Of a stretch of DNA of 64,000 nt, positions 1-64,000 are shown piece by piece. Location: contig NZ_CP064653.1 of assembly GCF_015711015.1 (NCBI RefSeq), positions 2,542,001-2,606,000 on the forward strand, read 5' to 3'. This stretch comes from Methylomonas sp. LL1. Lineage in GTDB: Bacteria > Pseudomonadota > Gammaproteobacteria > Methylococcales > Methylomonadaceae. Within the stretch, counting starts at the first letter, position 1; the number at the start of each line of letters is the position of its first letter. The position numbers were made by a program, and so were the translations under genes. The notes beneath the pieces were generated by a model that worked only from the letters and a program-made list of their open reading frames with translations, ran no database searches and was not told the origin of the DNA.

Positions 1-852
1 GTCTTTTTGCCGTTCAATCGCCGCCAACGCTCTTAGCTGAGCGATCACATGTTGCAATATCTCCGAATCGCTATCGCGCGGCGAAACCATATAGGCCGGC
101 AGCGTGAATCGCGGACTTTCGGCCACATGAAACAACTTGCCGGCCGCAAGCCACGGTTCGGCCAGCCGGATAGGCAAAAAGCAGGAACCGCCATTACGCA
201 ACACCAGTTGCACCGCCAACCAGCCGATATTCACCACCTGCGCCGGTCGCTCCAGATTCGGGTAGTGATTGCCGTGCTGGGCATAGAATCCCGGCCCCCA
301 GTCCACATAAATATAATCATCGTTCGGCCACGGCCGGTCCGGATCACTACTCAACAACACCAGCGTTTCGTCGAATAAATGCTCGACCTGTAAACCGGGA
401 CTGTGCTGCGGCGTATACATCATGCCGATGTCCAGGCCGCCTTCGATCAGGCCACGCATCAAATCCTCCTCAAAACCGATCTCGCTACGGATCGAGAGAT
501 CCGGCGCCTGCCTGCGCAACACACCTATCCATTCCGGCAGCAGACTTTCCCAAAGCGCAATCCGCGCGCCGATGGAAATACTGGAACGAAATCGGCTGGG
601 CAGACCGATGTCATGCCGCGCCTGCTCCAGCGTCAGCAACAACGATTTGGCGTGCCGCATGAAGCGTTTGCCTTGCAAGGTCAAACTCGCCCCGGCTCGA
701 TTGCGCACGAACAACGGCACGCCTAGATAACTCTCCAGCCGTTGAATACGCATGCTGACGGTCGATTGCGTTACATACAACCGATTAGCGGCTTCCTGAA
801 AACTGCCGTTGGCGGCAACGCTTAAAAAAGTTCTGATCTGATCAATGTCCAT
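1..852 (-). CDS. LysR-family transcriptional regulator (3' end cut by window edge)
   Basis: The reading frame is open on the minus strand from an ATG at 850-852 to the window edge (284 codons), so only the last few residues are missing compared with a usual LysR length of about 300. The N-terminus (MDIDQIRTFLSVAANGSFQE, then AANRLYVTQSTVSMRIQRLE) is a typical LysR winged helix-turn-helix. The rest fits a substrate-binding domain that would sense a small ligand. It is transcribed away from the efflux operon that starts at 992, and a 17-bp palindrome lies between the two genes, so it most likely controls that operon and itself. The effector cannot be read from the sequence. Confidence 0.9.
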   Translation of the reverse strand, partial: MDIDQIRTFLSVAANGSFQEAANRLYVTQSTVSMRIQRLESYLGVPLFVRNRAGASLTLQGKRFMRHAKSLLLTLEQARHDIGLPSRFRSSISIGARIALWESLLPEWIGVLRRQAPDLSIRSEIGFEEDLMRGLIEGGLDIGMMYTPQHSPGLQVEHLFDETLVLLSSDPDRPWPNDDYIYVDWGPGFYAQHGNHYPNLERPAQVVNIGWLAVQLVLRNGGSCFLPIRLAEPWLAAGKLFHVAESPRFTLPAYMVSPRDSDSEILQHVIAQLRALAAIERQKD

Positions 853-860
853 GTTTTTGG

Positions 861-877
861 TATCGGATTTATCGATA
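861..877. promoter_or_regulatory. putative LysR operator palindrome
   Basis: TATCG-N7-CGATA is a perfect inverted repeat with the T-N11-A spacing typical of LysR sites. It sits 9 bp upstream of the LysR start, between that gene and the divergent efflux operon. Binding by the adjacent LysR is an inference. Confidence 0.45.
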
Positions 878-991
878 TTAAAGTTCAATAAATGTCGTTT
901 GCCTTATATAAAAACACAAACTATAGTGAATCGCTACTGAGTCAGCCAAATCTTTGCCAAGCCCCCTACCCCATACCAACGGAGAAGCCAG

Positions 992-1900
992 ATGAAACAA
1001 AGGCCATCCATGACGGGAGCCGTCGCCATTCATCCCGAATTATCAAAACCACCTCGGCATCTTCCGATCCAAAAATCGGGCATCTGGCTGATACTCATCA
1101 CGCTGTTAAACGCTTGTTGGGCGCCGACGCTGAAACCGCCCGCCGCCGAACTCGGCAAACTGCGGTCACTACTGATCGTGCCGGTCGAATCGCCGCCGCT
1201 GGAAGTGTTTCCGGACCCGCTCGAACATCGAATACCGGCCTATCGTCATTATCAAAACATGGCGATGCCGGTCGCCCTTCGGACAAATCGCTACCGGAAT
1301 GCGGCCGGTATCGTTATCGCCGGCTTGATCAGCCAGGACGACACTCAAAATACGCCGATAGAACAAGACGATACGGCGCCGCGAATGGCACTGGCCGCCG
1401 AAACCGAACCGGAATGGACACCGGCGCGCGCGATGGCGCAACTGGCCCAAGCCTGGCTGGCCGCGCGGCAAGTCAACGCCAGCCTTGGCCGGGATTTTTA
1501 TCCGCTACCGATGGCCGCCGGCGAACGCAACGCCAATTTGAATCACTGGCATGACGCCATCCAGGTCTGGTATGCCCTGGACCTGTCACCCGCCGACTAT
1601 CGACTAACGGGTAATGCCGATGCGGTATTGGAAGTCGGCATTGGCGGCTATCGAATCTTCGAAGGCCAAACTTCGCTTCAGCTCCTGTTGAAGCTGATCA
1701 ATCCCGCGACTCACCGGGTCATCGCCCGCGCTCGCGCCGAGACCTTTATGGTCGACGATGCCGCGTTGGCCTCGCTGGATTCCGATAGCCTAGCCTTCAA
1801 AAGAAGGATCGCCGAAATGGGTACTCGTTTATTGAATCAGGCCTTGAGCGACATCGGCTGGCCCGAGGCCTCCACGCCCGAGCCGGTCGCCGCACGATGA
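992..1900 (+). CDS. putative lipoprotein of efflux operon, unknown function
   Basis: A 302-residue protein. A hydrophobic stretch near residues 29-43 ends in LLNAC, which resembles a lipobox, so the mature protein is probably a periplasmic lipoprotein. The ATG has a good ribosome site (GGAG 7 nt upstream). I recognise no catalytic domain. The C-terminal half reads like a compact alpha/beta domain (VLEVGIGGYRIFEGQTSLQ). The stop overlaps the start of the transporter gene by 4 bp, which implies translational coupling and a role with the pump. It is the first gene of the operon. Function unknown. Confidence 0.75.
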   Translation: MKQRPSMTGAVAIHPELSKPPRHLPIQKSGIWLILITLLNACWAPTLKPPAAELGKLRSLLIVPVESPPLEVFPDPLEHRIPAYRHYQNMAMPVALRTNRYRNAAGIVIAGLISQDDTQNTPIEQDDTAPRMALAAETEPEWTPARAMAQLAQAWLAARQVNASLGRDFYPLPMAAGERNANLNHWHDAIQVWYALDLSPADYRLTGNADAVLEVGIGGYRIFEGQTSLQLLLKLINPATHRVIARARAETFMVDDAALASLDSDSLAFKRRIAEMGTRLLNQALSDIGWPEASTPEPVAAR

Positions 1901-3459
1901 ACACCGTCCTCGGTAAACGACTGCGCGGCTGGCGCTTCCTGCTGTTCAATTTTTGCCTGGGTGTCAGCCACGCGCTGGTGATTTTCAACGCCGGCGCCTA
2001 TATCGCAATGTTGCCGCGCGTGGCCGGCGGCTTGGGTATTCCGCTCAGTTTCGCGGCCTGGACCCAGACCGATTACATGATCGGCCTGGCGCTGGCCTTC
2101 CCGGTTGGCGGCTGGCTGGCGCGGCGATTCGGCGAATACAGGCCCTTCGTGCTGGCTTTTGTGATTTTTGCCTTGACCTCCTGGGTCTGCGCCGAGGCTA
2201 CTCATTTTTACGGTTATCTGGCGGCTCGCATCCTGCTGGGTTTTTCCGGCGGCCTGACATTACCGCTGGGACAGGCACTACTGATCAAGGAATACCCGGA
2301 TAAACACAAATCCATAGGCACCGGCGTCTGGAGCCTGTTTACCCTGACCCCGTTCACGCTAGGTCCGCCATTGGGCGGCTGGATCGCCGACACATTGGGT
2401 TGGCGCTGGCTGTTCTGGTTCAACATTCCGCTAGCGCTAACGATTGCCGGCGTCGTCGGCGCCTTGTTGTACCGGCGCGGCGGCCCACGGCAACGGCACC
2501 GTTTCGACGGCGTCGGTTTCGTCCTGCTCGGTTTGGCGTTGCTGGGCTTACAAACCCTTCTAAATCAGGGTAACGACTGGGACTGGCTTAATTCCAGCTA
2601 TCTGGTCGGCCTCGCCATTTTCGTGACCGCCGTACTGGGTTACTGGGTGATATGGGAACTGAGCCTACGCCGTCCATTTTTGGATATTCGGCTGTTCGCC
2701 CGGCGCAACTTCACGATTGGCATAGTGGCGCTGTTGTTCGGGTTTTTGATGTTTCAAGGCTTGCTGTCGATGTTGATCGTGCAGTTACAAACGACGCTGG
2801 GTTATTCCTCGCTGCTGGCCGGACTGGTATTTCTGCCGATGGCGATTTTCGCCAAACCAATGGCCGGCGTATTCCACGAAATTGTCAAACGCTACGACGC
2901 CCGCCTGCTGGCCAGCGCCAATCTACTCGGTTTCGCGCTGTGTTATTTCTGGCTGAGCCGCTTCGACGACCCGGATGCATTCGACCAGCTATTTTGGCCC
3001 AAGCTGCTGGAGGGCGTTTGTCTAGGCGGTTTTTTCGTGCCGCTAACCACCTTGCTGCTGCATGGCCTAGCGCCGGAAAGGCAGTGGCGAGCGCTGGAAC
3101 TGGCTAGCCTGATGCGCATCGCCGCCGGAGCAATCGGCATCGCCTTGCAAGGCATCATACTCTACCGCCGCGCGCCGCTACACATGACCCGTTTCGCCGA
3201 AAATCATGTCGCTTTCGGTGCGGCTCCCCTGGACCTACAAACCTTAAACGAAGCCGAAGCCTTCGCCAAATTCGCCAAGCTGGCCGGACGGGCCGAGATG
3301 ATACACAGCCTCAACGACGCCTTCTGGCTGGCCGGTTGCGCCTTCGTGGGGCTGGCAATACTGGTCTGGTTCGCTCACCCGACCCGGACACCGGTCAAGA
3401 TTAGCTCGCGCGAAGACTTGCGCCGCGAGCAACAAGAAATCGTGGTCGAGGAAGCCTGA
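1897..3459 (+). CDS. MFS drug transporter, DHA2 (EmrB-like) family
   Basis: A 520-residue inner-membrane protein with many hydrophobic helices, fitting the 14-helix DHA2 drug:H+ antiporter type. The loop motif GGWLARRFGEYRP (about residues 69-81) matches MFS motif A, and LGPPLGGWIADTLGWRW (about 154-170) matches the antiporter motif C region. It would export a hydrophobic or aromatic compound using the proton gradient. It overlaps the preceding lipoprotein gene by 4 bp and the following outer-membrane factor gene by 1 bp (TGATG). With the next two genes it forms a complete tripartite pump. The substrate is unknown. Confidence 0.92.
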   Translation: MNTVLGKRLRGWRFLLFNFCLGVSHALVIFNAGAYIAMLPRVAGGLGIPLSFAAWTQTDYMIGLALAFPVGGWLARRFGEYRPFVLAFVIFALTSWVCAEATHFYGYLAARILLGFSGGLTLPLGQALLIKEYPDKHKSIGTGVWSLFTLTPFTLGPPLGGWIADTLGWRWLFWFNIPLALTIAGVVGALLYRRGGPRQRHRFDGVGFVLLGLALLGLQTLLNQGNDWDWLNSSYLVGLAIFVTAVLGYWVIWELSLRRPFLDIRLFARRNFTIGIVALLFGFLMFQGLLSMLIVQLQTTLGYSSLLAGLVFLPMAIFAKPMAGVFHEIVKRYDARLLASANLLGFALCYFWLSRFDDPDAFDQLFWPKLLEGVCLGGFFVPLTTLLLHGLAPERQWRALELASLMRIAAGAIGIALQGIILYRRAPLHMTRFAENHVAFGAAPLDLQTLNEAEAFAKFAKLAGRAEMIHSLNDAFWLAGCAFVGLAILVWFAHPTRTPVKISSREDLRREQQEIVVEEA

Positions 3460-4955
3460 TGCGGATTTGGCCTGTTTCCGTTAAGGAGGTTTCGCGTCAG
3501 GTAACGCGCGTCGTCGATCGTTTGACTATCTCGGCGCTTATCCCGTTTATGGTCGGCTGCGCTTGGTTCGGCGAGGACAGCCAGCGCGCGTCGATAATGG
3601 CCATGCCCGAAATGAGCGAAACTCTAAAATCGGCACGCGCCGAATTAACAAGCAGTGCGCAATGGCCGCAACAGGACTGGTGGGCCGTGTTCGCCGATCC
3701 CAGCCTGAACCGTCTGATCGAAACCGCCCTAGCCGGTAACCCGGACTTCAAGGCCGCCGAGGCCAGGTTGCGGCAATCGCAGGCATTGGTCGATGCCCAA
3801 GCGGCGGAGTTATACCCCACCGTCGTCGCCAATGTCGGCTTCAGCGCCCAGCGCTATTCAGCCAACAGCGTTCAGGCCAAATTCGCCGGCGAGGATTTTC
3901 GGCAATTGCTTGTCAATCCATTACTGCTGCGCTATCACCTGGATTTTTGGGGCCAGGATCGGGCGGCATTGCAAGCGGCGGTCGGCCGTTCGCTGGCGGT
4001 AGCCGCCGAACTGGCCGATGCCCGGATGTTACTGGCCGCCACGGTAGCGGCTGCCTATTTCGATTTGCGGGCCGCGAACGACAAACTGGCGCTTGCCGAG
4101 CATATCGCCGTCGACCGGGAAGCCTTGTCAACACTGGAACAATCCAGACTCACCAATGGGCTGAGCAATCAGGAGCCTCTGCTGCGGGCACGGATGGAAT
4201 GGCATGCCGCTCGACAACGCCTAGCCGGTATCCGCGCCGAAATCGAATTGCATAAAAATCTGCTGGCGGCTCTGGCCGGCCAAGGCAGCGATTGGGGCCG
4301 AACCCTACAAGTCGAAGCCGGCATGACGCCACAGCAAATTCCGCTACCAACCGACCTACCGCTACGCCTGCTGGCACGGCGACCGGATTTGACCGCCGCC
4401 CGGCTGCATGCCGAGGCCGCCGCCGAGGAAATAAAGGTCGCCGAAACGGCGTTCTACCCCGACGTCAACCTGATCGCCTTCACCGGCCTGCACAGCGTCA
4501 GTCTAACCGACATCCTGTTGCAAGGCTCCAGTCTGGCTTACGCAGTCGGCCCGTCGATCGAATTACCGCTATTCGAAGGCGGCCGCTTGCGCGCTAATCT
4601 GAGCCACCGTCAAGCTGCCTACGATGCCGCCGTCGAACGTTATAACGCCGGCTTGGTGCATGCGGTACAGGAAGTGGCCGACGCGTTGAACCGCTGGCGC
4701 GAACTAGAAACTCGTCTTGCCGAGCAACGGCACAGTCTGGCCGACGCCGAGCAAAATCACCGGCTTAGCGAGACACTAAACCGCACCGGCCTTGGCGACC
4801 GCGCGCAACCGCTGCGGACTCGCATCGATGAAAACCGCGAGCGGCTACATTTGCTGTCGCTGGAGGCCGAACGGCGCAAGGCCGCTGTCCTCATCATCAA
4901 GGCCTTGGGCGGCGGTTATGACCAAGCGATCAATGCCCGCACTTCAACTCCATAA
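3459..4955 (+). CDS. NodT/OprM-type outer membrane efflux lipoprotein
   Basis: A 498-residue TolC-superfamily outer membrane factor. The N-terminus has a hydrophobic segment ending LIPFMVGC, a lipobox, followed by the typical WPQQDWWAVFADPSLNRLI start of NodT/OprM proteins. Two internal repeats are visible: ALAGNPDFKAAEARLRQSQA near residue 88, and RRPDLTAARLHAEAAAEEIK in the second half. It is the outer-membrane channel for the MFS pump encoded just upstream (1-bp overlap). Confidence 0.9.
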   Translation: MRIWPVSVKEVSRQVTRVVDRLTISALIPFMVGCAWFGEDSQRASIMAMPEMSETLKSARAELTSSAQWPQQDWWAVFADPSLNRLIETALAGNPDFKAAEARLRQSQALVDAQAAELYPTVVANVGFSAQRYSANSVQAKFAGEDFRQLLVNPLLLRYHLDFWGQDRAALQAAVGRSLAVAAELADARMLLAATVAAAYFDLRAANDKLALAEHIAVDREALSTLEQSRLTNGLSNQEPLLRARMEWHAARQRLAGIRAEIELHKNLLAALAGQGSDWGRTLQVEAGMTPQQIPLPTDLPLRLLARRPDLTAARLHAEAAAEEIKVAETAFYPDVNLIAFTGLHSVSLTDILLQGSSLAYAVGPSIELPLFEGGRLRANLSHRQAAYDAAVERYNAGLVHAVQEVADALNRWRELETRLAEQRHSLADAEQNHRLSETLNRTGLGDRAQPLRTRIDENRERLHLLSLEAERRKAAVLIIKALGGGYDQAINARTSTP

Positions 4956-4964
4956 ACGCGACCC

Positions 4965-6128
4965 ATGCAAAAAAAGATACGCCCCAGGGAAATCCTCCGG
5001 CAACGCAACCGCCGTCTGAAAGCAATGACGCTGGCATTATTGCTGGCCGGACTGCTGTGCTTGATTATTTGGTGGCTGAACAATCGCGGCTGGGTCGGCA
5101 CCGACGATGCCTTTGTCGCCGGCCATTTGGTCACGTTAAAGGCGCAAAGCGACGGCACCGTGGTGGAATTGTTGACCGAAAACACTCAGAGAGTACAAAA
5201 AGGCCAAGTTTTGGTCAGGCTGGACGGCGCGCATACTCTGATCGCGCTGCAACAGGCCGAGGCCGAGCTGGCGGAAACCGTGCGCGACATCGTCACCCTG
5301 AAGGCAAAGATCGAAACGCTGAAACAGCGTATCCTGGCCCGCGAAGCCTCGTTGAATCAGGTGCGCCACGACCTGGAGCGTTTTACGGCCGCGGCCAAGG
5401 ATGGCGCGGCTTCCGAGCAGCAGGTACAAAATGCCCAGGACAAACTGCGCGAATTGGAAGCCGCTATACGTGAAAGCCGCGCCGAACAAAGCGGCGTCGA
5501 GGCGCGGATGAAAAACTCCCGCATCAGCGATCATCCGGCGGTCGAAAAAGCCAAGAGCCGGCTGCGGCTAGCCTTTCTCGACTACCAGCGCCGCAACGTG
5601 ATCGCGCCGATTTCGGGCTATGTCGCCAAACGCAAGGTGCAGGTCGGCGACAATCTGAAAGCCGGTGCCCCGTTGCTGGTCATCGTGCCGCTGGACGATG
5701 TTTGGATAGAAGCCAATTTCCTGGAAACCCAGATTGCCTCGATCCGCCCGGGGCAAGCGGCGGAAATTCGGGTCGATGCCTACGGCGGCGAACGGCTTTA
5801 TCACGGCTTGGTGCAAGGCATCAACCCCGCCACGGGCAGCAGTTTTGCCCTGTTGCCGACCGACAATAGCACCGGCAACTTCATTCATATCGCCGAACGC
5901 CTGCAAGTCCGTATATCGCTGGATCACCAAGAATTACAAGACAATCCGCTACAACCGGGCCTGTCGACCCTGACCCGGATCAAGATCGGCCAATCCGAAC
6001 CCTCTCAACTGGCATCCAGCGTCAAATTAGCCGGCGAGGCCTACAGCACCGACATCTACGACCATGAACTGGGCGGTGCCGAACAATTGATACGCCGCAT
6101 CATTGCCGATAACGGATTATCTGATTAG
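4965..6128 (+). CDS. HlyD/EmrA-family periplasmic adaptor
   Basis: A 387-residue membrane fusion protein: a cytoplasmic N-terminus, one membrane helix (about residues 22-43), then the GTDDAFVAGHLVTLKAQSDG lipoyl half-motif of EmrA. A coiled-coil hairpin follows (about 90-190), then the second lipoyl half (VIAPISGYVAKRKVQVGDNL) and beta-barrel. It lies 9 bp after the outer-membrane factor gene and bridges it to the MFS transporter. It is the last gene of the operon; I see no clear hairpin terminator after it. Confidence 0.92.
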   Translation: MQKKIRPREILRQRNRRLKAMTLALLLAGLLCLIIWWLNNRGWVGTDDAFVAGHLVTLKAQSDGTVVELLTENTQRVQKGQVLVRLDGAHTLIALQQAEAELAETVRDIVTLKAKIETLKQRILAREASLNQVRHDLERFTAAAKDGAASEQQVQNAQDKLRELEAAIRESRAEQSGVEARMKNSRISDHPAVEKAKSRLRLAFLDYQRRNVIAPISGYVAKRKVQVGDNLKAGAPLLVIVPLDDVWIEANFLETQIASIRPGQAAEIRVDAYGGERLYHGLVQGINPATGSSFALLPTDNSTGNFIHIAERLQVRISLDHQELQDNPLQPGLSTLTRIKIGQSEPSQLASSVKLAGEAYSTDIYDHELGGAEQLIRRIIADNGLSD

Positions 6129-6387
6129 GCGATTTATGGCAATAAATGTACCCAATCCAAGCAATTTGCCGTTGACTGAGCGAACGACACTATTTGACAT
6201 TTGCAATGGGTACAAACTTTCTCAAAAATCACCTTAGCAAGAAAGTCTATTGCAAATTTTCCGTTATCGATCGATTGCCGAAATAAGCGGTATTACCGGT
6301 TTGACCTGCGTTTTTTTGAGCGAATAAACTCGGCAAGTTCCCGTCGATTGATCTAACAGCGGGCAGACGATAGGTTTTTTGCGATGT

Positions 6388-6645
6388 TTATTTAGCGCCC
6401 TGTCTTTTGTAAAGATCAATACCTTACTGAATACCTTGAGCAATCAGCTTGGTTTGAACCGGGCGTTGAATGCTTTTGGCAATTTTTAACGCTTTCCCCT
6501 GAGTTTGGAGCGATGGCTTTTGATAAGGATTTTTGTCATGTTTAGTTTTTTCTGCATTCAGACTTGCATACTGAACTTGGTCAGTCAATTTACCATAGGA
6601 CAAAGACACGTATGGCGGAAACAGGGCAAAACTCAGATGGGCCAA
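6388..6645 (-). pseudogene. decayed DUF2956-family gene
   Basis: On the minus strand the phrase ALKIAKSIQRP...QTKLIAQGIQ matches the conserved core of the small DUF2956 family as I remember it. A TAA at 6424-6426 interrupts the frame, but family-like residues continue after it (GIDLYKRQGAK) to a second stop at 6388-6390. The N-terminal part (down to about 6540) does not look like the family, and an ATG in another frame next to TKHDKNP suggests an early frameshift. A short deletion seems to have removed residues between RP and QTK. I read this as a dead gene. The 830 bp between 6129 and 6956 holds nothing else I recognise. Confidence 0.5.
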
Positions 6646-6956
6646 ATCTGCCGTAAAAACAGATCAATTAGTTGGCTTTACTTGCCCTCCACGATAGCAG
6701 ACATCTATTAGGCAGATACTTCAAGCCACCTGACGGATTAAGTTCGGCCAATTACAAACGACTGCGTTTCGATCATCAGTGACAGCAGCTGAATGGACAC
6801 CTGTCTGTCAGTTTAGCTATGGATGCTTGATTACAAGCCCCCCCCTACCTGTTTCGTACCGGCAAAGTGATTGGCGATCCCAGATCCAATCCACATTCAC
6901 CTTCATTAATTAACGGTGACATAGCCATCGCGAATGATGCGATTCCTTTCGTCATC

Positions 6957-7934
6957 CTACGCGCTAGGAGGATTAAGCTGCCGCGGCGCAATACCGTACC
7001 GTTGCTTGAATGCCCGGCTAAAGTGAGATAAATCGTTGAACCCCCAACGAAACGCCAAATCGGAGACTCGTCCATTTTGGCCCGCCAACGACAATTCGCG
7101 ATGGCAACATTCCAAACGGCGCTGCAACACGTAGCGCATTAATGATGTTTCTTCAGTTGCAAACAGACTATTGATGTAACGCGGCGACAATCCAACCTTA
7201 CCGGCAATCATCGCCGCATCGAGTTGCGAATTGCGCAGTTGCTGCTCGATACACGCCTTGACGCGTATCAGCGCCTGTTCTCGACTTGGCGACAGCCGCC
7301 CGCCGAGCTTGATCGTATTCAGATTCCAAAGCAACATATCGATGGTCGCATGGCTAATTTTGACCAGCTCATCGGCTGGGAGAGCTTCGAGTTGATGAGC
7401 CGATGCGCGCAAAAAGTTCGAGACGATAGCGCCGATGCCGGAATCGCCTGCCATGCGAACCGCGGTGCAGCGCTCGACCGTCGCAAACCGGTTTTGCAAC
7501 ACCTGCCGGGGAATGGCGAAAATCAATTTTGCGAAATTATCGCCGACGCAATCAAGCCGATGCTGGCGGGTGGCATCGTAAATGGCCATGTCGCCGGGTT
7601 GCAGCGCCACTTCTCGGCCATCCTGCCGCAGCCTATAGGCACCGGACAATAACAGCACCGCAAAATAAGCGTCCTGATCCTAGCGTTCGGGGCTGCGCGC
7701 TTGTTTAGCGAGCGAAATCGCCCCGGAACGAACCGCCGACAATTGCATGCCGGGCAAAGGCAGGATGCGGGTTTCGCCATAATAATCCGCCGCCAAGTTT
7801 GAGACGATTTCGACCTGGGTGTAGTGGCGGCAAATGACCTCGCGCCACCAGTCCCGGCGTTCAGTGGCGGGCCTGTCCTGAGTGGAAAAGAGCATGCCCG
7901 CTTTCGCCAGCGGGAATGATGATGTCGCAACCAT
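6957..7934 (-). pseudogene. AraC-family regulator interrupted by an in-frame TAG
   Basis: Two segments, 7680-7934 and the part below 7680, lie in the same frame and are separated only by a TAG codon at 7680-7682. Together they make a normal AraC-type regulator of about 325 residues: an AraC_binding_2-like N-terminal sensor half (MLFSTQDRPATERRDWWREV) and a C-terminal double helix-turn-helix (DAAMIAGKVGLSPRYINSLF, then VSDLAFRWGFNDLSHFSRAF). A single C-to-T change in a Gln codon would explain the stop. A GTG at 7656-7658 could restart translation and make a protein with the DNA-binding half but not the start of the sensor. It is divergent from the membrane-protein gene at 8066, its likely former target. 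Confidence 0.85.
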
Positions 7935-8065
7935 GATCGCCCCTCAAAAAACCATCGTTCAGCCGTTTTGGACAAATTTTTGAGCCGTTTCAGGCCAGTA
8001 AACATTCCGCCTGGCCATTAAACTGCATGTACCTCAATCATTGTACTCATCCCCAGGAGATAGAG

Positions 8066-8506
8066 ATGGAAACTTTTCTAAGCACTACCGCCGCCTGCAT
8101 CGCACTCAGCGCTTCCGGCATTTTTTTCATGGTGGGCTTGCTGACCGGATTATGGAAATATCTCTGCATGCGCCGCCACCCGCAGGCCGAAGCCCCACAT
8201 TATGTCAATATCGCCCACCGCGCGGCACTGATGTATGCCTTTTCCTCGCAGTTACTGGCGGTGTTTGCCGCGCTGAGCGCGTTCCCAGGGTGGTTGAACA
8301 CCGTCGCGGTGATACCGCCATTGGTGTTTTTCGCCATCGCCATCGCGCATTACGTCGAGTTGGGCATGACCACGGACAGTAAAAACAGCCTGCGCGACTC
8401 GCCAGACAAAGCCAAGGACTATAGAATTTTGAATGTTCTTGCCGTCGCCGAAATCGGCGGTTTTTCGGTGCTGTTAATCGGTTTTTTCGTCAAACAGTGG
8501 GCTTAA
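8066..8506 (+). CDS. small integral membrane protein, unknown function
   Basis: 146 residues with about four hydrophobic helices (IALSASGIFFMVGLLTGLW near the start, ALMYAFSSQLLAVFAALSAF, VIPPLVFFAIAIAHYVEL, IGGFSVLLIGFFV at the end). I chose the ATG at 8066 because AGGAG lies about 8 nt upstream; the in-frame ATG at 8027 lacks a good site. I do not recognise the family. It is divergent from the broken AraC regulator and followed directly by an mlaA relic. Confidence 0.75.
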   Translation: METFLSTTAACIALSASGIFFMVGLLTGLWKYLCMRRHPQAEAPHYVNIAHRAALMYAFSSQLLAVFAALSAFPGWLNTVAVIPPLVFFAIAIAHYVELGMTTDSKNSLRDSPDKAKDYRILNVLAVAEIGGFSVLLIGFFVKQWA

Positions 8507-8745
8507 AGGTCCGATTACACTGTTCCAATCGCCACAAACCCGGTTGATCCTTATAAGAGCTTTAATCGATCCATGCACGCGTTTAGCATGGGATTGGATA
8601 AATATTTACTCAGCCCGGTGTTCGATACTTACAATTTCATCACGCCCGATGTCATGGAAACCAATGTGAATGATTTTTTAGTAATTTGAAAAGCATTAAC
8701 GTGGTGTTAAATGACCGGCTTTAAGGAAAATTTGCAGAAGCGAGG
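8507..8745 (+). pseudogene. mlaA: relic of MlaA/VacJ lipoprotein gene
   Basis: Directly after the preceding stop the frame reads NPVDPYKSFNRSMHAFSMGL, then DKYLLSPVFDTYNFITPD, the hallmark N-terminal region of the MlaA/VacJ phospholipid-transport lipoprotein. The frame breaks at a T-run near 8672-8679. Allowing one extra T restores FFSNLKSINVVLNDRL. A TAA follows where the family usually has a Gln codon, then GKFAEARE. No start or signal peptide and no C-terminal half are present. It is a truncated gene with at least one frameshift and one nonsense change. Confidence 0.7.
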
Positions 8746-9112
8746 GAGGGGGCGATAGCTTCGAAAAGTGCGATTACGCAAGCTAGTCGCACCTACATTT
8801 TGAATGGCAGCTTACTGTTTTGCAGTTGCCACTAGGTGGAAATCGTCGATGGCTTGTGAACTGGCTGTCAAGTTGTAGCGACCGCACATGGCAAAGTCCC
8901 CGCTTGCTTAAACCTGATATCAGCGGCCGCCCCGGCTTTAAGCTACTCTTTGGTGCAATTGGTTGATAACAGCCGTATGCTCAATCCAATCTGCGCATCT
9001 ACCGGCAATCGAGCCTCTGCAGGCAATGTCAAAAACTCAGCAACAGGCAAGCTTTGTGGCAGTTGCCGGATAGCGACATGTCGTATGGCGTGATCATGCT
9101 GTTCTCATTCGG
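8746..9112. other. intergenic region with one hairpin, no gene seen
   Basis: About 370 bp between the mlaA relic and the end of the oxidoreductase gene. It holds an interrupted inverted repeat (GTGCGA ... TCGCAC, near 8769-8793) of the kind found in dispersed intergenic repeats. No ORF looks coding. Confidence 0.5.
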
Positions 9113-10399
9113 TTAAATGAAACTTTCAAATTGCACCCGTTCGTCGGCAATGCCGAACCGGCGGGCGGTTTGGCGTACGCTGTCGATCAGGCGAGTCGGG
9201 CCGCAGACGTAAATGACGGTATCGGCGGATGCGCTACCGAGCAGCGCCGAGAGGTCCGGCCGGGTTGGATTTTGTGTCTGACTGAAGTAAAACCGGCATC
9301 GATTAGGAAACTGCCGCTGCAAGTCTTTGACAAAGGCCATTTCTCGCGGCGCACGGCCAGTGTAATGCAGTTGAAAATCCGCACCCCGTGCGGCCAAGGT
9401 TTCTGCCATGGCTTTGATGGGTGTGATGCCGATGCCGCCGGCGATCAACAACGCCGGGCGCTCGTCATCGTGCAATGGGAAATAGTTTTCCGGCGCTTCG
9501 ACGTTGAGGCGTGTACCAATTTGCCAGCCGTCGTGCAATGCCGACGAGCCGCCTTCGCCACCGTCCACCCGCAGCACCGCGATGCGGTAGCAATCCGGAT
9601 CGCCAGACGCGTCGGTCAGCGAATAGGCGCGAGAGGTAACGCTACCGTCGGGCAGCGCAATCGGCACGCGGATATGCGCCCCGGCCCGATACGCCGGTAG
9701 CGGCTCGCCGCCAATATGGCGCAATTCGTAAGCGCGAATACGCGGCGTCAATTGCCGAATCCCGCTGATGGTCAACGGCAATGCGCCGTTTCCCAAAACA
9801 GCTGGCGCATGCGTTGTCACTACCACCGGTTGTCGCTGACGAGCCTGAACCAGTAGCGCTTCGACTTCGTTCTGGCTGTAGCGCGGAGTGATGTACTTGG
9901 GGCAATTCCAGTCGAAGGCTTCGACTCGGATGACGATACCGCGCTCGACCGGAGCGCGAAAGTCGGGCAGTTCCAGTTTCTCCAGCAATGCCGGCTCGCT
10001 GCGTGTGTCCACAACTCGCGCCCGACCCCAGATTTTCAGGCGCTGTCGCTGCGGATAATCCATCAGTAACAAGCTCACCCGGTCATCGCCGCATAAATTG
10101 CCTACCGAAAGGTATTGGCGGTTGCCGCTGAAATCGGCGTAACCGATGGTTTGTTCATCCAACACTTTCAAGAATCCCACCGGCCCACCGCGATGCTGCA
10201 CATAGGGCCAGCCGCTTTGACTGACCGTAGCTTGGTAAAAGCTGTCGCGCTCGGCAATGAATGCCTGTTCGAAGGCGCTCAGCACCACAGTCTCGGCCTC
10301 GCCGAGTTCGGCGGCCCGATACGCAGTGCGGCTACCCATTTCGGTTTGTACCGCTTGCACGTCGGGGGTAAAACTGATTTTGGCAAAAGCGCGGGCCAT
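9113..10399 (-). CDS. PNPOx-like / ferredoxin reductase-type flavin oxidoreductase
   Basis: About 428 residues from the ATG at 10397-10399, chosen because GGAG lies 8 nt upstream; an in-frame start 48 nt earlier has none. The N-terminal third resembles a pyridoxamine 5'-phosphate oxidase-like FMN fold (ERDSFYQATVSQSGWPYVQH, then RLKIWGRARVVD). The rest is an FNR-type reductase: RAYSLTD for flavin binding, LLIAGGIGITPIKAM for the nucleotide phosphate, VIYVCGPTRLI near the end. It ends at FESFI, where related proteins often continue into a 2Fe-2S domain; none is present. It probably moves electrons from NAD(P)H to an unknown acceptor. It lies downstream of an AhpD-like gene on the same strand, and both are divergent from a LysR gene. 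Confidence 0.85.
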   Translation of the reverse strand: MARAFAKISFTPDVQAVQTEMGSRTAYRAAELGEAETVVLSAFEQAFIAERDSFYQATVSQSGWPYVQHRGGPVGFLKVLDEQTIGYADFSGNRQYLSVGNLCGDDRVSLLLMDYPQRQRLKIWGRARVVDTRSEPALLEKLELPDFRAPVERGIVIRVEAFDWNCPKYITPRYSQNEVEALLVQARQRQPVVVTTHAPAVLGNGALPLTISGIRQLTPRIRAYELRHIGGEPLPAYRAGAHIRVPIALPDGSVTSRAYSLTDASGDPDCYRIAVLRVDGGEGGSSALHDGWQIGTRLNVEAPENYFPLHDDERPALLIAGGIGITPIKAMAETLAARGADFQLHYTGRAPREMAFVKDLQRQFPNRCRFYFSQTQNPTRPDLSALLGSASADTVIYVCGPTRLIDSVRQTARRFGIADERVQFESFI

Positions 10400-10547
10400 G
10401 GTCTTTACTCCGGACGGGATGAAATGTTGATGGCTACTCTGACACAATCATTAGTTGTGTTGAATAGTCATGATTTGCAATACCTTAATTCCATTCAGCG
10501 CAATAAACCGGGCCAAACACCATCCCTGCGCTCTGCCCGGTCAAGCT

Positions 10548-11093
10548 TTAGGCGGCTTGTTTTAACGCCACTTTTGGGAAATCAATTTCGACCCTGCTGG
10601 CTTTGCCCAGGATATTGGTCAGCACATTCATGCCGACGTGGGTAATCACCTCGACGATGTCCGACTCGCTAAAACCGGCGTCACTCATGGACTGCAACTC
10701 GGCGTTGGTCACCTCGCCCTTGTGCTCGACCAGGGCGCGGGCGAATTTAACCGCCACCGCCGCCTTGGCGTCCTGGCTGGAGCCGGCCCGGTTGGCTGCG
10801 ATTTCCGCCCCGCTCAAACCGGCATCGCGGCCGATGGCGGTATGGGCGGACAGGCAATATTCGCATTGGTTCTGCTGGGCCAGCGCCAGTGCGATGCGCT
10901 CGCGGGTGGCGGCGTCCAGCGAACCGTGGTTGGCGATGTGATACAAACCTAGGAAGGCTTTCAAGGCATCCGGCGAGTGGGCGAACACCCGCAAAAAGTT
11001 GGGCACCATCCCCAACTGGCCTTGGATCGCATCCAATAGGCTGCGTTGTTCGATATTGGCGATTTCGTTGCTAACGGTGGTAATACGGCTCAT
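10548..11093 (-). CDS. AhpD-like carboxymuconolactone decarboxylase-family protein
   Basis: 181 residues, all helical in character, with the CMD/AhpD redox motif CEYCLSAH (about residues 92-99), which matches the CxxC...H proton-relay site of alkylhydroperoxidase-like proteins. This supports a peroxidase or thiol-redox role, substrate unknown. It is the first gene in a likely two-gene unit with the oxidoreductase downstream (148-bp gap), and it is divergent from the LysR gene at 11230, which presumably regulates it. Confidence 0.88.
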   Translation of the reverse strand: MSRITTVSNEIANIEQRSLLDAIQGQLGMVPNFLRVFAHSPDALKAFLGLYHIANHGSLDAATRERIALALAQQNQCEYCLSAHTAIGRDAGLSGAEIAANRAGSSQDAKAAVAVKFARALVEHKGEVTNAELQSMSDAGFSESDIVEVITHVGMNVLTNILGKASRVEIDFPKVALKQAA

Positions 11094-11195
11094 GAGTGTT
11101 CTCCAAAAAATGAAATAGGTTGTCGTATGCCTGGGTTAAATTCAGCAGGCGGATACAGTGTGTCTTATTGCACAAAAATTAAGAATACCTATAAT

Positions 11196-11223
11196 TTCCA
11201 ATTAACTATTGCGATAATTGGAA
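11196..11223. promoter_or_regulatory. LysR operator: 9-bp perfect inverted repeat
   Basis: TTCCAATTA, 10 bp, TAATTGGAA. The arms match perfectly. The site ends 6 bp before the LysR ATG at 11230 and lies about 100 bp upstream of the divergent AhpD-like gene. The position fits an operator through which LysR represses itself and controls the divergent genes. It also covers the place where a ribosome site would be. Confidence 0.65.
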
Positions 11224-11229
11224 TTACCA

Positions 11230-12129
11230 ATGGATCGTTTACATTTAATGAGTGTGTATGTCGCCGTGGTCGAAGCCGAGGGCTTTGCCGGCGGCGCCCG
11301 CAAGCTGCACATGTCGCCACCGGCCGTGACGCGTGCGGTGGCGGCGTTGGAAGAGCGCTTGGGGGTTAAATTATTGAATCGCACCACTCGCTATGTGCGC
11401 ATGACCGAGGCCGGTCAGAAATACTATGAGGACGCCAAACGCATCATCGCCTTGGCCGATGAAGCCGACGAAGCAGCGCTGGGCATCAATGTCGAACCGC
11501 GCGGCCTGCTCACCGTTACCGCCTCGGTCCTGTTCGGGCGTTTATTCGTGATGCCAGGTATTGTCGAATATTTGCGCCGTTATCCGGATGTGGAAGTCAA
11601 TGCACTATTCGTCGACCGGGTGCTCAACATGCTGGAGGAAGGCGTGGACGTGGCGATCCGCATCGGCGAATTGCCCGATTCGTCGTACCGGGCGCTGCGG
11701 GTCGGCTCGGTGCGGCGGGTGTTATGCGCCTCGCCGGAATATCTCTCGACTCACGGCATTCCGCGGATTCCGGAAGATTTGCCCAACCACAACATCATCC
11801 TGGCACGCGGCTTAAACCCTGCCAATGAAATGCGCTTCGGACGCGATGGCCAGCCGTTGACGGTGAAACTACAGCCTATGTTGAGCGTCAGCGATAACGA
11901 TTCAGCCGCCAGCGCCGCCATGGCCGGCCTGGGTATCACCCGCCTACTGAATTATCAAATTGCCGAGCCATTGCGAAACGACAATCTGAAAATCGTACTG
12001 AGCGAGTTCGAAAGTTCGTCGGTTCCGGTCCATATCCTGCACCGCGAGGGCCGCCATTCTTCAGCCAAGATTCGCTCGTTTGTCGACTTGATGGCGGAGC
12101 GTTTGCGGGCGGAGTTATCGCTGAATTGA
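11230..12129 (+). CDS. LysR-family transcriptional regulator
   Basis: 299 residues from the ATG at 11230, where MDRLHLMSVYVAVVEAEGFA starts the LysR helix-turn-helix (then GGARKLHMSPPAVTRAVAAL). A TTG four codons upstream is less likely. The C-terminal part is the usual substrate-binding domain (LLTVTASVLFGRLFVMPGIV). The overall sequence is of the type often seen beside quinone- or peroxide-responsive genes, but the ligand cannot be read. It is divergent from the AhpD-like and flavin oxidoreductase genes and has a strong palindrome just before its start. Confidence 0.92.
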   Translation: MDRLHLMSVYVAVVEAEGFAGGARKLHMSPPAVTRAVAALEERLGVKLLNRTTRYVRMTEAGQKYYEDAKRIIALADEADEAALGINVEPRGLLTVTASVLFGRLFVMPGIVEYLRRYPDVEVNALFVDRVLNMLEEGVDVAIRIGELPDSSYRALRVGSVRRVLCASPEYLSTHGIPRIPEDLPNHNIILARGLNPANEMRFGRDGQPLTVKLQPMLSVSDNDSAASAAMAGLGITRLLNYQIAEPLRNDNLKIVLSEFESSSVPVHILHREGRHSSAKIRSFVDLMAERLRAELSLN

Positions 12130-12407
12130 CGGGAAATTTCAGCTACGCCGGAAGGTTCCAGGTGATACGCCGAAATGGCGTTTAACCAATTTCTGGATCG
12201 GGCCGCCGCATAAGCGCACGCCAGGATGCGACAGTGCTTTCGAGTTGGCGCATCGTGGCTTTTGCATATTTGGCTACCGGCATCTTGAGGTGGTTCATCA
12301 ACTTGCATATCCGTCGCCGAGCCGATTATTTTGCACAGTAAGTGGTTGAATGACTATGAGCAATAGCGCGAGACTCAGGATTTGGTTGAAAATAATTTCC
12401 CGCATTC

Positions 12408-12458
12408 CAGGCTGCATTCCCATGCTCCGGGAATGCAGCCTGAACCGCTCTGCGGTTC
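12408..12458. repeat. REP-like double hairpin between convergent genes
   Basis: A perfect 14-bp inverted repeat (CAGGCTGCATTCCC, 7-bp loop, complementary arm; 12408-12442) is followed at once by a second hairpin with 7-bp arms (GAACCGC, 3-bp loop; 12442-12458). It lies between the end of the LysR gene and the end of the convergent gene at 12538. It has the form of a dispersed palindromic repeat and may also stop transcription from both sides. The rest of 12130-12537 shows no gene. Confidence 0.6.
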
Positions 12459-12537
12459 GGGTCGCTAGAGCGTCCCTGAGCAGGTTCCCACGCGGAGCAT
12501 CGGAACCATAAGCGGAATCAACTTGTTCAGCGTTTCC

Positions 12538-13128
12538 TTAAACTGATTGAGAGCAGTCACTTTCTAGCAAGGCGCAATAGGGACGCAACGCGACCATCAG
12601 TGCCTGATATATAGCAAATGCATCGGTCGGGTCTTTCTGTTTAAGCTCGGCAACCTCGGTCAGAAACCGATACAACATTTTTACGAAATTCTCGATGGAC
12701 ATCGCCAGCCAGGCATCGTTGGTAATCCATTTATCGATAAACTCATCCAAACGCGCGAAGGTCAGTTTCAACAGAGGGTACGCGGTTTGGGTTTCCTTAA
12801 ATTCCCGGAGCAGCATATACGCCAAGTAAGCCTGCTCGGACGCCACCCGCGGCCGGTTGGAAATGCTGAGGTAAGTGGCTTTGTGGTTGCTATAGGCGGC
12901 ATCGAATTTTTCGCAAAATTCGGTTTCGGTGGTCATCGCAAGCCAAATCTGAAGACTCGCGGTGGTTATGCCATAACACTCCTTGATTGAGTTTGCCATT
13001 TTGTCGAATTGTTCGACGAATGCCGGCTTGGTCAGTTCGCCTTTAATCAGATTTTCAATCGCCGTCAGCTCGCTCGCAGTGACGCAAACCGTGGCCAATT
13101 CCCGAACAATTTTGAGTTCGACTCCCAT
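12538..13128 (-). CDS. hypothetical protein
   Basis: 196 residues, soluble, rich in predicted helix, no signal peptide or membrane segment, and no motif I recognise. It is 59 bp upstream of nothing obvious on its own strand except the DUF1508 gene, which precedes it (13188-13523) and may share its transcript. Codon usage looks like its neighbours, so I take it as a real gene of unknown function. Confidence 0.65.
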   Translation of the reverse strand: MGVELKIVRELATVCVTASELTAIENLIKGELTKPAFVEQFDKMANSIKECYGITTASLQIWLAMTTETEFCEKFDAAYSNHKATYLSISNRPRVASEQAYLAYMLLREFKETQTAYPLLKLTFARLDEFIDKWITNDAWLAMSIENFVKMLYRFLTEVAELKQKDPTDAFAIYQALMVALRPYCALLESDCSQSV

Positions 13129-13187
13129 ATCGCCGTCACCTGTTTTCGCTACCTGGAAAAAATTTATGAATCGCGTCGATCCCTAGT

Positions 13188-13523
13188 TTACTGAGTCAGA
13201 TCGACGATTTCGGCAACGCAGGCGTTGTCTTTAACAATGTGCAGCGCGTTGTCGAAAACCATGTTGGAGTTAAATAAAACGCTTTTGACAATGATGGCGC
13301 CGGCGGCATCCTTGATCACAAAAAAAGTATCGCCCTCGGGGACCTTGCTAGCGGCAATCTGATTGGTCATTAAGGAGCCGGTTCTCACTTCTTTAATGGC
13401 CTGCAGGGCTTCTTCCTTGTTGCCGTAATCGCCGCTCATCAGAATGAGTTCGCCCTTACTGTTGAGGAAATTAAAAAAATACTGATTTTCGTCGTTGGTT
13501 TGAAGTTGAAAAGTGGCTGGCAT
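13188..13523 (-). CDS. YegP-family DUF1508 protein
   Basis: 111 residues made of two tandem repeats of the DUF1508 fold: QYFFNFLNSKGELILMSGDY near residues 14-33, and TFFVIKDAAGAIIVKSVLF near 66-84. The family (E. coli YegP type) is small, cytosolic and of unknown function. The length is normal. It is followed by the hypothetical gene at 12538 on the same strand. The 336 bp upstream, 13524-13859, holds no gene I can support. Confidence 0.85.
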   Translation of the reverse strand: MPATFQLQTNDENQYFFNFLNSKGELILMSGDYGNKEEALQAIKEVRTGSLMTNQIAASKVPEGDTFFVIKDAAGAIIVKSVLFNSNMVFDNALHIVKDNACVAEIVDLTQ

Positions 13524-13859
13524 GTTCTGTCCCGGAAGTTGGCGGTTGGATTGGGTTTAGCCTCCCGATTCCTGACAAACTAAACCAAAAGTTCGCTGGA
13601 GGAGGAGAGTTAAATGTGGCAGGCAGAGGCTATAAATCCAGCAGCAAGCGTTATGCCAATAAAAAACATTTCAAAATCAACAGGAAATATGTCATCAGGC
13701 ATCTAATTGTCAGTTTTGCTACACGACATTGACGGCGATCCGCTAGCCAGTGAACCGCCCTCATCAAACATGGGCCAACTCGCTTTGCAGCCTATGCCTA
13801 AATTCCGACAAATCCCGCTCGGCAATAATGCGAATCAAGGTGGGTTACGCTCATAATTT

Positions 13860-14477
13860 TTACATAGCCGAATAACAAAGCCAATCCGGATAAGTATCCA
13901 CATCCCATTGGCTATCCAGTTCGTACAGGTTCAAACCGATCTCCTTTGTCCGGCTGCGAGTGGTGGTCATGACCTGGTCATGGCCCCAGCTCATGTCGCT
14001 GAACAGTCTCGGTTGTGCTTCGTTTAAGCCGATCATGACATAACCGCCATCGTCGGCCGGTGCGATGACCGCATCGTGGCCTTCGTGTAACGCCGTCAGT
14101 GCCCGACGCAGGTCGTCACAGTAAAGACTGGGACAATCGCAACCCATCAGTAACGCATGCCGGTATCGGCCCAGCGCATCATCGAAGGCGCGATGCATGC
14201 GTTCGCCCAAGTCGGCGCCGCGTTGCATCTTCAGTGTCAGCGGAAAACGGCGCGCGCAATCCTGAAAAAACTCATGATCGGTATCCGGCGCGCAGTGGAG
14301 TTCAACAGCGCATAAAGGCTGCTGGAAGGCCCGCTCCAGCGTCATATAGGTCAACCGCCGGTGTGCTTCGGCAGCCTGTTCGGCACTCAAGGCCGGTTGT
14401 AGCCGGGTTTTGACTTGGCCGGGAATTGGCGCTTTGCAAAAAATCAGCAGCACGCTATCGGGGAAAAGCGTTTGCAT
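13860..14477 (-). CDS. DUF2064 / TIGR04282-type glycosyltransferase-like protein
   Basis: 205 residues. The N-terminus LLIFCKAPIPGQVKTRLQPA is the hallmark of the DUF2064 family, a GT-A nucleotide-sugar fold that includes proteins linked to arsenosugar synthesis. The GCDCPSL segment (about residues 112-118) and APADDGGYVMIGL (about 138-150) are further family blocks. The start is 3 bp after the stop of the flavoprotein fusion gene, so the two are almost certainly co-transcribed. I see no ArsS-type radical SAM partner nearby, so an arsenosugar role is not supported here. Confidence 0.85.
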   Translation of the reverse strand: MQTLFPDSVLLIFCKAPIPGQVKTRLQPALSAEQAAEAHRRLTYMTLERAFQQPLCAVELHCAPDTDHEFFQDCARRFPLTLKMQRGADLGERMHRAFDDALGRYRHALLMGCDCPSLYCDDLRRALTALHEGHDAVIAPADDGGYVMIGLNEAQPRLFSDMSWGHDQVMTTTRSRTKEIGLNLYELDSQWDVDTYPDWLCYSAM

Positions 14478-14480
14478 CGC

Positions 14481-16631
14481 TTAAACCTTGCGCCGCCAGG
14501 CGTGATAACGGCCCAGCCATTCCAGCAATACCGTGGGAGCGTGATTGCGTTTCCAGACGCCCGCTACATATTTATTGGCTTCCGCCAGGGTTGGATAGAT
14601 GTGAATGGTGCCTAAAATCTTATTCAAGCCGATGCCGTGTTTCATCGCCAGCACAAACTCGGCAATTAGGTCGCCGGCATGTTCGCCGACGATGGTGACG
14701 CCCAAAATTTTATCCTTGCCCGGCACAGTCAGCACTTTGACAAAGCCATGGGCCTCGCCGTCGGCAATGGCACGGTCCAGATCGGCTATGCCATAGGTCG
14801 ACACTTCGTAAGCGATGCCCTGCGTTTGCGCATCTTGTTCGTTCAAACCCACGCGCGCCACTTCCGGTTCGGTAAAGGTCGACCAGGGAATCACCGAGTA
14901 ATCGGTACGAAACTTTTTAAAATGCCCAAACAAGGCGTTGACCGCCGCATACCAGGCCTGATGCGCGGCGGTGTGGGTAAATTGATAGGGTCCCGCCACA
15001 TCGCCGACAGCGAAAATATTCGGATAGTTGGTTTCCTGAAAGGCGTTGGTTTCCAGGGTTTTGCGCGGCGACAAGGCAATGCCAAGTTTCTCGACGCCAT
15101 AACCTTGCACATTGGCGGCGCGGCCGATGGCGATCAACACTTTATCGAACGGGATTCTGACGATTTGCCCGTCATGCTCGGCCAGCAAAATGTGTTCGCC
15201 GTTTTCGACGATGAATTCCTTGGCGGTATGGTTGACGTTGACCGCCACGCCTTCCGCCTGGAAGCGGGCTTGGACGATGTCCGACACTTCCGCATCTTCC
15301 CTCAGCATAAGGCGCGGGGCCATTTCCACCTGCGTGACCTGACTGCCGAGGCGGGCGAAGGTTTGCGTCAATTCGCAGCCTATCGGGCCGCCACCCAGCA
15401 CCAACAGGCGCTTGGGCAATTCGCGCAAGTTCCAGATGTTATCCGAAGTCAGATATTCGATGTCTTCCAGTCCGGGAATCGGCGGCACGAAGGGCCGGGC
15501 GCCGGCGGCGATGACGATGGCGCGGCTGGTGAGGGTTTTGACGCCTTCGGCTGTCGTGACTTCCACCGCCCAAGGCGAGACGATTTTGGCCGAGCCTTCG
15601 ATGACCTCCACGCCCAGCTCGGTATACCGTTCCACGGAATCATGCGGTGCTACTGTTTTGATCACCTGTTGCACCCGCTCCATCACGGCGGCGAAATCAA
15701 ATTCGGCCTCGGCTTTGGCGATACCGAACTCGGGCGCGCGTTTGATATGCGACAGCAACTTGGCCGAGCGAATCAGCGCCTTGGACGGTACGCAGCCAGT
15801 GTTTAGACAGTCGCCGCCCATTTTGTCCTTTTCGATCAGCGTGACTTTGGCTTTGACCGCCCCGGCGATATAGGCCGACACCAAACCGCCCGAACCGGCA
15901 CCAATGACCAGCAGGTTGTTGTCGAAGCGGTCGGGTTTAGGCCAGCGAGCGTAGACTTTGCGTTGTTGAATGAATTCGAGCATTTTCTTCGCTCCTAATG
16001 GAAACACACCGAGCAAGGCAAACGAACCCAGCACAGCCGGAGGCAGGATGCCGGACAGCGAATCGATTTTCGCCAACTGGGTACCGGCATTGACGTAGAC
16101 CACGGTGCCGGCCAGCATGCCGACCTGACTGACCCAGTAAAAGGTGCGCACCTTGATCGGCGTCAAACCCATCGCCAGATTGATCATGAAGAACGGAAAC
16201 ACCGGTACCAAGCGCAACGTAAACAAATAGAGAGCACCATCGCGATCCACGCCGTCATCAATGGCCTTTAAGCGGACGATAAACCGAGATTTGACCCAGT
16301 CGCGCAACAAAAAACGCGCCGCCAGAAACGCCAAGGTCGCGCCTATGCTGGAAGCGAACGAGACAATCAGCGTACCCCACAGCAAACCGAATACCGCGCC
16401 GCCGGCCAGCGTCAATATCGTCGCCCCTGGCAGCGATAGCGCAGTGACCGCGATATACAACGCGGCATACATTACCATAGCCAGCACTGGGTGAGTCTGA
16501 CGGTAATAGGCGATGCCGGTCTGCTGCGCTTTTAAGTTATCCAGCGTCAGATAGTGCTGCAAATCCAACGCAAAAAACGTCGCCATCAATGTGGCAATGC
16601 CCAGCAATAACAAAATTCTGGAAGTTTTCAT
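14481..16631 (-). CDS. TVP38/DedA-like membrane domain fused to dihydrolipoamide/mercuric reductase-like flavoprotein
   Basis: 716 residues in two parts. Residues about 1-225 are a TVP38/TMEM64 (SNARE-associated, DedA-like) membrane domain with several helices and the FAARFLLRDWV-type conserved block. Residues about 240-716 are a class I disulfide oxidoreductase: FAD motif VIGAGSGGLVSAYIAG, redox pair GGDCLNTGCVPSKA, NAD(P) motif LVLGGGPIGCELTQTFARLG, and a C-terminal interface domain. There is no N-terminal heavy-metal domain and no C-terminal Cys pair, so I do not call it MerA. The enzyme half would sit on the cytoplasmic face of the membrane. Substrate unknown. Confidence 0.9.
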   Translation of the reverse strand: MKTSRILLLLGIATLMATFFALDLQHYLTLDNLKAQQTGIAYYRQTHPVLAMVMYAALYIAVTALSLPGATILTLAGGAVFGLLWGTLIVSFASSIGATLAFLAARFLLRDWVKSRFIVRLKAIDDGVDRDGALYLFTLRLVPVFPFFMINLAMGLTPIKVRTFYWVSQVGMLAGTVVYVNAGTQLAKIDSLSGILPPAVLGSFALLGVFPLGAKKMLEFIQQRKVYARWPKPDRFDNNLLVIGAGSGGLVSAYIAGAVKAKVTLIEKDKMGGDCLNTGCVPSKALIRSAKLLSHIKRAPEFGIAKAEAEFDFAAVMERVQQVIKTVAPHDSVERYTELGVEVIEGSAKIVSPWAVEVTTAEGVKTLTSRAIVIAAGARPFVPPIPGLEDIEYLTSDNIWNLRELPKRLLVLGGGPIGCELTQTFARLGSQVTQVEMAPRLMLREDAEVSDIVQARFQAEGVAVNVNHTAKEFIVENGEHILLAEHDGQIVRIPFDKVLIAIGRAANVQGYGVEKLGIALSPRKTLETNAFQETNYPNIFAVGDVAGPYQFTHTAAHQAWYAAVNALFGHFKKFRTDYSVIPWSTFTEPEVARVGLNEQDAQTQGIAYEVSTYGIADLDRAIADGEAHGFVKVLTVPGKDKILGVTIVGEHAGDLIAEFVLAMKHGIGLNKILGTIHIYPTLAEANKYVAGVWKRNHAPTVLLEWLGRYHAWRRKV

Positions 16632-16910
16632 GCCGAGCTACCGATCTTGAAAGGGCTAGGCTTCGATGGGTGTTTGCATATTGTCTGACTAAACATCTGT
16701 GTTCCTTAAATAGTATGGGGCTTGCCTTTTAGTCGCATTTGCCGGTAATTCCTGACAAAAAGCTCAGAAAATCTAATTCCTCAGGCTTAATTAACATCGT
16801 CACGTTACAGCAAAAATATTCCCTCCCCGGGCTAGAGAAGGGGTTTGAGTTTTTAGCATCTGCTAGGCATTGCTGGGAGCCAGAATTTGTATTCGGTTGG
16901 TGCAATACCT
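16632..16910. other. intergenic region, no gene seen
   Basis: Upstream region of the flavoprotein fusion gene, running to the left end of IS copy A. No ORF here looks coding and I see no strong repeat. Confidence 0.5.
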
Positions 16911-16972
16911 TGATGTGGCTACACTAAACCGGACACACTTTTTAAAATAACCTGAAAAAGCGTGAATCCAAA

Positions 16973-17543
16973 ATGAGCCAAGAAAAACCCAATACCTATA
17001 CAGCCGAATTCAGAGCCTCAGCCGTCAAGTTGGCGAATGAATCCGATAAACCGATCAGCCAGGTAGCCCAGGATCTTGGCATTAACGTCAATACCTTGCA
17101 TACCTGGATAGGAAAATACAGTCGCCCCAAAGACAGCAATAAAGCGGTCCGTACCGATGAACATCTGTACGATGAACTCAAGCGCCTTAAGTCGGCGAGT
17201 GTCGGCTTCCGGCGGGAAAGATTGCTAGCCATCCCTGGCTAGCAATCGCGCCTACACCGCCACGTGATTGCCTGCGGCGGCCCTGGCCGTCCGCGTCACC
17301 TCGCCTTTGACCCAACAAGGGGATCAAAGCCTTGGCTCTCGCATGACTCGACGCCGTTTCGCGATGCCTTGCAGTTTTTCTAGTCGAAAAACCGCCCGGC
17401 GCTACGGCTTCCAGGGACTACTCAACCTTCACTCGCTAACGCTTCGTTTCCAAGGTTTCGCAGCGAAGGAAGTGGCCCGATTGACCGAGGAGCGCGATTT
17501 ACTAAAAAAGGCAGCGGCGTACTTCGCCAAGGAACAAAGATGA
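16973..17543 (+). pseudogene. IS3-family orfA, split by a 274-bp insert
   Basis: The first 73 or so residues equal OrfA of copies B and C (helix-turn-helix: [20 protein letters not shown]). The frame then enters foreign sequence at 17192 and stops at 17242. The C-terminal leucine-zipper part ([19 protein letters not shown]) resumes after 17465. The insert length is not a multiple of three, so a full OrfA or OrfAB fusion cannot be made and this copy cannot move on its own. Confidence 0.9.
17192..17465. repeat. 274-bp insert inside IS copy A, unknown element
   Basis: Found by comparing copy A with copies B and C: the IS sequence stops after CTTAAG and resumes at AAGGAAG. The insert has no convincing terminal repeats and no target duplication beyond the AAG already doubled in the IS. 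It holds a perfect hairpin with 12-bp arms (GATTGCTAGCCA, loop TCCC; 17220-17247). It codes for nothing recognisable. It may be a small non-autonomous or REP-type element. Confidence 0.7.
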
Positions 17544-18403
17544 AGTACGCCTGGATCAAGCAGCATGCAGAGGACTTTGCGGTAGATACCCTGTGCCGGT
17601 TCATGAGGGTATCCCGAAGCGCCTACTACGACTGGCTGAAGCAAGGCCCCTCTGCGGGCGAACAAGACGATGCCGCCCTATCCGAGATGATCCAAAGCAC
17701 CTTTGGCAAAAGCCGGGCAACCTACGGTACGCGCCGTCTCAAAGCCGCCTTATCCGCTCAGAACCGAACCGTCAGCCGCCGCCGTATCGGTCGTTTGATG
17801 CGGGAAGCGGGGTTGGCCTGTAAAACCAAGCGCAAATTCAAAGCCACGACGAATTCGAAGCATCATCAACCGGTTGCGTCCAATCACCTGGATCGGCAAT
17901 TTGCCGTGGAAAAGCCCAATCAAGTCTATGCCGGCGACATCACCTATATCCATACGCAGGAGGGCTGGCTGTATCTGGCCGTGGTGATTGATCTCTATTC
18001 CCGGCAAGTCGTGGGCTGGTCTATGGCCGAACATATGCGGACCAAACTGGTGAACGATGCGCTACTGATGGCGGTTTGGAAGCGCAAGCCCGAGAAAGGC
18101 TTGCTATGGCATACCGATCGCGGCAGCCAATATGCATCGGACAGCCATCGAGCCTTATTAACGCAACACGGCATCCGGCAAAGCATGAGTCGTAAGGGAA
18201 ACTGCTGGGATAATGCCGTCTCGGAAAGTTTCTTTCATACCCTGAAAATCGAGTTGATACATCACCAGACCTATCGAACCCGATCCGAGGCCAGGCAGGC
18301 CGTATTCGAATATATCGAAGTGTTTTATAACCGCGAGCGACTTCATTCCGCCAATGGCTACCTGTCGCCCGTTGACTACGAAGTGCAGCTTAAAGCTGCT
18401 TAG
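17540..18403 (+). CDS. IS3-family transposase OrfB (copy A)
   Basis: 287 residues with the rve integrase core: [10 protein letters not shown] (first Asp), [24 protein letters not shown] (second Asp), and [14 protein letters not shown] (Glu). This is the DDE triad of the IS3 family. The start ATG overlaps the OrfA stop as ATGA. One residue differs from copies B and C. Without an intact orfA it is unlikely to transpose this copy but might act on the others. Confidence 0.92.
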
Positions 18404-18433
18404 CTGTGTGTCCGGAAAAGTGTTGACACATCA

Positions 18434-18545
18434 CCTACACTATGTGACTTCTACCCATCATGAGAAAAAGGCTAGTAATTACATGGGGATGTTGTCATTT
18501 GCATCAGTGCTTTTATGGTTACGACGAAACGTCAACATAACCTAG
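18434..18545 (+). pseudogene. possible C-terminal relic of an IS5-type transposase
   Basis: Just past IS copy A the frame reads EKKASNYMGMLSFASVLLWL and ends soon after. This resembles the C-terminal tail of IS5-family transposases as I remember it. Only about 35 residues remain and no start is present. The region 18546-19152 beyond it shows no gene. Confidence 0.35.
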
Positions 18546-19152
18546 ATCTATCAGCAAGATTATGTTCTATAGCGTACAGACAATGGTCAGCTTTGCAGAT
18601 AGGCTATTTTTAGCAATTGTTATTGCAAGTATTAACGTGCCAGTGAACATTGGGTTCTTAGCGTGAAAGGGGCGCTACTCTAACCATTGGTTGTGGCAAT
18701 AGACCCGACTAAGTAAATTTGGTGTCAATCACCACTAAATAACCAATCCATGGAAAACATAGAGGAGAACCTAAAAAATCTTGCTACTGAATCCAAAAGA
18801 AAGATCGTATCTTCGGTCGATTAATAGTCACTATGTCCCTGCAGCATTAACACTTAACCTTAGAAATCCGGCAATGGTGTCCAGCACGCATTTGCAGGAA
18901 GGTTGAGGTGCGACCTTAAGCATTAGGGCGATATTCCCTTTGACCTATCGGAGGTTTTGTTGAGCATCCTGACATACGAATGCCTAGTTGTTTCTAGCCC
19001 AGGAATAATGCATGCTTATGTTTAACCAAACAAAATTCCATCGGATTTAGCAGAGCAGGAAACGCACTCTCGCTAGTGTCTACGCATATTTTAAAATTCC
19101 TTCGGAGCATGTTTACCGAATGCGCTTTGACAGCTTGCTGCAAAAGAGAACT

Positions 19153-22100
19153 ATGAACCAGACAAAATCCAACGATATAAATGAACCTCGGGTGGATATC
19201 ACACAATGGATGGATGACCCGCTTTGGTATAAAGATGCCGTTATTTACGAGCTGCATATTAAAGCCTTTTATGACAGCGATAATAATGGCACCGGGGATT
19301 TTCCCGGCTTAATCCAGAAGCTCGATTACATCCAGGACTTAGGCGTCAACACGCTTTGGCTATTACCGTTCTATCCGTCTCCAATGCGTGATGACGGTTA
19401 TGACATTGCTGACTATCGCAACATCCATCCCGAATACGGCACCATGGCCGATTTCAAATTGTTCGTAAAGGAAGCCCACCGCCGCGGCCTCAAAATTATC
19501 ACTGAACTGGTCATCAATCACACTTCAGATCAGCATCCCTGGTTTCAGGCTGCGCGCAGAGCCCCCGCTGGTTCAAGTAAACGGGATTTTTATGTATGGA
19601 GTGATTCCAACCAGAAGTTTGCTGAGACGCGGATTATTTTTAAAGATGCCGAGAGGTCGAACTGGACCTGGGACGAAGAAGCCCGTGCTTATTACTGGCA
19701 TCGTTTCTTCCATCATCAACCGGACCTCAACTTCAATAATCCAATGGTGGTGAAAGCCGTCATAAAACTGATGCGTTTTTGGCTGGACCTAGGCGTTGAC
19801 GGCATGCGTTTGGATGCAATTCCTTATCTGTGCGTGCGCGAGGGCACTCAAAACGAAAATCTGCCGGGAACTCACGCCGTCATCAAACAAATGCGCGCGG
19901 TGCTTGATGCCCATTACCCTCACTGCGTTTTTCTCGCCGAAGTTAATCAGTGGCCGGAAGATGTGCGTGACTACTTCAGTAACGGCGATGAATGTCACAT
20001 GGCCTACCATTTCCCGCTCATGCCGCGCATGTACATGGCCATTGCTCAGGAAGATCGTCATCCTATCGTCGATATCATGCGGCAGACCCCAAATATTCCG
20101 GATTCCTGCCAATGGGCAGTCTTTCTTCGTAATCACGACGAGCTTACTTTGGAGATGGTCACTGACAAAGAACGTGACTATATGTACCAGATGTATGTTG
20201 TTGATCCGCGCGCACGTGTGAACGTCGGCATTCGGCGCCGACTGGCCCCGCTGATGGACAACGAAATCGATAAAATCAAGCTGATGAACAGCTTGCTGCT
20301 GTCCATGCCGGGTTCTCCCAGTCTCTATTACGGCGACGAAATCGGCATGGGAGATAATTTTTTCCTGGGTGATCGCAATGGCGTGCGTACCCCCATGCAA
20401 TGGAGTCCGGACCGCAATGCCGGGTTCTCGCGCGCCGATCCACAACGCCTATACCTACCCCCTATCATGGATCCGGTCTATGGTTTCGGGTCGGTCAATG
20501 TCGAGGCGCAACAACGCGAACGTGGTTCGTTGCTGAACTGGATGCAGCGCGTGCTGGCGCTGCGCAAAAACCATCAGGCTTTTGGTCGCGGAGAACTGGT
20601 ATTTTTACATCCCAGAAATCGCAAGATACTGGCCTATTTCAGACTATATCAAGACGATATTATCTTGTGCGTGGCCAACCTGTCTCGCGCCGCTCAAGCA
20701 GTTGAACTTGATCTTTCCGCGTATAAGGGACGCGTGCCTGTGGAATTAATGGGCCGTGCGTCTTTTCCGCCAATTGGTGAATTACCTTATCTTCTTACCC
20801 TACCCGGCCATAATCATTATTGGTTCCGACTGGCCAGTGGCCAAGAGATTCCAGCTTGGCACGATGAGCACTTACTCCCCGAGGAACTGCCGACACTGGT
20901 GTTGTTCGATGGTTGGAACAGCTTCTTCAAAGATAAAGTTGTACCTTCGCGTAGTGCCATTGCCGAGAAAGTCCGTCATCAGCTCGAAGAAGAGGTATTA
21001 CCGCATTTTGTCGCCGCGCAACACTGGTCCGGCGACAAAGGCGGTGGGATACGACGTGTTGTGATTAACGATTATACCGAGTGGGAGCGTGATGGTAAAA
21101 AGTGGCTGATAGCATTGTGCCGTGTTGAAGCTGATTCAGGCGAGCCCTATTTCTGCTTTTTGCCACTGGCACTGGCGTGGGAAAACGGCGACGAGAAACA
21201 CCTGCGCGCCATGTTGCCGACCACGGTGGCCAAAGTACGCCAACAGGCTCAAATTGGCATACTGGCTGATGCTTTTGCCGACGAGTCGTTTTACCAAGCG
21301 TTGGAAGAGGCCATTGGCTCACGAGACACGCTAACTTGCGCAACAGGCACTATCCGTTTTTCAGCTACCGACGCTTTTGTTTCACTCGGCAAGGCATCCG
21401 CCAATATTTCAATAAGACCACTTGGCCTACAGGGTAGTAATACTACCGTCGTATTGGCTGAACAATATTTTCTGAAAGGCTATCGGCATCTGGAAATCGG
21501 CATGCACCCGGAGTTCGAAATTGGGCGTTTTTTAACCGAGGTGGTCAAGTTTCCCAATATAGCACCAGTATTTGGCCTAGTTGAGTATGAGGACAGCGAA
21601 GGTCGAAAAATGACACTGGCTATGTTGCAGGGCCATGTAAGAAATCAGGGTGACTGTTGGAATTATACCTTGGATTATCTCGGGCGATTCCTTGAAGAAT
21701 GCCGCACGGCAGGTGAGCCCCCCAAATCCGCGGAACAAGCACATGCGGCCTATCTAGTTTTAATACGCACGCTTGGCCAGCGGACTGGCGAACTACACAA
21801 CGCGCTAGGAAACATGACCGGTGATTCCGCCTTCGATCCCGAGCCGGTAACCGATGCCGATCTTGAGGATTGGGTATTACAGGTGCTAGCCGAGGCTACA
21901 GCCACGCTGGATCAGCTCGAACGTCGCCAGGCGGGGCTTGCCGATAGTGTTCGCGCTTTAGTGCAAAGCTTGCTGGCGCAACGCAATGCGGTTACGAATC
22001 GCATTCGAGCCTGTATTCCCGGGCATCTGGATGCCGTCAAGACACGTTACCACGGCAATTATCAATTGGAGAACGTGTTACTCAGCGAGAATGATTTCGT

Positions 22101-22473
22101 GATTACCGATTTTAAGGGTGATCCGACTTGCACTTTCGCCGAGCGCCGCCACAAACACTTGCCATTGAGGGATGTCGCCGACATGCTGAGATCCTTCAGC
22201 TATGCCGCCGATAATGCACTCGCGCAGGCCGGTGCAGAACAGCCCAAGGATATGACAAAGTTTGAGCCATTTATGCGTGACTGGGAAGCAGAGGTTGGCC
22301 GCGTTTTCCTGGCAGGGTACAGTGAAGCAGTGGGCAATTCAGTACTTACATCGGACGCAGCGCTACTCGATCTTTTTATACTGGAAAAGGCGCTTCACGA
22401 TGTGCGCAACGAACTTGATAAAAGCCCGGATTGGGTCGTGACTTCGCTCCGCTGCATACTGTCGCGATTGTAA
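19153..22473 (+). CDS. treS: trehalose synthase / maltokinase fusion (TreS-Mak)
   Basis: 1106 residues. About 1-545 is a GH13 trehalose synthase, interconverting maltose and trehalose: WYKDAVIYELHIKAFYDSD start, nucleophile Asp221 in GMRLDAIPYL, acid Glu263 in FLAEVNQWPED, Asp329 in LRNHDELTLE. About 570-1106 is a maltokinase-type domain (YHGNYQLENVLLSE, then VITDFKGDP), which phosphorylates maltose with ATP for the GlgE route. I chose the ATG at 19153 because it fits the TreS start; an in-frame ATG at 19120 is possible. First gene of the trehalose/glucan cluster, followed by GlgX after 112 bp. No glgE is in the window. Confidence 0.93.
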   Translation: MNQTKSNDINEPRVDITQWMDDPLWYKDAVIYELHIKAFYDSDNNGTGDFPGLIQKLDYIQDLGVNTLWLLPFYPSPMRDDGYDIADYRNIHPEYGTMADFKLFVKEAHRRGLKIITELVINHTSDQHPWFQAARRAPAGSSKRDFYVWSDSNQKFAETRIIFKDAERSNWTWDEEARAYYWHRFFHHQPDLNFNNPMVVKAVIKLMRFWLDLGVDGMRLDAIPYLCVREGTQNENLPGTHAVIKQMRAVLDAHYPHCVFLAEVNQWPEDVRDYFSNGDECHMAYHFPLMPRMYMAIAQEDRHPIVDIMRQTPNIPDSCQWAVFLRNHDELTLEMVTDKERDYMYQMYVVDPRARVNVGIRRRLAPLMDNEIDKIKLMNSLLLSMPGSPSLYYGDEIGMGDNFFLGDRNGVRTPMQWSPDRNAGFSRADPQRLYLPPIMDPVYGFGSVNVEAQQRERGSLLNWMQRVLALRKNHQAFGRGELVFLHPRNRKILAYFRLYQDDIILCVANLSRAAQAVELDLSAYKGRVPVELMGRASFPPIGELPYLLTLPGHNHYWFRLASGQEIPAWHDEHLLPEELPTLVLFDGWNSFFKDKVVPSRSAIAEKVRHQLEEEVLPHFVAAQHWSGDKGGGIRRVVINDYTEWERDGKKWLIALCRVEADSGEPYFCFLPLALAWENGDEKHLRAMLPTTVAKVRQQAQIGILADAFADESFYQALEEAIGSRDTLTCATGTIRFSATDAFVSLGKASANISIRPLGLQGSNTTVVLAEQYFLKGYRHLEIGMHPEFEIGRFLTEVVKFPNIAPVFGLVEYEDSEGRKMTLAMLQGHVRNQGDCWNYTLDYLGRFLEECRTAGEPPKSAEQAHAAYLVLIRTLGQRTGELHNALGNMTGDSAFDPEPVTDADLEDWVLQVLAEATATLDQLERRQAGLADSVRALVQSLLAQRNAVTNRIRACIPGHLDAVKTRYHGNYQLENVLLSENDFVITDFKGDPTCTFAERRHKHLPLRDVADMLRSFSYAADNALAQAGAEQPKDMTKFEPFMRDWEAEVGRVFLAGYSEAVGNSVLTSDAALLDLFILEKALHDVRNELDKSPDWVVTSLRCILSRL

Positions 22474-22585
22474 TCTGCGATCTAAGGATTGATTGCAGGG
22501 TAGCCAGCAGACAGCTCAACCAGGCGCTCAATCGTTGCCATGACCAATACCATTAAACGCGGATAATTTTGACCGGAGGTTCAAG

Positions 22586-24703
22586 ATGAATAAGACGATA
22601 ACGGCGGTATGGCCGGGGCGACCCTATCCGCGCGGCGCTTTTTGGGACGGCGAAGGGGTAAATTTTGCTATCTTTTCCGAGCATGCCGAAAAGGTCGAAT
22701 TGTGCTTGTTCGATGCCAACGGCAAGAACGAAGTCCAGCGCGTCGAACTCAAGGAGCGTAGCGATTTAGTCTGGCACTGCTATCTACCCGAGGCCCGTCC
22801 CGGACTGCTTTATGGTTTTCGGGTGCATGGACCTTACCGTCCGCAAGATGGGCATCGATTCAATCCGAACAAGCTGCTGATAGAACCCTATGCAAAAGAT
22901 ATCGTGGGGACGCCGCTGTGGAGCGACGCCCATTTCGGTTATCGCATCGGCGCCAAGGACGACGATCTTTCTTTCAGTCGCCGCGACAATGCCAATGTGA
23001 TGCCGAAGTGCCGGGTTATCGATCAGGCCTTCGCCTGGGGGAATGATCATCCCCCCGACATTCAATGGTGCGATATGGTGATTTATGAGCTGCACGTCAA
23101 AGGCTTTACCATGCAGCATCCCGATCTTTTGCCGAAGTTTCGCGGCACCTATGCCGGATTGGCTATGGACCCCGTCATCGAGCATCTGCAACGGCTAGGG
23201 GTGACGACCGTTGAGCTGATGCCGGTGCATGCTTTTCTCGATGATCGCCATCTGGTCGAGCGCGGCGCGCGCAATTACTGGGGCTATAACTCCATAGGCT
23301 TTCTGGCCCCGGATTCCCGTTATTCGGCCAGCGGCCAGGTCAGCGAATTTAAAACCATGGTAAAGACTCTGCATAAGGCAGGTATCGAGGTGATTCTGGA
23401 TGTGGTTTACAACCATACCGCCGAAGGCAATCAACTGGGGCCGACACTATCCTTCCGGGGTATCGACAATGCGTCCTACTATCGCCTGGCGGGTGATAAT
23501 CCACGCTATTATGTAGACTACACCGGCTGTGGCAATACCCTGGACATGCAAGAATCCTGCGTGCTGCAGTTAATGATGGACAGCCTGCGTTATTGGGTGT
23601 TGGAAATGCATGTAGACGGCTTCCGTTTCGATCTGGCGTCCTCGCTGGCAAGAGAATTACACGACGTGAACCAGCTTGGCACCTTCTTCAATACCATCCG
23701 TCAGGATCCGGTGCTGAGCACCATCAAGCTGATTGCCGAACCCTGGGATCTGGGCGAGGGTGGCTATCAAGTCGGAAATTTCCCGCTGGGCTGGTCGGAA
23801 TGGAACGATAAGTATCGCGATTGTATTCGTGCCTACTGGAAAGGCGATGAAGGTTTGATCGGGGAGCTGGCGCAACGCTTGACCGGATCCAGCGACCTGT
23901 ACGAACGCAGTGGGCGGACTCATGCCAGCATCAATTTCCTCACCGCCCACGACGGCTTTACCTTGCATGACCTGGTGACCTACAACGACAAGCACAACGA
24001 GGCCAATCAAGAAGGCAATTCCGGTACCGACAATAACCATTGCTGGAATTGCGGCGTCGAGGGAGAAACCAACGATCCGGCGATCAACGCCTTGCGTGCC
24101 CGGCAAAAGCGCAATCTTCTTGCTACGCTGCTGTTTTCGCAAGGGGTTCCGATGCTGCAGGCAGGCGACGAGCTGGGGCGCACCCAGCTGGGTAATAACA
24201 ATGCCTATTGTCAGGATAATGCGATTAGCTGGCTGTCGTGGGAACTGAAGAAACAGGATAAGGAGTTGCTTGCCTTCACTCGGCGTATCATCAGCCTGCG
24301 CAACCAGCACCCTTTGTTTCGGCGACGTTATTTTTTTCAGGGAAGCCCCCATTACGGCGGCGAGATAAAAGATATCATCTGGCTCAATTCCGATGGCTCC
24401 GAAACCAGAGATGACGACTGGGATCAGCCGTCTTCGCATTGTCTGGGCCTTTATTTTGAAGGCGGCAAACTGATCGAAACCGACGGCCGCGGACGGCGTT
24501 TACAAGACAATAATCTGTTGTTGCTGCTGAATGCTTATCATGAGGAGATCGCATTTATGTTGCCGCAATTCGAGGATCATGAGTATTGGGAAGTGCTGCT
24601 CGACACCCGGGATGCCATCGGTACGCCCAATGTTACTCGTTACAAGACAGAGCAAGCTTATCCGTTGGGCGGACGCTCGCTAGTGTTGCTGAAACAGGCG
24701 TAG
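22586..24703 (+). CDS. glgX: glycogen debranching enzyme GlgX/TreX
   Basis: 705 residues, the usual length of GlgX. N-terminal CBM48-type domain (YPRGAFWDGEGVNFAIFSEH), then a GH13 barrel: VILDVVYNHTAEGN, nucleophile Asp349 in DGFRFDLASSLAREL, acid Glu in KLIAEPWDLGEGGY, and TAHDGFTLHDLVTYNDKHNE. It hydrolyses alpha-1,6 branches, feeding linear maltodextrins to TreY. GGAGG precedes the ATG by about 7 nt. It sits between treS and treY, the classic treX position. Confidence 0.94.
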   Translation: MNKTITAVWPGRPYPRGAFWDGEGVNFAIFSEHAEKVELCLFDANGKNEVQRVELKERSDLVWHCYLPEARPGLLYGFRVHGPYRPQDGHRFNPNKLLIEPYAKDIVGTPLWSDAHFGYRIGAKDDDLSFSRRDNANVMPKCRVIDQAFAWGNDHPPDIQWCDMVIYELHVKGFTMQHPDLLPKFRGTYAGLAMDPVIEHLQRLGVTTVELMPVHAFLDDRHLVERGARNYWGYNSIGFLAPDSRYSASGQVSEFKTMVKTLHKAGIEVILDVVYNHTAEGNQLGPTLSFRGIDNASYYRLAGDNPRYYVDYTGCGNTLDMQESCVLQLMMDSLRYWVLEMHVDGFRFDLASSLARELHDVNQLGTFFNTIRQDPVLSTIKLIAEPWDLGEGGYQVGNFPLGWSEWNDKYRDCIRAYWKGDEGLIGELAQRLTGSSDLYERSGRTHASINFLTAHDGFTLHDLVTYNDKHNEANQEGNSGTDNNHCWNCGVEGETNDPAINALRARQKRNLLATLLFSQGVPMLQAGDELGRTQLGNNNAYCQDNAISWLSWELKKQDKELLAFTRRIISLRNQHPLFRRRYFFQGSPHYGGEIKDIIWLNSDGSETRDDDWDQPSSHCLGLYFEGGKLIETDGRGRRLQDNNLLLLLNAYHEEIAFMLPQFEDHEYWEVLLDTRDAIGTPNVTRYKTEQAYPLGGRSLVLLKQA

Positions 24704-24754
24704 ACCGCATGAAACGCGTGCATGACATGCCGTTTGGGTTGAGGATGTGCGGAC

Positions 24755-27739
24755 ATGAAAAATAATGTGAAGCGCTTTATTGAGAATATTACCGCCCAAC
24801 ATGCTAAAGCCGGCCAGACGCAATCTCGACAAAACGGCTTGCCACCGCTGCCGGAGCCGCGCATTCCATTGGCCACCTATAGGCTGCAATTCAACGGTGA
24901 CTTCACTTTTAAACAGGCGCTTGAAATTATTCCCTACCTGAGAGCGCTAGGCATCTCCCACCTCTATGCCTCACCCTATCTCAAGGCGCGGCCCGGCAGC
25001 CGGCACGGCTACGACATCATCGATCACAACACACTGAATCCGGAGATAGGTTCATACCAGGAATTTGAGCAGCTTTGTGAAACCCTAGCCCGGCAAGGCA
25101 TGGGACAAATCCTTGATGTGGTGCCTAATCATATGGGCGTGCTGGGCGGCGATAATGCCTGGTGGCTGGACGTGCTGGAAAACGGTCAGACCGCGGCTCA
25201 TGCCGGGTTCTTTGATATTGACTGGATGCCGACCAAGGCTAAGCTGCACGGCAAGGTGCTATTACCGGTACTGGGCAAGCATTATGGTGCGGCGCTGGAT
25301 AATGCCGAACTGCAACTGCGTTTTGATGCGGCACACGGTGAATTCGGTATCTATTATTACGATCACCACTTTCCGGTGGATCCGGCGGAATACCCGCATA
25401 TTCTGGCGTTTCGCATGGACACCTTGAGCGCTCGCTTAGGGGAAAGCAATCGGTTATTGATGGAATACCAGAGTCTGGTGACCGCGTTCCACAATCTGCC
25501 GTCTCGCAGTGAGAAATCATCTGAGCGTCAGCTTGAACGCCGGCGCGACAAGGAAGTGCATAAGCGCCAACTAGCCGGCCTCGTTGCTTATTCCGCCGAT
25601 ATCGCCGGGTTTCTGGAAGAGAACGTGCGCGTCTTTAACGGTAAGGCCGGGGAACCGGCCAGTTTCGATCGTCTCCATCATTTGATCGAGGCGCAAGCAT
25701 ACCGGCTGGCATTCTGGCGGGTAGCCTCGGATGAGATTAATTACCGGCGGTTTTTCGACATCAACGATCTGGCCGGCTTACGCATGGAGAACGACGAGGT
25801 CTTCGATGCGACCCATCAGTTATTGTTGCGGCTAGTTCAGGAAGGCAAACTGGATGGCTTGCGTCTGGACCATCCTGATGGTTTGTACGATCCGGAAGCG
25901 TATTTTTGCAAGCTGGTCGAACATTGTAACCATGTCGGGCGCGCACCTTATCTGGTGGTCGAAAAAATACTGGCGGCAGACGAAGATTTACGCGGTAGCT
26001 GGCCGGTGCACGGCACGACGGGTTATGAATTTACCAATCTACTTAACGGGCTATTTGTCGATACCAGCGCCGCCGAACGCATGCAACGCGCCTATCACAG
26101 CTTCATCGGCGAGCATGTCGATTTCGACGATCTGCTCTACCGTTCCAAGAAGCTGATCATGAAGTCCGCGCTGTCGGGAGAATTGAATGTGTTGGCCAAC
26201 CTGCTGTCGAAAATCGCCGAAGCCGACCGCCATACCTGCGATTACACGTTGAACGGATTGCGTACGGCCTTGGCGGAAATCGTTGCCTGCTTCCCGGTTT
26301 ATCGTGGCTACATCAGCGCCCGAGAAGTAACACAGGAAGATCTTAGTAATATAGAACAGGCCGCCCTAGCGGCAAAACGTCGAAGCACGACAGCAGATGC
26401 CAGCATTTTCGAGTTTGTGCGAGATGTACTCACGCTCGCGGCAGCAGATGGCAAATCACCTGCGTACACTGAACAAGTGCTGGCGTTTTCCATGAAATTC
26501 CAGCAATTCACCAGTCCGGTTATGGCGAAAGGGTTGGAGGACACCGGCTCCTATATCTATCACCGCTTGCTGTCGCTTAATGAAGTCGGTGGTGATCCAC
26601 GGCGATTCGGCGTGACACGCAGCGCATTTCACCGCGCCAATCAGCTGCGCGCAGAGCGTAGCCCACATTCAATGTTGGCCACTTCCAGTCATGACAGCAA
26701 ACGCAGTGAGGATGTGCGCGCCCGTCTCAATGTGTTGTCTGAAATACCGGCGGCTTGGCGATTGGCGCTACGACGCTGGGGCCGCGCCAATCAAAATATT
26801 AAAGGCATGGTGGATGGTATGGCGGTTCCCACCCTCAACGATGAATATTTCATCTATCAGACCTTGCTGGGGGTTTGGCCGCTAGGAGAGCCCGACGCCA
26901 ATGAAATGGCGCGATTCACGGTTCGGGTCAAGGAATATCTGGTTAAGGCCGTGCGCGAAGCCAAGGTATATACCAGCTGGATAAACCCCAATACAGCCTA
27001 TGAAGATGCTGTCACGGCCTTTGCCGATGCACTGATCAATGCGCCGCCAGACAGTGCGTTTCTGACGGACTTCCGGCCTTTTCAGCGGCGGATCGCTAGG
27101 CTCGGGATGTTTAATAGCTTGTCGCAGACATTGATCAAGCTCACCGTGCCGGGTGTGCCGGATATTTATCAAGGCTGCGAATGTTGGGATTTCAGCCTGG
27201 TGGACCCCGACAACCGGCGGCCGGTTGATTTCGGCTACCGGCAAACACGGCTGGATGGATTACAAACGCTCGTCACGCAGGAATCGCATCAACGTATTGC
27301 TGGTGTAAGAGCGTTATGTGAGACGCTGGAAGACGGCCGGGCCAAACTGTTGATTGTTTGGCTGGCGCTGGCGTTGCGAAAACGCTGGCCGGACGTGTTT
27401 CAGCAAGGAAGCTATTTGCTGCTGGCAGTCAAGGGAGAACAAGCCGCTCATCTATGCGCCTATGCACGCAGATTCGGTGAGCGCACCGTCATCACAGTAG
27501 CACCGCGTTTCTTCGTGCGGTTGCTGGGAGATGCCGAAATGCTGCCTCTGGGAGAAAAGGTTTGGAAGCATACATCGGTGGAACTGCCTTCTAGTCTGGG
27601 CGATAAGCAATATACCTGTGTCTTCACCGGGAAGGTTCTGAAACATCAGAAGCGGCAATCTCGTTGGCATATGCCCGTCGCACAAATTCTGGCGGAATTT
27701 CCGGTGGGGCTGATTATCGGTGAGAACGTGGCATCCTGA
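24755..27739 (+). CDS. treY: maltooligosyl trehalose synthase TreY
   Basis: 994 residues, at the long end for the family. The start PLATYRLQFNGDFTFKQALE and ISHLYASPYLKARPGSRHGY are TreY signatures, and DGLRLDHPDGLYDPEAYF holds the catalytic Asp. The enzyme isomerises the reducing-end alpha-1,4 link of maltodextrins to alpha,alpha-1,1, making maltooligosyl trehalose for TreZ, encoded 35 bp downstream. The C-terminal part (DIYQGCECWDFSLVDPDNRR) is also typical. Confidence 0.94.
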   Translation: MKNNVKRFIENITAQHAKAGQTQSRQNGLPPLPEPRIPLATYRLQFNGDFTFKQALEIIPYLRALGISHLYASPYLKARPGSRHGYDIIDHNTLNPEIGSYQEFEQLCETLARQGMGQILDVVPNHMGVLGGDNAWWLDVLENGQTAAHAGFFDIDWMPTKAKLHGKVLLPVLGKHYGAALDNAELQLRFDAAHGEFGIYYYDHHFPVDPAEYPHILAFRMDTLSARLGESNRLLMEYQSLVTAFHNLPSRSEKSSERQLERRRDKEVHKRQLAGLVAYSADIAGFLEENVRVFNGKAGEPASFDRLHHLIEAQAYRLAFWRVASDEINYRRFFDINDLAGLRMENDEVFDATHQLLLRLVQEGKLDGLRLDHPDGLYDPEAYFCKLVEHCNHVGRAPYLVVEKILAADEDLRGSWPVHGTTGYEFTNLLNGLFVDTSAAERMQRAYHSFIGEHVDFDDLLYRSKKLIMKSALSGELNVLANLLSKIAEADRHTCDYTLNGLRTALAEIVACFPVYRGYISAREVTQEDLSNIEQAALAAKRRSTTADASIFEFVRDVLTLAAADGKSPAYTEQVLAFSMKFQQFTSPVMAKGLEDTGSYIYHRLLSLNEVGGDPRRFGVTRSAFHRANQLRAERSPHSMLATSSHDSKRSEDVRARLNVLSEIPAAWRLALRRWGRANQNIKGMVDGMAVPTLNDEYFIYQTLLGVWPLGEPDANEMARFTVRVKEYLVKAVREAKVYTSWINPNTAYEDAVTAFADALINAPPDSAFLTDFRPFQRRIARLGMFNSLSQTLIKLTVPGVPDIYQGCECWDFSLVDPDNRRPVDFGYRQTRLDGLQTLVTQESHQRIAGVRALCETLEDGRAKLLIVWLALALRKRWPDVFQQGSYLLLAVKGEQAAHLCAYARRFGERTVITVAPRFFVRLLGDAEMLPLGEKVWKHTSVELPSSLGDKQYTCVFTGKVLKHQKRQSRWHMPVAQILAEFPVGLIIGENVAS

Positions 27740-27774
27740 TTTGAATTATTAGTGGCTTACTTGGAGCAACAATC

Positions 27775-29715
27775 ATGAGCGAACAGAGTGCTACCGAATT
27801 AGTCCATGGCCGCCGATTTCCGATAGGGGCGGAGCGAGTGCCCGGAAAGGGTGTGCATTTTCGTGTTTGGGCACCTGAAAAAAAGACAGTGAAACTGGTC
27901 ATGAATGCTCAGGGTAAAGATGCTGATCCTCAGACCGAGATTGAACTGCAAAGTGAGGGCAACGGTTATTTTTCGATCATGTCGCCGGATGCCTGCGCAG
28001 GAAGCTTGTACCGCTATTTGCTGGATGATGACCCGCAACCCTACCCTGATCCCGCCTCGCGTTTTCAACCTCAGGGTCCGCAAGGACCGTCGCAAGTGGT
28101 CGATGCTTTAAGCTTCGAATGGACGGACGCCGCCTGGCCGGGAATTGAAGCCCATGGGCAGGTCATTTATGAAATGCATATCGGCACGTTTACGCATGAA
28201 GGCAATTGGCTCGCCGCGGCCAAAGAATTGCCCGAGCTGGCGGCATTGGGCGTGACGGTGTTGGAAATCATGCCGGTGGCCGATTTTCCGGGGCGGTACG
28301 GCTGGGGATATGATGGTGTCAATTGGTTCGCGCCGACACGGCTTTATGGAACTCCGGACGAATTTCGTTATTTCGTTGACCAGGCCCATGCCGTGGGTCT
28401 CGGCGTTGTTCTGGATGTGGTGTTCAATCATTTGGGCCCGGATGGCAATTATCTATCCAAATTCTCCAGCGATTACTTTACGACGCGCTACCGGTGCGAT
28501 TGGGGTGATCCGCTAAATTTTGACGGGCCGAACTCAGGCGCCGTGCGTGAGTACGTACTCGCCAATAGTGCGTATTGGATCAAAGAGTTCCACCTTGACG
28601 GCCTACGGCTTGATGCAACCCAGCAAATTTTCGACAGCTCCGCGGAAAATATTATTGCAGCCATCGTGCAGGCAGTGCGTAGCGCCGGGACTCCGCGCAA
28701 GACCTTTATCGTCGGCGAGAATGAGCCGCAGGATGCAAAATTGTTTTTGCCTTCCGAACGCGGAGGCTTCGGCCTGGACGCTTTATGGAACGACGATTTC
28801 CACCATACCGCGATGGTAGCGATGACAGGGCGCGCCGATGCTTACTACAGCGATTACCGAGGTGTCGCTCAGGAGTTTATATCCACGTTCAAGCGAGGTT
28901 TTCTTTATCAAGGTCAATGGTACTCATGGCAAAACAAAACACGCGGAACCCCAGGTCTGGATATGCCGCCGACCAAATTCGTCAACTTCATCCAAAATCA
29001 CGATCAATTGGCTAATTCCGGCAGTGGCAAACGTGTCCACTCAATGACCAGCCCTAACCGCTACCGGGCTTTGACAACCCTATTCCTATTGGCGCCACAA
29101 ACACCCATGTTGTTTCAAGGCCAGGAGTTTGCCGCCAGCAGTCCGTTCTTTTATTTTGCCGACCATAAAGATGAAATTGCCCATTTGGTGGAGCGCGGGC
29201 GCTCTGATTTTCTGGCCCAGTTTCGTGCCTTGGCAACACCCGAGATGCAGGCCAGACTACCCGATCCGGGTGACCCGCAAACCTTTACCGCTTCAAAATT
29301 GGACTTGAATGAACGCAATCAGCATCAGGAAGAATATGCCCTGCACCGCGATTTGTTAAGCCTGCGCCGGAACGATCCGGTATTTCAGGCCAGCCAGCAA
29401 AGCCACCGTATCGATGGTGCTGTATTAAGCCAGGATGCATGGGTAATACGTTTTTTCGGGGAGAACTCGGGTGATGACCGGCTATTATTGGTTAACCTGA
29501 GCCGTGATCTTCGTCTGGTTCCGGCACCGGAACCGCTGTTGGCGCCGCCGAAGGATTGTGTCTGGGATGCGATGTGGTTCAGCGACGATCCTCGTTACGG
29601 TGGCACGGGCATGCCGCGCTGGCCCCTGAAAGGTCTGTGGTATCTTCAAGGCGAATCCGCCGTTGTGCTACAGCCTATTAACCAAGCAAAGGATGGTGTT
29701 GATCATGAACAATGA
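27775..29715 (+). CDS. treZ: malto-oligosyltrehalose trehalohydrolase TreZ
   Basis: 646 residues. N-terminal domain (GVHFRVWAPEKKTVKLVM), then a GH13 barrel: VIYEMHIGTFTHEGNW, VVLDVVFNHLGPDGNYL, nucleophile Asp in FHLDGLRLDATQQI, acid Glu in FIVGENEPQD, Asp in FIQNHDQLANS. It releases trehalose from the TreY product. Its 3' end overlaps the start of the next gene by 11 bp, so the two are co-translated. Together with treY and glgX this completes the TreXYZ route from glycogen to trehalose. Confidence 0.94.
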   Translation: MSEQSATELVHGRRFPIGAERVPGKGVHFRVWAPEKKTVKLVMNAQGKDADPQTEIELQSEGNGYFSIMSPDACAGSLYRYLLDDDPQPYPDPASRFQPQGPQGPSQVVDALSFEWTDAAWPGIEAHGQVIYEMHIGTFTHEGNWLAAAKELPELAALGVTVLEIMPVADFPGRYGWGYDGVNWFAPTRLYGTPDEFRYFVDQAHAVGLGVVLDVVFNHLGPDGNYLSKFSSDYFTTRYRCDWGDPLNFDGPNSGAVREYVLANSAYWIKEFHLDGLRLDATQQIFDSSAENIIAAIVQAVRSAGTPRKTFIVGENEPQDAKLFLPSERGGFGLDALWNDDFHHTAMVAMTGRADAYYSDYRGVAQEFISTFKRGFLYQGQWYSWQNKTRGTPGLDMPPTKFVNFIQNHDQLANSGSGKRVHSMTSPNRYRALTTLFLLAPQTPMLFQGQEFAASSPFFYFADHKDEIAHLVERGRSDFLAQFRALATPEMQARLPDPGDPQTFTASKLDLNERNQHQEEYALHRDLLSLRRNDPVFQASQQSHRIDGAVLSQDAWVIRFFGENSGDDRLLLVNLSRDLRLVPAPEPLLAPPKDCVWDAMWFSDDPRYGGTGMPRWPLKGLWYLQGESAVVLQPINQAKDGVDHEQ

Positions 29716-31768
29716 TATCGATATTCGAACCCATTGGACTGGGGACCCTGCCGAACAGGAAGAGTTGCTGACACGCGAATGGTTAGTCACCAACGGTCTT
29801 GGCGGTTATGCCTCCGGAACCCTATCGGGTGTGCCCACCCGCCGTTTCCACAGCCTTTTAACCGCCGCGCTCTCCGACCCTCGAGGCCGCTTCGTGATGC
29901 TCAATCAACTCAGCGAGCTGGTTCAGTTTCCCGATGGCAGCAGCCAAAAAATAGGCGGCATCGAATTGGCGGACGGATCGATCGATCTACAAGGCATGTC
30001 CAGTCTGCGCGAATTTCGCCTGGAATCCGGCTTGCCGGTATGGCGCTACGAACTGGCAGGCCATGTGATTGAAAAATGGATCATGATGCCTTACATGAGC
30101 AATACGGTTCTGGTGCGGTATCGCCTGGTTTCAGGAACAGGTCCGATACGGCTCAAGATTCGTTTAGCCGTGCATTTTCGTCGTCATGAGGCTTCTTTGG
30201 CCGAAGGCTTCCCGATGGATTCCTACGATCTTAAAGCTTCCGCCGGACGTCTTGAAATTCATGGGTTTTCAATTCCTCCCCTGCGGCTTTATGTCGATGG
30301 CGAGAACCCGGCATTCACGATTGAAACCAAACGCTTTAGCGACATTCTTTACCGTATAGAAGGACAAAGAGGCTACGAAGCCCAGGGTAATCTGTGGAGC
30401 CCCGGTTATTTTCGCGTTGACCTTGCCGCCGGTAAAGACGTCACCTTGATAGCGTCTGCGGAAAGCCGGGAAAGCACCCTGGCGCTGTCGCCTGTGGAGA
30501 CCTTTCAGACCGAACTGGACCGGCGTCGACGGTTGCTGGAAGCGGCGCGTCCGGAATTGGCTAAAGGCTTGGCTGCGCAGCTGGTGCTGGCGGCCGATCA
30601 ATTTATTATCGCGCCGGTTGAAAGAGGGACCGAAACGTCTCGTATCTGTGCAACCGGCGGTGATGTGCGGACCATCATTGCCGGTTATCATTGGTTTACC
30701 GATTGGGGACGGGACACGATGATCAGCCTCGAAGGCCTGACGCTAACGACAGGGCGACATACCGAGGCGGGACACATTCTGCGTACTTTTGCCCATCATC
30801 TGCGGGACGGCCTGATTCCCAACCTGTTTCCGGAAGGTGAAAGCGAGGGGGTGTATTACACCGCCGATGCGACGCTGTGGTTTTTCCATGCGCTGGATCG
30901 TTATCTCGAGCATACCGGAGACCGGGATTTGCTCAAGGAGTTGCTGCCCAAGCTATTGAATATCATCGAACATCACATTCACGGCACCCTCTTCGGTATC
31001 CATTGCGATCCTGCTGACGGTCTGCTGTTCCAGGGCGATCCACGTTACGCGTTGACCTGGATGGATGCCAAATTAGGCGATTGGGTGGTTACGCCGCGTC
31101 GCGGCAAAGCGGTTGAAATCAACGCCTTGTGGTACAACGCGTTGCGCCTGATGGAAAAATGGCTGCGGGAGGAAAACTCAAGCTCAAGTTCGATCGAGTT
31201 TGCAAAGCGCGCCGATGTCACCCGCCTTAGCTTCAATCAACGCTTTTGGAATCAAGAAACGGGTCACCTGTACGATGTGGTCGACGGTGAAAACGGTCAA
31301 GACGACCCGGCGTGTCGGCCCAATCAATTGTTCACTTTATCGCTATCCCATCCGGTATTGGATCAAACGCATTGGCAATCGGTATTTCAGACTATCAAAG
31401 ATCAACTGTTGACGCCGGTGGGCCTTAGAACCTTGTCCCCGGATCATCCCGACTATAAATCCCATTACCGTGGCGACCTTCGCGCCCGCGATGCCTCTTA
31501 TCATCAAGGCACGGTCTGGCCCTGGCTGCTGGGCCCCTACATTGATGCCTGGTTACGCGTTTATCCCGAGCAACGAAAAGACGCGCGCGACTATCTGGAT
31601 CAACTATTGGAAAGACATTTGCATGAGGCCTGTATCGGCTCCGTCAGCGAAGTTTTCGATGCCGAAAGCTTATTCACCCCGCGAGGCTGTATCGCTCAGG
31701 CATGGAGCGTGGCTGAGCTCCTTCGGGCCTGGGTCAAGGTCGCTGAAAACCCAAAGATGGTTAACTAA
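29705..31768 (+). CDS. amylo-alpha-1,6-glucosidase (GDE-type debranching enzyme)
   Basis: 687 residues from the ATG at 29705. An N-terminal glycogen-debranching domain (LLTREWLVTNGLGGYASGTL) is followed by an (alpha/alpha)6 amylo-1,6-glucosidase domain (YHWFTDWGRDTMISLEGLTL, then YHQGTVWPWLLGPYIDAWLR). The fold is unrelated to GlgX, so the cluster holds two different debranching activities. It is the last gene of the cluster; the start lies inside treZ. The 262 bp after it hold no gene. Confidence 0.92.
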   Translation: MNNDIDIRTHWTGDPAEQEELLTREWLVTNGLGGYASGTLSGVPTRRFHSLLTAALSDPRGRFVMLNQLSELVQFPDGSSQKIGGIELADGSIDLQGMSSLREFRLESGLPVWRYELAGHVIEKWIMMPYMSNTVLVRYRLVSGTGPIRLKIRLAVHFRRHEASLAEGFPMDSYDLKASAGRLEIHGFSIPPLRLYVDGENPAFTIETKRFSDILYRIEGQRGYEAQGNLWSPGYFRVDLAAGKDVTLIASAESRESTLALSPVETFQTELDRRRRLLEAARPELAKGLAAQLVLAADQFIIAPVERGTETSRICATGGDVRTIIAGYHWFTDWGRDTMISLEGLTLTTGRHTEAGHILRTFAHHLRDGLIPNLFPEGESEGVYYTADATLWFFHALDRYLEHTGDRDLLKELLPKLLNIIEHHIHGTLFGIHCDPADGLLFQGDPRYALTWMDAKLGDWVVTPRRGKAVEINALWYNALRLMEKWLREENSSSSSIEFAKRADVTRLSFNQRFWNQETGHLYDVVDGENGQDDPACRPNQLFTLSLSHPVLDQTHWQSVFQTIKDQLLTPVGLRTLSPDHPDYKSHYRGDLRARDASYHQGTVWPWLLGPYIDAWLRVYPEQRKDARDYLDQLLERHLHEACIGSVSEVFDAESLFTPRGCIAQAWSVAELLRAWVKVAENPKMVN

Positions 31769-32030
31769 AATTGGTTAGACGGGAAACTAGCCCCAGTCTC
31801 TACATCATTGGTGGGCGGAGCTAGACGTTTACGAGTAATGTTTGACACCGCACCGACACAACGTAGAAATCTCAGTAACTTATCACTATCGATCGCTTGG
31901 CAGGTGACAACTGAAGCCAAGCGATCATGTCAAATTTTCACGAACGTCCGTTAACGCCAGTATCGGATTTTGGGTTGAAAAACTATACCCATACAGAATC
32001 ACGCTGGCTTTCTTCACTTAGGAGTATCCC

Positions 32031-32381
32031 ATGCATCAACATTCCCAATCCGAACATGCCACGCAAGCCTGTATAGAGGCGTGCAGCAGTTGCCATCAGA
32101 TTTGCCTACAAACCGCCATGAACCACTGTCTGGAAACGGGGGGTAAACATGTCAAAGCCAAACATTTGCGACTGATGATGAACTGTGCCGAAATCTGTCA
32201 GGCTTCGGCTAATTTTCAGCTGACCGGCTCGCATTTTCTGCCCCGTCTTCACGAACTTTGTGCGGAGATCTGCGAGGCCTGCGCGGCCGAATGCGATGAG
32301 ATCGGCGATATGAACGACTGTGTCGTCGCCTGTCAGAAATGCGCCGACAGTTGCCGGCAAATGCTCAGTACTCAGCATTAA
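32031..32381 (+). CDS. four-helix-bundle copper storage protein (Csp, DUF326 type)
   Basis: 116 residues with 15 cysteines, mostly in CxxxC pairs along helices ([39 protein letters not shown]). This is the pattern of Csp proteins, whose helices line a core that binds many Cu(I) ions. There is no signal peptide, so it is the cytosolic (Csp3) kind. An AGGAG ribosome site precedes the ATG. The family is known from methanotrophs, which need copper for particulate methane monooxygenase, but it is also widespread elsewhere. Confidence 0.9.
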
Positions 32382-32401
32382 GCGCTTTAACTTCCACCAT
32401 C

Positions 32402-33730
32402 ATGTTACCTATTGCCAGGCATGCACTGTCAATCACGGCGATGGCGCTCATGCTGTCGGCATGCGGCGAATCGGCACAGTTGCCGATTTCGGCCGGCATT
32501 GGTCTTAATCCTCAACTGCCGCCACCCAATCCAACCTGGATTCCAACGATCAACATCGCTCAGGTTGTGGGCTGGCCGGCCAATACTAAACCCATACCGG
32601 CATCTGGCATGAGGGTCAACGCCTTTGCCGGCAATCTCGACCATCCGCGTTGGCTCTACGTTCTACCGAATGGTGATGTTCTGGTGGCCGAGACCAATGC
32701 TCCGCAGCGGCCCGACGATGGGGCTGGCATCAAAGGCTGGTTAATGAAATGGGCAATGAACAAGGCTGGAGCCGGCATGCCAAGCGCCAATCGCATTACC
32801 TTGCTGCGCGATAGCGATGGCGACGGCGTGGCTGAAACGCGAACGGTGTTCATTGAGGAGCTCAACTCGCCGTTCGGCATGGCGTTGGTAGGCGACAATT
32901 TCTACGTGGCCAACACGGATGCACTGATAAAGTTTCACTATAACGACGGCGAAACTCATATCGCTGAACCTGGCATCAAGGTACTGGATTTACCGGCAGG
33001 TCCCATCAATCACCACTGGACTAAAAACCTGTTGGCCAGTCGCGATGGCACACGGCTCTATGTGACGGTGGGATCGAACAGTAATGTCGGCGAAAATGGT
33101 ATCGATCAGGAGTTAGAACGTGCCGCCATCTGGGAAGTCGATCCGCGGAACAGCAGTTACCGGGTGTACGCGTCCGGCCTGCGCAATCCCAATGGGCTTG
33201 CCTGGGAGCCGGAGGGCGGCGCACTTTGGACGGTGGTCAATGAGCGCGATGAAATCGGTAGTGATCTGGTACCGGATTATCTGACTTCGGTTCCCGAAGG
33301 TAGTTTCTTTGGCTGGCCTTACAGCTACTACGGCCAGCATCCGGATCAACGCGTACAGCCTCAACGTCCCGATCTGGTGGCAACAGCCAAGGTGCCGGAC
33401 TACGCACTTGGGCCGCATACGGCCTCACTCGGCCTGGTTTATTCCCACAACGCCAATTGGCCCACGCCGTTCAATAACGGGGTTTTCATCGGCCAGCACG
33501 GTTCGTGGAATCGTGAGCCTCGCAGTGGTTACCGGGTCATCTTCGTGCCTTTCCAGGCAGGCAAACCCAGCGGAGAACCCATCGATATCCTGAGCGGTTT
33601 TATTAGCGCAGACGATGAAGCCTACGGTAGGCCGGTGGGTGTCGCGCTCGATAAACGGGCAGCATTGTTGGTGGCTGATGACGGTGGCAACACCATTTGG
33701 CGGGTCACAGCTTTGGTCCCTAAACAGTAA
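32402..33730 (+). CDS. sorbosone dehydrogenase-like PQQ-type beta-propeller lipoprotein
   Basis: 442 residues from the ATG at 32402. A signal peptide ends in the lipobox LMLSAC (Cys about residue 20). The rest is a glucose/sorbosone dehydrogenase-type propeller: [80 protein letters not shown]. Such proteins oxidise sugars with PQQ in the periplasm, but many members have no tested activity. It starts 20 bp after the copper-storage gene, which hints at one transcript. Confidence 0.88.
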
Positions 33731-33810
33731 AACAACCTTTACGCTGACAGGTTTACGCCCCCTATTCAAGCCATTTTGGCATTCAAATTCACCGCAAACA
33801 GGAGACATCA

Positions 33811-34134
33811 ATGTCCAGCGCCGGTTATCAGGAACCTATAGAAATCCTATCCAAAGAAACACGCGATATGCACCGCGCCCTTGTATCGCTGATGGAGGAA
33901 TTGGACGCCATCGATAATTACAACCAACGTGCCAATGTTTGTACGGATGCGCCGCTCAAGGCCATTTTCGAACACAATCGGGACGAAGAAAAGGAACACG
34001 CCGCGATGCTGCTGGAGTGGATTCGGCGGCAGGATTCCAGCTTTTCCAACAAACTCAACCTCTACTTGTTTTCTGACAAACCCATTGCACATTCAAATGT
34101 AGCGGAACAAACCCAAACCGGAGGCACAATATGA
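33811..34134 (+). CDS. encapsulated-ferritin-type (EncFtn) protein without encapsulin neighbour
   Basis: 107 residues. [20 protein letters not shown] and [20 protein letters not shown] match the EncFtn family, whose dimers form a di-iron ferroxidase site. The expected ligands Glu30, Glu60 and His63 are present; the Trp before the active-site Tyr in known members is Asn36 here. The C-terminus ([12 protein letters not shown]) lacks the short encapsulin-targeting tail, and no encapsulin gene is in the window. GGAG lies upstream of the ATG, and the gene overlaps the next by 4 bp (ATGA). Confidence 0.85.
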
Positions 34135-34952
34135 GCACCATCAACACCCAAGACGGCACAGAGATTTACTACAAGGATTGGGGCTCCGGACAACCCGTTG
34201 TATTCAGCCATGGCTGGCCGCTGACCGCCGATGCCTGGGAAAGCCAAATGGTCTATCTGGTATCCCATGGCTTTCGTTGCATTGCTCATGATAGACGCGG
34301 TCACGGCCGCTCCAGTCAGACGTGGCTGGGAAACGATATGGAAACCTATGCCGATGATCTGTCTGAACTGATCGAAATATTAGACCTGAACAATGTGACT
34401 TTGGTGGGACATTCGACCGGTGGTGGCGAGGTAGCTCGCTATATTGGCCGTCATGGCTGCCGGCGAATTGCCAAAGCGGTGTTGATGGGCTCGGTTTCAC
34501 CGCTGATGCTGAAGACAGAAGCGAATCCCGGTGGTCTGCCCATCGAGACCTTTGACACCATCCGCGCGGGGGTAGCTGCCGACCGGTCGCAATTTTTCAA
34601 GGATCTCACCACACCTTTTTACGGTGCCAACAGACCCGACGCCACTATCAGTCAGGGTGTCCGCGATGCGTTCTGGTTTCAGGCTATGCAGGGTGGACTC
34701 AAAAACCAGCTTGACTGCATTAGGGCCTTTTCCGAGACCGATTTCACGGATGACCTGAAGAAATTCGAGATACCGACCTTGATTATCCACGGCGACGACG
34801 ACCAGATTGTACCCATCGCCACCACGGCACTTGCTACACCCAAATTCATCCAAAATGCGACCTTGAAGATTTATCCTGGAGGCCCGCATGGTTTGGCCGA
34901 CACACATAAAGATCAACTGAATAAAGACTTGTTGGCATTTCTCAATGCCTGA
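34131..34952 (+). CDS. alpha/beta hydrolase, non-haem chloroperoxidase-like
   Basis: 273 residues. Start [20 protein letters not shown], oxyanion region SHGWPL, nucleophile Ser in [18 protein letters not shown], acid Asp in [12 protein letters not shown], His in [12 protein letters not shown]. This is the cofactor-free chloroperoxidase/perhydrolase group of alpha/beta hydrolases. The true substrate is unknown. Its start overlaps the EncFtn stop (ATGA), so translation is coupled. A link to oxidative stress or iron is inference only. Confidence 0.9.
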
Positions 34953-35255
34953 ATACATGAGATGTGCGGGGCTGCTGCCAAGGCCTATAGAGCTGGCGCC
35001 GAAAAAATTCAACAGCCCGTTAAGTGAAAGGCCTGCAACGTTTGGATGTCGGTTTTCAGGACGGCATTACTGTCATAATGGAACCGGGGAAAATAAAAGA
35101 AACACTGCAGATGGCCGCCTGATTCAGATCAACTTTACACCCGATTTGACTATTTCTCGTGTAAAAACACTAGGACTAATCAAGATAGATTTAAATCCAG
35201 AAAACTCACTGAACGGCTGAATTGCCAATGCGTCCTTGCACAGGCTTATATCAAC
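34953..35255. other. intergenic region, no gene seen
   Basis: Region between the hydrolase gene and the convergent EF-hand gene. One ORF runs through it but does not read like a protein I know and has no clear start site. Nothing else noted. Confidence 0.45.
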
Positions 35256-35630
35256 TTACTTAACTTCACCTTCTCGTTTGGTTTCCATTTTCAGGTTTTG
35301 GTATTCATGCTGCTCTAGCTTGCCATCATTTCCCGCATCGACTTTGTCGAAGGTCTGCAGCAAGTAAGGGAAGTTTTGTAATTCACTTTTCGTCACGAAA
35401 TGATCGCCATTGACATCGGCTTCGGCAAATGTGGGTAATTTTCCCTTGCCATCCGCTGGTTTTTTGGCAGGACTAGTTTGCGAATTTTGATTACTTGAAT
35501 TTGATGTCTCGGCGTATGCAGGATTAATCACAATAGAAAGTCCAATGCCTATCAGTGCGGCTATACGGATCATATTGGGCGCCAAACTGGTATTGTTAGA
35601 TGGTTTTGTAGTGTGTTTTTTTATATTCAT
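35256..35630 (-). CDS. secreted EF-hand protein
   Basis: 124 residues. A signal peptide (hydrophobic core IRIAALIGIGLSIVI) ends in AYA, giving an exported protein. A low-complexity Ser/Gln/Lys linker follows. Two EF-hand loops come next: DVNGDHFVTKSE and DAGNDGKLEQHE, each with Asp/Asn at the main calcium positions. It is probably a periplasmic calcium-binding protein of unknown role. It stands alone on its strand. Confidence 0.85.
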   Translation of the reverse strand: MNIKKHTTKPSNNTSLAPNMIRIAALIGIGLSIVINPAYAETSNSSNQNSQTSPAKKPADGKGKLPTFAEADVNGDHFVTKSELQNFPYLLQTFDKVDAGNDGKLEQHEYQNLKMETKREGEVK

Positions 35631-36373
35631 AGTAATTTACCTTGATAAGTAATAATCGGATTTTTTGAAATGCTTTAAAAAAGCATTTTTTACTTGTCTT
35701 GCATTTTAATTAGACTTTATAAAAAATAACTCTATCTATAATTTTGAAATATACTTTTTGGTATTGGCTTTGCATCATATTTTTAAGCCTAGATAATTAG
35801 TTTATGCCAACACAACTGTAATCTACATCAACCATTCGCGTCGGTTCGGTGGCGTACATAATTATTTTTTTCAAATTGCTGCGCTTTTAGGAAATCTGAA
35901 TAATTCAGTTAAGTGCTTAGCAACAAATCACCATGCATTAGAATAGCGGGATGTTAAATGCTGCGAAAGCGATGGGATGAGCGTAAAACCGATTGAATTG
36001 AGCGGAAGCAACTGCTGCCGATTATAAAGAAGGGTACGATTGGCGAGAACGGGAGCGTGCGCAGACTACGCAGCACTCGAAGTCGGGACATCGGGGAGCA
36101 CCCTTGACCCGAGCCGGAGGAAATTGCCCTCGAACCCAGAACGAAATCGCATTCCCGATTGCCCCACTTTCAACTCCGTCGAACCGCCTGGAAAAACTGC
36201 TCCGATCTACAAGGTGATATTGCAAAACTGCTATATCACGAACGATAAAGTCAGCCATTTGCTAGATGTGTGCTCGGTAAGACTGACTTTAACCTGCCCC
36301 TAATCAAAGCTTAAGAACATTTTAAGGAAGCTTATATAGAATTTGCTGCAATTGAATAACCCGTGGAGTAATT
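35631..36373. other. AT-rich intergenic region with one hairpin
   Basis: About 740 bp. Near the EF-hand gene is a hairpin AAATGCTTT, 3 bp, AAAGCATTT (35668-35688) followed by a T-run, in the upstream region of that gene. Short ORFs on both strands in 36022-36303 overlap one another and do not look coding. Composition is lower in GC than the neighbouring metabolic genes. Confidence 0.5.
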
Positions 36374-36559
36374 ATGAACGACTCGAATACTTTAATGAAT
36401 CAATATATCAGCGAAACAAGCATCCGCCGCAGTACTTATGTCACAATTGATGGTATCGTTAAATATTGCATAACAGCTCCGCTGCTTGAACTGCCGCTCG
36501 ATTTTAAGGAATGGTACAAACCAACGCAGAGTAACACCACCCAACTTTATCCGATGTAA
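36374..36559 (+). CDS. short hypothetical ORF
   Basis: 61 residues with GGAG 5-6 nt before the ATG, which is the main reason to list it. I recognise no family, and a longer ORF lies on the opposite strand over the same bases. It may be a relic within the debris island. The bases 36560-36790 after it hold no gene. Confidence 0.25.
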   Translation: MNDSNTLMNQYISETSIRRSTYVTIDGIVKYCITAPLLELPLDFKEWYKPTQSNTTQLYPM

Positions 36560-36790
36560 CTCTGGCCTCACAGGAGTTACTTCTGAACCATCAATTTCAC
36601 AACTCAGAATCTTTCCATGCTTACGCAATTCTGGAATAGTAACTACTGAAGATCAATAATCAAGCTGAAAAAAGATACGCTCATCTGACCGTAAGCGGTC
36701 TATCAACAAGATCACTTCAATATCCACGATGGCATTAAAAATTTTAAAACTTATTAAACAATTAAATTACATCCCTTTTTGGAGTTAAGC

Positions 36791-37180
36791 ATGAGAAAAA
36801 ATAATGTATCAACAATGTTGATGGTTTCCGCATTAGCTACTGGTTGTGCATCCATGAGTGGCTGGCGACCGATTGTCGATCCTCGCATGGACCAACATCC
36901 AGAAACCGTTCAGCGCGACATGGTGGAGTGTAAAGCGCTGGCCGATCAAGCATCGGATATCACGAAAGAAGTCGCGATGGGCGCAGGTGTTGGTGCCGTA
37001 ACTGGTGCAGCTGGTGGTGCTGCTGTTGGCGCTATAGCGGGTAGTGCTGCAACAGGTGCCGCAGGTGGCGCTATTTTGGCCATTCCCGCTGGATTGTGGA
37101 AAGGTTATGAAGCAAACGAGGACTTTAAGCGAGCATTTAAAACATGCATGCGTCAACGCGGCCATACACTGGTCAACTAA
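36791..37180 (+). CDS. glycine-zipper lipoprotein
   Basis: 129 residues from the ATG at 36791, preceded by GGAG 6 nt upstream. A signal peptide ends in the lipobox LATGCAS (Cys about residue 19). Residues about 65-105 are a glycine-zipper double-helix region (GAGVGAVTGAAGGAAVGAIA), as in small outer-membrane-associated lipoproteins. The exact role is unknown. Confidence 0.8.
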   Translation: MRKNNVSTMLMVSALATGCASMSGWRPIVDPRMDQHPETVQRDMVECKALADQASDITKEVAMGAGVGAVTGAAGGAAVGAIAGSAATGAAGGAILAIPAGLWKGYEANEDFKRAFKTCMRQRGHTLVN

Positions 37181-37354
37181 AGGTATAGGTAATTCACCCC
37201 GGTGACAAACACGTGTCGACTCATATTACGGTTATATAGCCAGGCTTGGGGAATTGTGTTGAACAAATGCTGGCGAGGCGTTCTTGCGCCTTGACAGCAG
37301 ACTGTCGTATTGCGCGATACTCTAGTTTTTTAAAGATATGATTTTTTTCGACAC

Positions 37355-37710
37355 ATGACTACACTGTCTCAACGTTTCGCCATTGGCGACCCTTACGGTT
37401 CTAGATCGTCGGAGTGGGTAATCATGTGGAAAACAACTGCGAGTGATGTTTACGTGGTAACTCGAACACTCGGAGAAACCTTTAAGGCCAGTATTCACGA
37501 AAGTGGAAGATGCCACGTTCGAGGACCAGACCCTAAACATTGGCGTTCTCCCGGAATTCCAACTCGATTCTTAGATACTTGGTCAATCGACCCCAACGCT
37601 CACTACACTTTTCCTTTCAGCATCATCATTCCAGAACCGGAGTTGCGAACTGGAGAGTGGGCTCGGCACCGCGACAAAGGAACTGTATGGATAACTGCAA
37701 ACCCAGAACA
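37355..37710 (+). pseudogene. hypothetical gene truncated at its 3' end by IS copy B
   Basis: An ORF from 37355 gives about 118 residues (WVIMWKTTASDVYVVTRTLG, then SIHESGRCHVRG, ending ELRTGEWARHRDKGTVWITA) before the IS begins at 37711. It runs on for a few IS-encoded residues to a stop. I do not recognise the family. The rest of the gene is not found on the other side of the IS, where a traG stump lies instead, so the IS marks a deletion junction. Confidence 0.6.
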
Positions 37711-37772
37711 TGATGTGGCTACACTAAACCGGACACACTTTTTAAAATAACCTGAAAAAGCGTGAATCCAAA

Positions 37773-38069
37773 ATGAGCCAAGAAAAACCCAATACCTATA
37801 CAGCCGAATTCAGAGCCTCAGCCGTCAAGTTGGCGAATGAATCCGATAAACCGATCAGCCAGGTAGCCCAGGATCTTGGCATTAACGTCAATACCTTGCA
37901 TACCTGGATAGGAAAATACAGTCGCCCCAAAGACAGCAATAAAGCGGTCCGTACCGATGAACATCTGTACGATGAACTCAAGCGCCTTAAGAAGGAAGTG
38001 GCCCGATTGACCGAGGAGCGCGATTTACTAAAAAAGGCAGCGGCGTACTTCGCCAAGGAACAAAGATGA
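37773..38069 (+). CDS. IS3-family OrfA (copy B)
   Basis: 98 residues: an N-terminal helix-turn-helix ([20 protein letters not shown]) and a C-terminal leucine zipper ([19 protein letters not shown]). It binds the IS ends. The stop overlaps the orfB start (ATGA). The heptamer A AAA AAG at 38030-38036 lies in the right frame for a -1 ribosomal shift into orfB, the usual way IS3 elements make the OrfAB transposase. Confidence 0.93.
38030..38036 (+). promoter_or_regulatory. programmed -1 frameshift heptamer in IS copy B
   Basis: A_AAA_AAG in the orfA frame, upstream of the orfA stop. orfB is in the -1 frame, so slippage here would fuse OrfA to OrfB. The same site is at 42026-42032 (minus strand) in copy C. 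Confidence 0.6.
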
Positions 38070-38929
38070 AGTACGCCTGGATCAAGCAGCATGCAGAGGA
38101 CTTTGCGGTAGATACCCTGTGCCGGTTCATGAGGGTATCCCGAAGCGCCTACTACGACTGGCTGAAGCAAGGCCCCTCTGCGGGCGAACAAGACGATGCC
38201 GCCCTATCCGAGATGATCCAAAGCACCTTTGGCAAAAGCCGGGCAACCTACGGTACGCGCCGTCTCAAAGCCGCCTTATCCGCTCAGAACCGAACCGTCA
38301 GCCGCCGCCGTATCGGTCGTTTGATGCGGGAAGCGGGGTTGGCCTGTAAAACCAAGCGCAAATTCAAAGCCACGACGAATTCGAAGCATCATCAACCGGT
38401 TGCGTCCAATCACCTGGATCGGCAATTTGCCGTGGAAAAGCCCAATCAAGTCTATGCCGGCGACATCACCTATATCCATACGCAGGAGGGCTGGCTGTAT
38501 CTGGCCGTGGTGATTGATCTCTATTCCCGGCAAGTCGTGGGCTGGTCTATGGCCGAACATATGCGGACCAAACTGGTGAACGATGCGCTACTGATGGCGG
38601 TTTGGAAGCGCAAGCCCGAGAAAGGCTTGCTATGGCATACCGATCGCGGCAGCCAATATGCATCGGACAGCCATCGAGCCTTATTAACGCAACACGGCAT
38701 CCGGCAAAGCATGAGTCGTAAGGGAAACTGCTGGGATAATGCCGTCTCGGAAAGTTTCTTTCATACCCTGAAAACCGAGTTGATACATCACCAGACCTAT
38801 CGAACCCGATCCGAGGCCAGGCAGGCCGTATTCGAATATATCGAAGTGTTTTATAACCGCGAGCGACTTCATTCCGCCAATGGCTACCTGTCGCCCGTTG
38901 ACTACGAAGTGCAGCTTAAAGCTGCTTAG
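38066..38929 (+). CDS. IS3-family transposase OrfB (copy B)
   Basis: 287 residues with the DDE core: [20 protein letters not shown] and [19 protein letters not shown]_21-type N-terminal region ([20 protein letters not shown]). Identical to copy C at the protein level and one residue different from copy A, so B and C moved recently. It overlaps orfA by 4 bp. Confidence 0.94.
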
Positions 38930-38959
38930 CTGTGTGTCCGGAAAAGTGTTGACACATCA

Positions 38960-39332
38960 TCTGGAGGCATTTTCAAAAGGCGAGGATAAGTGGAAATCAC
39001 TTAAATTCGCAGCGTCACAGTCTTATCCTGGATTTGAACAAGTTACTGAAATTTGGGCGAATCAGCGTGTAAATGCCGTATCAGACAAACTCACTCCGAG
39101 CCAACAAGCCTACTACAAAGCGGCAATGTTTGAGGCGTTTGCTGGTTTTGATGTTCGTGGTGCAAATAGTGGAATACTTGACAAGCTCAAACAGAGATTG
39201 ATTATTGAAGACGGTGACAAAGTTGGTGGCGATATCGCGAAATTGCTGATTCAGGCTGCGGGGCAAAATAGGATGGACTTGGTTAACCAAGTTGGTAACT
39301 ACAATCGGTCAATGGGGCGGATAAATTATTAG
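38960..39332 (+). pseudogene. 3' stump of a second traG gene
   Basis: About 123 codons remain after the IS. The text matches the C-terminus of the intact TraG at 52580 position by position: QSYPGFEQVTEIWANQRVN against QSYSGFKDASEVWADQRVN, LTPSQQAYYKAAMFEAFAG against LTPGQQAYYRAAMFEAFAG, and a shared end GRINY. The 5' part is missing, replaced by IS copy B. It is a relic of another conjugative element of the same family, diverged from the intact one. Confidence 0.88.
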
Positions 39333-39335
39333 GTA

Positions 39336-39938
39336 TTAACGCGATGGGCTCAGCAATTGTAGTGCTCCAACGATTAAGCCACGAAGAACTAAAATTAAAA
39401 AAAATATCCCGATGTATCCAATCATATCGTCACGGAGATACATGGTTGTTATGGATAACATGACGATCAGGAGCCAATAGTACTTACTATCATGGGAAAA
39501 TTTTACAGCTAAGAATTCGATACCCTGAAAAAGAATTTCGGCCAACAAGGCTGCACCGAATAGAGCTACACCAAAAAATGCGATGAGACTTAGTTGTCCT
39601 GACATGCTGATCTGGTCACTGATCAGCCAAAGTAAAGAGAATCCAAGGGCAATTATGAACAGTTTATTCAGAATTGCCGTTGTCAATCTAGGGCTTTGAA
39701 AGCGCGATAGCAGCTTCTGAAATCCCCCCGGAAACCGCGCAAACGTCGCACCACAAAATGGGCAAATCGATTTTGTTGGTTGTCCGTAATAGGTAATGAC
39801 GCGCGGCACCATGATCCGGTGGCATTCAGGACAATCCACCGTTGCATGATGGCCATTAAACATCGAGTGATTTGACCGGGTTTGAATCGACTGGCTGGGT
39901 CGTTTGAACCGATCTGAGAGTGATGACTGTGTCGGCAT
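39336..39938 (-). CDS. zinc-ribbon membrane protein, candidate entry-exclusion factor (relic locus)
   Basis: 200 residues from the ATG at 39938, chosen because GGAG lies 6-7 nt upstream. Residues 36-62 form a zinc ribbon (CPEC and CPFC pairs). The rest has about four membrane helices. It is homologous along its whole length to the protein at 51998-52576: GHHATVDCPECHRIMVPRV against GHHATVICNECNRSMVPRV, and RDDM against RDDL near the C-terminus. In both places the gene is convergent with a traG 3' end, stops 3 bp apart. By analogy with Eex/TraG of SXT it may block entry of related elements. The function is inferred from context only. Confidence 0.7.
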   Translation of the reverse strand: MPTQSSLSDRFKRPSQSIQTRSNHSMFNGHHATVDCPECHRIMVPRVITYYGQPTKSICPFCGATFARFPGGFQKLLSRFQSPRLTTAILNKLFIIALGFSLLWLISDQISMSGQLSLIAFFGVALFGAALLAEILFQGIEFLAVKFSHDSKYYWLLIVMLSITTMYLRDDMIGYIGIFFLILVLRGLIVGALQLLSPSR

Positions 39939-40059
39939 AGTGTTCTCCATGCTTAAAACGTTTTGATAATCCTACCGCGAATGAACTAACACTCCAAGTC
40001 GGTTTTAAATCAAAGCCATTTTCATAAGGCAAAGAAAATTAGCCTGAATATCGATTCGA

Positions 40060-40548
40060 TTATTCGCCGACACTCGCCAGAATTTTGTTGATTACCGTAG
40101 CCGAAATTCGAAAATCCGAACGGTGCAGGACTTCAAAAGCGGCTCGAGCAGACGAAATCAAACCTTGTTTTTTGGCCTGTCCGATGACGGCGGCAGTACC
40201 GACGACCTGGAGTTGATATTCTTTGGCCACAGCCCGGCCGGCACGTTCGTCCATGATCAGCAAATAGTTTTGGGGTGACGATAGCGCGATGTTGATGCAA
40301 TCCGTTTCACCAGCGTCCAGATCAATGTCTAAACAAGGTGTGATGGATTCATGCCATACCGTTAGCCAACCCGAATCGAATGCGTGAGCTAGGGCTTGTT
40401 CACCCGGTGCCGATTTGCCTGGTAACACTTCTTGTTTAACCGATTCGGGCACGAAAACCTGGCCAAATAACTGGGGCAGCCAGATTAAACCCTCCACCAA
40501 CGCCAGTCCGATCAATGGACTGGCATCGACAATTACTTTTTTGGTCAT
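40060..40548 (-). CDS. PIN-domain toxin (DUF3368 type)
   Basis: 162 residues. VIVDASPLIGLALVEG starts the PIN fold with the first acidic residue Asp8; DAGETDCINIAL and LLIMDERAGRAVAKEYQLQV supply the other acidic positions and the DUF3368 block. Such proteins are metal-dependent ribonucleases. It lies 6 bp downstream of an antitoxin gene on the same strand, the normal toxin-antitoxin order. It probably stabilises this island. Confidence 0.85.
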   Translation of the reverse strand: MTKKVIVDASPLIGLALVEGLIWLPQLFGQVFVPESVKQEVLPGKSAPGEQALAHAFDSGWLTVWHESITPCLDIDLDAGETDCINIALSSPQNYLLIMDERAGRAVAKEYQLQVVGTAAVIGQAKKQGLISSARAAFEVLHRSDFRISATVINKILASVGE

Positions 40549-40554
40549 CCGCGA

Positions 40555-40899
40555 TCAGGCTTGGTTGAGCCACTGGTCCAGAGTGTCCAAATCATCCTTG
40601 ACTTCATCAGTCGTTTGATCGATGACGGAAATACCCAGGCGCGAGACGTGCGCAATAAAGTTTGCCAACGGCATATCGGCCAGTTTAGCGGAGCGGGCAA
40701 GGGACAGGTTACCGTCCTTGAAAAGTGCCGTTGCCAAGGCTTTACGCACGCCCGGCATTCCAATGATTTTGGCGGCTTTGAGGCCGACCATCACCGCGTC
40801 CGGTTCGTTTCGATTCATAACCAGGACCATATCCTCGTGAGCCATGCGCAACGCTTCGCTGGGGTTGTTCTTTAGACCGCTGACATTGACCGTTTTCAT
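40555..40899 (-). CDS. antitoxin with UPF0175-type C-terminus
   Basis: 114 residues. The N-terminus (MKTVNVSGLKNNPSEALRMA) reads like a Phd/YefM-type DNA-binding start. The C-terminal half (LFKDGNLSLARSAKLADMPL, ANFIAHVSRLGISVI) is the UPF0175 region commonly paired with DUF3368 PIN toxins. It would neutralise the toxin encoded 6 bp downstream and repress the operon. A 12-bp palindrome lies about 30 bp upstream. Confidence 0.82.
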   Translation of the reverse strand: MKTVNVSGLKNNPSEALRMAHEDMVLVMNRNEPDAVMVGLKAAKIIGMPGVRKALATALFKDGNLSLARSAKLADMPLANFIAHVSRLGISVIDQTTDEVKDDLDTLDQWLNQA

Positions 40900-40929
40900 A
40901 GTCTGATTACATAGGAAGATTGGGTAGGT

Positions 40930-40941
40930 GGATTATAATCC
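40930..40941 (-). promoter_or_regulatory. palindromic operator / -10 box of the toxin-antitoxin operon
   Basis: GGATTATAATCC is a perfect 12-bp palindrome that contains a consensus TATAAT -10 box, about 30 bp upstream of the antitoxin ATG. Antitoxin binding here would block transcription. I see no strong -35 box. Confidence 0.45.
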
Positions 40942-41132
40942 TCTAAATGAAAATTGCTGCATAAAATTGTCTCCCTGGACAATGAATCGACACCCATGCG
41001 GCCACAACAACTTTACTCCGAGGATCAACTACTAGGTGTTGATTATGGTTTTAGAGATTTGGTTTAACACGCACATCTGACAGACCTGCTGGTATTTGCA
41101 ACTGATGTGTCAACACTTTTCCGGACACACAG

Positions 41133-41996
41133 CTAAGCAGCTTTAAGCTGCACTTCGTAGTCAACGGGCGACAGGTAGCCATTGGCGGAATGAAGTCGCT
41201 CGCGGTTATAAAACACTTCGATATATTCGAATACGGCCTGCCTGGCCTCGGATCGGGTTCGATAGGTCTGGTGATGTATCAACTCGGTTTTCAGGGTATG
41301 AAAGAAACTTTCCGAGACGGCATTATCCCAGCAGTTTCCCTTACGACTCATGCTTTGCCGGATGCCGTGTTGCGTTAATAAGGCTCGATGGCTGTCCGAT
41401 GCATATTGGCTGCCGCGATCGGTATGCCATAGCAAGCCTTTCTCGGGCTTGCGCTTCCAAACCGCCATCAGTAGCGCATCGTTCACCAGTTTGGTCCGCA
41501 TATGTTCGGCCATAGACCAGCCCACGACTTGCCGGGAATAGAGATCAATCACCACGGCCAGATACAGCCAGCCCTCCTGCGTATGGATATAGGTGATGTC
41601 GCCGGCATAGACTTGATTGGGCTTTTCCACGGCAAATTGCCGATCCAGGTGATTGGACGCAACCGGTTGATGATGCTTCGAATTCGTCGTGGCTTTGAAT
41701 TTGCGCTTGGTTTTACAGGCCAACCCCGCTTCCCGCATCAAACGACCGATACGGCGGCGGCTGACGGTTCGGTTCTGAGCGGATAAGGCGGCTTTGAGAC
41801 GGCGCGTACCGTAGGTTGCCCGGCTTTTGCCAAAGGTGCTTTGGATCATCTCGGATAGGGCGGCATCGTCTTGTTCGCCCGCAGAGGGGCCTTGCTTCAG
41901 CCAGTCGTAGTAGGCGCTTCGGGATACCCTCATGAACCGGCACAGGGTATCTACCGCAAAGTCCTCTGCATGCTGCTTGATCCAGGCGTACTTCAT
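41133..41996 (-). CDS. IS3-family transposase OrfB (copy C)
   Basis: 287 residues, identical in protein sequence to copy B, with all three DDE residues in their motifs. It overlaps orfA by 4 bp. The identity with copy B points to recent spread or gene conversion. Confidence 0.94.
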
Positions 41997-42289
41997 CTTT
42001 GTTCCTTGGCGAAGTACGCCGCTGCCTTTTTTAGTAAATCGCGCTCCTCGGTCAATCGGGCCACTTCCTTCTTAAGGCGCTTGAGTTCATCGTACAGATG
42101 TTCATCGGTACGGACCGCTTTATTGCTGTCTTTGGGGCGACTGTATTTTCCTATCCAGGTATGCAAGGTATTGACGTTAATGCCAAGATCCTGGGCTACC
42201 TGGCTGATCGGTTTATCGGATTCATTCGCCAACTTGACGGCTGAGGCTCTGAATTCGGCTGTATAGGTATTGGGTTTTTCTTGGCTCAT
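41993..42289 (-). CDS. IS3-family OrfA (copy C)
   Basis: 98 residues, identical in protein sequence to OrfA of copy B. It has the same helix-turn-helix, leucine zipper and slippery A_AAA_AAG site (42026-42032 on the minus strand). This copy should be able to make the OrfAB transposase. Confidence 0.93.
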
Positions 42290-42577
42290 TTTGGATTCAC
42301 GCTTTTTCAGGTTATTTTAAAAAGTGTGTCCGGTTTAGTGTAGCCACATCACCTTTTCCTTTATCCACGCAAATTTGATGTAAGCCTTTGACTACAATCT
42401 ACCAAATTTTCGATTTTGTCGTCACCGTGTCGTAAAGCAAGATTGGGGAGGAATACAAAAGTAGAACAGTGCATAGAGATTGCGTTCCAGCGAAACTACG
42501 TCGACAACCCGAACCACCCGCTGATCCGGTCGGTTGAACAGAGGCAAGCTTTATACGCCATTTTGCATGCCTAAATT

Positions 42578-44458
42578 TCACAAACACTCAGATAAGGCAT
42601 TGACTGCCATACAATTGTTTTTCTGTGGATAAAGCAGGGAAGCAAGCGATAAGTTAGCCCCTAGCAATAACTCACGTTCTGGCTTGCCAAATGCGTACCC
42701 TTGCCCAAAGTCGACGCCTATTTCTATCAGTTTGCGTGCAATTCCGGGTGACTCGACAAACTCAGCGATAGTTTTTTTGCCGAGTTTGGCAACAATATCT
42801 ACCATCGATCTCACTAAAATCTGATCGGTTTCATCGTTGACCAGATTCCGAATGAATTGCCCGTCGATTTTCACGTAGTCAACCGGAAAAGTTCTTAGAT
42901 AGTTAAAGGAACAAAAGCCAGCGCCAAAATCATCCAGGGCAAACTTGCAGCCTAAGCTTCGTATTTTCTGAATCATCTCTCGGGTTTTTTCAAAGTTATC
43001 GACAGCTGAGGTTTCAGTGATTTCAAAAGTTAATCGACTGGCATCTACCCAGGTTAACTCTAACTTGTCTTGGATTAACTGTAATAAATCGGTATTTTGA
43101 AAAGCGGCGCAGGATAAATTGATCGCCAGTGATATATGTGCTTTATGCGAAGGTAAAGTTGCCAAAAAATTTATTGCATTTTCAACCACCCACAGATCAA
43201 TTACATGAATCAAACCCATGCGTTCGGCAACAGGGATGAAAATACTAGGCGGGATCATCTTTTCGTCCTCGTCTCGCATTCTCAACAGCACTTCATAATG
43301 CGAGATATTGCCGTTATTGAGCTGGACTACAGGTTGGAACACTAAAAACAGATTATTTTCTCGCAAAGCTTTGCGGATGAGGGGCACCCAAGTGATATCG
43401 TGGCGACGTTCCTTGATAACGAGTTCTTCACTGTCGTAGAAGCGTACTTTATCTCGGCCGCAACGTTTAGCGAGATTACACGCTTGGCGTGCATGTAATA
43501 TCATTTCCCCAGGGTGTGGCGTAGCACTATTGCTGTCTAGGGTTGCAATGCCAATTGAGATTGTAATGTTGTAGCAAACATCCCCTTTAAAAAACCTGAA
43601 GTTATCGACAGCAGTTTTAATGCTTTCAGCAAGTATTTGTGCTTGTTTTGGTTTGATGTTATCCAAGAAAAGACAGAATTCATCGGAGCCAAGACGAGAA
43701 AATAAATTAGTCGTCGGAGCCAGTTTTCGTACTAAAACAGTGAGTTCAACCAATAGCTGGTCGCCTACTTCAAAGCCTTCAAGTTCATTAATCAGACTGA
43801 AGCGATCAATATCGATAAATAGCAATGCACCTTCCTTTTGCAATTTGTTACTAAGGTTCAGTGTTATCTTGAGCTGACGTTCAAAACTGCTGCGGTTGTA
43901 CAATCCAGTGAGTTCGTCATGATTGACCAGAAATTTAAGTTTGGCATCATTAACGGTTTTTGACGCCAACTCGGTGATGAGTTGCTCCTCTTGTTTATAT
44001 CGAATTAAACGCTCCTGCTTGAGTCTAATTAAAAAGTTTAGGACCAGCATCAATTCTTGAACATTGATAGGGGAAGCTATTTTATGCGCCAAGTAAGTAT
44101 TCTGTTTGGAAAGCTTTTGACTGTTACTGCAAACTAACTCGCTGCCAGCCGCAGTGTTGCCGTGAATCACAAAAGGTATCACGGAGGAATCGGTGGCCCC
44201 TGAAAGGCTCTGCCACATATCCTCTAATTGGCACTGCGGAAGCTCTGCGTTGATTATAATCGCGCCAATTTTCTCAGGTTGGTCGTAATGAATCTTTAAA
44301 ACGCCATAGAGTTGTTCACCGTTACAAACATGATGAATGTCTGAAAATCCGCTGGTCTTTAGCGTGTCGATTATTTGCTGACTTGATCTCTCAGAGTGAT
44401 CAGCAACAATAATGACTTTTTCTTCGAACGAGTTCCAAGCTTTCATGTGACTTACCAA
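42578..44458 (-). CDS. receiver-like / GGDEF / EAL protein
   Basis: 626 residues. About 1-130: a receiver-like fold (VIIVADHSERSSQQIIDTLK). About 175-340: a diguanylate cyclase domain (FLVNHDELTGLYNRSSFERQ) whose active loop is GSDEF, not GGDEF, so cyclase activity is doubtful. About 365-610: an EAL phosphodiesterase domain with EVLLR at the EAL motif and an intact FALDDFGAGFCSFNYLR loop, so it could hydrolyse c-di-GMP. It lies 4 bp after the CBS-GGDEF-EAL gene, in one operon. The bases 42352-42577 downstream hold no gene. Confidence 0.9.
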   Translation of the reverse strand: MVSHMKAWNSFEEKVIIVADHSERSSQQIIDTLKTSGFSDIHHVCNGEQLYGVLKIHYDQPEKIGAIIINAELPQCQLEDMWQSLSGATDSSVIPFVIHGNTAAGSELVCSNSQKLSKQNTYLAHKIASPINVQELMLVLNFLIRLKQERLIRYKQEEQLITELASKTVNDAKLKFLVNHDELTGLYNRSSFERQLKITLNLSNKLQKEGALLFIDIDRFSLINELEGFEVGDQLLVELTVLVRKLAPTTNLFSRLGSDEFCLFLDNIKPKQAQILAESIKTAVDNFRFFKGDVCYNITISIGIATLDSNSATPHPGEMILHARQACNLAKRCGRDKVRFYDSEELVIKERRHDITWVPLIRKALRENNLFLVFQPVVQLNNGNISHYEVLLRMRDEDEKMIPPSIFIPVAERMGLIHVIDLWVVENAINFLATLPSHKAHISLAINLSCAAFQNTDLLQLIQDKLELTWVDASRLTFEITETSAVDNFEKTREMIQKIRSLGCKFALDDFGAGFCSFNYLRTFPVDYVKIDGQFIRNLVNDETDQILVRSMVDIVAKLGKKTIAEFVESPGIARKLIEIGVDFGQGYAFGKPERELLLGANLSLASLLYPQKNNCMAVNALSECL

Positions 44459-44462
44459 TCCC

Positions 44463-46298
44463 TTATCGAGAGGTTTGGATAAATTGCCGATGCCAACCGC
44501 TTAAATCGTCAGGCGTAAGGGGCTTAGCAAAATGATAACCCTGTACTTCATGGCAATGGTGACTCGTGATGCATTCCAATTCATCCCCTGTTTCAACACC
44601 TTCAGCGATGATTTCTAATCCCAAACTGTCTCCCAGTGCAATAATTGCCCGCACAATTGCTTCGTTAGCGGGCGTACTTTTGATATGGCGTATGAAGGAC
44701 TGATCGATCTTGATGCGATTTAATGGGAATTTGCGCAAATAGCTCAGGCTTGAATAACCGGTGCCGAAATCGTCTAACGCCAACTTGACACCCAGTGCCC
44801 GCAGGTCTATCAAGGCTTGTACTGCGAATTCAGCGTGAGTCATCACGACACTTTCCGTTAGTTCCAGCTCAAGATATTGTGGATCGACGCCACTTTCATC
44901 AATGATGCGTTTAACTTGCTCGCAAAAATCACGTTGCTTGAACTGAACGCCGGAGATATTGACAGCCATCCGAAAAGCCGGCAAACCTTGTTCAATCCAG
45001 CTCAAGTGTTGGCGGCAGGCTTCTTTGAGCACCCATTCGCCGATCGGAATAATCAAACCGGTTTCCTCAGCAATAGGGATGAAGGTAGCCGGCGAAACCG
45101 CTCCAAAATGAGGATGTTGCCAGCGTAACAACACTTCTACGCCCACGACCCGTTGTTCAGATAAGAGTATCTGAGGCTGATAAGACAGTGATAACTCACC
45201 ACTATCAAGCGCCATGCGTAATTGTGTTTCCATGCTCATGCGCTCGACTTTGTCATGGTCCATTTCCGCTGTATAAAGCAAATAAGTGTTTCGCCCACGC
45301 TCTTTGGCTTCATACATTGCTGCATCAGCCTTACGGATTAGGCCATCAATGGCTTGGTCATGTTGAGGAAAAAAAGCCATACCCAAACTTGCTGTTATTT
45401 GTATTTCTCGTTCGAAAATGGGCATTGGTTGCCGAAGCTTATCGATCACATTCGATAGCACGATTTCGGCATCTGCTTCGTTTTCAATATTCTGCAAAAT
45501 AATCACAAATTCGTCGCCGCCAAGCCTGGCTACGGTATCGCTTTGGCGAACACAGGAGGAGAGTCGTTCCGCGACGATTATTAATAGACGATCCCCAAAG
45601 CTGTGACCCAACGTGTCGTTGATATACTTGAAACGGTCGAGGTCAACAAAAACCAAGCCCAACATTGTGTGGTTACGCAGCGCATTATGGCAGGCCTGTT
45701 CTAGTCGATCGTTAAATAACAAACGATTCGGCAAGCCTGTTAAATGATCGTAATGAGCCAGCGTATAGAGATCACGCTGTCGGCGGTGGGTAATTTCTTC
45801 CAGTAGAGCATGGCCGGTCGCCATTCCAACATAGATACCTTTATCAACTATGATGAAGCCATTCACCATGTGCTGCATACCAGCATCGATAATAATCTGT
45901 GCAACATCATCAATACTGGCATTAATATCAACAGTAATCGGATTGGAGTCCATTATTTCGATGACACGTTTGTTACGCAGCAGATCGCGGGCAAATGGCT
46001 TGAGAAAAATTTCACTGATTTTCCTTCGATCCAGGATACCAACCGGCGACTGATTCTGATCAACCACCGCTACAGCAAGTAATTCTTCGTGGCGAATAAA
46101 ATGATCCAACACATCGACGCAACGCTCTTTATTCATAACTGGTTCCACATGACGCATCAACCGTCTGACAGTTGATGTCTCGGTATCTGACAAGTCATTG
46201 AGATCGTGATGATGTCTGCGAACTTTTAAGGTAATGTTGAAAGTATTGTCGGGCAAAAACATGGTCATAAATGCATTAACAATTGAGAAATGCCGCAA
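44463..46298 (-). CDS. CBS / GGDEF / EAL c-di-GMP enzyme
   Basis: 611 residues. About 50-170: two CBS motifs (LLAVAVVDQNQSPVGILDRR, VIEIMDSNPITVDINASIDD) that may sense a nucleotide. About 180-345: a GGDEF domain with the full RLGGDEF loop. About 355-605: an EAL domain with EVLLRW and LALDDFGTGYSSLSYLR. Both activities look possible. It is the first gene of an operon with the receiver-type GGDEF/EAL gene 4 bp downstream. It likely tunes c-di-GMP for motility or biofilm. Confidence 0.92.
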   Translation of the reverse strand: MRHFSIVNAFMTMFLPDNTFNITLKVRRHHHDLNDLSDTETSTVRRLMRHVEPVMNKERCVDVLDHFIRHEELLAVAVVDQNQSPVGILDRRKISEIFLKPFARDLLRNKRVIEIMDSNPITVDINASIDDVAQIIIDAGMQHMVNGFIIVDKGIYVGMATGHALLEEITHRRQRDLYTLAHYDHLTGLPNRLLFNDRLEQACHNALRNHTMLGLVFVDLDRFKYINDTLGHSFGDRLLIIVAERLSSCVRQSDTVARLGGDEFVIILQNIENEADAEIVLSNVIDKLRQPMPIFEREIQITASLGMAFFPQHDQAIDGLIRKADAAMYEAKERGRNTYLLYTAEMDHDKVERMSMETQLRMALDSGELSLSYQPQILLSEQRVVGVEVLLRWQHPHFGAVSPATFIPIAEETGLIIPIGEWVLKEACRQHLSWIEQGLPAFRMAVNISGVQFKQRDFCEQVKRIIDESGVDPQYLELELTESVVMTHAEFAVQALIDLRALGVKLALDDFGTGYSSLSYLRKFPLNRIKIDQSFIRHIKSTPANEAIVRAIIALGDSLGLEIIAEGVETGDELECITSHHCHEVQGYHFAKPLTPDDLSGWHRQFIQTSR

Positions 46299-46377
46299 AG
46301 ATTCCGGCCTCCCCGGAATAGCCTAACGGGAAAGTTTTAGCAGTCGAAATGCATCTGTTTGGGTATATAGATACGAG

Positions 46378-46602
46378 TTATTCAACTTGCATCCTAGCCG
46401 AGCTTGGCAACTTCAGCTTGTAAGGTGGTGATAAACTGGTGGCCACTTGGGCGATGCCTAGTTGTTGCTGCAGGCGCTGAATTTCAGCATCCACAATTTG
46501 CAGGTTGGTAATTTGTGCTTTGGTGATGTCGCTGAGGCTATCGATAGAGAGGATTTTATCTTCTATGGTGAAAGTCGAAACTGTTGGGATTTCTTCGGTC
46601 AT
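46378..46602 (-). CDS. small coiled-coil protein, DUF6447-like
   Basis: 74 residues: ILSIDSLSDITKAQITNLQI then VDAEIQRLQQQLGIAQVATS. It resembles short DUF6447-type proteins as I remember them, with a helical heptad pattern. It precedes the GGDEF/EAL pair on the same strand. Function unknown. The bases 46603-46886 hold no gene. Confidence 0.55.
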   Translation of the reverse strand: MTEEIPTVSTFTIEDKILSIDSLSDITKAQITNLQIVDAEIQRLQQQLGIAQVATSLSPPYKLKLPSSARMQVE

Positions 46603-46886
46603 GGATTTATTCTTTGTTAAAAAACGTGGCTATTTTCATCGGATACCAGCCAAAATTTCGGCTATCGGCATTCTATCGTTAGATTGTTACGGTTTTTTTA
46701 CCGCTCAATCATGATCGAACCACCGTTAGAATCTATGCTACTCCGCTTAAAATTCTAAAATCATTAGATATGATCCCCAACGCACCGACTTCGACACAAA
46801 AAATCTGTATGCTAATTTGTGTTCATTATTGGCTAAGAAAAAGTTAAATGACTTTTCAGAAGTAGCCGTCAATTGGAGATAGCGCC

Positions 46887-47018
46887 ATGAGTAAAGCACA
46901 GAAAAGTAATAAAGAAGATAAGAAAAAACCAGCTCATAGCCCGAAAGAAAAGAAGGCTATAAAGAAAGCGAAGCACGATTCAAACGAGACTACGGGCGGA
47001 TTGTTGACAGGCAAGTAA
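46887..47018 (+). CDS. very small lysine-rich protein
   Basis: 43 residues (MSKAQKSNKEDKKKPAHSPK, then EKKAIKKAKHDSN, ending GGLLTGK), with GGAG 9 nt before the ATG. Similar tiny basic proteins are common in proteobacteria but have no known function. It is too short for most gene finders. The last gene before the ICE boundary. Confidence 0.65.
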   Translation: MSKAQKSNKEDKKKPAHSPKEKKAIKKAKHDSNETTGGLLTGK

Positions 47019-47216
47019 CCCATCTACAGATAAATAAAGGCAGCAAGAGTATCCCGTCGGTGTCCCGCCAATACCGACTCGGGGACTCTTGAAATTATGA
47101 TAGGAGGGGAAATTTCGAGGGCCACCCATTCGTAAACCCATGAAAATATAGACTTTATCTGAAAGCCGATCTCGATCTATACCGACCCGGAGACTCCCAT
47201 AGTCACCCGTTCAGGC

Positions 47217-47246
47217 AAAAAAAAGGGCCTACATTGCTGTAAGCCC
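47217..47246 (-). terminator. Rho-independent terminator downstream of tRNA-Asn fragment
   Basis: On the minus strand, AAGGGCTTAC, a short loop, GTAGGCCCTT and then a run of T. It lies just 3' of the tRNA-Asn fragment, so it is probably the original terminator of the chromosomal tRNA gene. This marks the left side as chromosome. Confidence 0.75.
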
Positions 47247-47256
47247 TTGATTTATT

Positions 47257-47304
47257 TGGCTCCCCCGGACGGGCTCGAACCGCCGACCTAGTGATTAACA
47301 GTCG
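47257..47304 (-). other. tRNA-Asn(GUU) 3' half: ICE attachment site
   Basis: Read on the minus strand, ACTGTTAATCACTAGG is the anticodon-loop side (GTT), GGTTCGAGCCC the T-arm, and GGGGGAGCCA the acceptor end with CCA. The bases on the 5' side do not form a D-arm or the matching acceptor strand, and the anticodon stem has a C-A mismatch. It is therefore a 3' fragment, as left by integration into the 3' end of a tRNA gene. The integrase begins 152 bp away on the element side. Confidence 0.8.
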
Positions 47305-47456
47305 CTAAAGAGCATGTTACCACGCATTTCTGTATGTTGCAGAATATTCCTAAATGCCCGATTATATTGAACTTTATAACATCATCCGTTCATGGTTGTT
47401 TCATTCTGCAACCTTATGTTGCGGAATTCAAGTGACCATAAAGTGACCACGAAATC

Positions 47457-48653
47457 ATGTTTACTGACAAATCAATCAAAGGAATTAAGGCAAAACCATC
47501 GGCATATAGACTCTATGAAAAAGGACCCGATAAAGGCTTTGGTGTCAAAGTCACTCCAGCAGGAAGCGTGACCTTTTTTATTCAATATGCAGGCTCAGAT
47601 GGTAAACAAAAGTTTACGAGTCTAGGAAGATATCCATCAGTTACCTTATCTGAGGCTAGGGATAGATGTCGTGAACTGAGGCGGGATATTGATCGAGGAA
47701 TTGACCCTCAAGCCCGCATCGAGCTAAGGCATGGCAGCGTAGCCGATTTGTTTGACTACTACATCAAGCACATGGTTGATTCTGGTAAACGAACCTTCGA
47801 AAAGGTCGAGGCTGATCTCCATTACAACTGTAAAGATATTTTAGACTTACAAGCCAAAGACGTAACTCCTGCCCATATAAGGAAAATACTTTACACAATT
47901 ATTTCACGAGGTTCGAATGTTCAGGCTAATCGAATTCGATCTTACTTAAGAAGGGCCTTTGAATTAGGGGTTTATCACGATAATGATCCAAAAAACCTAT
48001 CAAATGATTTCACCTTTCAAATACAAACCAACCCTGTCGATGCAATTCCAAAAGACACAAGTGCCGAAGTTGCTGGAGAAAGAGCGTTATCATTTGCCGA
48101 AATCAAAATGCTTTGGAACGAAACATGCCTTCATGAGCAATTCCATCTAGCTACAAAATTATTACTCCTATATGGCTGCCGTTCTTGGGAGCTCTGTGGC
48201 GCAATGAAACATGAGTTTGATTTTGATTCCATGATTTGGAGTGCCCCGCCCGAGCGCGTGAAAAACGAACGCTGGTTGATATTGCCTATCACTCCGTTAG
48301 CTAAAAAATTACTTAATGAACTATGGCCATATTCTGGAAACTCTGACTATCTTTTTCCAAGTAGATATAATGAAGAAAAACCGATACATAAAACATCTTT
48401 GGCGCACGCTATTACTCGAATAAGCAGCATCGACACTTTTACACCGAGAGATTTAAGGAGAACAGTAAAAACTCGTATGGGAGAAATTGGCATAGAGAAA
48501 AGCATCAGAGATAGAATACAAAATCATGCTTTAAATGATGTAAGTTCAAAACATTATGATAGATATGATTACTTACAGGAGAAACGAAACGCCTTATTAA
48601 AATGGGAAAACCACCTGATCGAGTTGAATGCATATAAAAATACCTTCAGTTGA
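47457..48653 (+). CDS. int: tyrosine recombinase / ICE integrase
   Basis: 398 residues. N-terminal DUF4102-type arm domain (KGFGVKVTPAGSVTFFIQYA), core-binding domain (about 95-185), catalytic domain with first Arg in LLYGCRSWELCGAM, the TPRDLRRT box, the His in NHALNDVSSKHY and the Tyr in HYDRYDYLQEKR. It would recombine the element at tRNA-Asn. It points away from the attachment site into the element and is convergent with the Fic-like gene 50 bp away. Confidence 0.93.
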   Translation: MFTDKSIKGIKAKPSAYRLYEKGPDKGFGVKVTPAGSVTFFIQYAGSDGKQKFTSLGRYPSVTLSEARDRCRELRRDIDRGIDPQARIELRHGSVADLFDYYIKHMVDSGKRTFEKVEADLHYNCKDILDLQAKDVTPAHIRKILYTIISRGSNVQANRIRSYLRRAFELGVYHDNDPKNLSNDFTFQIQTNPVDAIPKDTSAEVAGERALSFAEIKMLWNETCLHEQFHLATKLLLLYGCRSWELCGAMKHEFDFDSMIWSAPPERVKNERWLILPITPLAKKLLNELWPYSGNSDYLFPSRYNEEKPIHKTSLAHAITRISSIDTFTPRDLRRTVKTRMGEIGIEKSIRDRIQNHALNDVSSKHYDRYDYLQEKRNALLKWENHLIELNAYKNTFS

Positions 48654-48702
48654 TTTTTTATTGGATCAATATAATTAGACCTTAGTTATATTTTGATTCA
48701 GT

Positions 48703-50109
48703 TCAATCACTGAATTTTATTCCTTTTTCCTGCCATACCGAAAACTCGAGAGGACGCAGCCCAAAACGAATGGCATTTCCCGCATGCAAAGTTTTGAGTT
48801 CGTTTTGTATCAAAATAATGAATTTCTGCTTGTCTTCTGAAGACACAGAATCCGGAATGCCAGCCAAGATCGATGCTTCATCTGTCGCCAGTCCATCTCG
48901 GACAATAGCTCGTATTACTTCGGCCAGTTCGTTTCGATATCGTAATCGAACGATGTCCGGGGGCACGAGCTGCTGCTGTACGGCAACATATTGCTGACAT
49001 GAACGTTCGTAAGCCCAGATGTAGACATCTCTCAACAATTCAATTCGATTCAGCTCATAGACTCCGAGGACCGCATCCACGTAAGCCTGTTGAGGCACAT
49101 CAATAAAGGACAGTGGACAGAGATTGTGTTGAATCAGCGGGATGTTGGCCGCCAACCGCGAAACCCGTTTGTTGACGTCTTCGAAAGGCTGCAAGTAGGG
49201 CAAATGCACCATCAGGAAAAACGATTGTTCAAACGGATCGGCGATTTCCGCCGCCATGGTCATGACAATCCCGAACAACTCTTCAATCCGTTGCGGCATC
49301 GCAATAGGCAAATATACACTGCCCCCAATATCGACCGCCCGATTACGCAGGCGACCACAACTCATCGGGTCCGCCAACAAACCATCCGATAAAAAAGCAT
49401 GTAAGGCAACAATGGTTTCGGCCGTAACGCCGGCATGCTCGGTATCCCGTACCAAATATTCAATGGCCGACTTATGATTGAGGATCATCTGGGTTTCCAT
49501 GACATCCTTACCTTCAGCCGCCTGACCGAATTCAATCAAGCGTTCGGTATCCAGTCGGCTATAGGTATTGCCTTCCAAGCGGGAAGAAGCCCACGAAAGA
49601 TCAATGAGCAAGCGATTCAGAATGTCTCGAGCAAAGGTGCCTGCCGGGGTTTGTTCAGCCGGCGACCGGCCCAAGGCATGTAATTGTTCGCGTAAACCGT
49701 CTGGTAAGTAATAGGTGTTGTTTGGATAATACTGCCCAAGGAAATCGGGCTGGTAGCTGACGGGAGATCGTTGAGTCCGAGGCTGACGAATAAAGAATTT
49801 GATCTCTTCGCCTTCTGACGAAATGGGAATATAGACTTCGCCAACGAATTGCTGCCTTGAATCTTCAATAACCTCGACCGAGACGACACCCTGACGAGGC
49901 TTTGCAATTTTATACTTCAGTGCTCGCCCATCGCCTTCGCAAACAATGCGCCGCTCTGCTACCAATGTGGCCAAACGGCGTTGCAAAGTACGCCCCTTGA
50001 TTTCAAAATCTAGCTGTTGCGCAATGTCTTTCGCACCAATACCTTCAGGATATTGGGCAATCAACTTCTCGACTCGATCCAGCTCTTCTGATGGGACTAT
50101 TTTTGGCAT
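48703..50109 (-). CDS. winged-helix / Fic-domain protein with altered Fic motif
   Basis: 468 residues. About 1-65: a winged helix (EGIGAKDIAQQLDFEIKGRT, LQRRLATLVAERRIV). About 150-370: a Fic domain with SSRLEGNTYSRLDTERLIEF. The active-site loop (about residue 306) reads YLQPFEDVNKRVSRLAANIP, where the standard motif is HPFxxGNGRxxR: the His is Gln and the Gly-Asn-Gly is Val-Asn-Lys. AMP transfer is therefore doubtful; a regulatory or non-canonical role is more likely. It is divergent from the transglycosylase/FlhDC-like operon. Confidence 0.85.
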   Translation of the reverse strand: MPKIVPSEELDRVEKLIAQYPEGIGAKDIAQQLDFEIKGRTLQRRLATLVAERRIVCEGDGRALKYKIAKPRQGVVSVEVIEDSRQQFVGEVYIPISSEGEEIKFFIRQPRTQRSPVSYQPDFLGQYYPNNTYYLPDGLREQLHALGRSPAEQTPAGTFARDILNRLLIDLSWASSRLEGNTYSRLDTERLIEFGQAAEGKDVMETQMILNHKSAIEYLVRDTEHAGVTAETIVALHAFLSDGLLADPMSCGRLRNRAVDIGGSVYLPIAMPQRIEELFGIVMTMAAEIADPFEQSFFLMVHLPYLQPFEDVNKRVSRLAANIPLIQHNLCPLSFIDVPQQAYVDAVLGVYELNRIELLRDVYIWAYERSCQQYVAVQQQLVPPDIVRLRYRNELAEVIRAIVRDGLATDEASILAGIPDSVSSEDKQKFIILIQNELKTLHAGNAIRFGLRPLEFSVWQEKGIKFSD

Positions 50110-50385
50110 GATTTGATTTTTGGTGTCGCGATTGACTTTATTGTGCCATTTAATATGTCACCAAACCAAAAATCGCGCCATAAAAACATTCTTGGCGGTA
50201 CACATAAACCTCAGCCACCATCTGCCCCCCAAGTCATCACATTCCTTCCGATCATAAGATCAAGTAAAAAAGCGGGGCAAAACTCAGAGGATCGGCGAAA
50301 AACAGCTAAAAGAGAGGTTTTTCGAACATATAGAATTTTTGTCAACATCGTAAACTCGCTTCAAGACCAAAACGGTGAGCTGACG

Positions 50386-51042
50386 ATGTTCATTATTCAC
50401 ATAAAAAATCAAGAGTTTAACCCCCCTGGCATTTCAATCCAAATCCCTATTAAGCACCTTTGGATTGGCTTGATCGGCGGCCTTTGCATCATCAGCCAAC
50501 CCATGGAATCAATGGCTGCTGATTCCATTCAAGCGAATGGCAACAGCCTACACTCCCCGGCATCTAAAGCTAAATTACAAAACACGCTGTGGGGCCGAGT
50601 AGCTCGTAGACATCGCATTGACCCCTATATTCTGTATGCCGTTGCGCTCACGGAGTCGCGAAAAAACGGTGAACAGAATCGTGTCATGCCCTGGCCCTGG
50701 GCCATCAATAACGCCGGCAACTCCTTTATTCCTAACAGTCAGCAGGAGGCAGAAGCTTTACTCAATCAAATGCTGGACCAAGGCAAACGCAATATCGACG
50801 TCGGCATCATGCAAGTGAATCTGCGATGGCATGGCCATCGCGTTGCAAAACCCGAGCTTCTCTTGATCCCGAGCACCAATCTCGAAATCGGCGCGAGTGT
50901 ACTCTCAGAGGCCATCCAATCGGTACCTGGCAATCTTGCTCATGGCATAGGGCGATATTACAGTTGGAAAAACGAGCCGGCAGCTATCCAGTACGGGCAA
51001 AAAGTGATTGCCTTGGCCGATCAAATCCGTGCAATTCTTTAG
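50386..51042 (+). CDS. lytic transglycosylase (Slt-like) of the ICE
   Basis: 218 residues from the ATG at 50386, which has a GGTGAG ribosome site and leads into a membrane/signal segment (HLWIGLIGGLCIISQ). The frame is open from 50113 but the extra N-terminus looks non-coding. The domain has the transglycosylase core: RRHRIDPYILYAVALTESRK with the catalytic Glu, DVGIMQVNLRWHGH, and IGRYYSWKN. It opens peptidoglycan for the transfer apparatus. It is 18 bp upstream of the FlhD-like gene. Confidence 0.85.
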   Translation: MFIIHIKNQEFNPPGISIQIPIKHLWIGLIGGLCIISQPMESMAADSIQANGNSLHSPASKAKLQNTLWGRVARRHRIDPYILYAVALTESRKNGEQNRVMPWPWAINNAGNSFIPNSQQEAEALLNQMLDQGKRNIDVGIMQVNLRWHGHRVAKPELLLIPSTNLEIGASVLSEAIQSVPGNLAHGIGRYYSWKNEPAAIQYGQKVIALADQIRAIL

Positions 51043-51060
51043 CCAATAAAGGATTCCACC

Positions 51061-51372
51061 ATGGATGAGAATCTCTACAAACTGAATCTCGACTACCTCA
51101 TCGTCGCTCAATCCTTAATTTTTTCCGAAAGCGAACAGAAAGCTATGTTCTGCCTCGGCTTAACGGCAGACGCGGTTTCATTGCTCAGAAAGATGCCACT
51201 CGAACGACTGAAGAGCCTGGCACGAAGCGATTGCCTGACCTTTATTCCCCGATTCAATCCCCACAAATGGAGCGAATTCCTAAACACCCCAAAAGCCGAA
51301 GTCCCGGATGTACTCGACGCACGAGCCATCGATCTACTGATGCTTTTGTCCGCCCACCCTCCAGAGTCATGA
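51061..51372 (+). CDS. FlhD-like transcriptional activator subunit (SetD/AcaD-type)
   Basis: 103 residues. LYKLNLDYLIVAQSLIFSES and KAMFCLGLTADAVSLLRKMP match the FlhD pattern (E. coli: LNLSYLLLAQRLI, MFRLGI), and LARSDCLTFIPRF fits its C-terminal half. In SXT and IncA/C elements FlhDC homologues (SetCD, AcaCD) switch on all transfer genes; the partner gene follows here with a 4-bp overlap. I infer this is the master activator of the ICE. Confidence 0.82.
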   Translation: MDENLYKLNLDYLIVAQSLIFSESEQKAMFCLGLTADAVSLLRKMPLERLKSLARSDCLTFIPRFNPHKWSEFLNTPKAEVPDVLDARAIDLLMLLSAHPPES

Positions 51373-51920
51373 GTAGTCATTGCGCCTTTGCTGCTCGGCT
51401 CAATGATCAGTATTGGGCCTATCAATTACTGAGACGAAAGTTGCGTACAAAATTGGCCAGCCGGGCCATCAAAACCCTACGCCCCAAAGACTTGTGTAAC
51501 CTTTATTTTTCGCTGCACCGAGAAAGTCCAGTATCTGGGCTAGTTCCCAGCATTACGTCGCTACCGCAAGCGCGCGAGTCGTTTCTGTACATGGCCCTAT
51601 TTGCTTCAATCTATCGAAGCGCTTGTCGGGGCGACATCAGAGCGGAAATAGACCTGAACGCCATTGTCTTTGCCTGGGATTATTTTTGTACCCTCTATCC
51701 AAACCATATTAAGGAACGTCGGCCGTTTGGCCGCATACGGCCTGCAAATTTCGATGAAGCCTGGATTATCACCGAAGCACTGAAAGACGGACTCGCTGAA
51801 CTACCTTATTGTACAAGCTGCCATTTGCCCTATTTGGTTATTCATGGCTGTAAATACCAGCAGGTCTGTCAAATGTGCGTGCTAAACCAGATGCCTAGAT
51901 CCAGATACATCATTGACTAA
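51369..51920 (+). CDS. FlhC-like transcriptional activator subunit (SetC/AcaC-type)
   Basis: 183 residues from the ATG at 51369 inside the FlhD-like stop (ATGA). It follows FlhC block for block: SRAIKTLRPKDLCNLYFSLH, SPVSGLVPSITSL, IVFAWDYFCTLYP, FDEAWIITEALKDGLAELPY, and a zinc site with Cys148, Cys151, Cys167 and Cys170 (CTSC ... CQMC). It would form an FlhD/FlhC-type complex that binds transfer promoters. A longer reading from 51231 is in frame but overlaps the FlhD-like gene and is unlikely. Confidence 0.85.
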   Translation: MSSHCAFAARLNDQYWAYQLLRRKLRTKLASRAIKTLRPKDLCNLYFSLHRESPVSGLVPSITSLPQARESFLYMALFASIYRSACRGDIRAEIDLNAIVFAWDYFCTLYPNHIKERRPFGRIRPANFDEAWIITEALKDGLAELPYCTSCHLPYLVIHGCKYQQVCQMCVLNQMPRSRYIID

Positions 51921-51997
51921 TTGATTCTTTCCAAAAATCTTGGGATAGTAGCCACTAGAACATAGGATCAGCCGAATATTCGAAGTGGAGTCCAACA

Positions 51998-52576
51998 ATG
52001 GCGACATTCTCATCCCAATTAAGCCGAAAAGACACTTCCAATCCCTCAGTCTTTGCCGGACATCATGCTACAGTGATTTGCAACGAATGCAACCGATCCA
52101 TGGTGCCGAGAGTAGTCGTTTACTATGGCAGACCAACCAAGTCGGTTTGCCCTTTCTGCGGCGCAGCGTTTACGCGGTTTCCGAGCGGACTACAGCAATT
52201 TTCACAACGGTTTTCCCAAAAAATTGTTTCATTCGCTGCTTTTAAACGAATAGCTTTGGTCGCCGCTGGCTTTAGTTTGATTTGGCTTCTTGCAACGATG
52301 GAAATACTGCCTAGCGAGATGGAAGCCCTTGGGATTTTCGGTAGCATCATTTTCAGCGCTTTCGGCCTAACTGAACTTTTTTATCAAACTATCGAATTCA
52401 TTGCGGAACAGTTATCGCACAACAGTAACTATTATTGGTCGGCTATAGCTTTGATCGTAATTCTGATTCAGTATGTTAGAGATGATCTAACTCGTTACGT
52501 CGTGATGGCTTCCTTCCTGATGATAGTTCGATGGATACTAGCCGGTTTTGCAGCCGCTAGAAATTATTCTCAGTAA
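51998..52576 (+). CDS. zinc-ribbon membrane protein, candidate entry-exclusion factor
   Basis: 192 residues; GGAG is 7 nt before the ATG. Residues 28-54 hold a zinc ribbon (Cys28, Cys31, Cys51, Cys54: CNEC ... CPFC). About four membrane helices follow (FKRIALVAAGFSLIWLLATM, ALGIFGSIIFSAFGL, YYWSAIALIVILIQYV, YVVMASFLMIVRWILAGF). It is convergent with traG, its stop 3 bp from the traG stop. A homologue in the same arrangement sits at 39336. In SXT the exclusion gene eex adjoins traG and its product recognises TraG; I propose the same role here. No direct family match supports it. Confidence 0.7.
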   Translation: MATFSSQLSRKDTSNPSVFAGHHATVICNECNRSMVPRVVVYYGRPTKSVCPFCGAAFTRFPSGLQQFSQRFSQKIVSFAAFKRIALVAAGFSLIWLLATMEILPSEMEALGIFGSIIFSAFGLTELFYQTIEFIAEQLSHNSNYYWSAIALIVILIQYVRDDLTRYVVMASFLMIVRWILAGFAAARNYSQ

Positions 52577-52579
52577 AAG

Positions 52580-55500
52580 TTAATAGTTTATGCGGCCTCG
52601 CGCCCGATTGTAATTCCCAATCTGGTCAATCAGATCCATGCGGCCTTGACCAGCTGCACTTTTAAGTAGCTTGGCGATATCATTACCTTCGACACTGCCT
52701 TCCTCTTCTATTAACTGGCTTCTTGCAATACCAAGGGTACCGCCATATTCGCCAGCAACGGCAATTCCTGCAAACGCTTCAAACATGGCAGCTCGATAAT
52801 AAGCCTGCTGACCTGGAGTCAACCTATCTGCAACTTCGTTTACTCTCTGATCTGCCCATACTTCCGAGGCGTCTTTAAAACCGGAATACGACTGGTTTGA
52901 CGCATACTTTATCGAATCCCAAATACTCATCCCTTTTGCCTGACCCTGTTGTACAAACTCAGCAAACTCTCGGATATGTTGATTGCTAACGGAGCCCACA
53001 GCTTCCAGATTCTTCGCTGAGTTGTAAAGGCCACCACCCAAATAATCAAACGACGCCTCAGCTACCGAAGGCGTTTCATTGGCCGCTGCCGCAATCGATT
53101 TCCTAAAGTGCTCCGCTTTGACATTCGCCAATTGACCGAAACCTTCTCTTGAGTTTTGTTCACGCTCTGCCAGATTACGATCATGGTGTGCTTCGACACG
53201 GGCTTCGCCTCCGGAAATTTTTCCCGTCGCTGAACCAATCTGTGCCTGTGCACGCTGATTCAACGGTTCAGTTTCAGCGTGCGGATCGTTGAGATGAGCC
53301 TGTTCGACTAATGCCTGAACCTTGCCAGTTTCCGGTACATTGGCTTTCAGCGATTCGTTCCTACTGGCATCCCAGGTTTGATCGGCTTGCGGCGCATTAA
53401 AGGCATCGCCGAGCAGTTGGTAACCCGAGATTTGCGCCTGGTGCGATTGTTGGTCATCCAGCGTGCGATAACTGGGTGATGAGAATCCGGTCAATAACGA
53501 CATCCCGGCGGCGGCGTAGGCTTGATCGGCATCGCTGATCCAACCTGCCGCTTTCCATTGCGATGCCAGCCGTTGCGTATCGCCCCGCAAGCCGTATTGA
53601 TCCAGCGTCCGATCCAGGCGTTCCATCAGGCCGGGGTCATGGGCGATTTTGTTACCTGTTTCTGCCGAACCGAAACTGGCTTGTGTTCCGAAGCGTTGTT
53701 GGGCCGATAGGGTTTGTTGATAGGATTCGCTGGCGGATACCGCGTCGGCTGCGCTGTGTTGCAACGAGGACAGCGATTGATTTTGTAGCCCCATTGACGC
53801 GACGTTTCGGGTACCGGTTTGCGCATCCATTGCCAGGCTTTTCGCCAACCCGGCTTGATAGCCCTGACTGTCGTTGACGGTTTGGCTGATATCGGCGGCA
53901 ATGGCGTCGGACTTGTCCTGACTGACTTTGAAATCGTTCTGCAAGCGTCCGGAGATTACGCCACTGAGTTGGTCGCTACCCAACTTGGCACCGGCATTGG
54001 CACTGCCGGCCACCAAGGCCGAGAACTGATCGGCGGATATGCCGGTATCGGCATGTTTCTTGGCAAAGGCTTCACCGAACTGACGGTTATAGGCGTCGGT
54101 ATAACTGGAACTGCTGGCAATCTGATTACCCAGCGAACGGCTGTCAAAGGCATCGCTGCTGATGCTGGCCGATTTCATCGCCGTTGACGACACACTGTGC
54201 ATGAAGCTCCTGGTCGCCTGTTCCGAAGCGCTGTAAGCCGACGACACCGCCAAACTCATGTCCTTGCCGGCGGTAAAGGTGGGCAGCACCTTGTCGACAC
54301 CGGTTTGGGTGACTGCCGACAACGGACTGTATTGGTGTTGCGCCTGAGCATTCAAGACCGGCGCCGGGCTGATCACGTCAGGCGTGGCGATCTTTTCATT
54401 TACATAATCGCCACCGTCCATGCGTCCCAGAAAATGGGTCGCCGTCACCGCACCTCGGTAGATCAGCATCAACGTGATCGCTGGCGTGGATGCCGCCAGC
54501 ATGCCGCCAATCGACAGCCATTGCTGCAACTCCATGTCCAACTGGTAAATGCCCATCATCGACGGCAGGTTATAGGTGGCCGTGGTCAGCGCCGCCATCT
54601 TGCCGGCGGCCGACATCTGGATGAACAGATTGATCACCGCCAAAATTGGCATCCATAATTGGATCCACAGCAACATCGAGAAGTAGCCGATATTCATCCG
54701 GATGCCGACATTGCCCAGCATCACCACGAAGGCCATGATCGGGGCAATGGCATAACTCAAGCCTTCGATGAAGGCCATCATGGGCCGTACAATCTTGGCA
54801 AACAGCGTTTGCTCGGCGGCCCATTGGGTATTACGTTGCTGAATCGCTTGCTCGACCATGGCCGCTTTGTTCCAATGCAAGCCGTCCTCATGCCGGCCGA
54901 TCACGCCTTTCTCGAACATTGGCAGGATCGCCGACATCAGCATGTAATCGGCGGCATCGACCACACCGGGCCCTGCCAGCGCATCAAAGGCATCCTGGAT
55001 TTTCGGCACCGTGTCACCTGCTGCCGGCACAGCCAACGTCGGTTGCAACAACCCTTCCAGCGCCGTCGCGAAATTGCCATTGGCCACCACGCTCAAATCG
55101 GCCCAGGCATCCGTGCAGGTTTTGGTTTGTGGTTGGCCGCCGACATAGATTTGGGTCATGTAGATGTCGGAATCAAACCTTATCGCATTCAACGGATCGG
55201 CATCGCGCAAGATGGCATCTACTGATTTCTGGTTTAGATCGACACCGGTTAAGGTGCATTCGCGCACGTAATTGGCAAATGAGGTTTCCATATCGCTGCC
55301 AGCATTCGGCACATTGGCTGCGCCTAGATTGATCCGCGACAACAGATTCTTCCGTACCGCCGTCAAAGTCTGCAAACTGTCGGCAAAGCCATTGCCGGTC
55401 ATCGACGGTGTACCAAAGCCTTGTTCGAACAGTCTTGTGGTTCGATAACCCATATTCGACATTACACTACCCACGACCGCCGGACCCAGGGGCACATTGT

Positions 55501-55783
55501 CGACCACCACGACGCTGCCAGTATAGGCATCCTCGATCGACACCCGCACCGACGGCGCATACAACATCAGCCACAACACGTAGGCCAGCAATAAATCCTG
55601 ATAACGAATGCCGCGGCCATCCCATTGCAACAACGCTCTGAGCATGACGATGATGACGCCGATCAAACCACCGACGGCTGCGGCGGTCCGGTAATCGCCA
55701 GTCCCGGAGATCATCGCGATGGCATTCAGTACAGCTTGCAAATAGGCGGAATCGCCCACGGAGAAGATTTCAAACATGGGCAA
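52580..55783 (-). CDS. traG: conjugative transfer protein TraG
   Basis: 1067 residues, the size of F/SXT-type TraG. The N-terminal 450 or so residues are the TraG_N domain with several membrane helices (AAVGGLIGVIIVMLRALLQW, LLLAYVLWLMLYAPSV, YAIAPIMAFVVMLGNVGI, LLWIQLWMPILAVINLFIQM). The rest is a long hydrophilic Ser/Gln/Ala-rich domain ending GRINY. TraG acts in mating-pair stabilisation and is the target recognised by exclusion proteins. It lies downstream of traH and traF on the same strand. Confidence 0.93.
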   Translation of the reverse strand: MPMFEIFSVGDSAYLQAVLNAIAMISGTGDYRTAAAVGGLIGVIIVMLRALLQWDGRGIRYQDLLLAYVLWLMLYAPSVRVSIEDAYTGSVVVVDNVPLGPAVVGSVMSNMGYRTTRLFEQGFGTPSMTGNGFADSLQTLTAVRKNLLSRINLGAANVPNAGSDMETSFANYVRECTLTGVDLNQKSVDAILRDADPLNAIRFDSDIYMTQIYVGGQPQTKTCTDAWADLSVVANGNFATALEGLLQPTLAVPAAGDTVPKIQDAFDALAGPGVVDAADYMLMSAILPMFEKGVIGRHEDGLHWNKAAMVEQAIQQRNTQWAAEQTLFAKIVRPMMAFIEGLSYAIAPIMAFVVMLGNVGIRMNIGYFSMLLWIQLWMPILAVINLFIQMSAAGKMAALTTATYNLPSMMGIYQLDMELQQWLSIGGMLAASTPAITLMLIYRGAVTATHFLGRMDGGDYVNEKIATPDVISPAPVLNAQAQHQYSPLSAVTQTGVDKVLPTFTAGKDMSLAVSSAYSASEQATRSFMHSVSSTAMKSASISSDAFDSRSLGNQIASSSSYTDAYNRQFGEAFAKKHADTGISADQFSALVAGSANAGAKLGSDQLSGVISGRLQNDFKVSQDKSDAIAADISQTVNDSQGYQAGLAKSLAMDAQTGTRNVASMGLQNQSLSSLQHSAADAVSASESYQQTLSAQQRFGTQASFGSAETGNKIAHDPGLMERLDRTLDQYGLRGDTQRLASQWKAAGWISDADQAYAAAGMSLLTGFSSPSYRTLDDQQSHQAQISGYQLLGDAFNAPQADQTWDASRNESLKANVPETGKVQALVEQAHLNDPHAETEPLNQRAQAQIGSATGKISGGEARVEAHHDRNLAEREQNSREGFGQLANVKAEHFRKSIAAAANETPSVAEASFDYLGGGLYNSAKNLEAVGSVSNQHIREFAEFVQQGQAKGMSIWDSIKYASNQSYSGFKDASEVWADQRVNEVADRLTPGQQAYYRAAMFEAFAGIAVAGEYGGTLGIARSQLIEEEGSVEGNDIAKLLKSAAGQGRMDLIDQIGNYNRARGRINY

Positions 55784-55838
55784 CCTGCCTTTTAAACAAC
55801 GAGGGAGAAAACCATCATGGGGAACGGGGAATGAGCGT

Positions 55839-57290
55839 TTAAGGACTTGGCCAAGCCGCCCCGGAAGCCGGCAATTGCGCCACGGTACCGTAGTGTTTAG
55901 GCTTCACGGTGGTCATCAATTGCTGGTAAAACGCCATCAGGGTTTGCGGATTGCCATAGCGTCCGGCGATGGTGACGTATTCGTCCTGGATTTGCTCTCT
56001 AGCATCTTTCAGAGCATCCATCAGCAACTTGGCGTAGGCGTGGTCATTCATGTGTGCTGCGGTTTGCACGGCATTCAGCAAATCATTGACGATCAATTGC
56101 GCCAGTTCCAAGGCAATCACAGGGGCCGCTTCTTCGGCCCACAGCTTGGCAATGCCGGCATCTTCTCGTGCCAGGTTATGAATCATGCCGCCGATGGCAT
56201 CCGGCACGGTTTGCATGAAGGCTTTTTCGCTATCGGTGATTTGACCGCTGTTGGTCGAGAATTTGTAAATCAAGCCGTTGCCGGTATTAGCCGAACCCAA
56301 CAGGATTTCCATCACCCGCTGTTTCAAGCCCACCAGATTGACGTTTTGGACAATGGGTTTCAAACACTGATCGGCATCATGGCCATCCGAACAGGTGTAC
56401 ATCCTGACGGTTTGATAACTGTTGCCGGCGTCGTTGCCGTACATCAAATCCTTGATCCGCAACACCGGAGGCGGCGCGCTGATGGCATTGTTCTCGCCTT
56501 TGCCGTCGGGCGCGGCTTGCGGGGCATCGACGATCACGGTACCAGAAATACTCATCGCCGCTTCCAGCAAACTGTTGCCGCCGAAACGAAACCAGCCGCC
56601 GGCATTTTGATTGACCAAAGCCCGCCAGACCAGATTACCCTGAATGATCTTGGTCATATCGGTCGGGTCGTTCTGCTTGATCTGCTGTACCGGATCACCC
56701 AAAGTACTGGTATTGGTCCAACTGGAAAACACATCAGAAATACCTTGGGTAAACGAGGCATTGGACAGATTGGTCTTGCTTTGTAGGTCGAAGGCTTTGA
56801 CCGTGTCGTTGACCAAACCCTGAGCTAATCGGCAGGAGTTACTGAACATCTGGTTCATCTCCTGGATTTTCTTTTGCAGGTCGGTCATCACCGACGCACA
56901 CCAGGGACACATGGCACCGACCGCCAACTGAAACGCATAGCCCGCCGCATTGCCGGCCACGTTACGCATCAATTGCACGAACTGGTTAAAGTTGATGAAA
57001 CTGAAACTGCCAGCGAACAAATCGATACCGCCGCAGCCGGCGCTGAATGAAGGCGGCACGAACGAGACCAGATTGGTGTTGGTGATGCCATTGCGCGCCA
57101 CCAGGCTGCCGCCGGTAATCACGCCGCGGCGCTGCCCCAAATGCGCGGTTGGGGCCGTGAAATTGGTCATGGTGCCGAACATGCTGTCCATTTCCTGCTG
57201 TAGGTCGGCATAGGCTGGAACGGAACTCTCGACCAACAGAATCAACACCAGCACCTGGCGATAGCGCAAAGACAATGAAAACGAAATCAT
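55839..57290 (-). CDS. traH: conjugative pilus assembly protein TraH
   Basis: 483 residues with a signal peptide cut after VPAYA (about residue 28). The block CGGIDLFAGSFSFINFNQFV is the TraH signature, followed by AMCPWCASVMTDLQKKIQEM. The protein is periplasmic or outer-membrane associated and needed for pilus assembly in F-like type IV secretion. Its start overlaps the traF stop by 4 bp, and traG follows after 55 bp. Confidence 0.93.
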   Translation of the reverse strand: MISFSLSLRYRQVLVLILLVESSVPAYADLQQEMDSMFGTMTNFTAPTAHLGQRRGVITGGSLVARNGITNTNLVSFVPPSFSAGCGGIDLFAGSFSFINFNQFVQLMRNVAGNAAGYAFQLAVGAMCPWCASVMTDLQKKIQEMNQMFSNSCRLAQGLVNDTVKAFDLQSKTNLSNASFTQGISDVFSSWTNTSTLGDPVQQIKQNDPTDMTKIIQGNLVWRALVNQNAGGWFRFGGNSLLEAAMSISGTVIVDAPQAAPDGKGENNAISAPPPVLRIKDLMYGNDAGNSYQTVRMYTCSDGHDADQCLKPIVQNVNLVGLKQRVMEILLGSANTGNGLIYKFSTNSGQITDSEKAFMQTVPDAIGGMIHNLAREDAGIAKLWAEEAAPVIALELAQLIVNDLLNAVQTAAHMNDHAYAKLLMDALKDAREQIQDEYVTIAGRYGNPQTLMAFYQQLMTTVKPKHYGTVAQLPASGAAWPSP

Positions 57291-58297
57291 GGCGTACTCC
57301 CCATTTGCGCACTGCGTTGCAATGCCTGGATCAGTGACAGTGGGTCTTGAGTGACCGCAGGGCTGATGCTACCGGCGGCCGGTAACAGCATCGGCGTATT
57401 ACGAATGCCTTGGGTGGTTTGGTATTGCGAGGCATCGATCCAACCCGATTCCTTGGCAGCCAGTAAAATCCGGCCGGTAACTTCCTCTAACGACAAGGCG
57501 CCTTGCGCCAACGGTACAATTTGCTTCGGTGGTTTCATCAGAAACAGCGCCGGTGTCTGTTCAACCCCCAACATCGCCGCTTGCCCTTGATCGCGTTTGA
57601 ACTGACTGAAAAAGCCGTTCGGCATGGGCAAACCATCCAGCGACACGGGATAGATTTTGAAACCGTAGGCGTTTTCCAGCATCGCCAGAATCGGCGCCTG
57701 CACATGGCAATAAGGGCAATCGGACCGGAAGAAAAACAAAATACCGGCTTGGGCGGCAATCGCCTTCAAGGCGCGTTCGGCCACCACGCTGGCTTGATGA
57801 TTGGCTTCATTGGCCGCATAAGTTGCCACCGGACGGCGCACGGTTTCATCGAGTTGCGGATCGGACATCACCACATAACGAGCGGCGTTGGTGAAGCGCT
57901 CGGCTTTGTCCATCATCACACGCTGCAGGTAATAAAACGCTGCGACATTCTCCTGAGTGGGATCATCAATGGCCTGGTTCAGGTAATGCTCCAGGTTTTG
58001 CTTCAACCAGGCGGAGGACAGTGGTTGGAGTTCTGCAGAAGGCTGGGCTTGAGTTTTGGGTTCAATTTCAGCTTGAACGACGCTGGGCGGTTTGATGTCA
58101 GGCTTCGGTTTGTGCTGATCGGCTTGAATATCGGGTTGGGCTTTTTTAACCGGCTCCGGCAATACCTCATACCAAAACCAGCCGCGTTGTTTGTCGGCGA
58201 AATAGGAAACCTCGGGCGCGTCGTCTTTACCCATTGCCAGCGAGGCTCTGAGACACAAGCTCATGATGATCGGTAAAGAAATGGCGTTTCGGTTCAT
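57287..58297 (-). CDS. traF: conjugative pilus assembly protein TraF (thioredoxin-like)
   Basis: 336 residues with an N-terminal signal peptide. SYFADKQRGWFWYEVLPEP is the TraF opening. The thioredoxin-like domain has LFFFRSDCPYCHVQAPIL with the redox pair Cys194/Cys197, then IYPVSLDGLPMPNGF and a cis-Pro region near VEQTPALFLM. It works with TraH in pilus assembly, probably as an oxidoreductase or chaperone. First gene of traFHG; the divergent gene is mobI-like. Confidence 0.93.
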   Translation of the reverse strand: MNRNAISLPIIMSLCLRASLAMGKDDAPEVSYFADKQRGWFWYEVLPEPVKKAQPDIQADQHKPKPDIKPPSVVQAEIEPKTQAQPSAELQPLSSAWLKQNLEHYLNQAIDDPTQENVAAFYYLQRVMMDKAERFTNAARYVVMSDPQLDETVRRPVATYAANEANHQASVVAERALKAIAAQAGILFFFRSDCPYCHVQAPILAMLENAYGFKIYPVSLDGLPMPNGFFSQFKRDQGQAAMLGVEQTPALFLMKPPKQIVPLAQGALSLEEVTGRILLAAKESGWIDASQYQTTQGIRNTPMLLPAAGSISPAVTQDPLSLIQALQRSAQMGSTP

Positions 58298-58785
58298 TGC
58301 GCCATTGTCAGTCAGATTTTCCCAGCGACTTTTGCAGCTGACGACGAAAACGCTATCAGCTGCAAGATGGCTCGAATTGCGATCTCAGAACGCGACCGTA
58401 ACGGCAGACGATCACGAATTCGTCGTCAGCTGAAATCGGCATCCAATATCGGTTGACTAAAATGTCGGCGTTATTGCGAACGGACGATAGCCCGCAAATC
58501 CCAATAGGAATTCGACTTTCGATTTCCCCACTGTAGTAGGGAAAGGTGGCAACGGTTAACCGGCCCGTAATCCGACGTTATTTCCAAGGTAGGCATGAGT
58601 CACGCTATTTTGCCAAGGCAATGCCTAAAAGAACCATCCAGAAAATGACAGTGATATGCCTACTGCGGTAGGCATTTAAGGTGCAAATACCTATGCAGTA
58701 AGACGTTTTCCAAGGCTCGCAATGAACAGAAAGTCCCTTAGGCATTGTCCATGTCTATCCCTACAGTTAAGTAATAGGAAAATTC
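58298..58785. promoter_or_regulatory. palindrome-rich region between traF and mobI-like gene: candidate oriT and promoters
   Basis: 488 bp with no gene. It contains a perfect inverted repeat TTGCAGCTGA, 14 bp, TCAGCTGCAA (58332-58365), and a palindrome ACGAATTCGT (58414-58423). A set of repeated TAGGCAT/ATGCCTA boxes follows at 58589-58596, 58621-58627, 58656-58675 (a hairpin with 8-bp arms and loop TGCG) and 58738-58745. In IncA/C and SXT elements oriT lies beside mobI. It should also hold promoters for the two divergent genes. Confidence 0.5.
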
Positions 58786-59271
58786 ATGTCCAGCGAACAA
58801 CCTGTCAACGCACAGCCCACTCTCACCGAACAAGACCTGCTGCATTGGATCGAAACCCGGTGCGATCATCTCCAGGCGCAAGCCAAAGTGCTGGTCGATG
58901 ATTATTGGCGCCAAATGAAAAGCCAGCGCCAGAAACACAGCAAAAGCGAATCGGGTCGAGTTGGCGTCCGCATCCGTTGCCGGGAAAACCAACGCGGTTT
59001 CAGCATCGAGTGGTACCGCATGGCCACATTGCGGCAAAACGGTCAAACCAAGCCAATTGCGCAGTACGTTAAGAAAGGCCGTGGCTATCGCTATCCGCTC
59101 GGCAACCTACTGAAGGGGGAACCCACCTGGGAAGCGGAATTAGTCGAAGAACTGGAAACCGAGTTTGCCCATATTCGGCAACAGCTCGATCGATTGGGAA
59201 AAATTCGTGACGCGGTGCAGCGTTATTGCAGGGTAATTGAAGCCGATGCGAACAACAAATTCATTGGTTGA
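58786..59271 (+). CDS. mobI: MobI-like conjugative transfer protein
   Basis: 161 residues: helical N-terminus (LTEQDLLHWIETRCDHLQAQ), a central beta region (GRVGVRIRCRENQRGFSIEW, YRMATLRQNGQTKPIAQYV), and a C-terminal helix (ELVEELETEFAHIRQQLDRL). Size, layout and position opposite traF agree with MobI, the oriT-binding auxiliary transfer factor of SXT and IncA/C elements. I assign it on recollection of the family and on context, not on a motif I can prove. It follows a palindrome-rich, oriT-like stretch. Confidence 0.55.
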   Translation: MSSEQPVNAQPTLTEQDLLHWIETRCDHLQAQAKVLVDDYWRQMKSQRQKHSKSESGRVGVRIRCRENQRGFSIEWYRMATLRQNGQTKPIAQYVKKGRGYRYPLGNLLKGEPTWEAELVEELETEFAHIRQQLDRLGKIRDAVQRYCRVIEADANNKFIG

Positions 59272-59635
59272 AGCGAATAAAAGGCAACCATTTTTCTGAT
59301 TAGCCTAATACGGTCTTAAGCATTATGTTCTGCCAATTTGTTACAGCAGAGTTAGAATTACGAATGACGGCATTGAAATGTTTCAATGGGTGACGTGAAA
59401 GGTCAGGGGCTATTAGAGAACAAAAACATCGCCAGTACTTGAAGCGTTCGCGCAGGTAATCAAGCAAGCTGGATTTGATAGCAGCTTTGCCCGAATAACA
59501 TAAAAAGTCGTGCGTCTAATGGGCGCTCAACCTTGCGCACGTACCCAAAATTTAGGGCGATATGCAAAATATTCCAATCGTCTAAATCCGATTGACAATA
59601 CCGAAATCCCATCCGATATTTACAGGAGATACAAT
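59272..59635. other. intergenic region, no gene seen
   Basis: Between the MobI-like gene and the next start. The bases from 59510 are in frame with the following gene but do not read like protein. No strong repeat seen. Confidence 0.4.
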
Positions 59636-60169
59636 TTGAAATCTAACGCTAGAGGAGCGATCGTACTTCGGGCTATTGCCGAAGGAAAAACTCTAAACGA
59701 TGCCGGAAAATCGATTGGTGTAAGCGGAAACCGCGCTAGCCAATTGCTTAACCGAATATGCCGCGAACTAGATTTACCTAGTGAAATCGCCGATATAAGG
59801 CGCCACAAGGAAGAGTGCATTAAAAAGATTGAAGGCCTTGAAAATAGCACACTTGCTGAACTACACCCCAAGATTGCCGAGAATTTGGCAAGGGTGCTTC
59901 GCCTAGGAAAAGTGGAAGATCTCACTCCGGAATATCTTTCGAATCTATCCGCTTCGCAATTACTAACCGCCAATTTAACGTTAGTTGCGGTAGCCGAAGC
60001 GCAAGAATGGCTAGTCAAGAACGGAACATCGCTTAAACGACGGCCACCCGAAGGCAATGTCGAAATGCAAGCCGCTCAACGTGCTATTTCTACGCTTGAC
60101 GCGTTTCAATTCGATACAACTTTTGTCAGATCGCAACTTCAGTTTCTAATAGATTGTGACGACGACTAA
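59636..60169 (+). CDS. helix-turn-helix protein, sigma region 4-like, unknown function
   Basis: 177 residues from a TTG at 59636 that has AGGAG 7 nt upstream; an ATG-free extension to 59510 is in frame and possible. Residues about 5-40 form a helix-turn-helix (AIVLRAIAEGKTLNDAGKSI, GVSGNRASQLLNRICRELDL) like those of sigma region 4. The rest is helical, with no known domain. It sits between mobI and cargo genes in the ICE, so it may be a regulator of the element or its cargo. Confidence 0.55.
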   Translation: MKSNARGAIVLRAIAEGKTLNDAGKSIGVSGNRASQLLNRICRELDLPSEIADIRRHKEECIKKIEGLENSTLAELHPKIAENLARVLRLGKVEDLTPEYLSNLSASQLLTANLTLVAVAEAQEWLVKNGTSLKRRPPEGNVEMQAAQRAISTLDAFQFDTTFVRSQLQFLIDCDDD

Positions 60170-60242
60170 CCCTTTATCTCCCCAAGTGTCCGATAAAGCG
60201 TTTCCAAATTTTTTATTAATATTCTACAAATAGGGTAAACCA

Positions 60243-60524
60243 GTGGATCTGTGCATCACTGAAATCGTTGATGATGGATATTCAATGGATAAGGAAGTGG
60301 TATGGCTGAAATGCCGAACATCTTCAAATAATATTGTTGCGCTCTGGGGCCAGCTAGGCGGGCCGAATCGAAACATAGCGTCGTTAAAGCACCAACAATT
60401 GCCAGTTTATTTGGAGATCTCGGCTCCGGAGGACTGTATTCCTACGCCGAGGGAGAAGTCCGAATATAATCTCTCCGTGAGTGTCCCTTCAAATGTCGGT
60501 ATTTATATCGACCCCGAGCGCTAA
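60243..60524 (+). CDS. hypothetical protein (possibly 5' part of a broken gene)
   Basis: 93 residues from a GTG start (CITEIVDDGYSMDKEVVWLK, ending YNLSVSVPSNVGIYIDPER). No family recognised. The same frame goes on after the TAA at 60522-60524 with protein-like text, so this may be the first piece of a longer, decayed gene rather than a complete one. Confidence 0.4.
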   Translation: MDLCITEIVDDGYSMDKEVVWLKCRTSSNNIVALWGQLGGPNRNIASLKHQQLPVYLEISAPEDCIPTPREKSEYNLSVSVPSNVGIYIDPER

Positions 60525-60981
60525 ACTCTCGGCCGCGTAATAGCAGTTGACGATGGGGAGAAATGTCTTAGCAAATTCGAACTTAATGAAAATACGCAAA
60601 TGGATATGATAATAGCCCCCCAATGACGGCCCCATTACCAGTGTCGACGTTAGTCGAGCCTCTTTCATTACCAAGAAAACCACGTTGACTATTGCAAACG
60701 ACATGCTCAGAAAGATCAATATCGATCAACCCAGCCAATTTTTGAGTTTTATTTCGATTCCGGTGGATATGGTTAAAGCGATTACCGCTATTCCCGGTTC
60801 CATACTTTCGATGAAGATCCAAAATACCCAAGATCAAGCCAGTCTGTATAAGGCGCAGACCGATCTGTTGACCCCAATTGCAGGCGCTGCAAAAAATGCA
60901 GGATTCCAAAGCGACAACTTCACCTTAAATCATCCGACACAGGGCGGTGGGATTGACTCCTCCCATTGCCCTACGTGCTAA
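60525..60981 (+). pseudogene. frameshifted hypothetical gene
   Basis: The frame that follows the stop at 60524 reads GRVIAVDDGEKCLSKFELNE and stops at 60624-60626. A shift of one base within a run of six C (60616-60621) links it to a second open frame: NDGPITSVDVSRASFITKKT, TIANDMLRKINIDQPSQFLS, ending SSHCPTC. Both halves look like real protein. I read it as one gene broken by slippage in the C-run. I do not recognise the family. Confidence 0.45.
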
Positions 60982-60991
60982 ATTGTCAAAG

Positions 60992-62266
60992 CTAAAAAAT
61001 CTTCAATTGCTTTGAGAAAACAATTTGATCCGAGTCATTTATATTGCTAAAGCGTTTCCGTTTCTTGCCTTGTTCGGTAAACACATCTATTTCTTTTGTC
61101 GCCGCTAGATTGACTATCGATTCTTTGATCAGCGTGGATGTCGCTGGCGTCCAATTGCAGGTTTCGGTAAATAATTGATCGAACCGCATTCCATCCGGTT
61201 TTTTACAAAGAAATTGCGGTATTTCATCATGCAATGTATTAATGCTTAATTCCTTTGCCTCGTTATCGAACTGGAAGCTATCGATCGACATTTGACCTGA
61301 CTGCGTGTCGTCCTTTTTGTCGAAATACCCTAGCATAAACATGTCTAAACCGGGATCACCATAATGGATGAAATAATTATTCAAATCCCAATGGATTCCT
61401 GCCATTACATCCCTGGCTTTTGGCTGTTGAGAGAAGTGCAGTAGCCAATAATCGCCATGCCCCCTATCGGATCGGATGAAAAATGATGTAAAAAATTGCG
61501 CCCCGCAGGCTTTTACAAAATCCTGATACAGCATCGATTGAATAAAAAGCCGCCAATCTCGCTCGCTGGACTTGATTTCTTCAACCGTTTTACCTCGGAG
61601 CAAGTCGGGCGTTTCGATCTTTTCAAGGAGTTTTTTTGTTTGTTCTGAGTCGGAAATATAGTTGATAAGGGAATCAACGGCGTAGGTTAGGATAATTTCG
61701 CTTCCTGGAAGCTTGCTGAGTATGCCTTGAATAAAACTTGGCGATATTTCGGAATAGCCATATTGATCCAGCAGGAAAATTGCTCTTCTAGCCCTGGGTG
61801 TTTTGCCTACGATGCGCTCGACAAGGTCTGCAGATTTTTTTTGAAATTCGGAGTTCAAGATAAAAATTTTGTCGTTTATAAGCGACTCATATCCGCGTAG
61901 TTTTAATTCAAACTCCAAGAACTTATATGCATGTCTGTTTTTTTCGATAAAAACAAAGTCTGCGTCGATTTTTAAAGGTTTCGTTCTGGTTGCGTTGATA
62001 CTGGCTTCGGCTTCTTTGACTGCATCCAACATGATAAAAGGCGAGCCCAAGGTGATTTGCTTGGTATCCTCATGCAGATAGGCTCCGCCGCCAGCAAAGC
62101 CGTCGATTAACGTCAATTTGATAATTTCCCGGCCAGGATTGAACGTTAAGGTCTTGAAGTATTCAATTAAGTAGGCTTTTAAAATCTCGTGCTTGGCAAT
62201 GCTGTGTTGTCTGATAAACGGATATTCCTTTCCGGGTGTACCCCATTCATAAGATTTTTTTGGCAT
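60992..62266 (-). CDS. tcmP: three-Cys-motif partner protein TcmP
   Basis: 424 residues. WGTPGKEYPFIRQHSIAKHE opens the TcmP family; DGFAGGGAY (about residues 55-63) looks like the glycine-rich loop of a SAM-dependent methyltransferase fold. RRAIFLLDQYGYSEI and GHGDYWLLHFSQQPKARDVM are further blocks. It lies 13 bp downstream of the DUF5131 gene, its usual partner. Function is unknown; the pair is common on mobile elements. In this ICE it occupies a cargo position. Confidence 0.85.
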   Translation of the reverse strand: MPKKSYEWGTPGKEYPFIRQHSIAKHEILKAYLIEYFKTLTFNPGREIIKLTLIDGFAGGGAYLHEDTKQITLGSPFIMLDAVKEAEASINATRTKPLKIDADFVFIEKNRHAYKFLEFELKLRGYESLINDKIFILNSEFQKKSADLVERIVGKTPRARRAIFLLDQYGYSEISPSFIQGILSKLPGSEIILTYAVDSLINYISDSEQTKKLLEKIETPDLLRGKTVEEIKSSERDWRLFIQSMLYQDFVKACGAQFFTSFFIRSDRGHGDYWLLHFSQQPKARDVMAGIHWDLNNYFIHYGDPGLDMFMLGYFDKKDDTQSGQMSIDSFQFDNEAKELSINTLHDEIPQFLCKKPDGMRFDQLFTETCNWTPATSTLIKESIVNLAATKEIDVFTEQGKKRKRFSNINDSDQIVFSKQLKIF

Positions 62267-62279
62267 AAACTTCCTTGAT

Positions 62280-63020
62280 TTACAGGCGTAATTCCGGCAT
62301 TTGATCCCAGGTTTTACCGCCGAACTCGCGTCCGTTGGCTTTTTTATGGCGTTTTACACCATCTGCGCCCCAGCCGCCCCATTGCTTAAAGAAAAACGCC
62401 ACGCCGATTCTATCGGCTTGGATTTTGATGTTTTCCACCCATTCCGGCATCATCGGCCTGGCTTTAGGACCGGATTCGCCGCCAACGATTACCCAATGGA
62501 TACCGTTGAGGTCGATTGTGCCGAGGTCTTCCAATAACGGCTCTATCGACAGAAAGCGAATGGCGGCATTGACCTGTTTCAGATGATTGATGCGCGGTAC
62601 GCCGAACTTGCGGTCTTCTACTGATACGCCAAGCCAGACGTTCGTCGGACAATGGCGATGGTTAAAATAATCGGGCAAGCGCTCCGCACGCTTTGTCAGT
62701 ATCTGATAGGTGTGATGCGGAGTTTTTTCGATGACCGCAAATACTTCGTCCAGGTAATGATCGGGAATGTCTTCGTGGAATAAATCGCTCATGGAATTGA
62801 CGAAGTACACCGTCGGCTTTTTGCGCTTTAACGGTTGACTCAGCCTTTCCGGTATCAAGGTTAATTGAAAGCCGTTTTCGTAACCTCTGGCTTTCATGGC
62901 ATGCAGGCGCGCAGCCATCAACTCTGCATAACAATGTTTGCAGCCTGGTGAAGTTTTGGTGCATCCCGTGGTTGGATTCCAGGTTTGCTCGGTCCATTCG
63001 ATTTGCGATTTTGTTGCCAT
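62280..63020 (-). CDS. DUF5131 / phage Gp37-Gp68-type three-Cys protein
   Basis: 246 residues. The N-terminus WTEQTWNPTTGCTKTSPGCK carries Cys20, Cys27 and (two residues on) Cys30: a C-x6-C-x2-C set that may bind an iron-sulfur cluster, as in radical SAM-like proteins. VYFVNSMSDLFHEDIPDHYL and FFFKQWGGWG are further family blocks. GGAGG precedes the ATG. It forms an operon with tcmP. The reaction is unknown. Confidence 0.88.
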   Translation of the reverse strand: MATKSQIEWTEQTWNPTTGCTKTSPGCKHCYAELMAARLHAMKARGYENGFQLTLIPERLSQPLKRKKPTVYFVNSMSDLFHEDIPDHYLDEVFAVIEKTPHHTYQILTKRAERLPDYFNHRHCPTNVWLGVSVEDRKFGVPRINHLKQVNAAIRFLSIEPLLEDLGTIDLNGIHWVIVGGESGPKARPMMPEWVENIKIQADRIGVAFFFKQWGGWGADGVKRHKKANGREFGGKTWDQMPELRL

Positions 63021-63316
63021 GAAAAATATCTCCTCCGAAGGATTTTAGTTCAAGAAGGCAGTGAACAACACCCCATTAACGATAAGGCAGCTGGAAAAGT
63101 TCTGACTTCAATATTGCAAGGGCCGTTTTCGCATGCAAACAGGAGCAAAAAGTTACGCACATATATTCATGTCAAAGGCGAAATTGTCCACAACTCCCCT
63201 TTATTTAGATTAAATAAAGATTATATATAGATTAGCACCCTCGATTTTCAGCACAAAATAATCGCCGCAGCCCACGGATAGCATGGCCTACAGCGATTTC
63301 ACGTTTTGCTCGAAGC
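63021..63316. other. intergenic region upstream of DUF5131 operon, no gene seen
   Basis: AT-rich. It should hold the promoter of the DUF5131-tcmP operon. No ORF here looks coding. Confidence 0.4.
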
Positions 63317-63510
63317 GTCGGTCTAATGCCGTGTCAAACGTCGGCCTAATGCCGTGCTTTTTGTCGGTCTAATGCCGTGCCCGTCGGTCTAATGCCGTTA
63401 CCTTGTCGGCCGAATGCCGTGCCTCCGTCGGTCTAATGCCGTATCCGCGTCGGCCTAATGCCGTATCGAGAGGCTTCGACCGACCCAAAATAGCGTCGGT
63501 CTAATGCCGT
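63317..63510. repeat. eight iterons, candidate replication origin
   Basis: Eight direct copies of the 16-mer GTCGGYCTAATGCCGT start at 63317, 63340, 63363, 63383, 63405 (one mismatch), 63427, 63449 and 63495. Spacing is 20-23 bp, about two helical turns, with one double gap of 46 bp. They lie directly downstream of the TrfA-like gene. The pattern is that of iterons bound by a replication initiator and used as oriV or for copy control. Confidence 0.85.
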
Positions 63511-63516
63511 GCTTTT

Positions 63517-64000
63517 TTAGTGCTGCTGGTCGTCCAGAAAACGCTGTTGACTGGGCGTCGGCTGGCGTTTGATCTTCACGATATCGTCAGCGAATTCAAA
63601 GCTAGCCAAAGTGCCAATGTTCACCAAGGCCTCCAACGCTTTACCCAGCCGATACTTGAAATCGCGCAGGGTTTTCGAGCCACTGCCGCTCAGTCGGTGA
63701 ACGGTGGTAATTTTCATCGGGAACGGCGCCGCATGGGACGACAGAAAACCGTGTAACCATAATGCCAAGGGTTGTTTGCGCAATTTCTGCCGCTGTTCGA
63801 ATTCGATGTAGGTGTAGCCTTCCTCGAACAGGCGCAGCATGGATTCGGTCAATTCCACCACGTAGCGCTGCGTCAGTTGGTCACGGTAATAGCGCAAGAA
63901 GCCTTTTTCACCGAAGGCATCCCGGCCGTGAAAAGTGATTTCGACAAAGGCGCCTCCCAGGCGGGCCATAGCTTCTTTCAACCATTCATGTTGGCTTCTA
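63517..64000 (-). CDS. TrfA-like plasmid replication initiator (5' end beyond window)
   Basis: About 160 C-terminal residues are visible; the frame is open to the window edge (RSQHEWLKEAMARLGG), so the start lies to the right. AFVEITFHGRDAFGEKGFLR, LTESMLRLFEEGYTYIEFEQ, LALWLHGFLSSHAAPFPMKI and DFKYRLGKALEALVNIGTLA match TrfA-type initiators with their winged-helix C-terminus. Beside it are eight iterons, its likely binding sites. Its presence suggests the element can replicate when excised. Confidence 0.82.
   Translation of the reverse strand, partial: RSQHEWLKEAMARLGGAFVEITFHGRDAFGEKGFLRYYRDQLTQRYVVELTESMLRLFEEGYTYIEFEQRQKLRKQPLALWLHGFLSSHAAPFPMKITTVHRLSGSGSKTLRDFKYRLGKALEALVNIGTLASFEFADDIVKIKRQPTPSQQRFLDDQQH

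Follow-up and report, generated by a model that had tools for sequence, protein, structure and literature searches.

A gene that faces the 3' end of traG in Methylomonas sp. LL1 very probably encodes the entry-exclusion protein (Eex) of an SXT/IncC-like element, a protein whose membrane half would recognize the C-terminal ~170 residues of TraG in the donor and block DNA entry. The gene lies in a stretch of 64,000 nucleotides, hereafter the window, and its features are listed in Table 1. The window carries the SXT/R391/IncC-like gene order slt-setD-setC-(eex)-traG-traH-traF, and its TraG shares 39% identity with the TraG of SXT across residues 3–831. An SXT/IncC-like integrative conjugative element is the best explanation for the host of the eex candidate.

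Table 1. Annotated features of the window, with the evidence for each.
Feature	Position	Strand	Evidence
Second open eex-like gene, 204 aa, allele of another group, within the remnant of a different element	39336..39950	-	165 residues aligned with the L068 protein at 95% identity
traG 3' end of the relic element, remainder missing, beside an insertion sequence	38955..39332	+	
Integrase	47457..48653		PF00589
Lytic transglycosylase (slt)	50113..51042	+	PF01464, E 2e-6
FlhD-like activator, setD position	51061..51372	+	PF05247, E 3.7e-11
FlhC-like activator, setC position	51369..51920	+	PF05280, E 1e-4, 22.6 bits (below cut-off of 27); order as in SXT
Candidate entry-exclusion gene (eex-like), 192 aa	51998..52576	+	ORF; linkage to traG; dN/dS
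Four-cysteine ribbon, residues 28-54 (Cys28, 31, 51, 54)	52079..52159	+	Conserved cysteines; beta strands in model; Zn_ribbon_8 matches
Membrane half of eex candidate, residues 61-192	52178..52573	+	Covariation with TraG; hydropathy; model
traG, 1067 aa, TraG_N domain	52580..55783	-	PF07916, E 6e-108
Covarying C-terminal segment of TraG, residues 900-1067 (peak 921-960)	52583..53086	-	Covariation scan
traH	55839..57290	-	PF06122
traF	57287..58297	-	PF13728, TIGR02740
mobI	58786..59271	+	PF19456

The original prediction described a zinc-ribbon gene with about four membrane helices on the opposite strand to traG, and the open reading frame, the cysteines and the hydropathy profile all agree with it. 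The stop codons of the two convergent genes are 3 bp apart. All four ribbon cysteines are conserved in each of the 52 aligned homologues. At E ≤ 0.1, the Zn_ribbon_8 profile recognizes six of the 11 family members scanned, the best with an E value of 0.003, while its match to the window protein is weak (12 bits, where the cut-off is 34.4). Behind the ribbon, hydropathy delineates four hydrophobic segments in the window protein (residues 85–103, 110–128, 139–157 and 168–186), of which the third scores low (1.11). A stricter cut-off leaves four such segments in 28 of the 52 homologues, three in 23 and two in one. The AlphaFold2 model (mean pLDDT 67.8, pTM 0.46) comprises a beta ribbon followed by helices at residues 80–100, 107–139, 143–160 and 162–191. 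Three to four hydrophobic segments in 51 of 52 homologues and the helices of the model predict an inner-membrane protein, whose ribbon end probably faces the cytoplasm. From the ribbon onward (165 residues), the window gene is 96% identical to its homologue at locus L074 (dN/dS 0.019/0.074) and 86% identical to that at L076 (0.076/0.306); it is a real gene under constraint.

No convincing match to the window protein came from the domain libraries (best E values of 0.029 in Pfam, 0.11 in NCBIfam and 0.029 in PHROGs). A Pfam scan of 11 family members gave DUF6524 as best match (E 0.00076, in two members). Searched against PDB sequences, the family profile reached a best E value of 0.47, and a search for PDB folds gave none at E ≤ 0.001. 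One scan of viral contigs found no relatives. Among 368 other genomes of the class, a sample poor in the genomes of this family, four contain matches of 38 to 85 residues, none of them long, and none of the 12 matching plasmid records covers more than 80% of the query. A literature search yielded no paper that joins entry exclusion to a zinc ribbon or to a cold-shock domain, and a single one that mentions exclusion, TraG and Methylococcales together; the TraG of PMC13381706, in the portion of that paper considered, is a coupling protein.

The linkage to traG is fixed. If homologues had mostly lain elsewhere, the original prediction would have fallen; instead, each of the 52 long homologues converges with a traG at its 3' end, with gaps ranging from −11 to +22 bp. 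Reciprocally, the partner gene is found beside 49 of the 50 close traG genes (at least 74% identity), and the only exception is a fragment located where a contig begins. The gene and the traG of this F-type transfer system thus adjoin each other in both directions. This constancy bears on the idea that the protein regulates the slt-flhD-flhC operon by binding DNA via its ribbon. Some ribbons do bind nucleic acid, and in the window the gene starts about 80 bp behind flhC. However, membrane helices are predicted, and of the 37 loci that have flhC within reach, 23 place the gene 1.1–3.0 kb away from it, whereas the position next to traG never changes; this leaves a regulatory role barely credible.

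The two 3' ends that face each other vary in parallel in 31 elements whose TraG residues 461–880 are more than 88% identical to those of the window. Pairwise distances of the Eex membrane half correlate with those of TraG 881–1067 at r = 0.95, so that the covariation anticipated with the C-terminal part of TraG is indeed present, and strong. Correlations with other regions are far lower, both within TraG (residues 1–460, r = 0.13; 461–880, r = 0.23) and for neighboring genes (traH, 0.20; traF, 0.15; mobI, 0.11; flhC, 0.09). Residues 801–860 of TraG, a stretch that is itself variable, give an r of about 0.2. Nineteen elements with another TraG body also show the relationship (r = 0.81, or 0.73 once TraG 461–880 is allowed for). 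Among the 68 pairs with like membrane halves (>75% identity), none has TraG tails below 75%, and among the 390 pairs with unlike halves (≤55%), none has tails above 80%. Seven intermediate pairs combine membrane halves of 55–75% identity with TraG tails of 91–93%; here, a single TraG tail cluster corresponds to two Eex clusters, with L084 split off from seven others, and the adjusted Rand index between the clusterings is 0.94. These pairs aside, eex alleles co-segregate with traG alleles. Among the 31 elements, about ten allele groups occur on a nearly constant TraG body, and pairs of eex and traG-tail alleles are swapped among elements that are otherwise alike in TraG.

By permutation, the weak correlations with TraG 461–880, traH and the ribbon are significant as well (p 0.0005–0.001), so background relatedness is not nil. 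As the two varying segments are neighbors, linkage accounts for part of the coupling. Taken to its extreme, this would mean that the facing 3' ends form one hypervariable block that is exchanged whole, the encoded proteins never touching; both segments do fall inside a stretch of about 1 kb and are swapped jointly. Yet the ribbon is closer to the membrane half than the TraG segment is and remains largely uncoupled from it (r = 0.29), with mismatched ribbons in 22 of the 68 pairs with like membrane halves and in 38 of the 390 pairs with unlike ones. We therefore regard mere hitch-hiking as highly improbable.

The ribbon was also considered as the recognition part and set aside, because it tracks flhC (r = 0.61) more closely than TraG 881–1067 (r = 0.32). 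Judged from these distances, it is probably not what recognizes TraG and may rather serve a shared, non-specific role, such as stability or acting on a common partner. A more specific proposal, which we consider unlikely, is that the ribbon, together with the cold-shock domain that precedes it in some distant relatives occupying the same slot, is a nucleic-acid-binding module: while the membrane half reads the donor TraG, the cytoplasmic module would hold on to the incoming single strand, or to a shared host factor, and stop it. If so, exclusion would combine a swappable recognition half with a conserved acting half.

The closest counterpart in arrangement is EexS of SXT/R391 (143 aa; E. coli AP022095), which shares the gene order, the convergent place (32 bp behind traG) and four hydrophobic segments with the window protein, but lacks the ribbon. 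On IncC plasmid pR148, a 120-aa gene annotated as hypothetical, and taken as EexC by its place, converges with traG from 37 bp behind; it has neither a ribbon nor similarity to the eex candidate. Comparison of the eex candidate with EexS and with this IncC-slot gene revealed no homology (BLASTP E values of 3.6 and 5.4; hhalign probability of 0.3% with shallow profiles, that of the IncC gene comprising four sequences). Ribbon proteins convergent with traG also occur elsewhere in the Methylococcales. The Methylomonas koyamae plasmid pLM6 encodes a short protein (WP_198402815, 90 aa) with a like ribbon and, by eye, a single hydrophobic stretch, convergent with traG at 26 bp. Five other Methylococcales elements (L120, L123, L127, L147 and L148) carry a ribbon and hydrophobic stretches at 122–158 bp from a convergent traG. 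Their proteins have an extra N-terminal cold-shock domain (PF00313 on L120, by eye on the other four) and a membrane part that by eye is unlike that of the eex candidate. TraS of F-like plasmids is not known to have a ribbon. It too serves in entry exclusion at the inner membrane, and TraG is its proposed target (PMC7690428, in the part considered).

The covarying part of TraG also sets this family apart. The known determinants of SXT TraG are near residues 606–608, but TraG 601–640 shows no covariation here (r = 0.06), which counts against the entry-exclusion reading; in this family it is the C-terminal ~170 residues that covary. The part of PMC5122569 considered names the P-G-E residues for TraG and, for Eex, the C-terminal part. 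Matching traG and eex trees define exclusion groups in SXT/R391, where two groups are described (PMC2791158, in the part considered), compared to about ten allele groups among our 31 elements. The proposal of a new type of exclusion factor acting on the TraG C-terminal region is supported by linkage and covariation, with the qualifications that SXT eexS and the IncC gene already occupy such a convergent place and that the membrane half rather than the ribbon tracks TraG.

Covariation by itself does not separate recipient-side from donor-side contact, and the protein might instead help to assemble or anchor TraG on the donor side, covarying for structural reasons without excluding anything. Co-resident elements give no sign of exclusion either: no avoidance of same-group co-residents was seen, as two of 28 within-genome pairs belong to the same group (1.6–3.0 expected), and one genome (G538) carries a pair of elements whose TraG tails are identical. 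Nonetheless, we deem a donor-side partner quite improbable. SXT has an annotated eexS in the same slot, and were the protein an assembly factor, the ten or so allele groups on a near-constant TraG body would go unexplained. In IncC, exclusion is relieved by deleting eexC, which is vcrx145 and thus numbered beside traG, 144 (PMC11493245, in the part considered).

A second eex-like gene of the window lies in a relic of another element (Table 1). Its dN/dS relative to L068 is low (0.021/0.204), but that of the relic traG tail is low as well (0.031/0.169), so the value tells nothing on selection, and the idea that selection maintains the relic gene was dropped.

Under the entry-exclusion reading, a cell in which the element is resident would make Eex and place it in the inner membrane. 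Once a donor carrying the same element has docked, the Eex membrane half would contact and recognize the ~170 C-terminal residues of the donor TraG, a tail that AlphaFold2 models poorly (pLDDT 44.9), and this recognition would block DNA entry. Entry exclusion decides which conjugative elements can coexist in one cell, and swapping of eex/traG-tail allele pairs would create many exclusion groups. As the family supplies about ten natural allele pairs on a near-constant TraG body, with exchange points mapped within both genes, Eex-TraG recognition becomes directly testable by short-segment swaps in methane-oxidizing bacteria that are medically harmless.

The candidate entry-exclusion gene (eex) and traG converge, their stop codons being separated by 3 bp. 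Four cysteines (residues 28, 31, 51 and 54) form a CxxC-19-CxxC ribbon in the N-terminal part of the protein and are kept in 52/52 homologues. C-terminal to this ribbon, the protein has four hydrophobic segments, one of them weak; under a stricter cut-off, four are present in 28 homologues, three in 23 and two in one. An AlphaFold2 model of moderate confidence (mean pLDDT 67.8) shows four long helices besides a beta ribbon. As dN/dS is approximately 0.25 in both comparisons made, the candidate eex is a constrained gene.

Coordinates of the candidate eex, traG and other features in the window
Feature	Position	Strand	Remarks
Candidate eex	51998-52576	+	ORF, 192 residues
traG	52580-55783	-	PF07916
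Fic-domain protein	48703-50109		PF02661; between integrase and slt
Integrase	47457-48653		
Two GGDEF-EAL proteins in tandem	42578-46298		Adjoining the relic
Relic of another element	37773-42289		Flanked by two inverted insertion-sequence copies

Across the 301 genomes searched within the order, there were 73 matches, 52 of which scored at least 228 bits (including three from the window's own genome). All 52 face the 3' end of a traG gene, with gaps of -11 to +22 bp (median 3). One of them is partial on a short contig (locus L110) and two have a stop within the matched stretch (genomes G463 and G542:C3). Outside the 52 are a match cut by a contig end (L117 in G401), a remnant without traG (L119 in G486) and 17 matches of at most 41 bits, chiefly to the ribbon. 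Also outside the 52 is L118 (G449), a decayed pair whose interrupted eex is split into two parts, a traG fragment lying 518 bp away. Conversely, with up to three candidates scored per genome and an E limit of 1e-50, at least 50 traG places at ≥74% identity were retrieved; a candidate eex homologue lies beside 49/50, the exception being a fragment at a contig start. Across the 369 genomes of the wider class, no long homologue was found besides those of the window's own genome.

At more distant traG genes (45-62% identity), the facing strand carries a ribbon match downstream of 13 of the 16 places examined, 0.7-4.6 kb from the aligned end; the three places without one are in G402, G450 and G454. 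These 16 do not include partial traG places (47-64%) on G442:C3, G468, G464 (two contigs) and G417:C306, nor 18 places at approximately 29-34%. In two genomes of the latter identity range (G492, G493), a ribbon match does lie downstream, though on the strand of traG itself.

The original prediction proposed a new type of exclusion factor. In the window, slt, the FlhD-like and FlhC-like genes and the candidate eex are followed by traG, traH and traF on the opposite strand. SXT of E. coli has the same order, with eexS annotated in the slot of the candidate eex, and in the IncC plasmid pR148 this slot holds a 120-aa gene annotated as hypothetical. PMC11493245 identifies IncC eexC with vcrx145, adjacent to traG in the gene numbering, and found exclusion relieved upon its deletion; judging from its place, the 120-aa gene may be eexC. 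Because the SXT and IncC genes occupy this slot, a convergent eex behind traG is an already known layout. Neither BLASTP nor profile comparison (with shallow profiles) revealed similarity of the window protein to EexS or the 120-aa gene product. The candidate eex would belong to a known kind of system in a known slot, but its protein has no detectable resemblance to the proteins already described there.

Elsewhere in the order, elements carry in this slot either shorter ribbon proteins (90 aa in pLM6; 90-124 aa and 22-47 bp from traG in L143-L146) or proteins with a cold-shock domain N-terminal to the ribbon (L120, L123, L127, L147, L148). Pfam confirms this domain in L120, L122 and L126, the last 3.9 kb from traG. 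A Klebsiella plasmid encodes a like protein facing a TraG_N gene approximately 1.2 kb off, with small genes between, and a Burkholderia plasmid another, with no annotated traG in the stretch examined. As short, cold-shock-fused and plasmid relatives all carry a ribbon, it is a module common to several mobile-element proteins. Fusions of a cold-shock domain to a like ribbon occur on several unrelated mobile elements (L120, L122, L126, L128, L130).

We compared distance matrices for two parts of the candidate Eex, the ribbon (residues 15-66) and the membrane half (67-192), using 31 elements that share >88% identity with the window over TraG 461-880. For the membrane half, r reaches 0.95 with the TraG tail (881-1067), against 0.13 for TraG 1-460 and 0.23 for 461-880, and 0.20 for traH, 0.15 for traF, 0.11 for mobI (406 of 465 pairs within reach), 0.09 for flhC (300/465), 0.07 for flhD and 0.06 for slt. 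The ribbon correlates at 0.32 with the TraG tail, 0.29 with the membrane half, 0.61 with flhC and 0.53 with mobI. For the membrane half against the TraG tail, permutation reaches the minimum that 2000 shuffles allow, p = 0.0005; the weak correlations (TraG 461-880, ribbon, traH) likewise give 0.0005-0.001, so strong and weak are told apart by size. Element pairs are not independent, since some elements are near copies of one another. Along TraG, the correlation climbs from approximately residue 900 to a maximum at 921-960; TraG 801-860 is variable, yet reaches only about 0.2, and 601-640 gives 0.06. Along the candidate Eex, the switch falls at residues 50-70. A second set, 19 elements whose TraG body differs, gives r = 0.81 (0.73 allowing for TraG 461-880), and the pooled sets (n = 50) give 0.87 (0.89); the relic and L110, without TraG 461-880, were omitted from both.

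Where membrane halves are >75% identical (68 pairs), TraG tails never fall <75%, and 22 of these pairs have ribbons <75%; among 390 pairs with membrane halves ≤55%, none has tails >80% (maximum 79%), while 38 have ribbons >90%. Seven in-between pairs (membrane halves 55-75%, tails 91-93%) place L084 in one tail cluster with seven elements of a different Eex cluster. The adjusted Rand index between both clusterings is 0.94. Clustered at 65% identity, the membrane halves of the 31 elements fall into 10 groups (6-11 across cut-offs) and those of all 52 homologues into 21 (5-27), which may represent candidate exclusion groups.

The relic, whose flanking insertion sequence is presumably IS3-like, contains a 19-residue match to the flhC end, a probable toxin-antitoxin pair (DUF3368/UPF0175), a traG tail and an open eex that belongs to a different group. 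Its identity to L068 is 92% across the 2.1 kb that run from the flhC end to the traG tail. With this open eex, the host genome has three eex alleles of three groups. The flhC-eex distance is approximately 80-270 bp in 14/37 loci and 1.1-3.0 kb in 23/37, and this gap (e.g., L010, L072, L073) resembles a hotspot at which cargo inserts.

Elements of one group that exclude each other would be expected to co-occur only rarely in a genome. Same-group pairs within one genome number 2/28, against 1.6-3.0 expected by shuffling, and therefore give no sign of same-group avoidance; with many groups and exclusion that can leak, this test has little power, yet it offers no support for exclusion. In G538, L088 and L109 are co-resident although their TraG tails are identical and their membrane halves match at 98%, which speaks against simple exclusion.

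The co-varying parts are two mutually facing 3' ends. Neighbouring segments get exchanged together, and linkage therefore accounts for part of the covariation. Nonetheless, of ribbon and TraG segment, it is the ribbon that lies nearer the membrane half, yet it was repeatedly separated from it, while membrane half and TraG tail stayed matched save for the seven in-between pairs; this is the pattern expected of partners in contact. In SXT/R391, the traG and eex trees agree and define exclusion groups, as PMC2791158 states, and specificity is said in PMC5122569 to be set by the Eex C-terminal part. The covariation observed here agrees with both. The membrane half and TraG tail, mapped via natural exchange, are the probable recognition halves of the pair.
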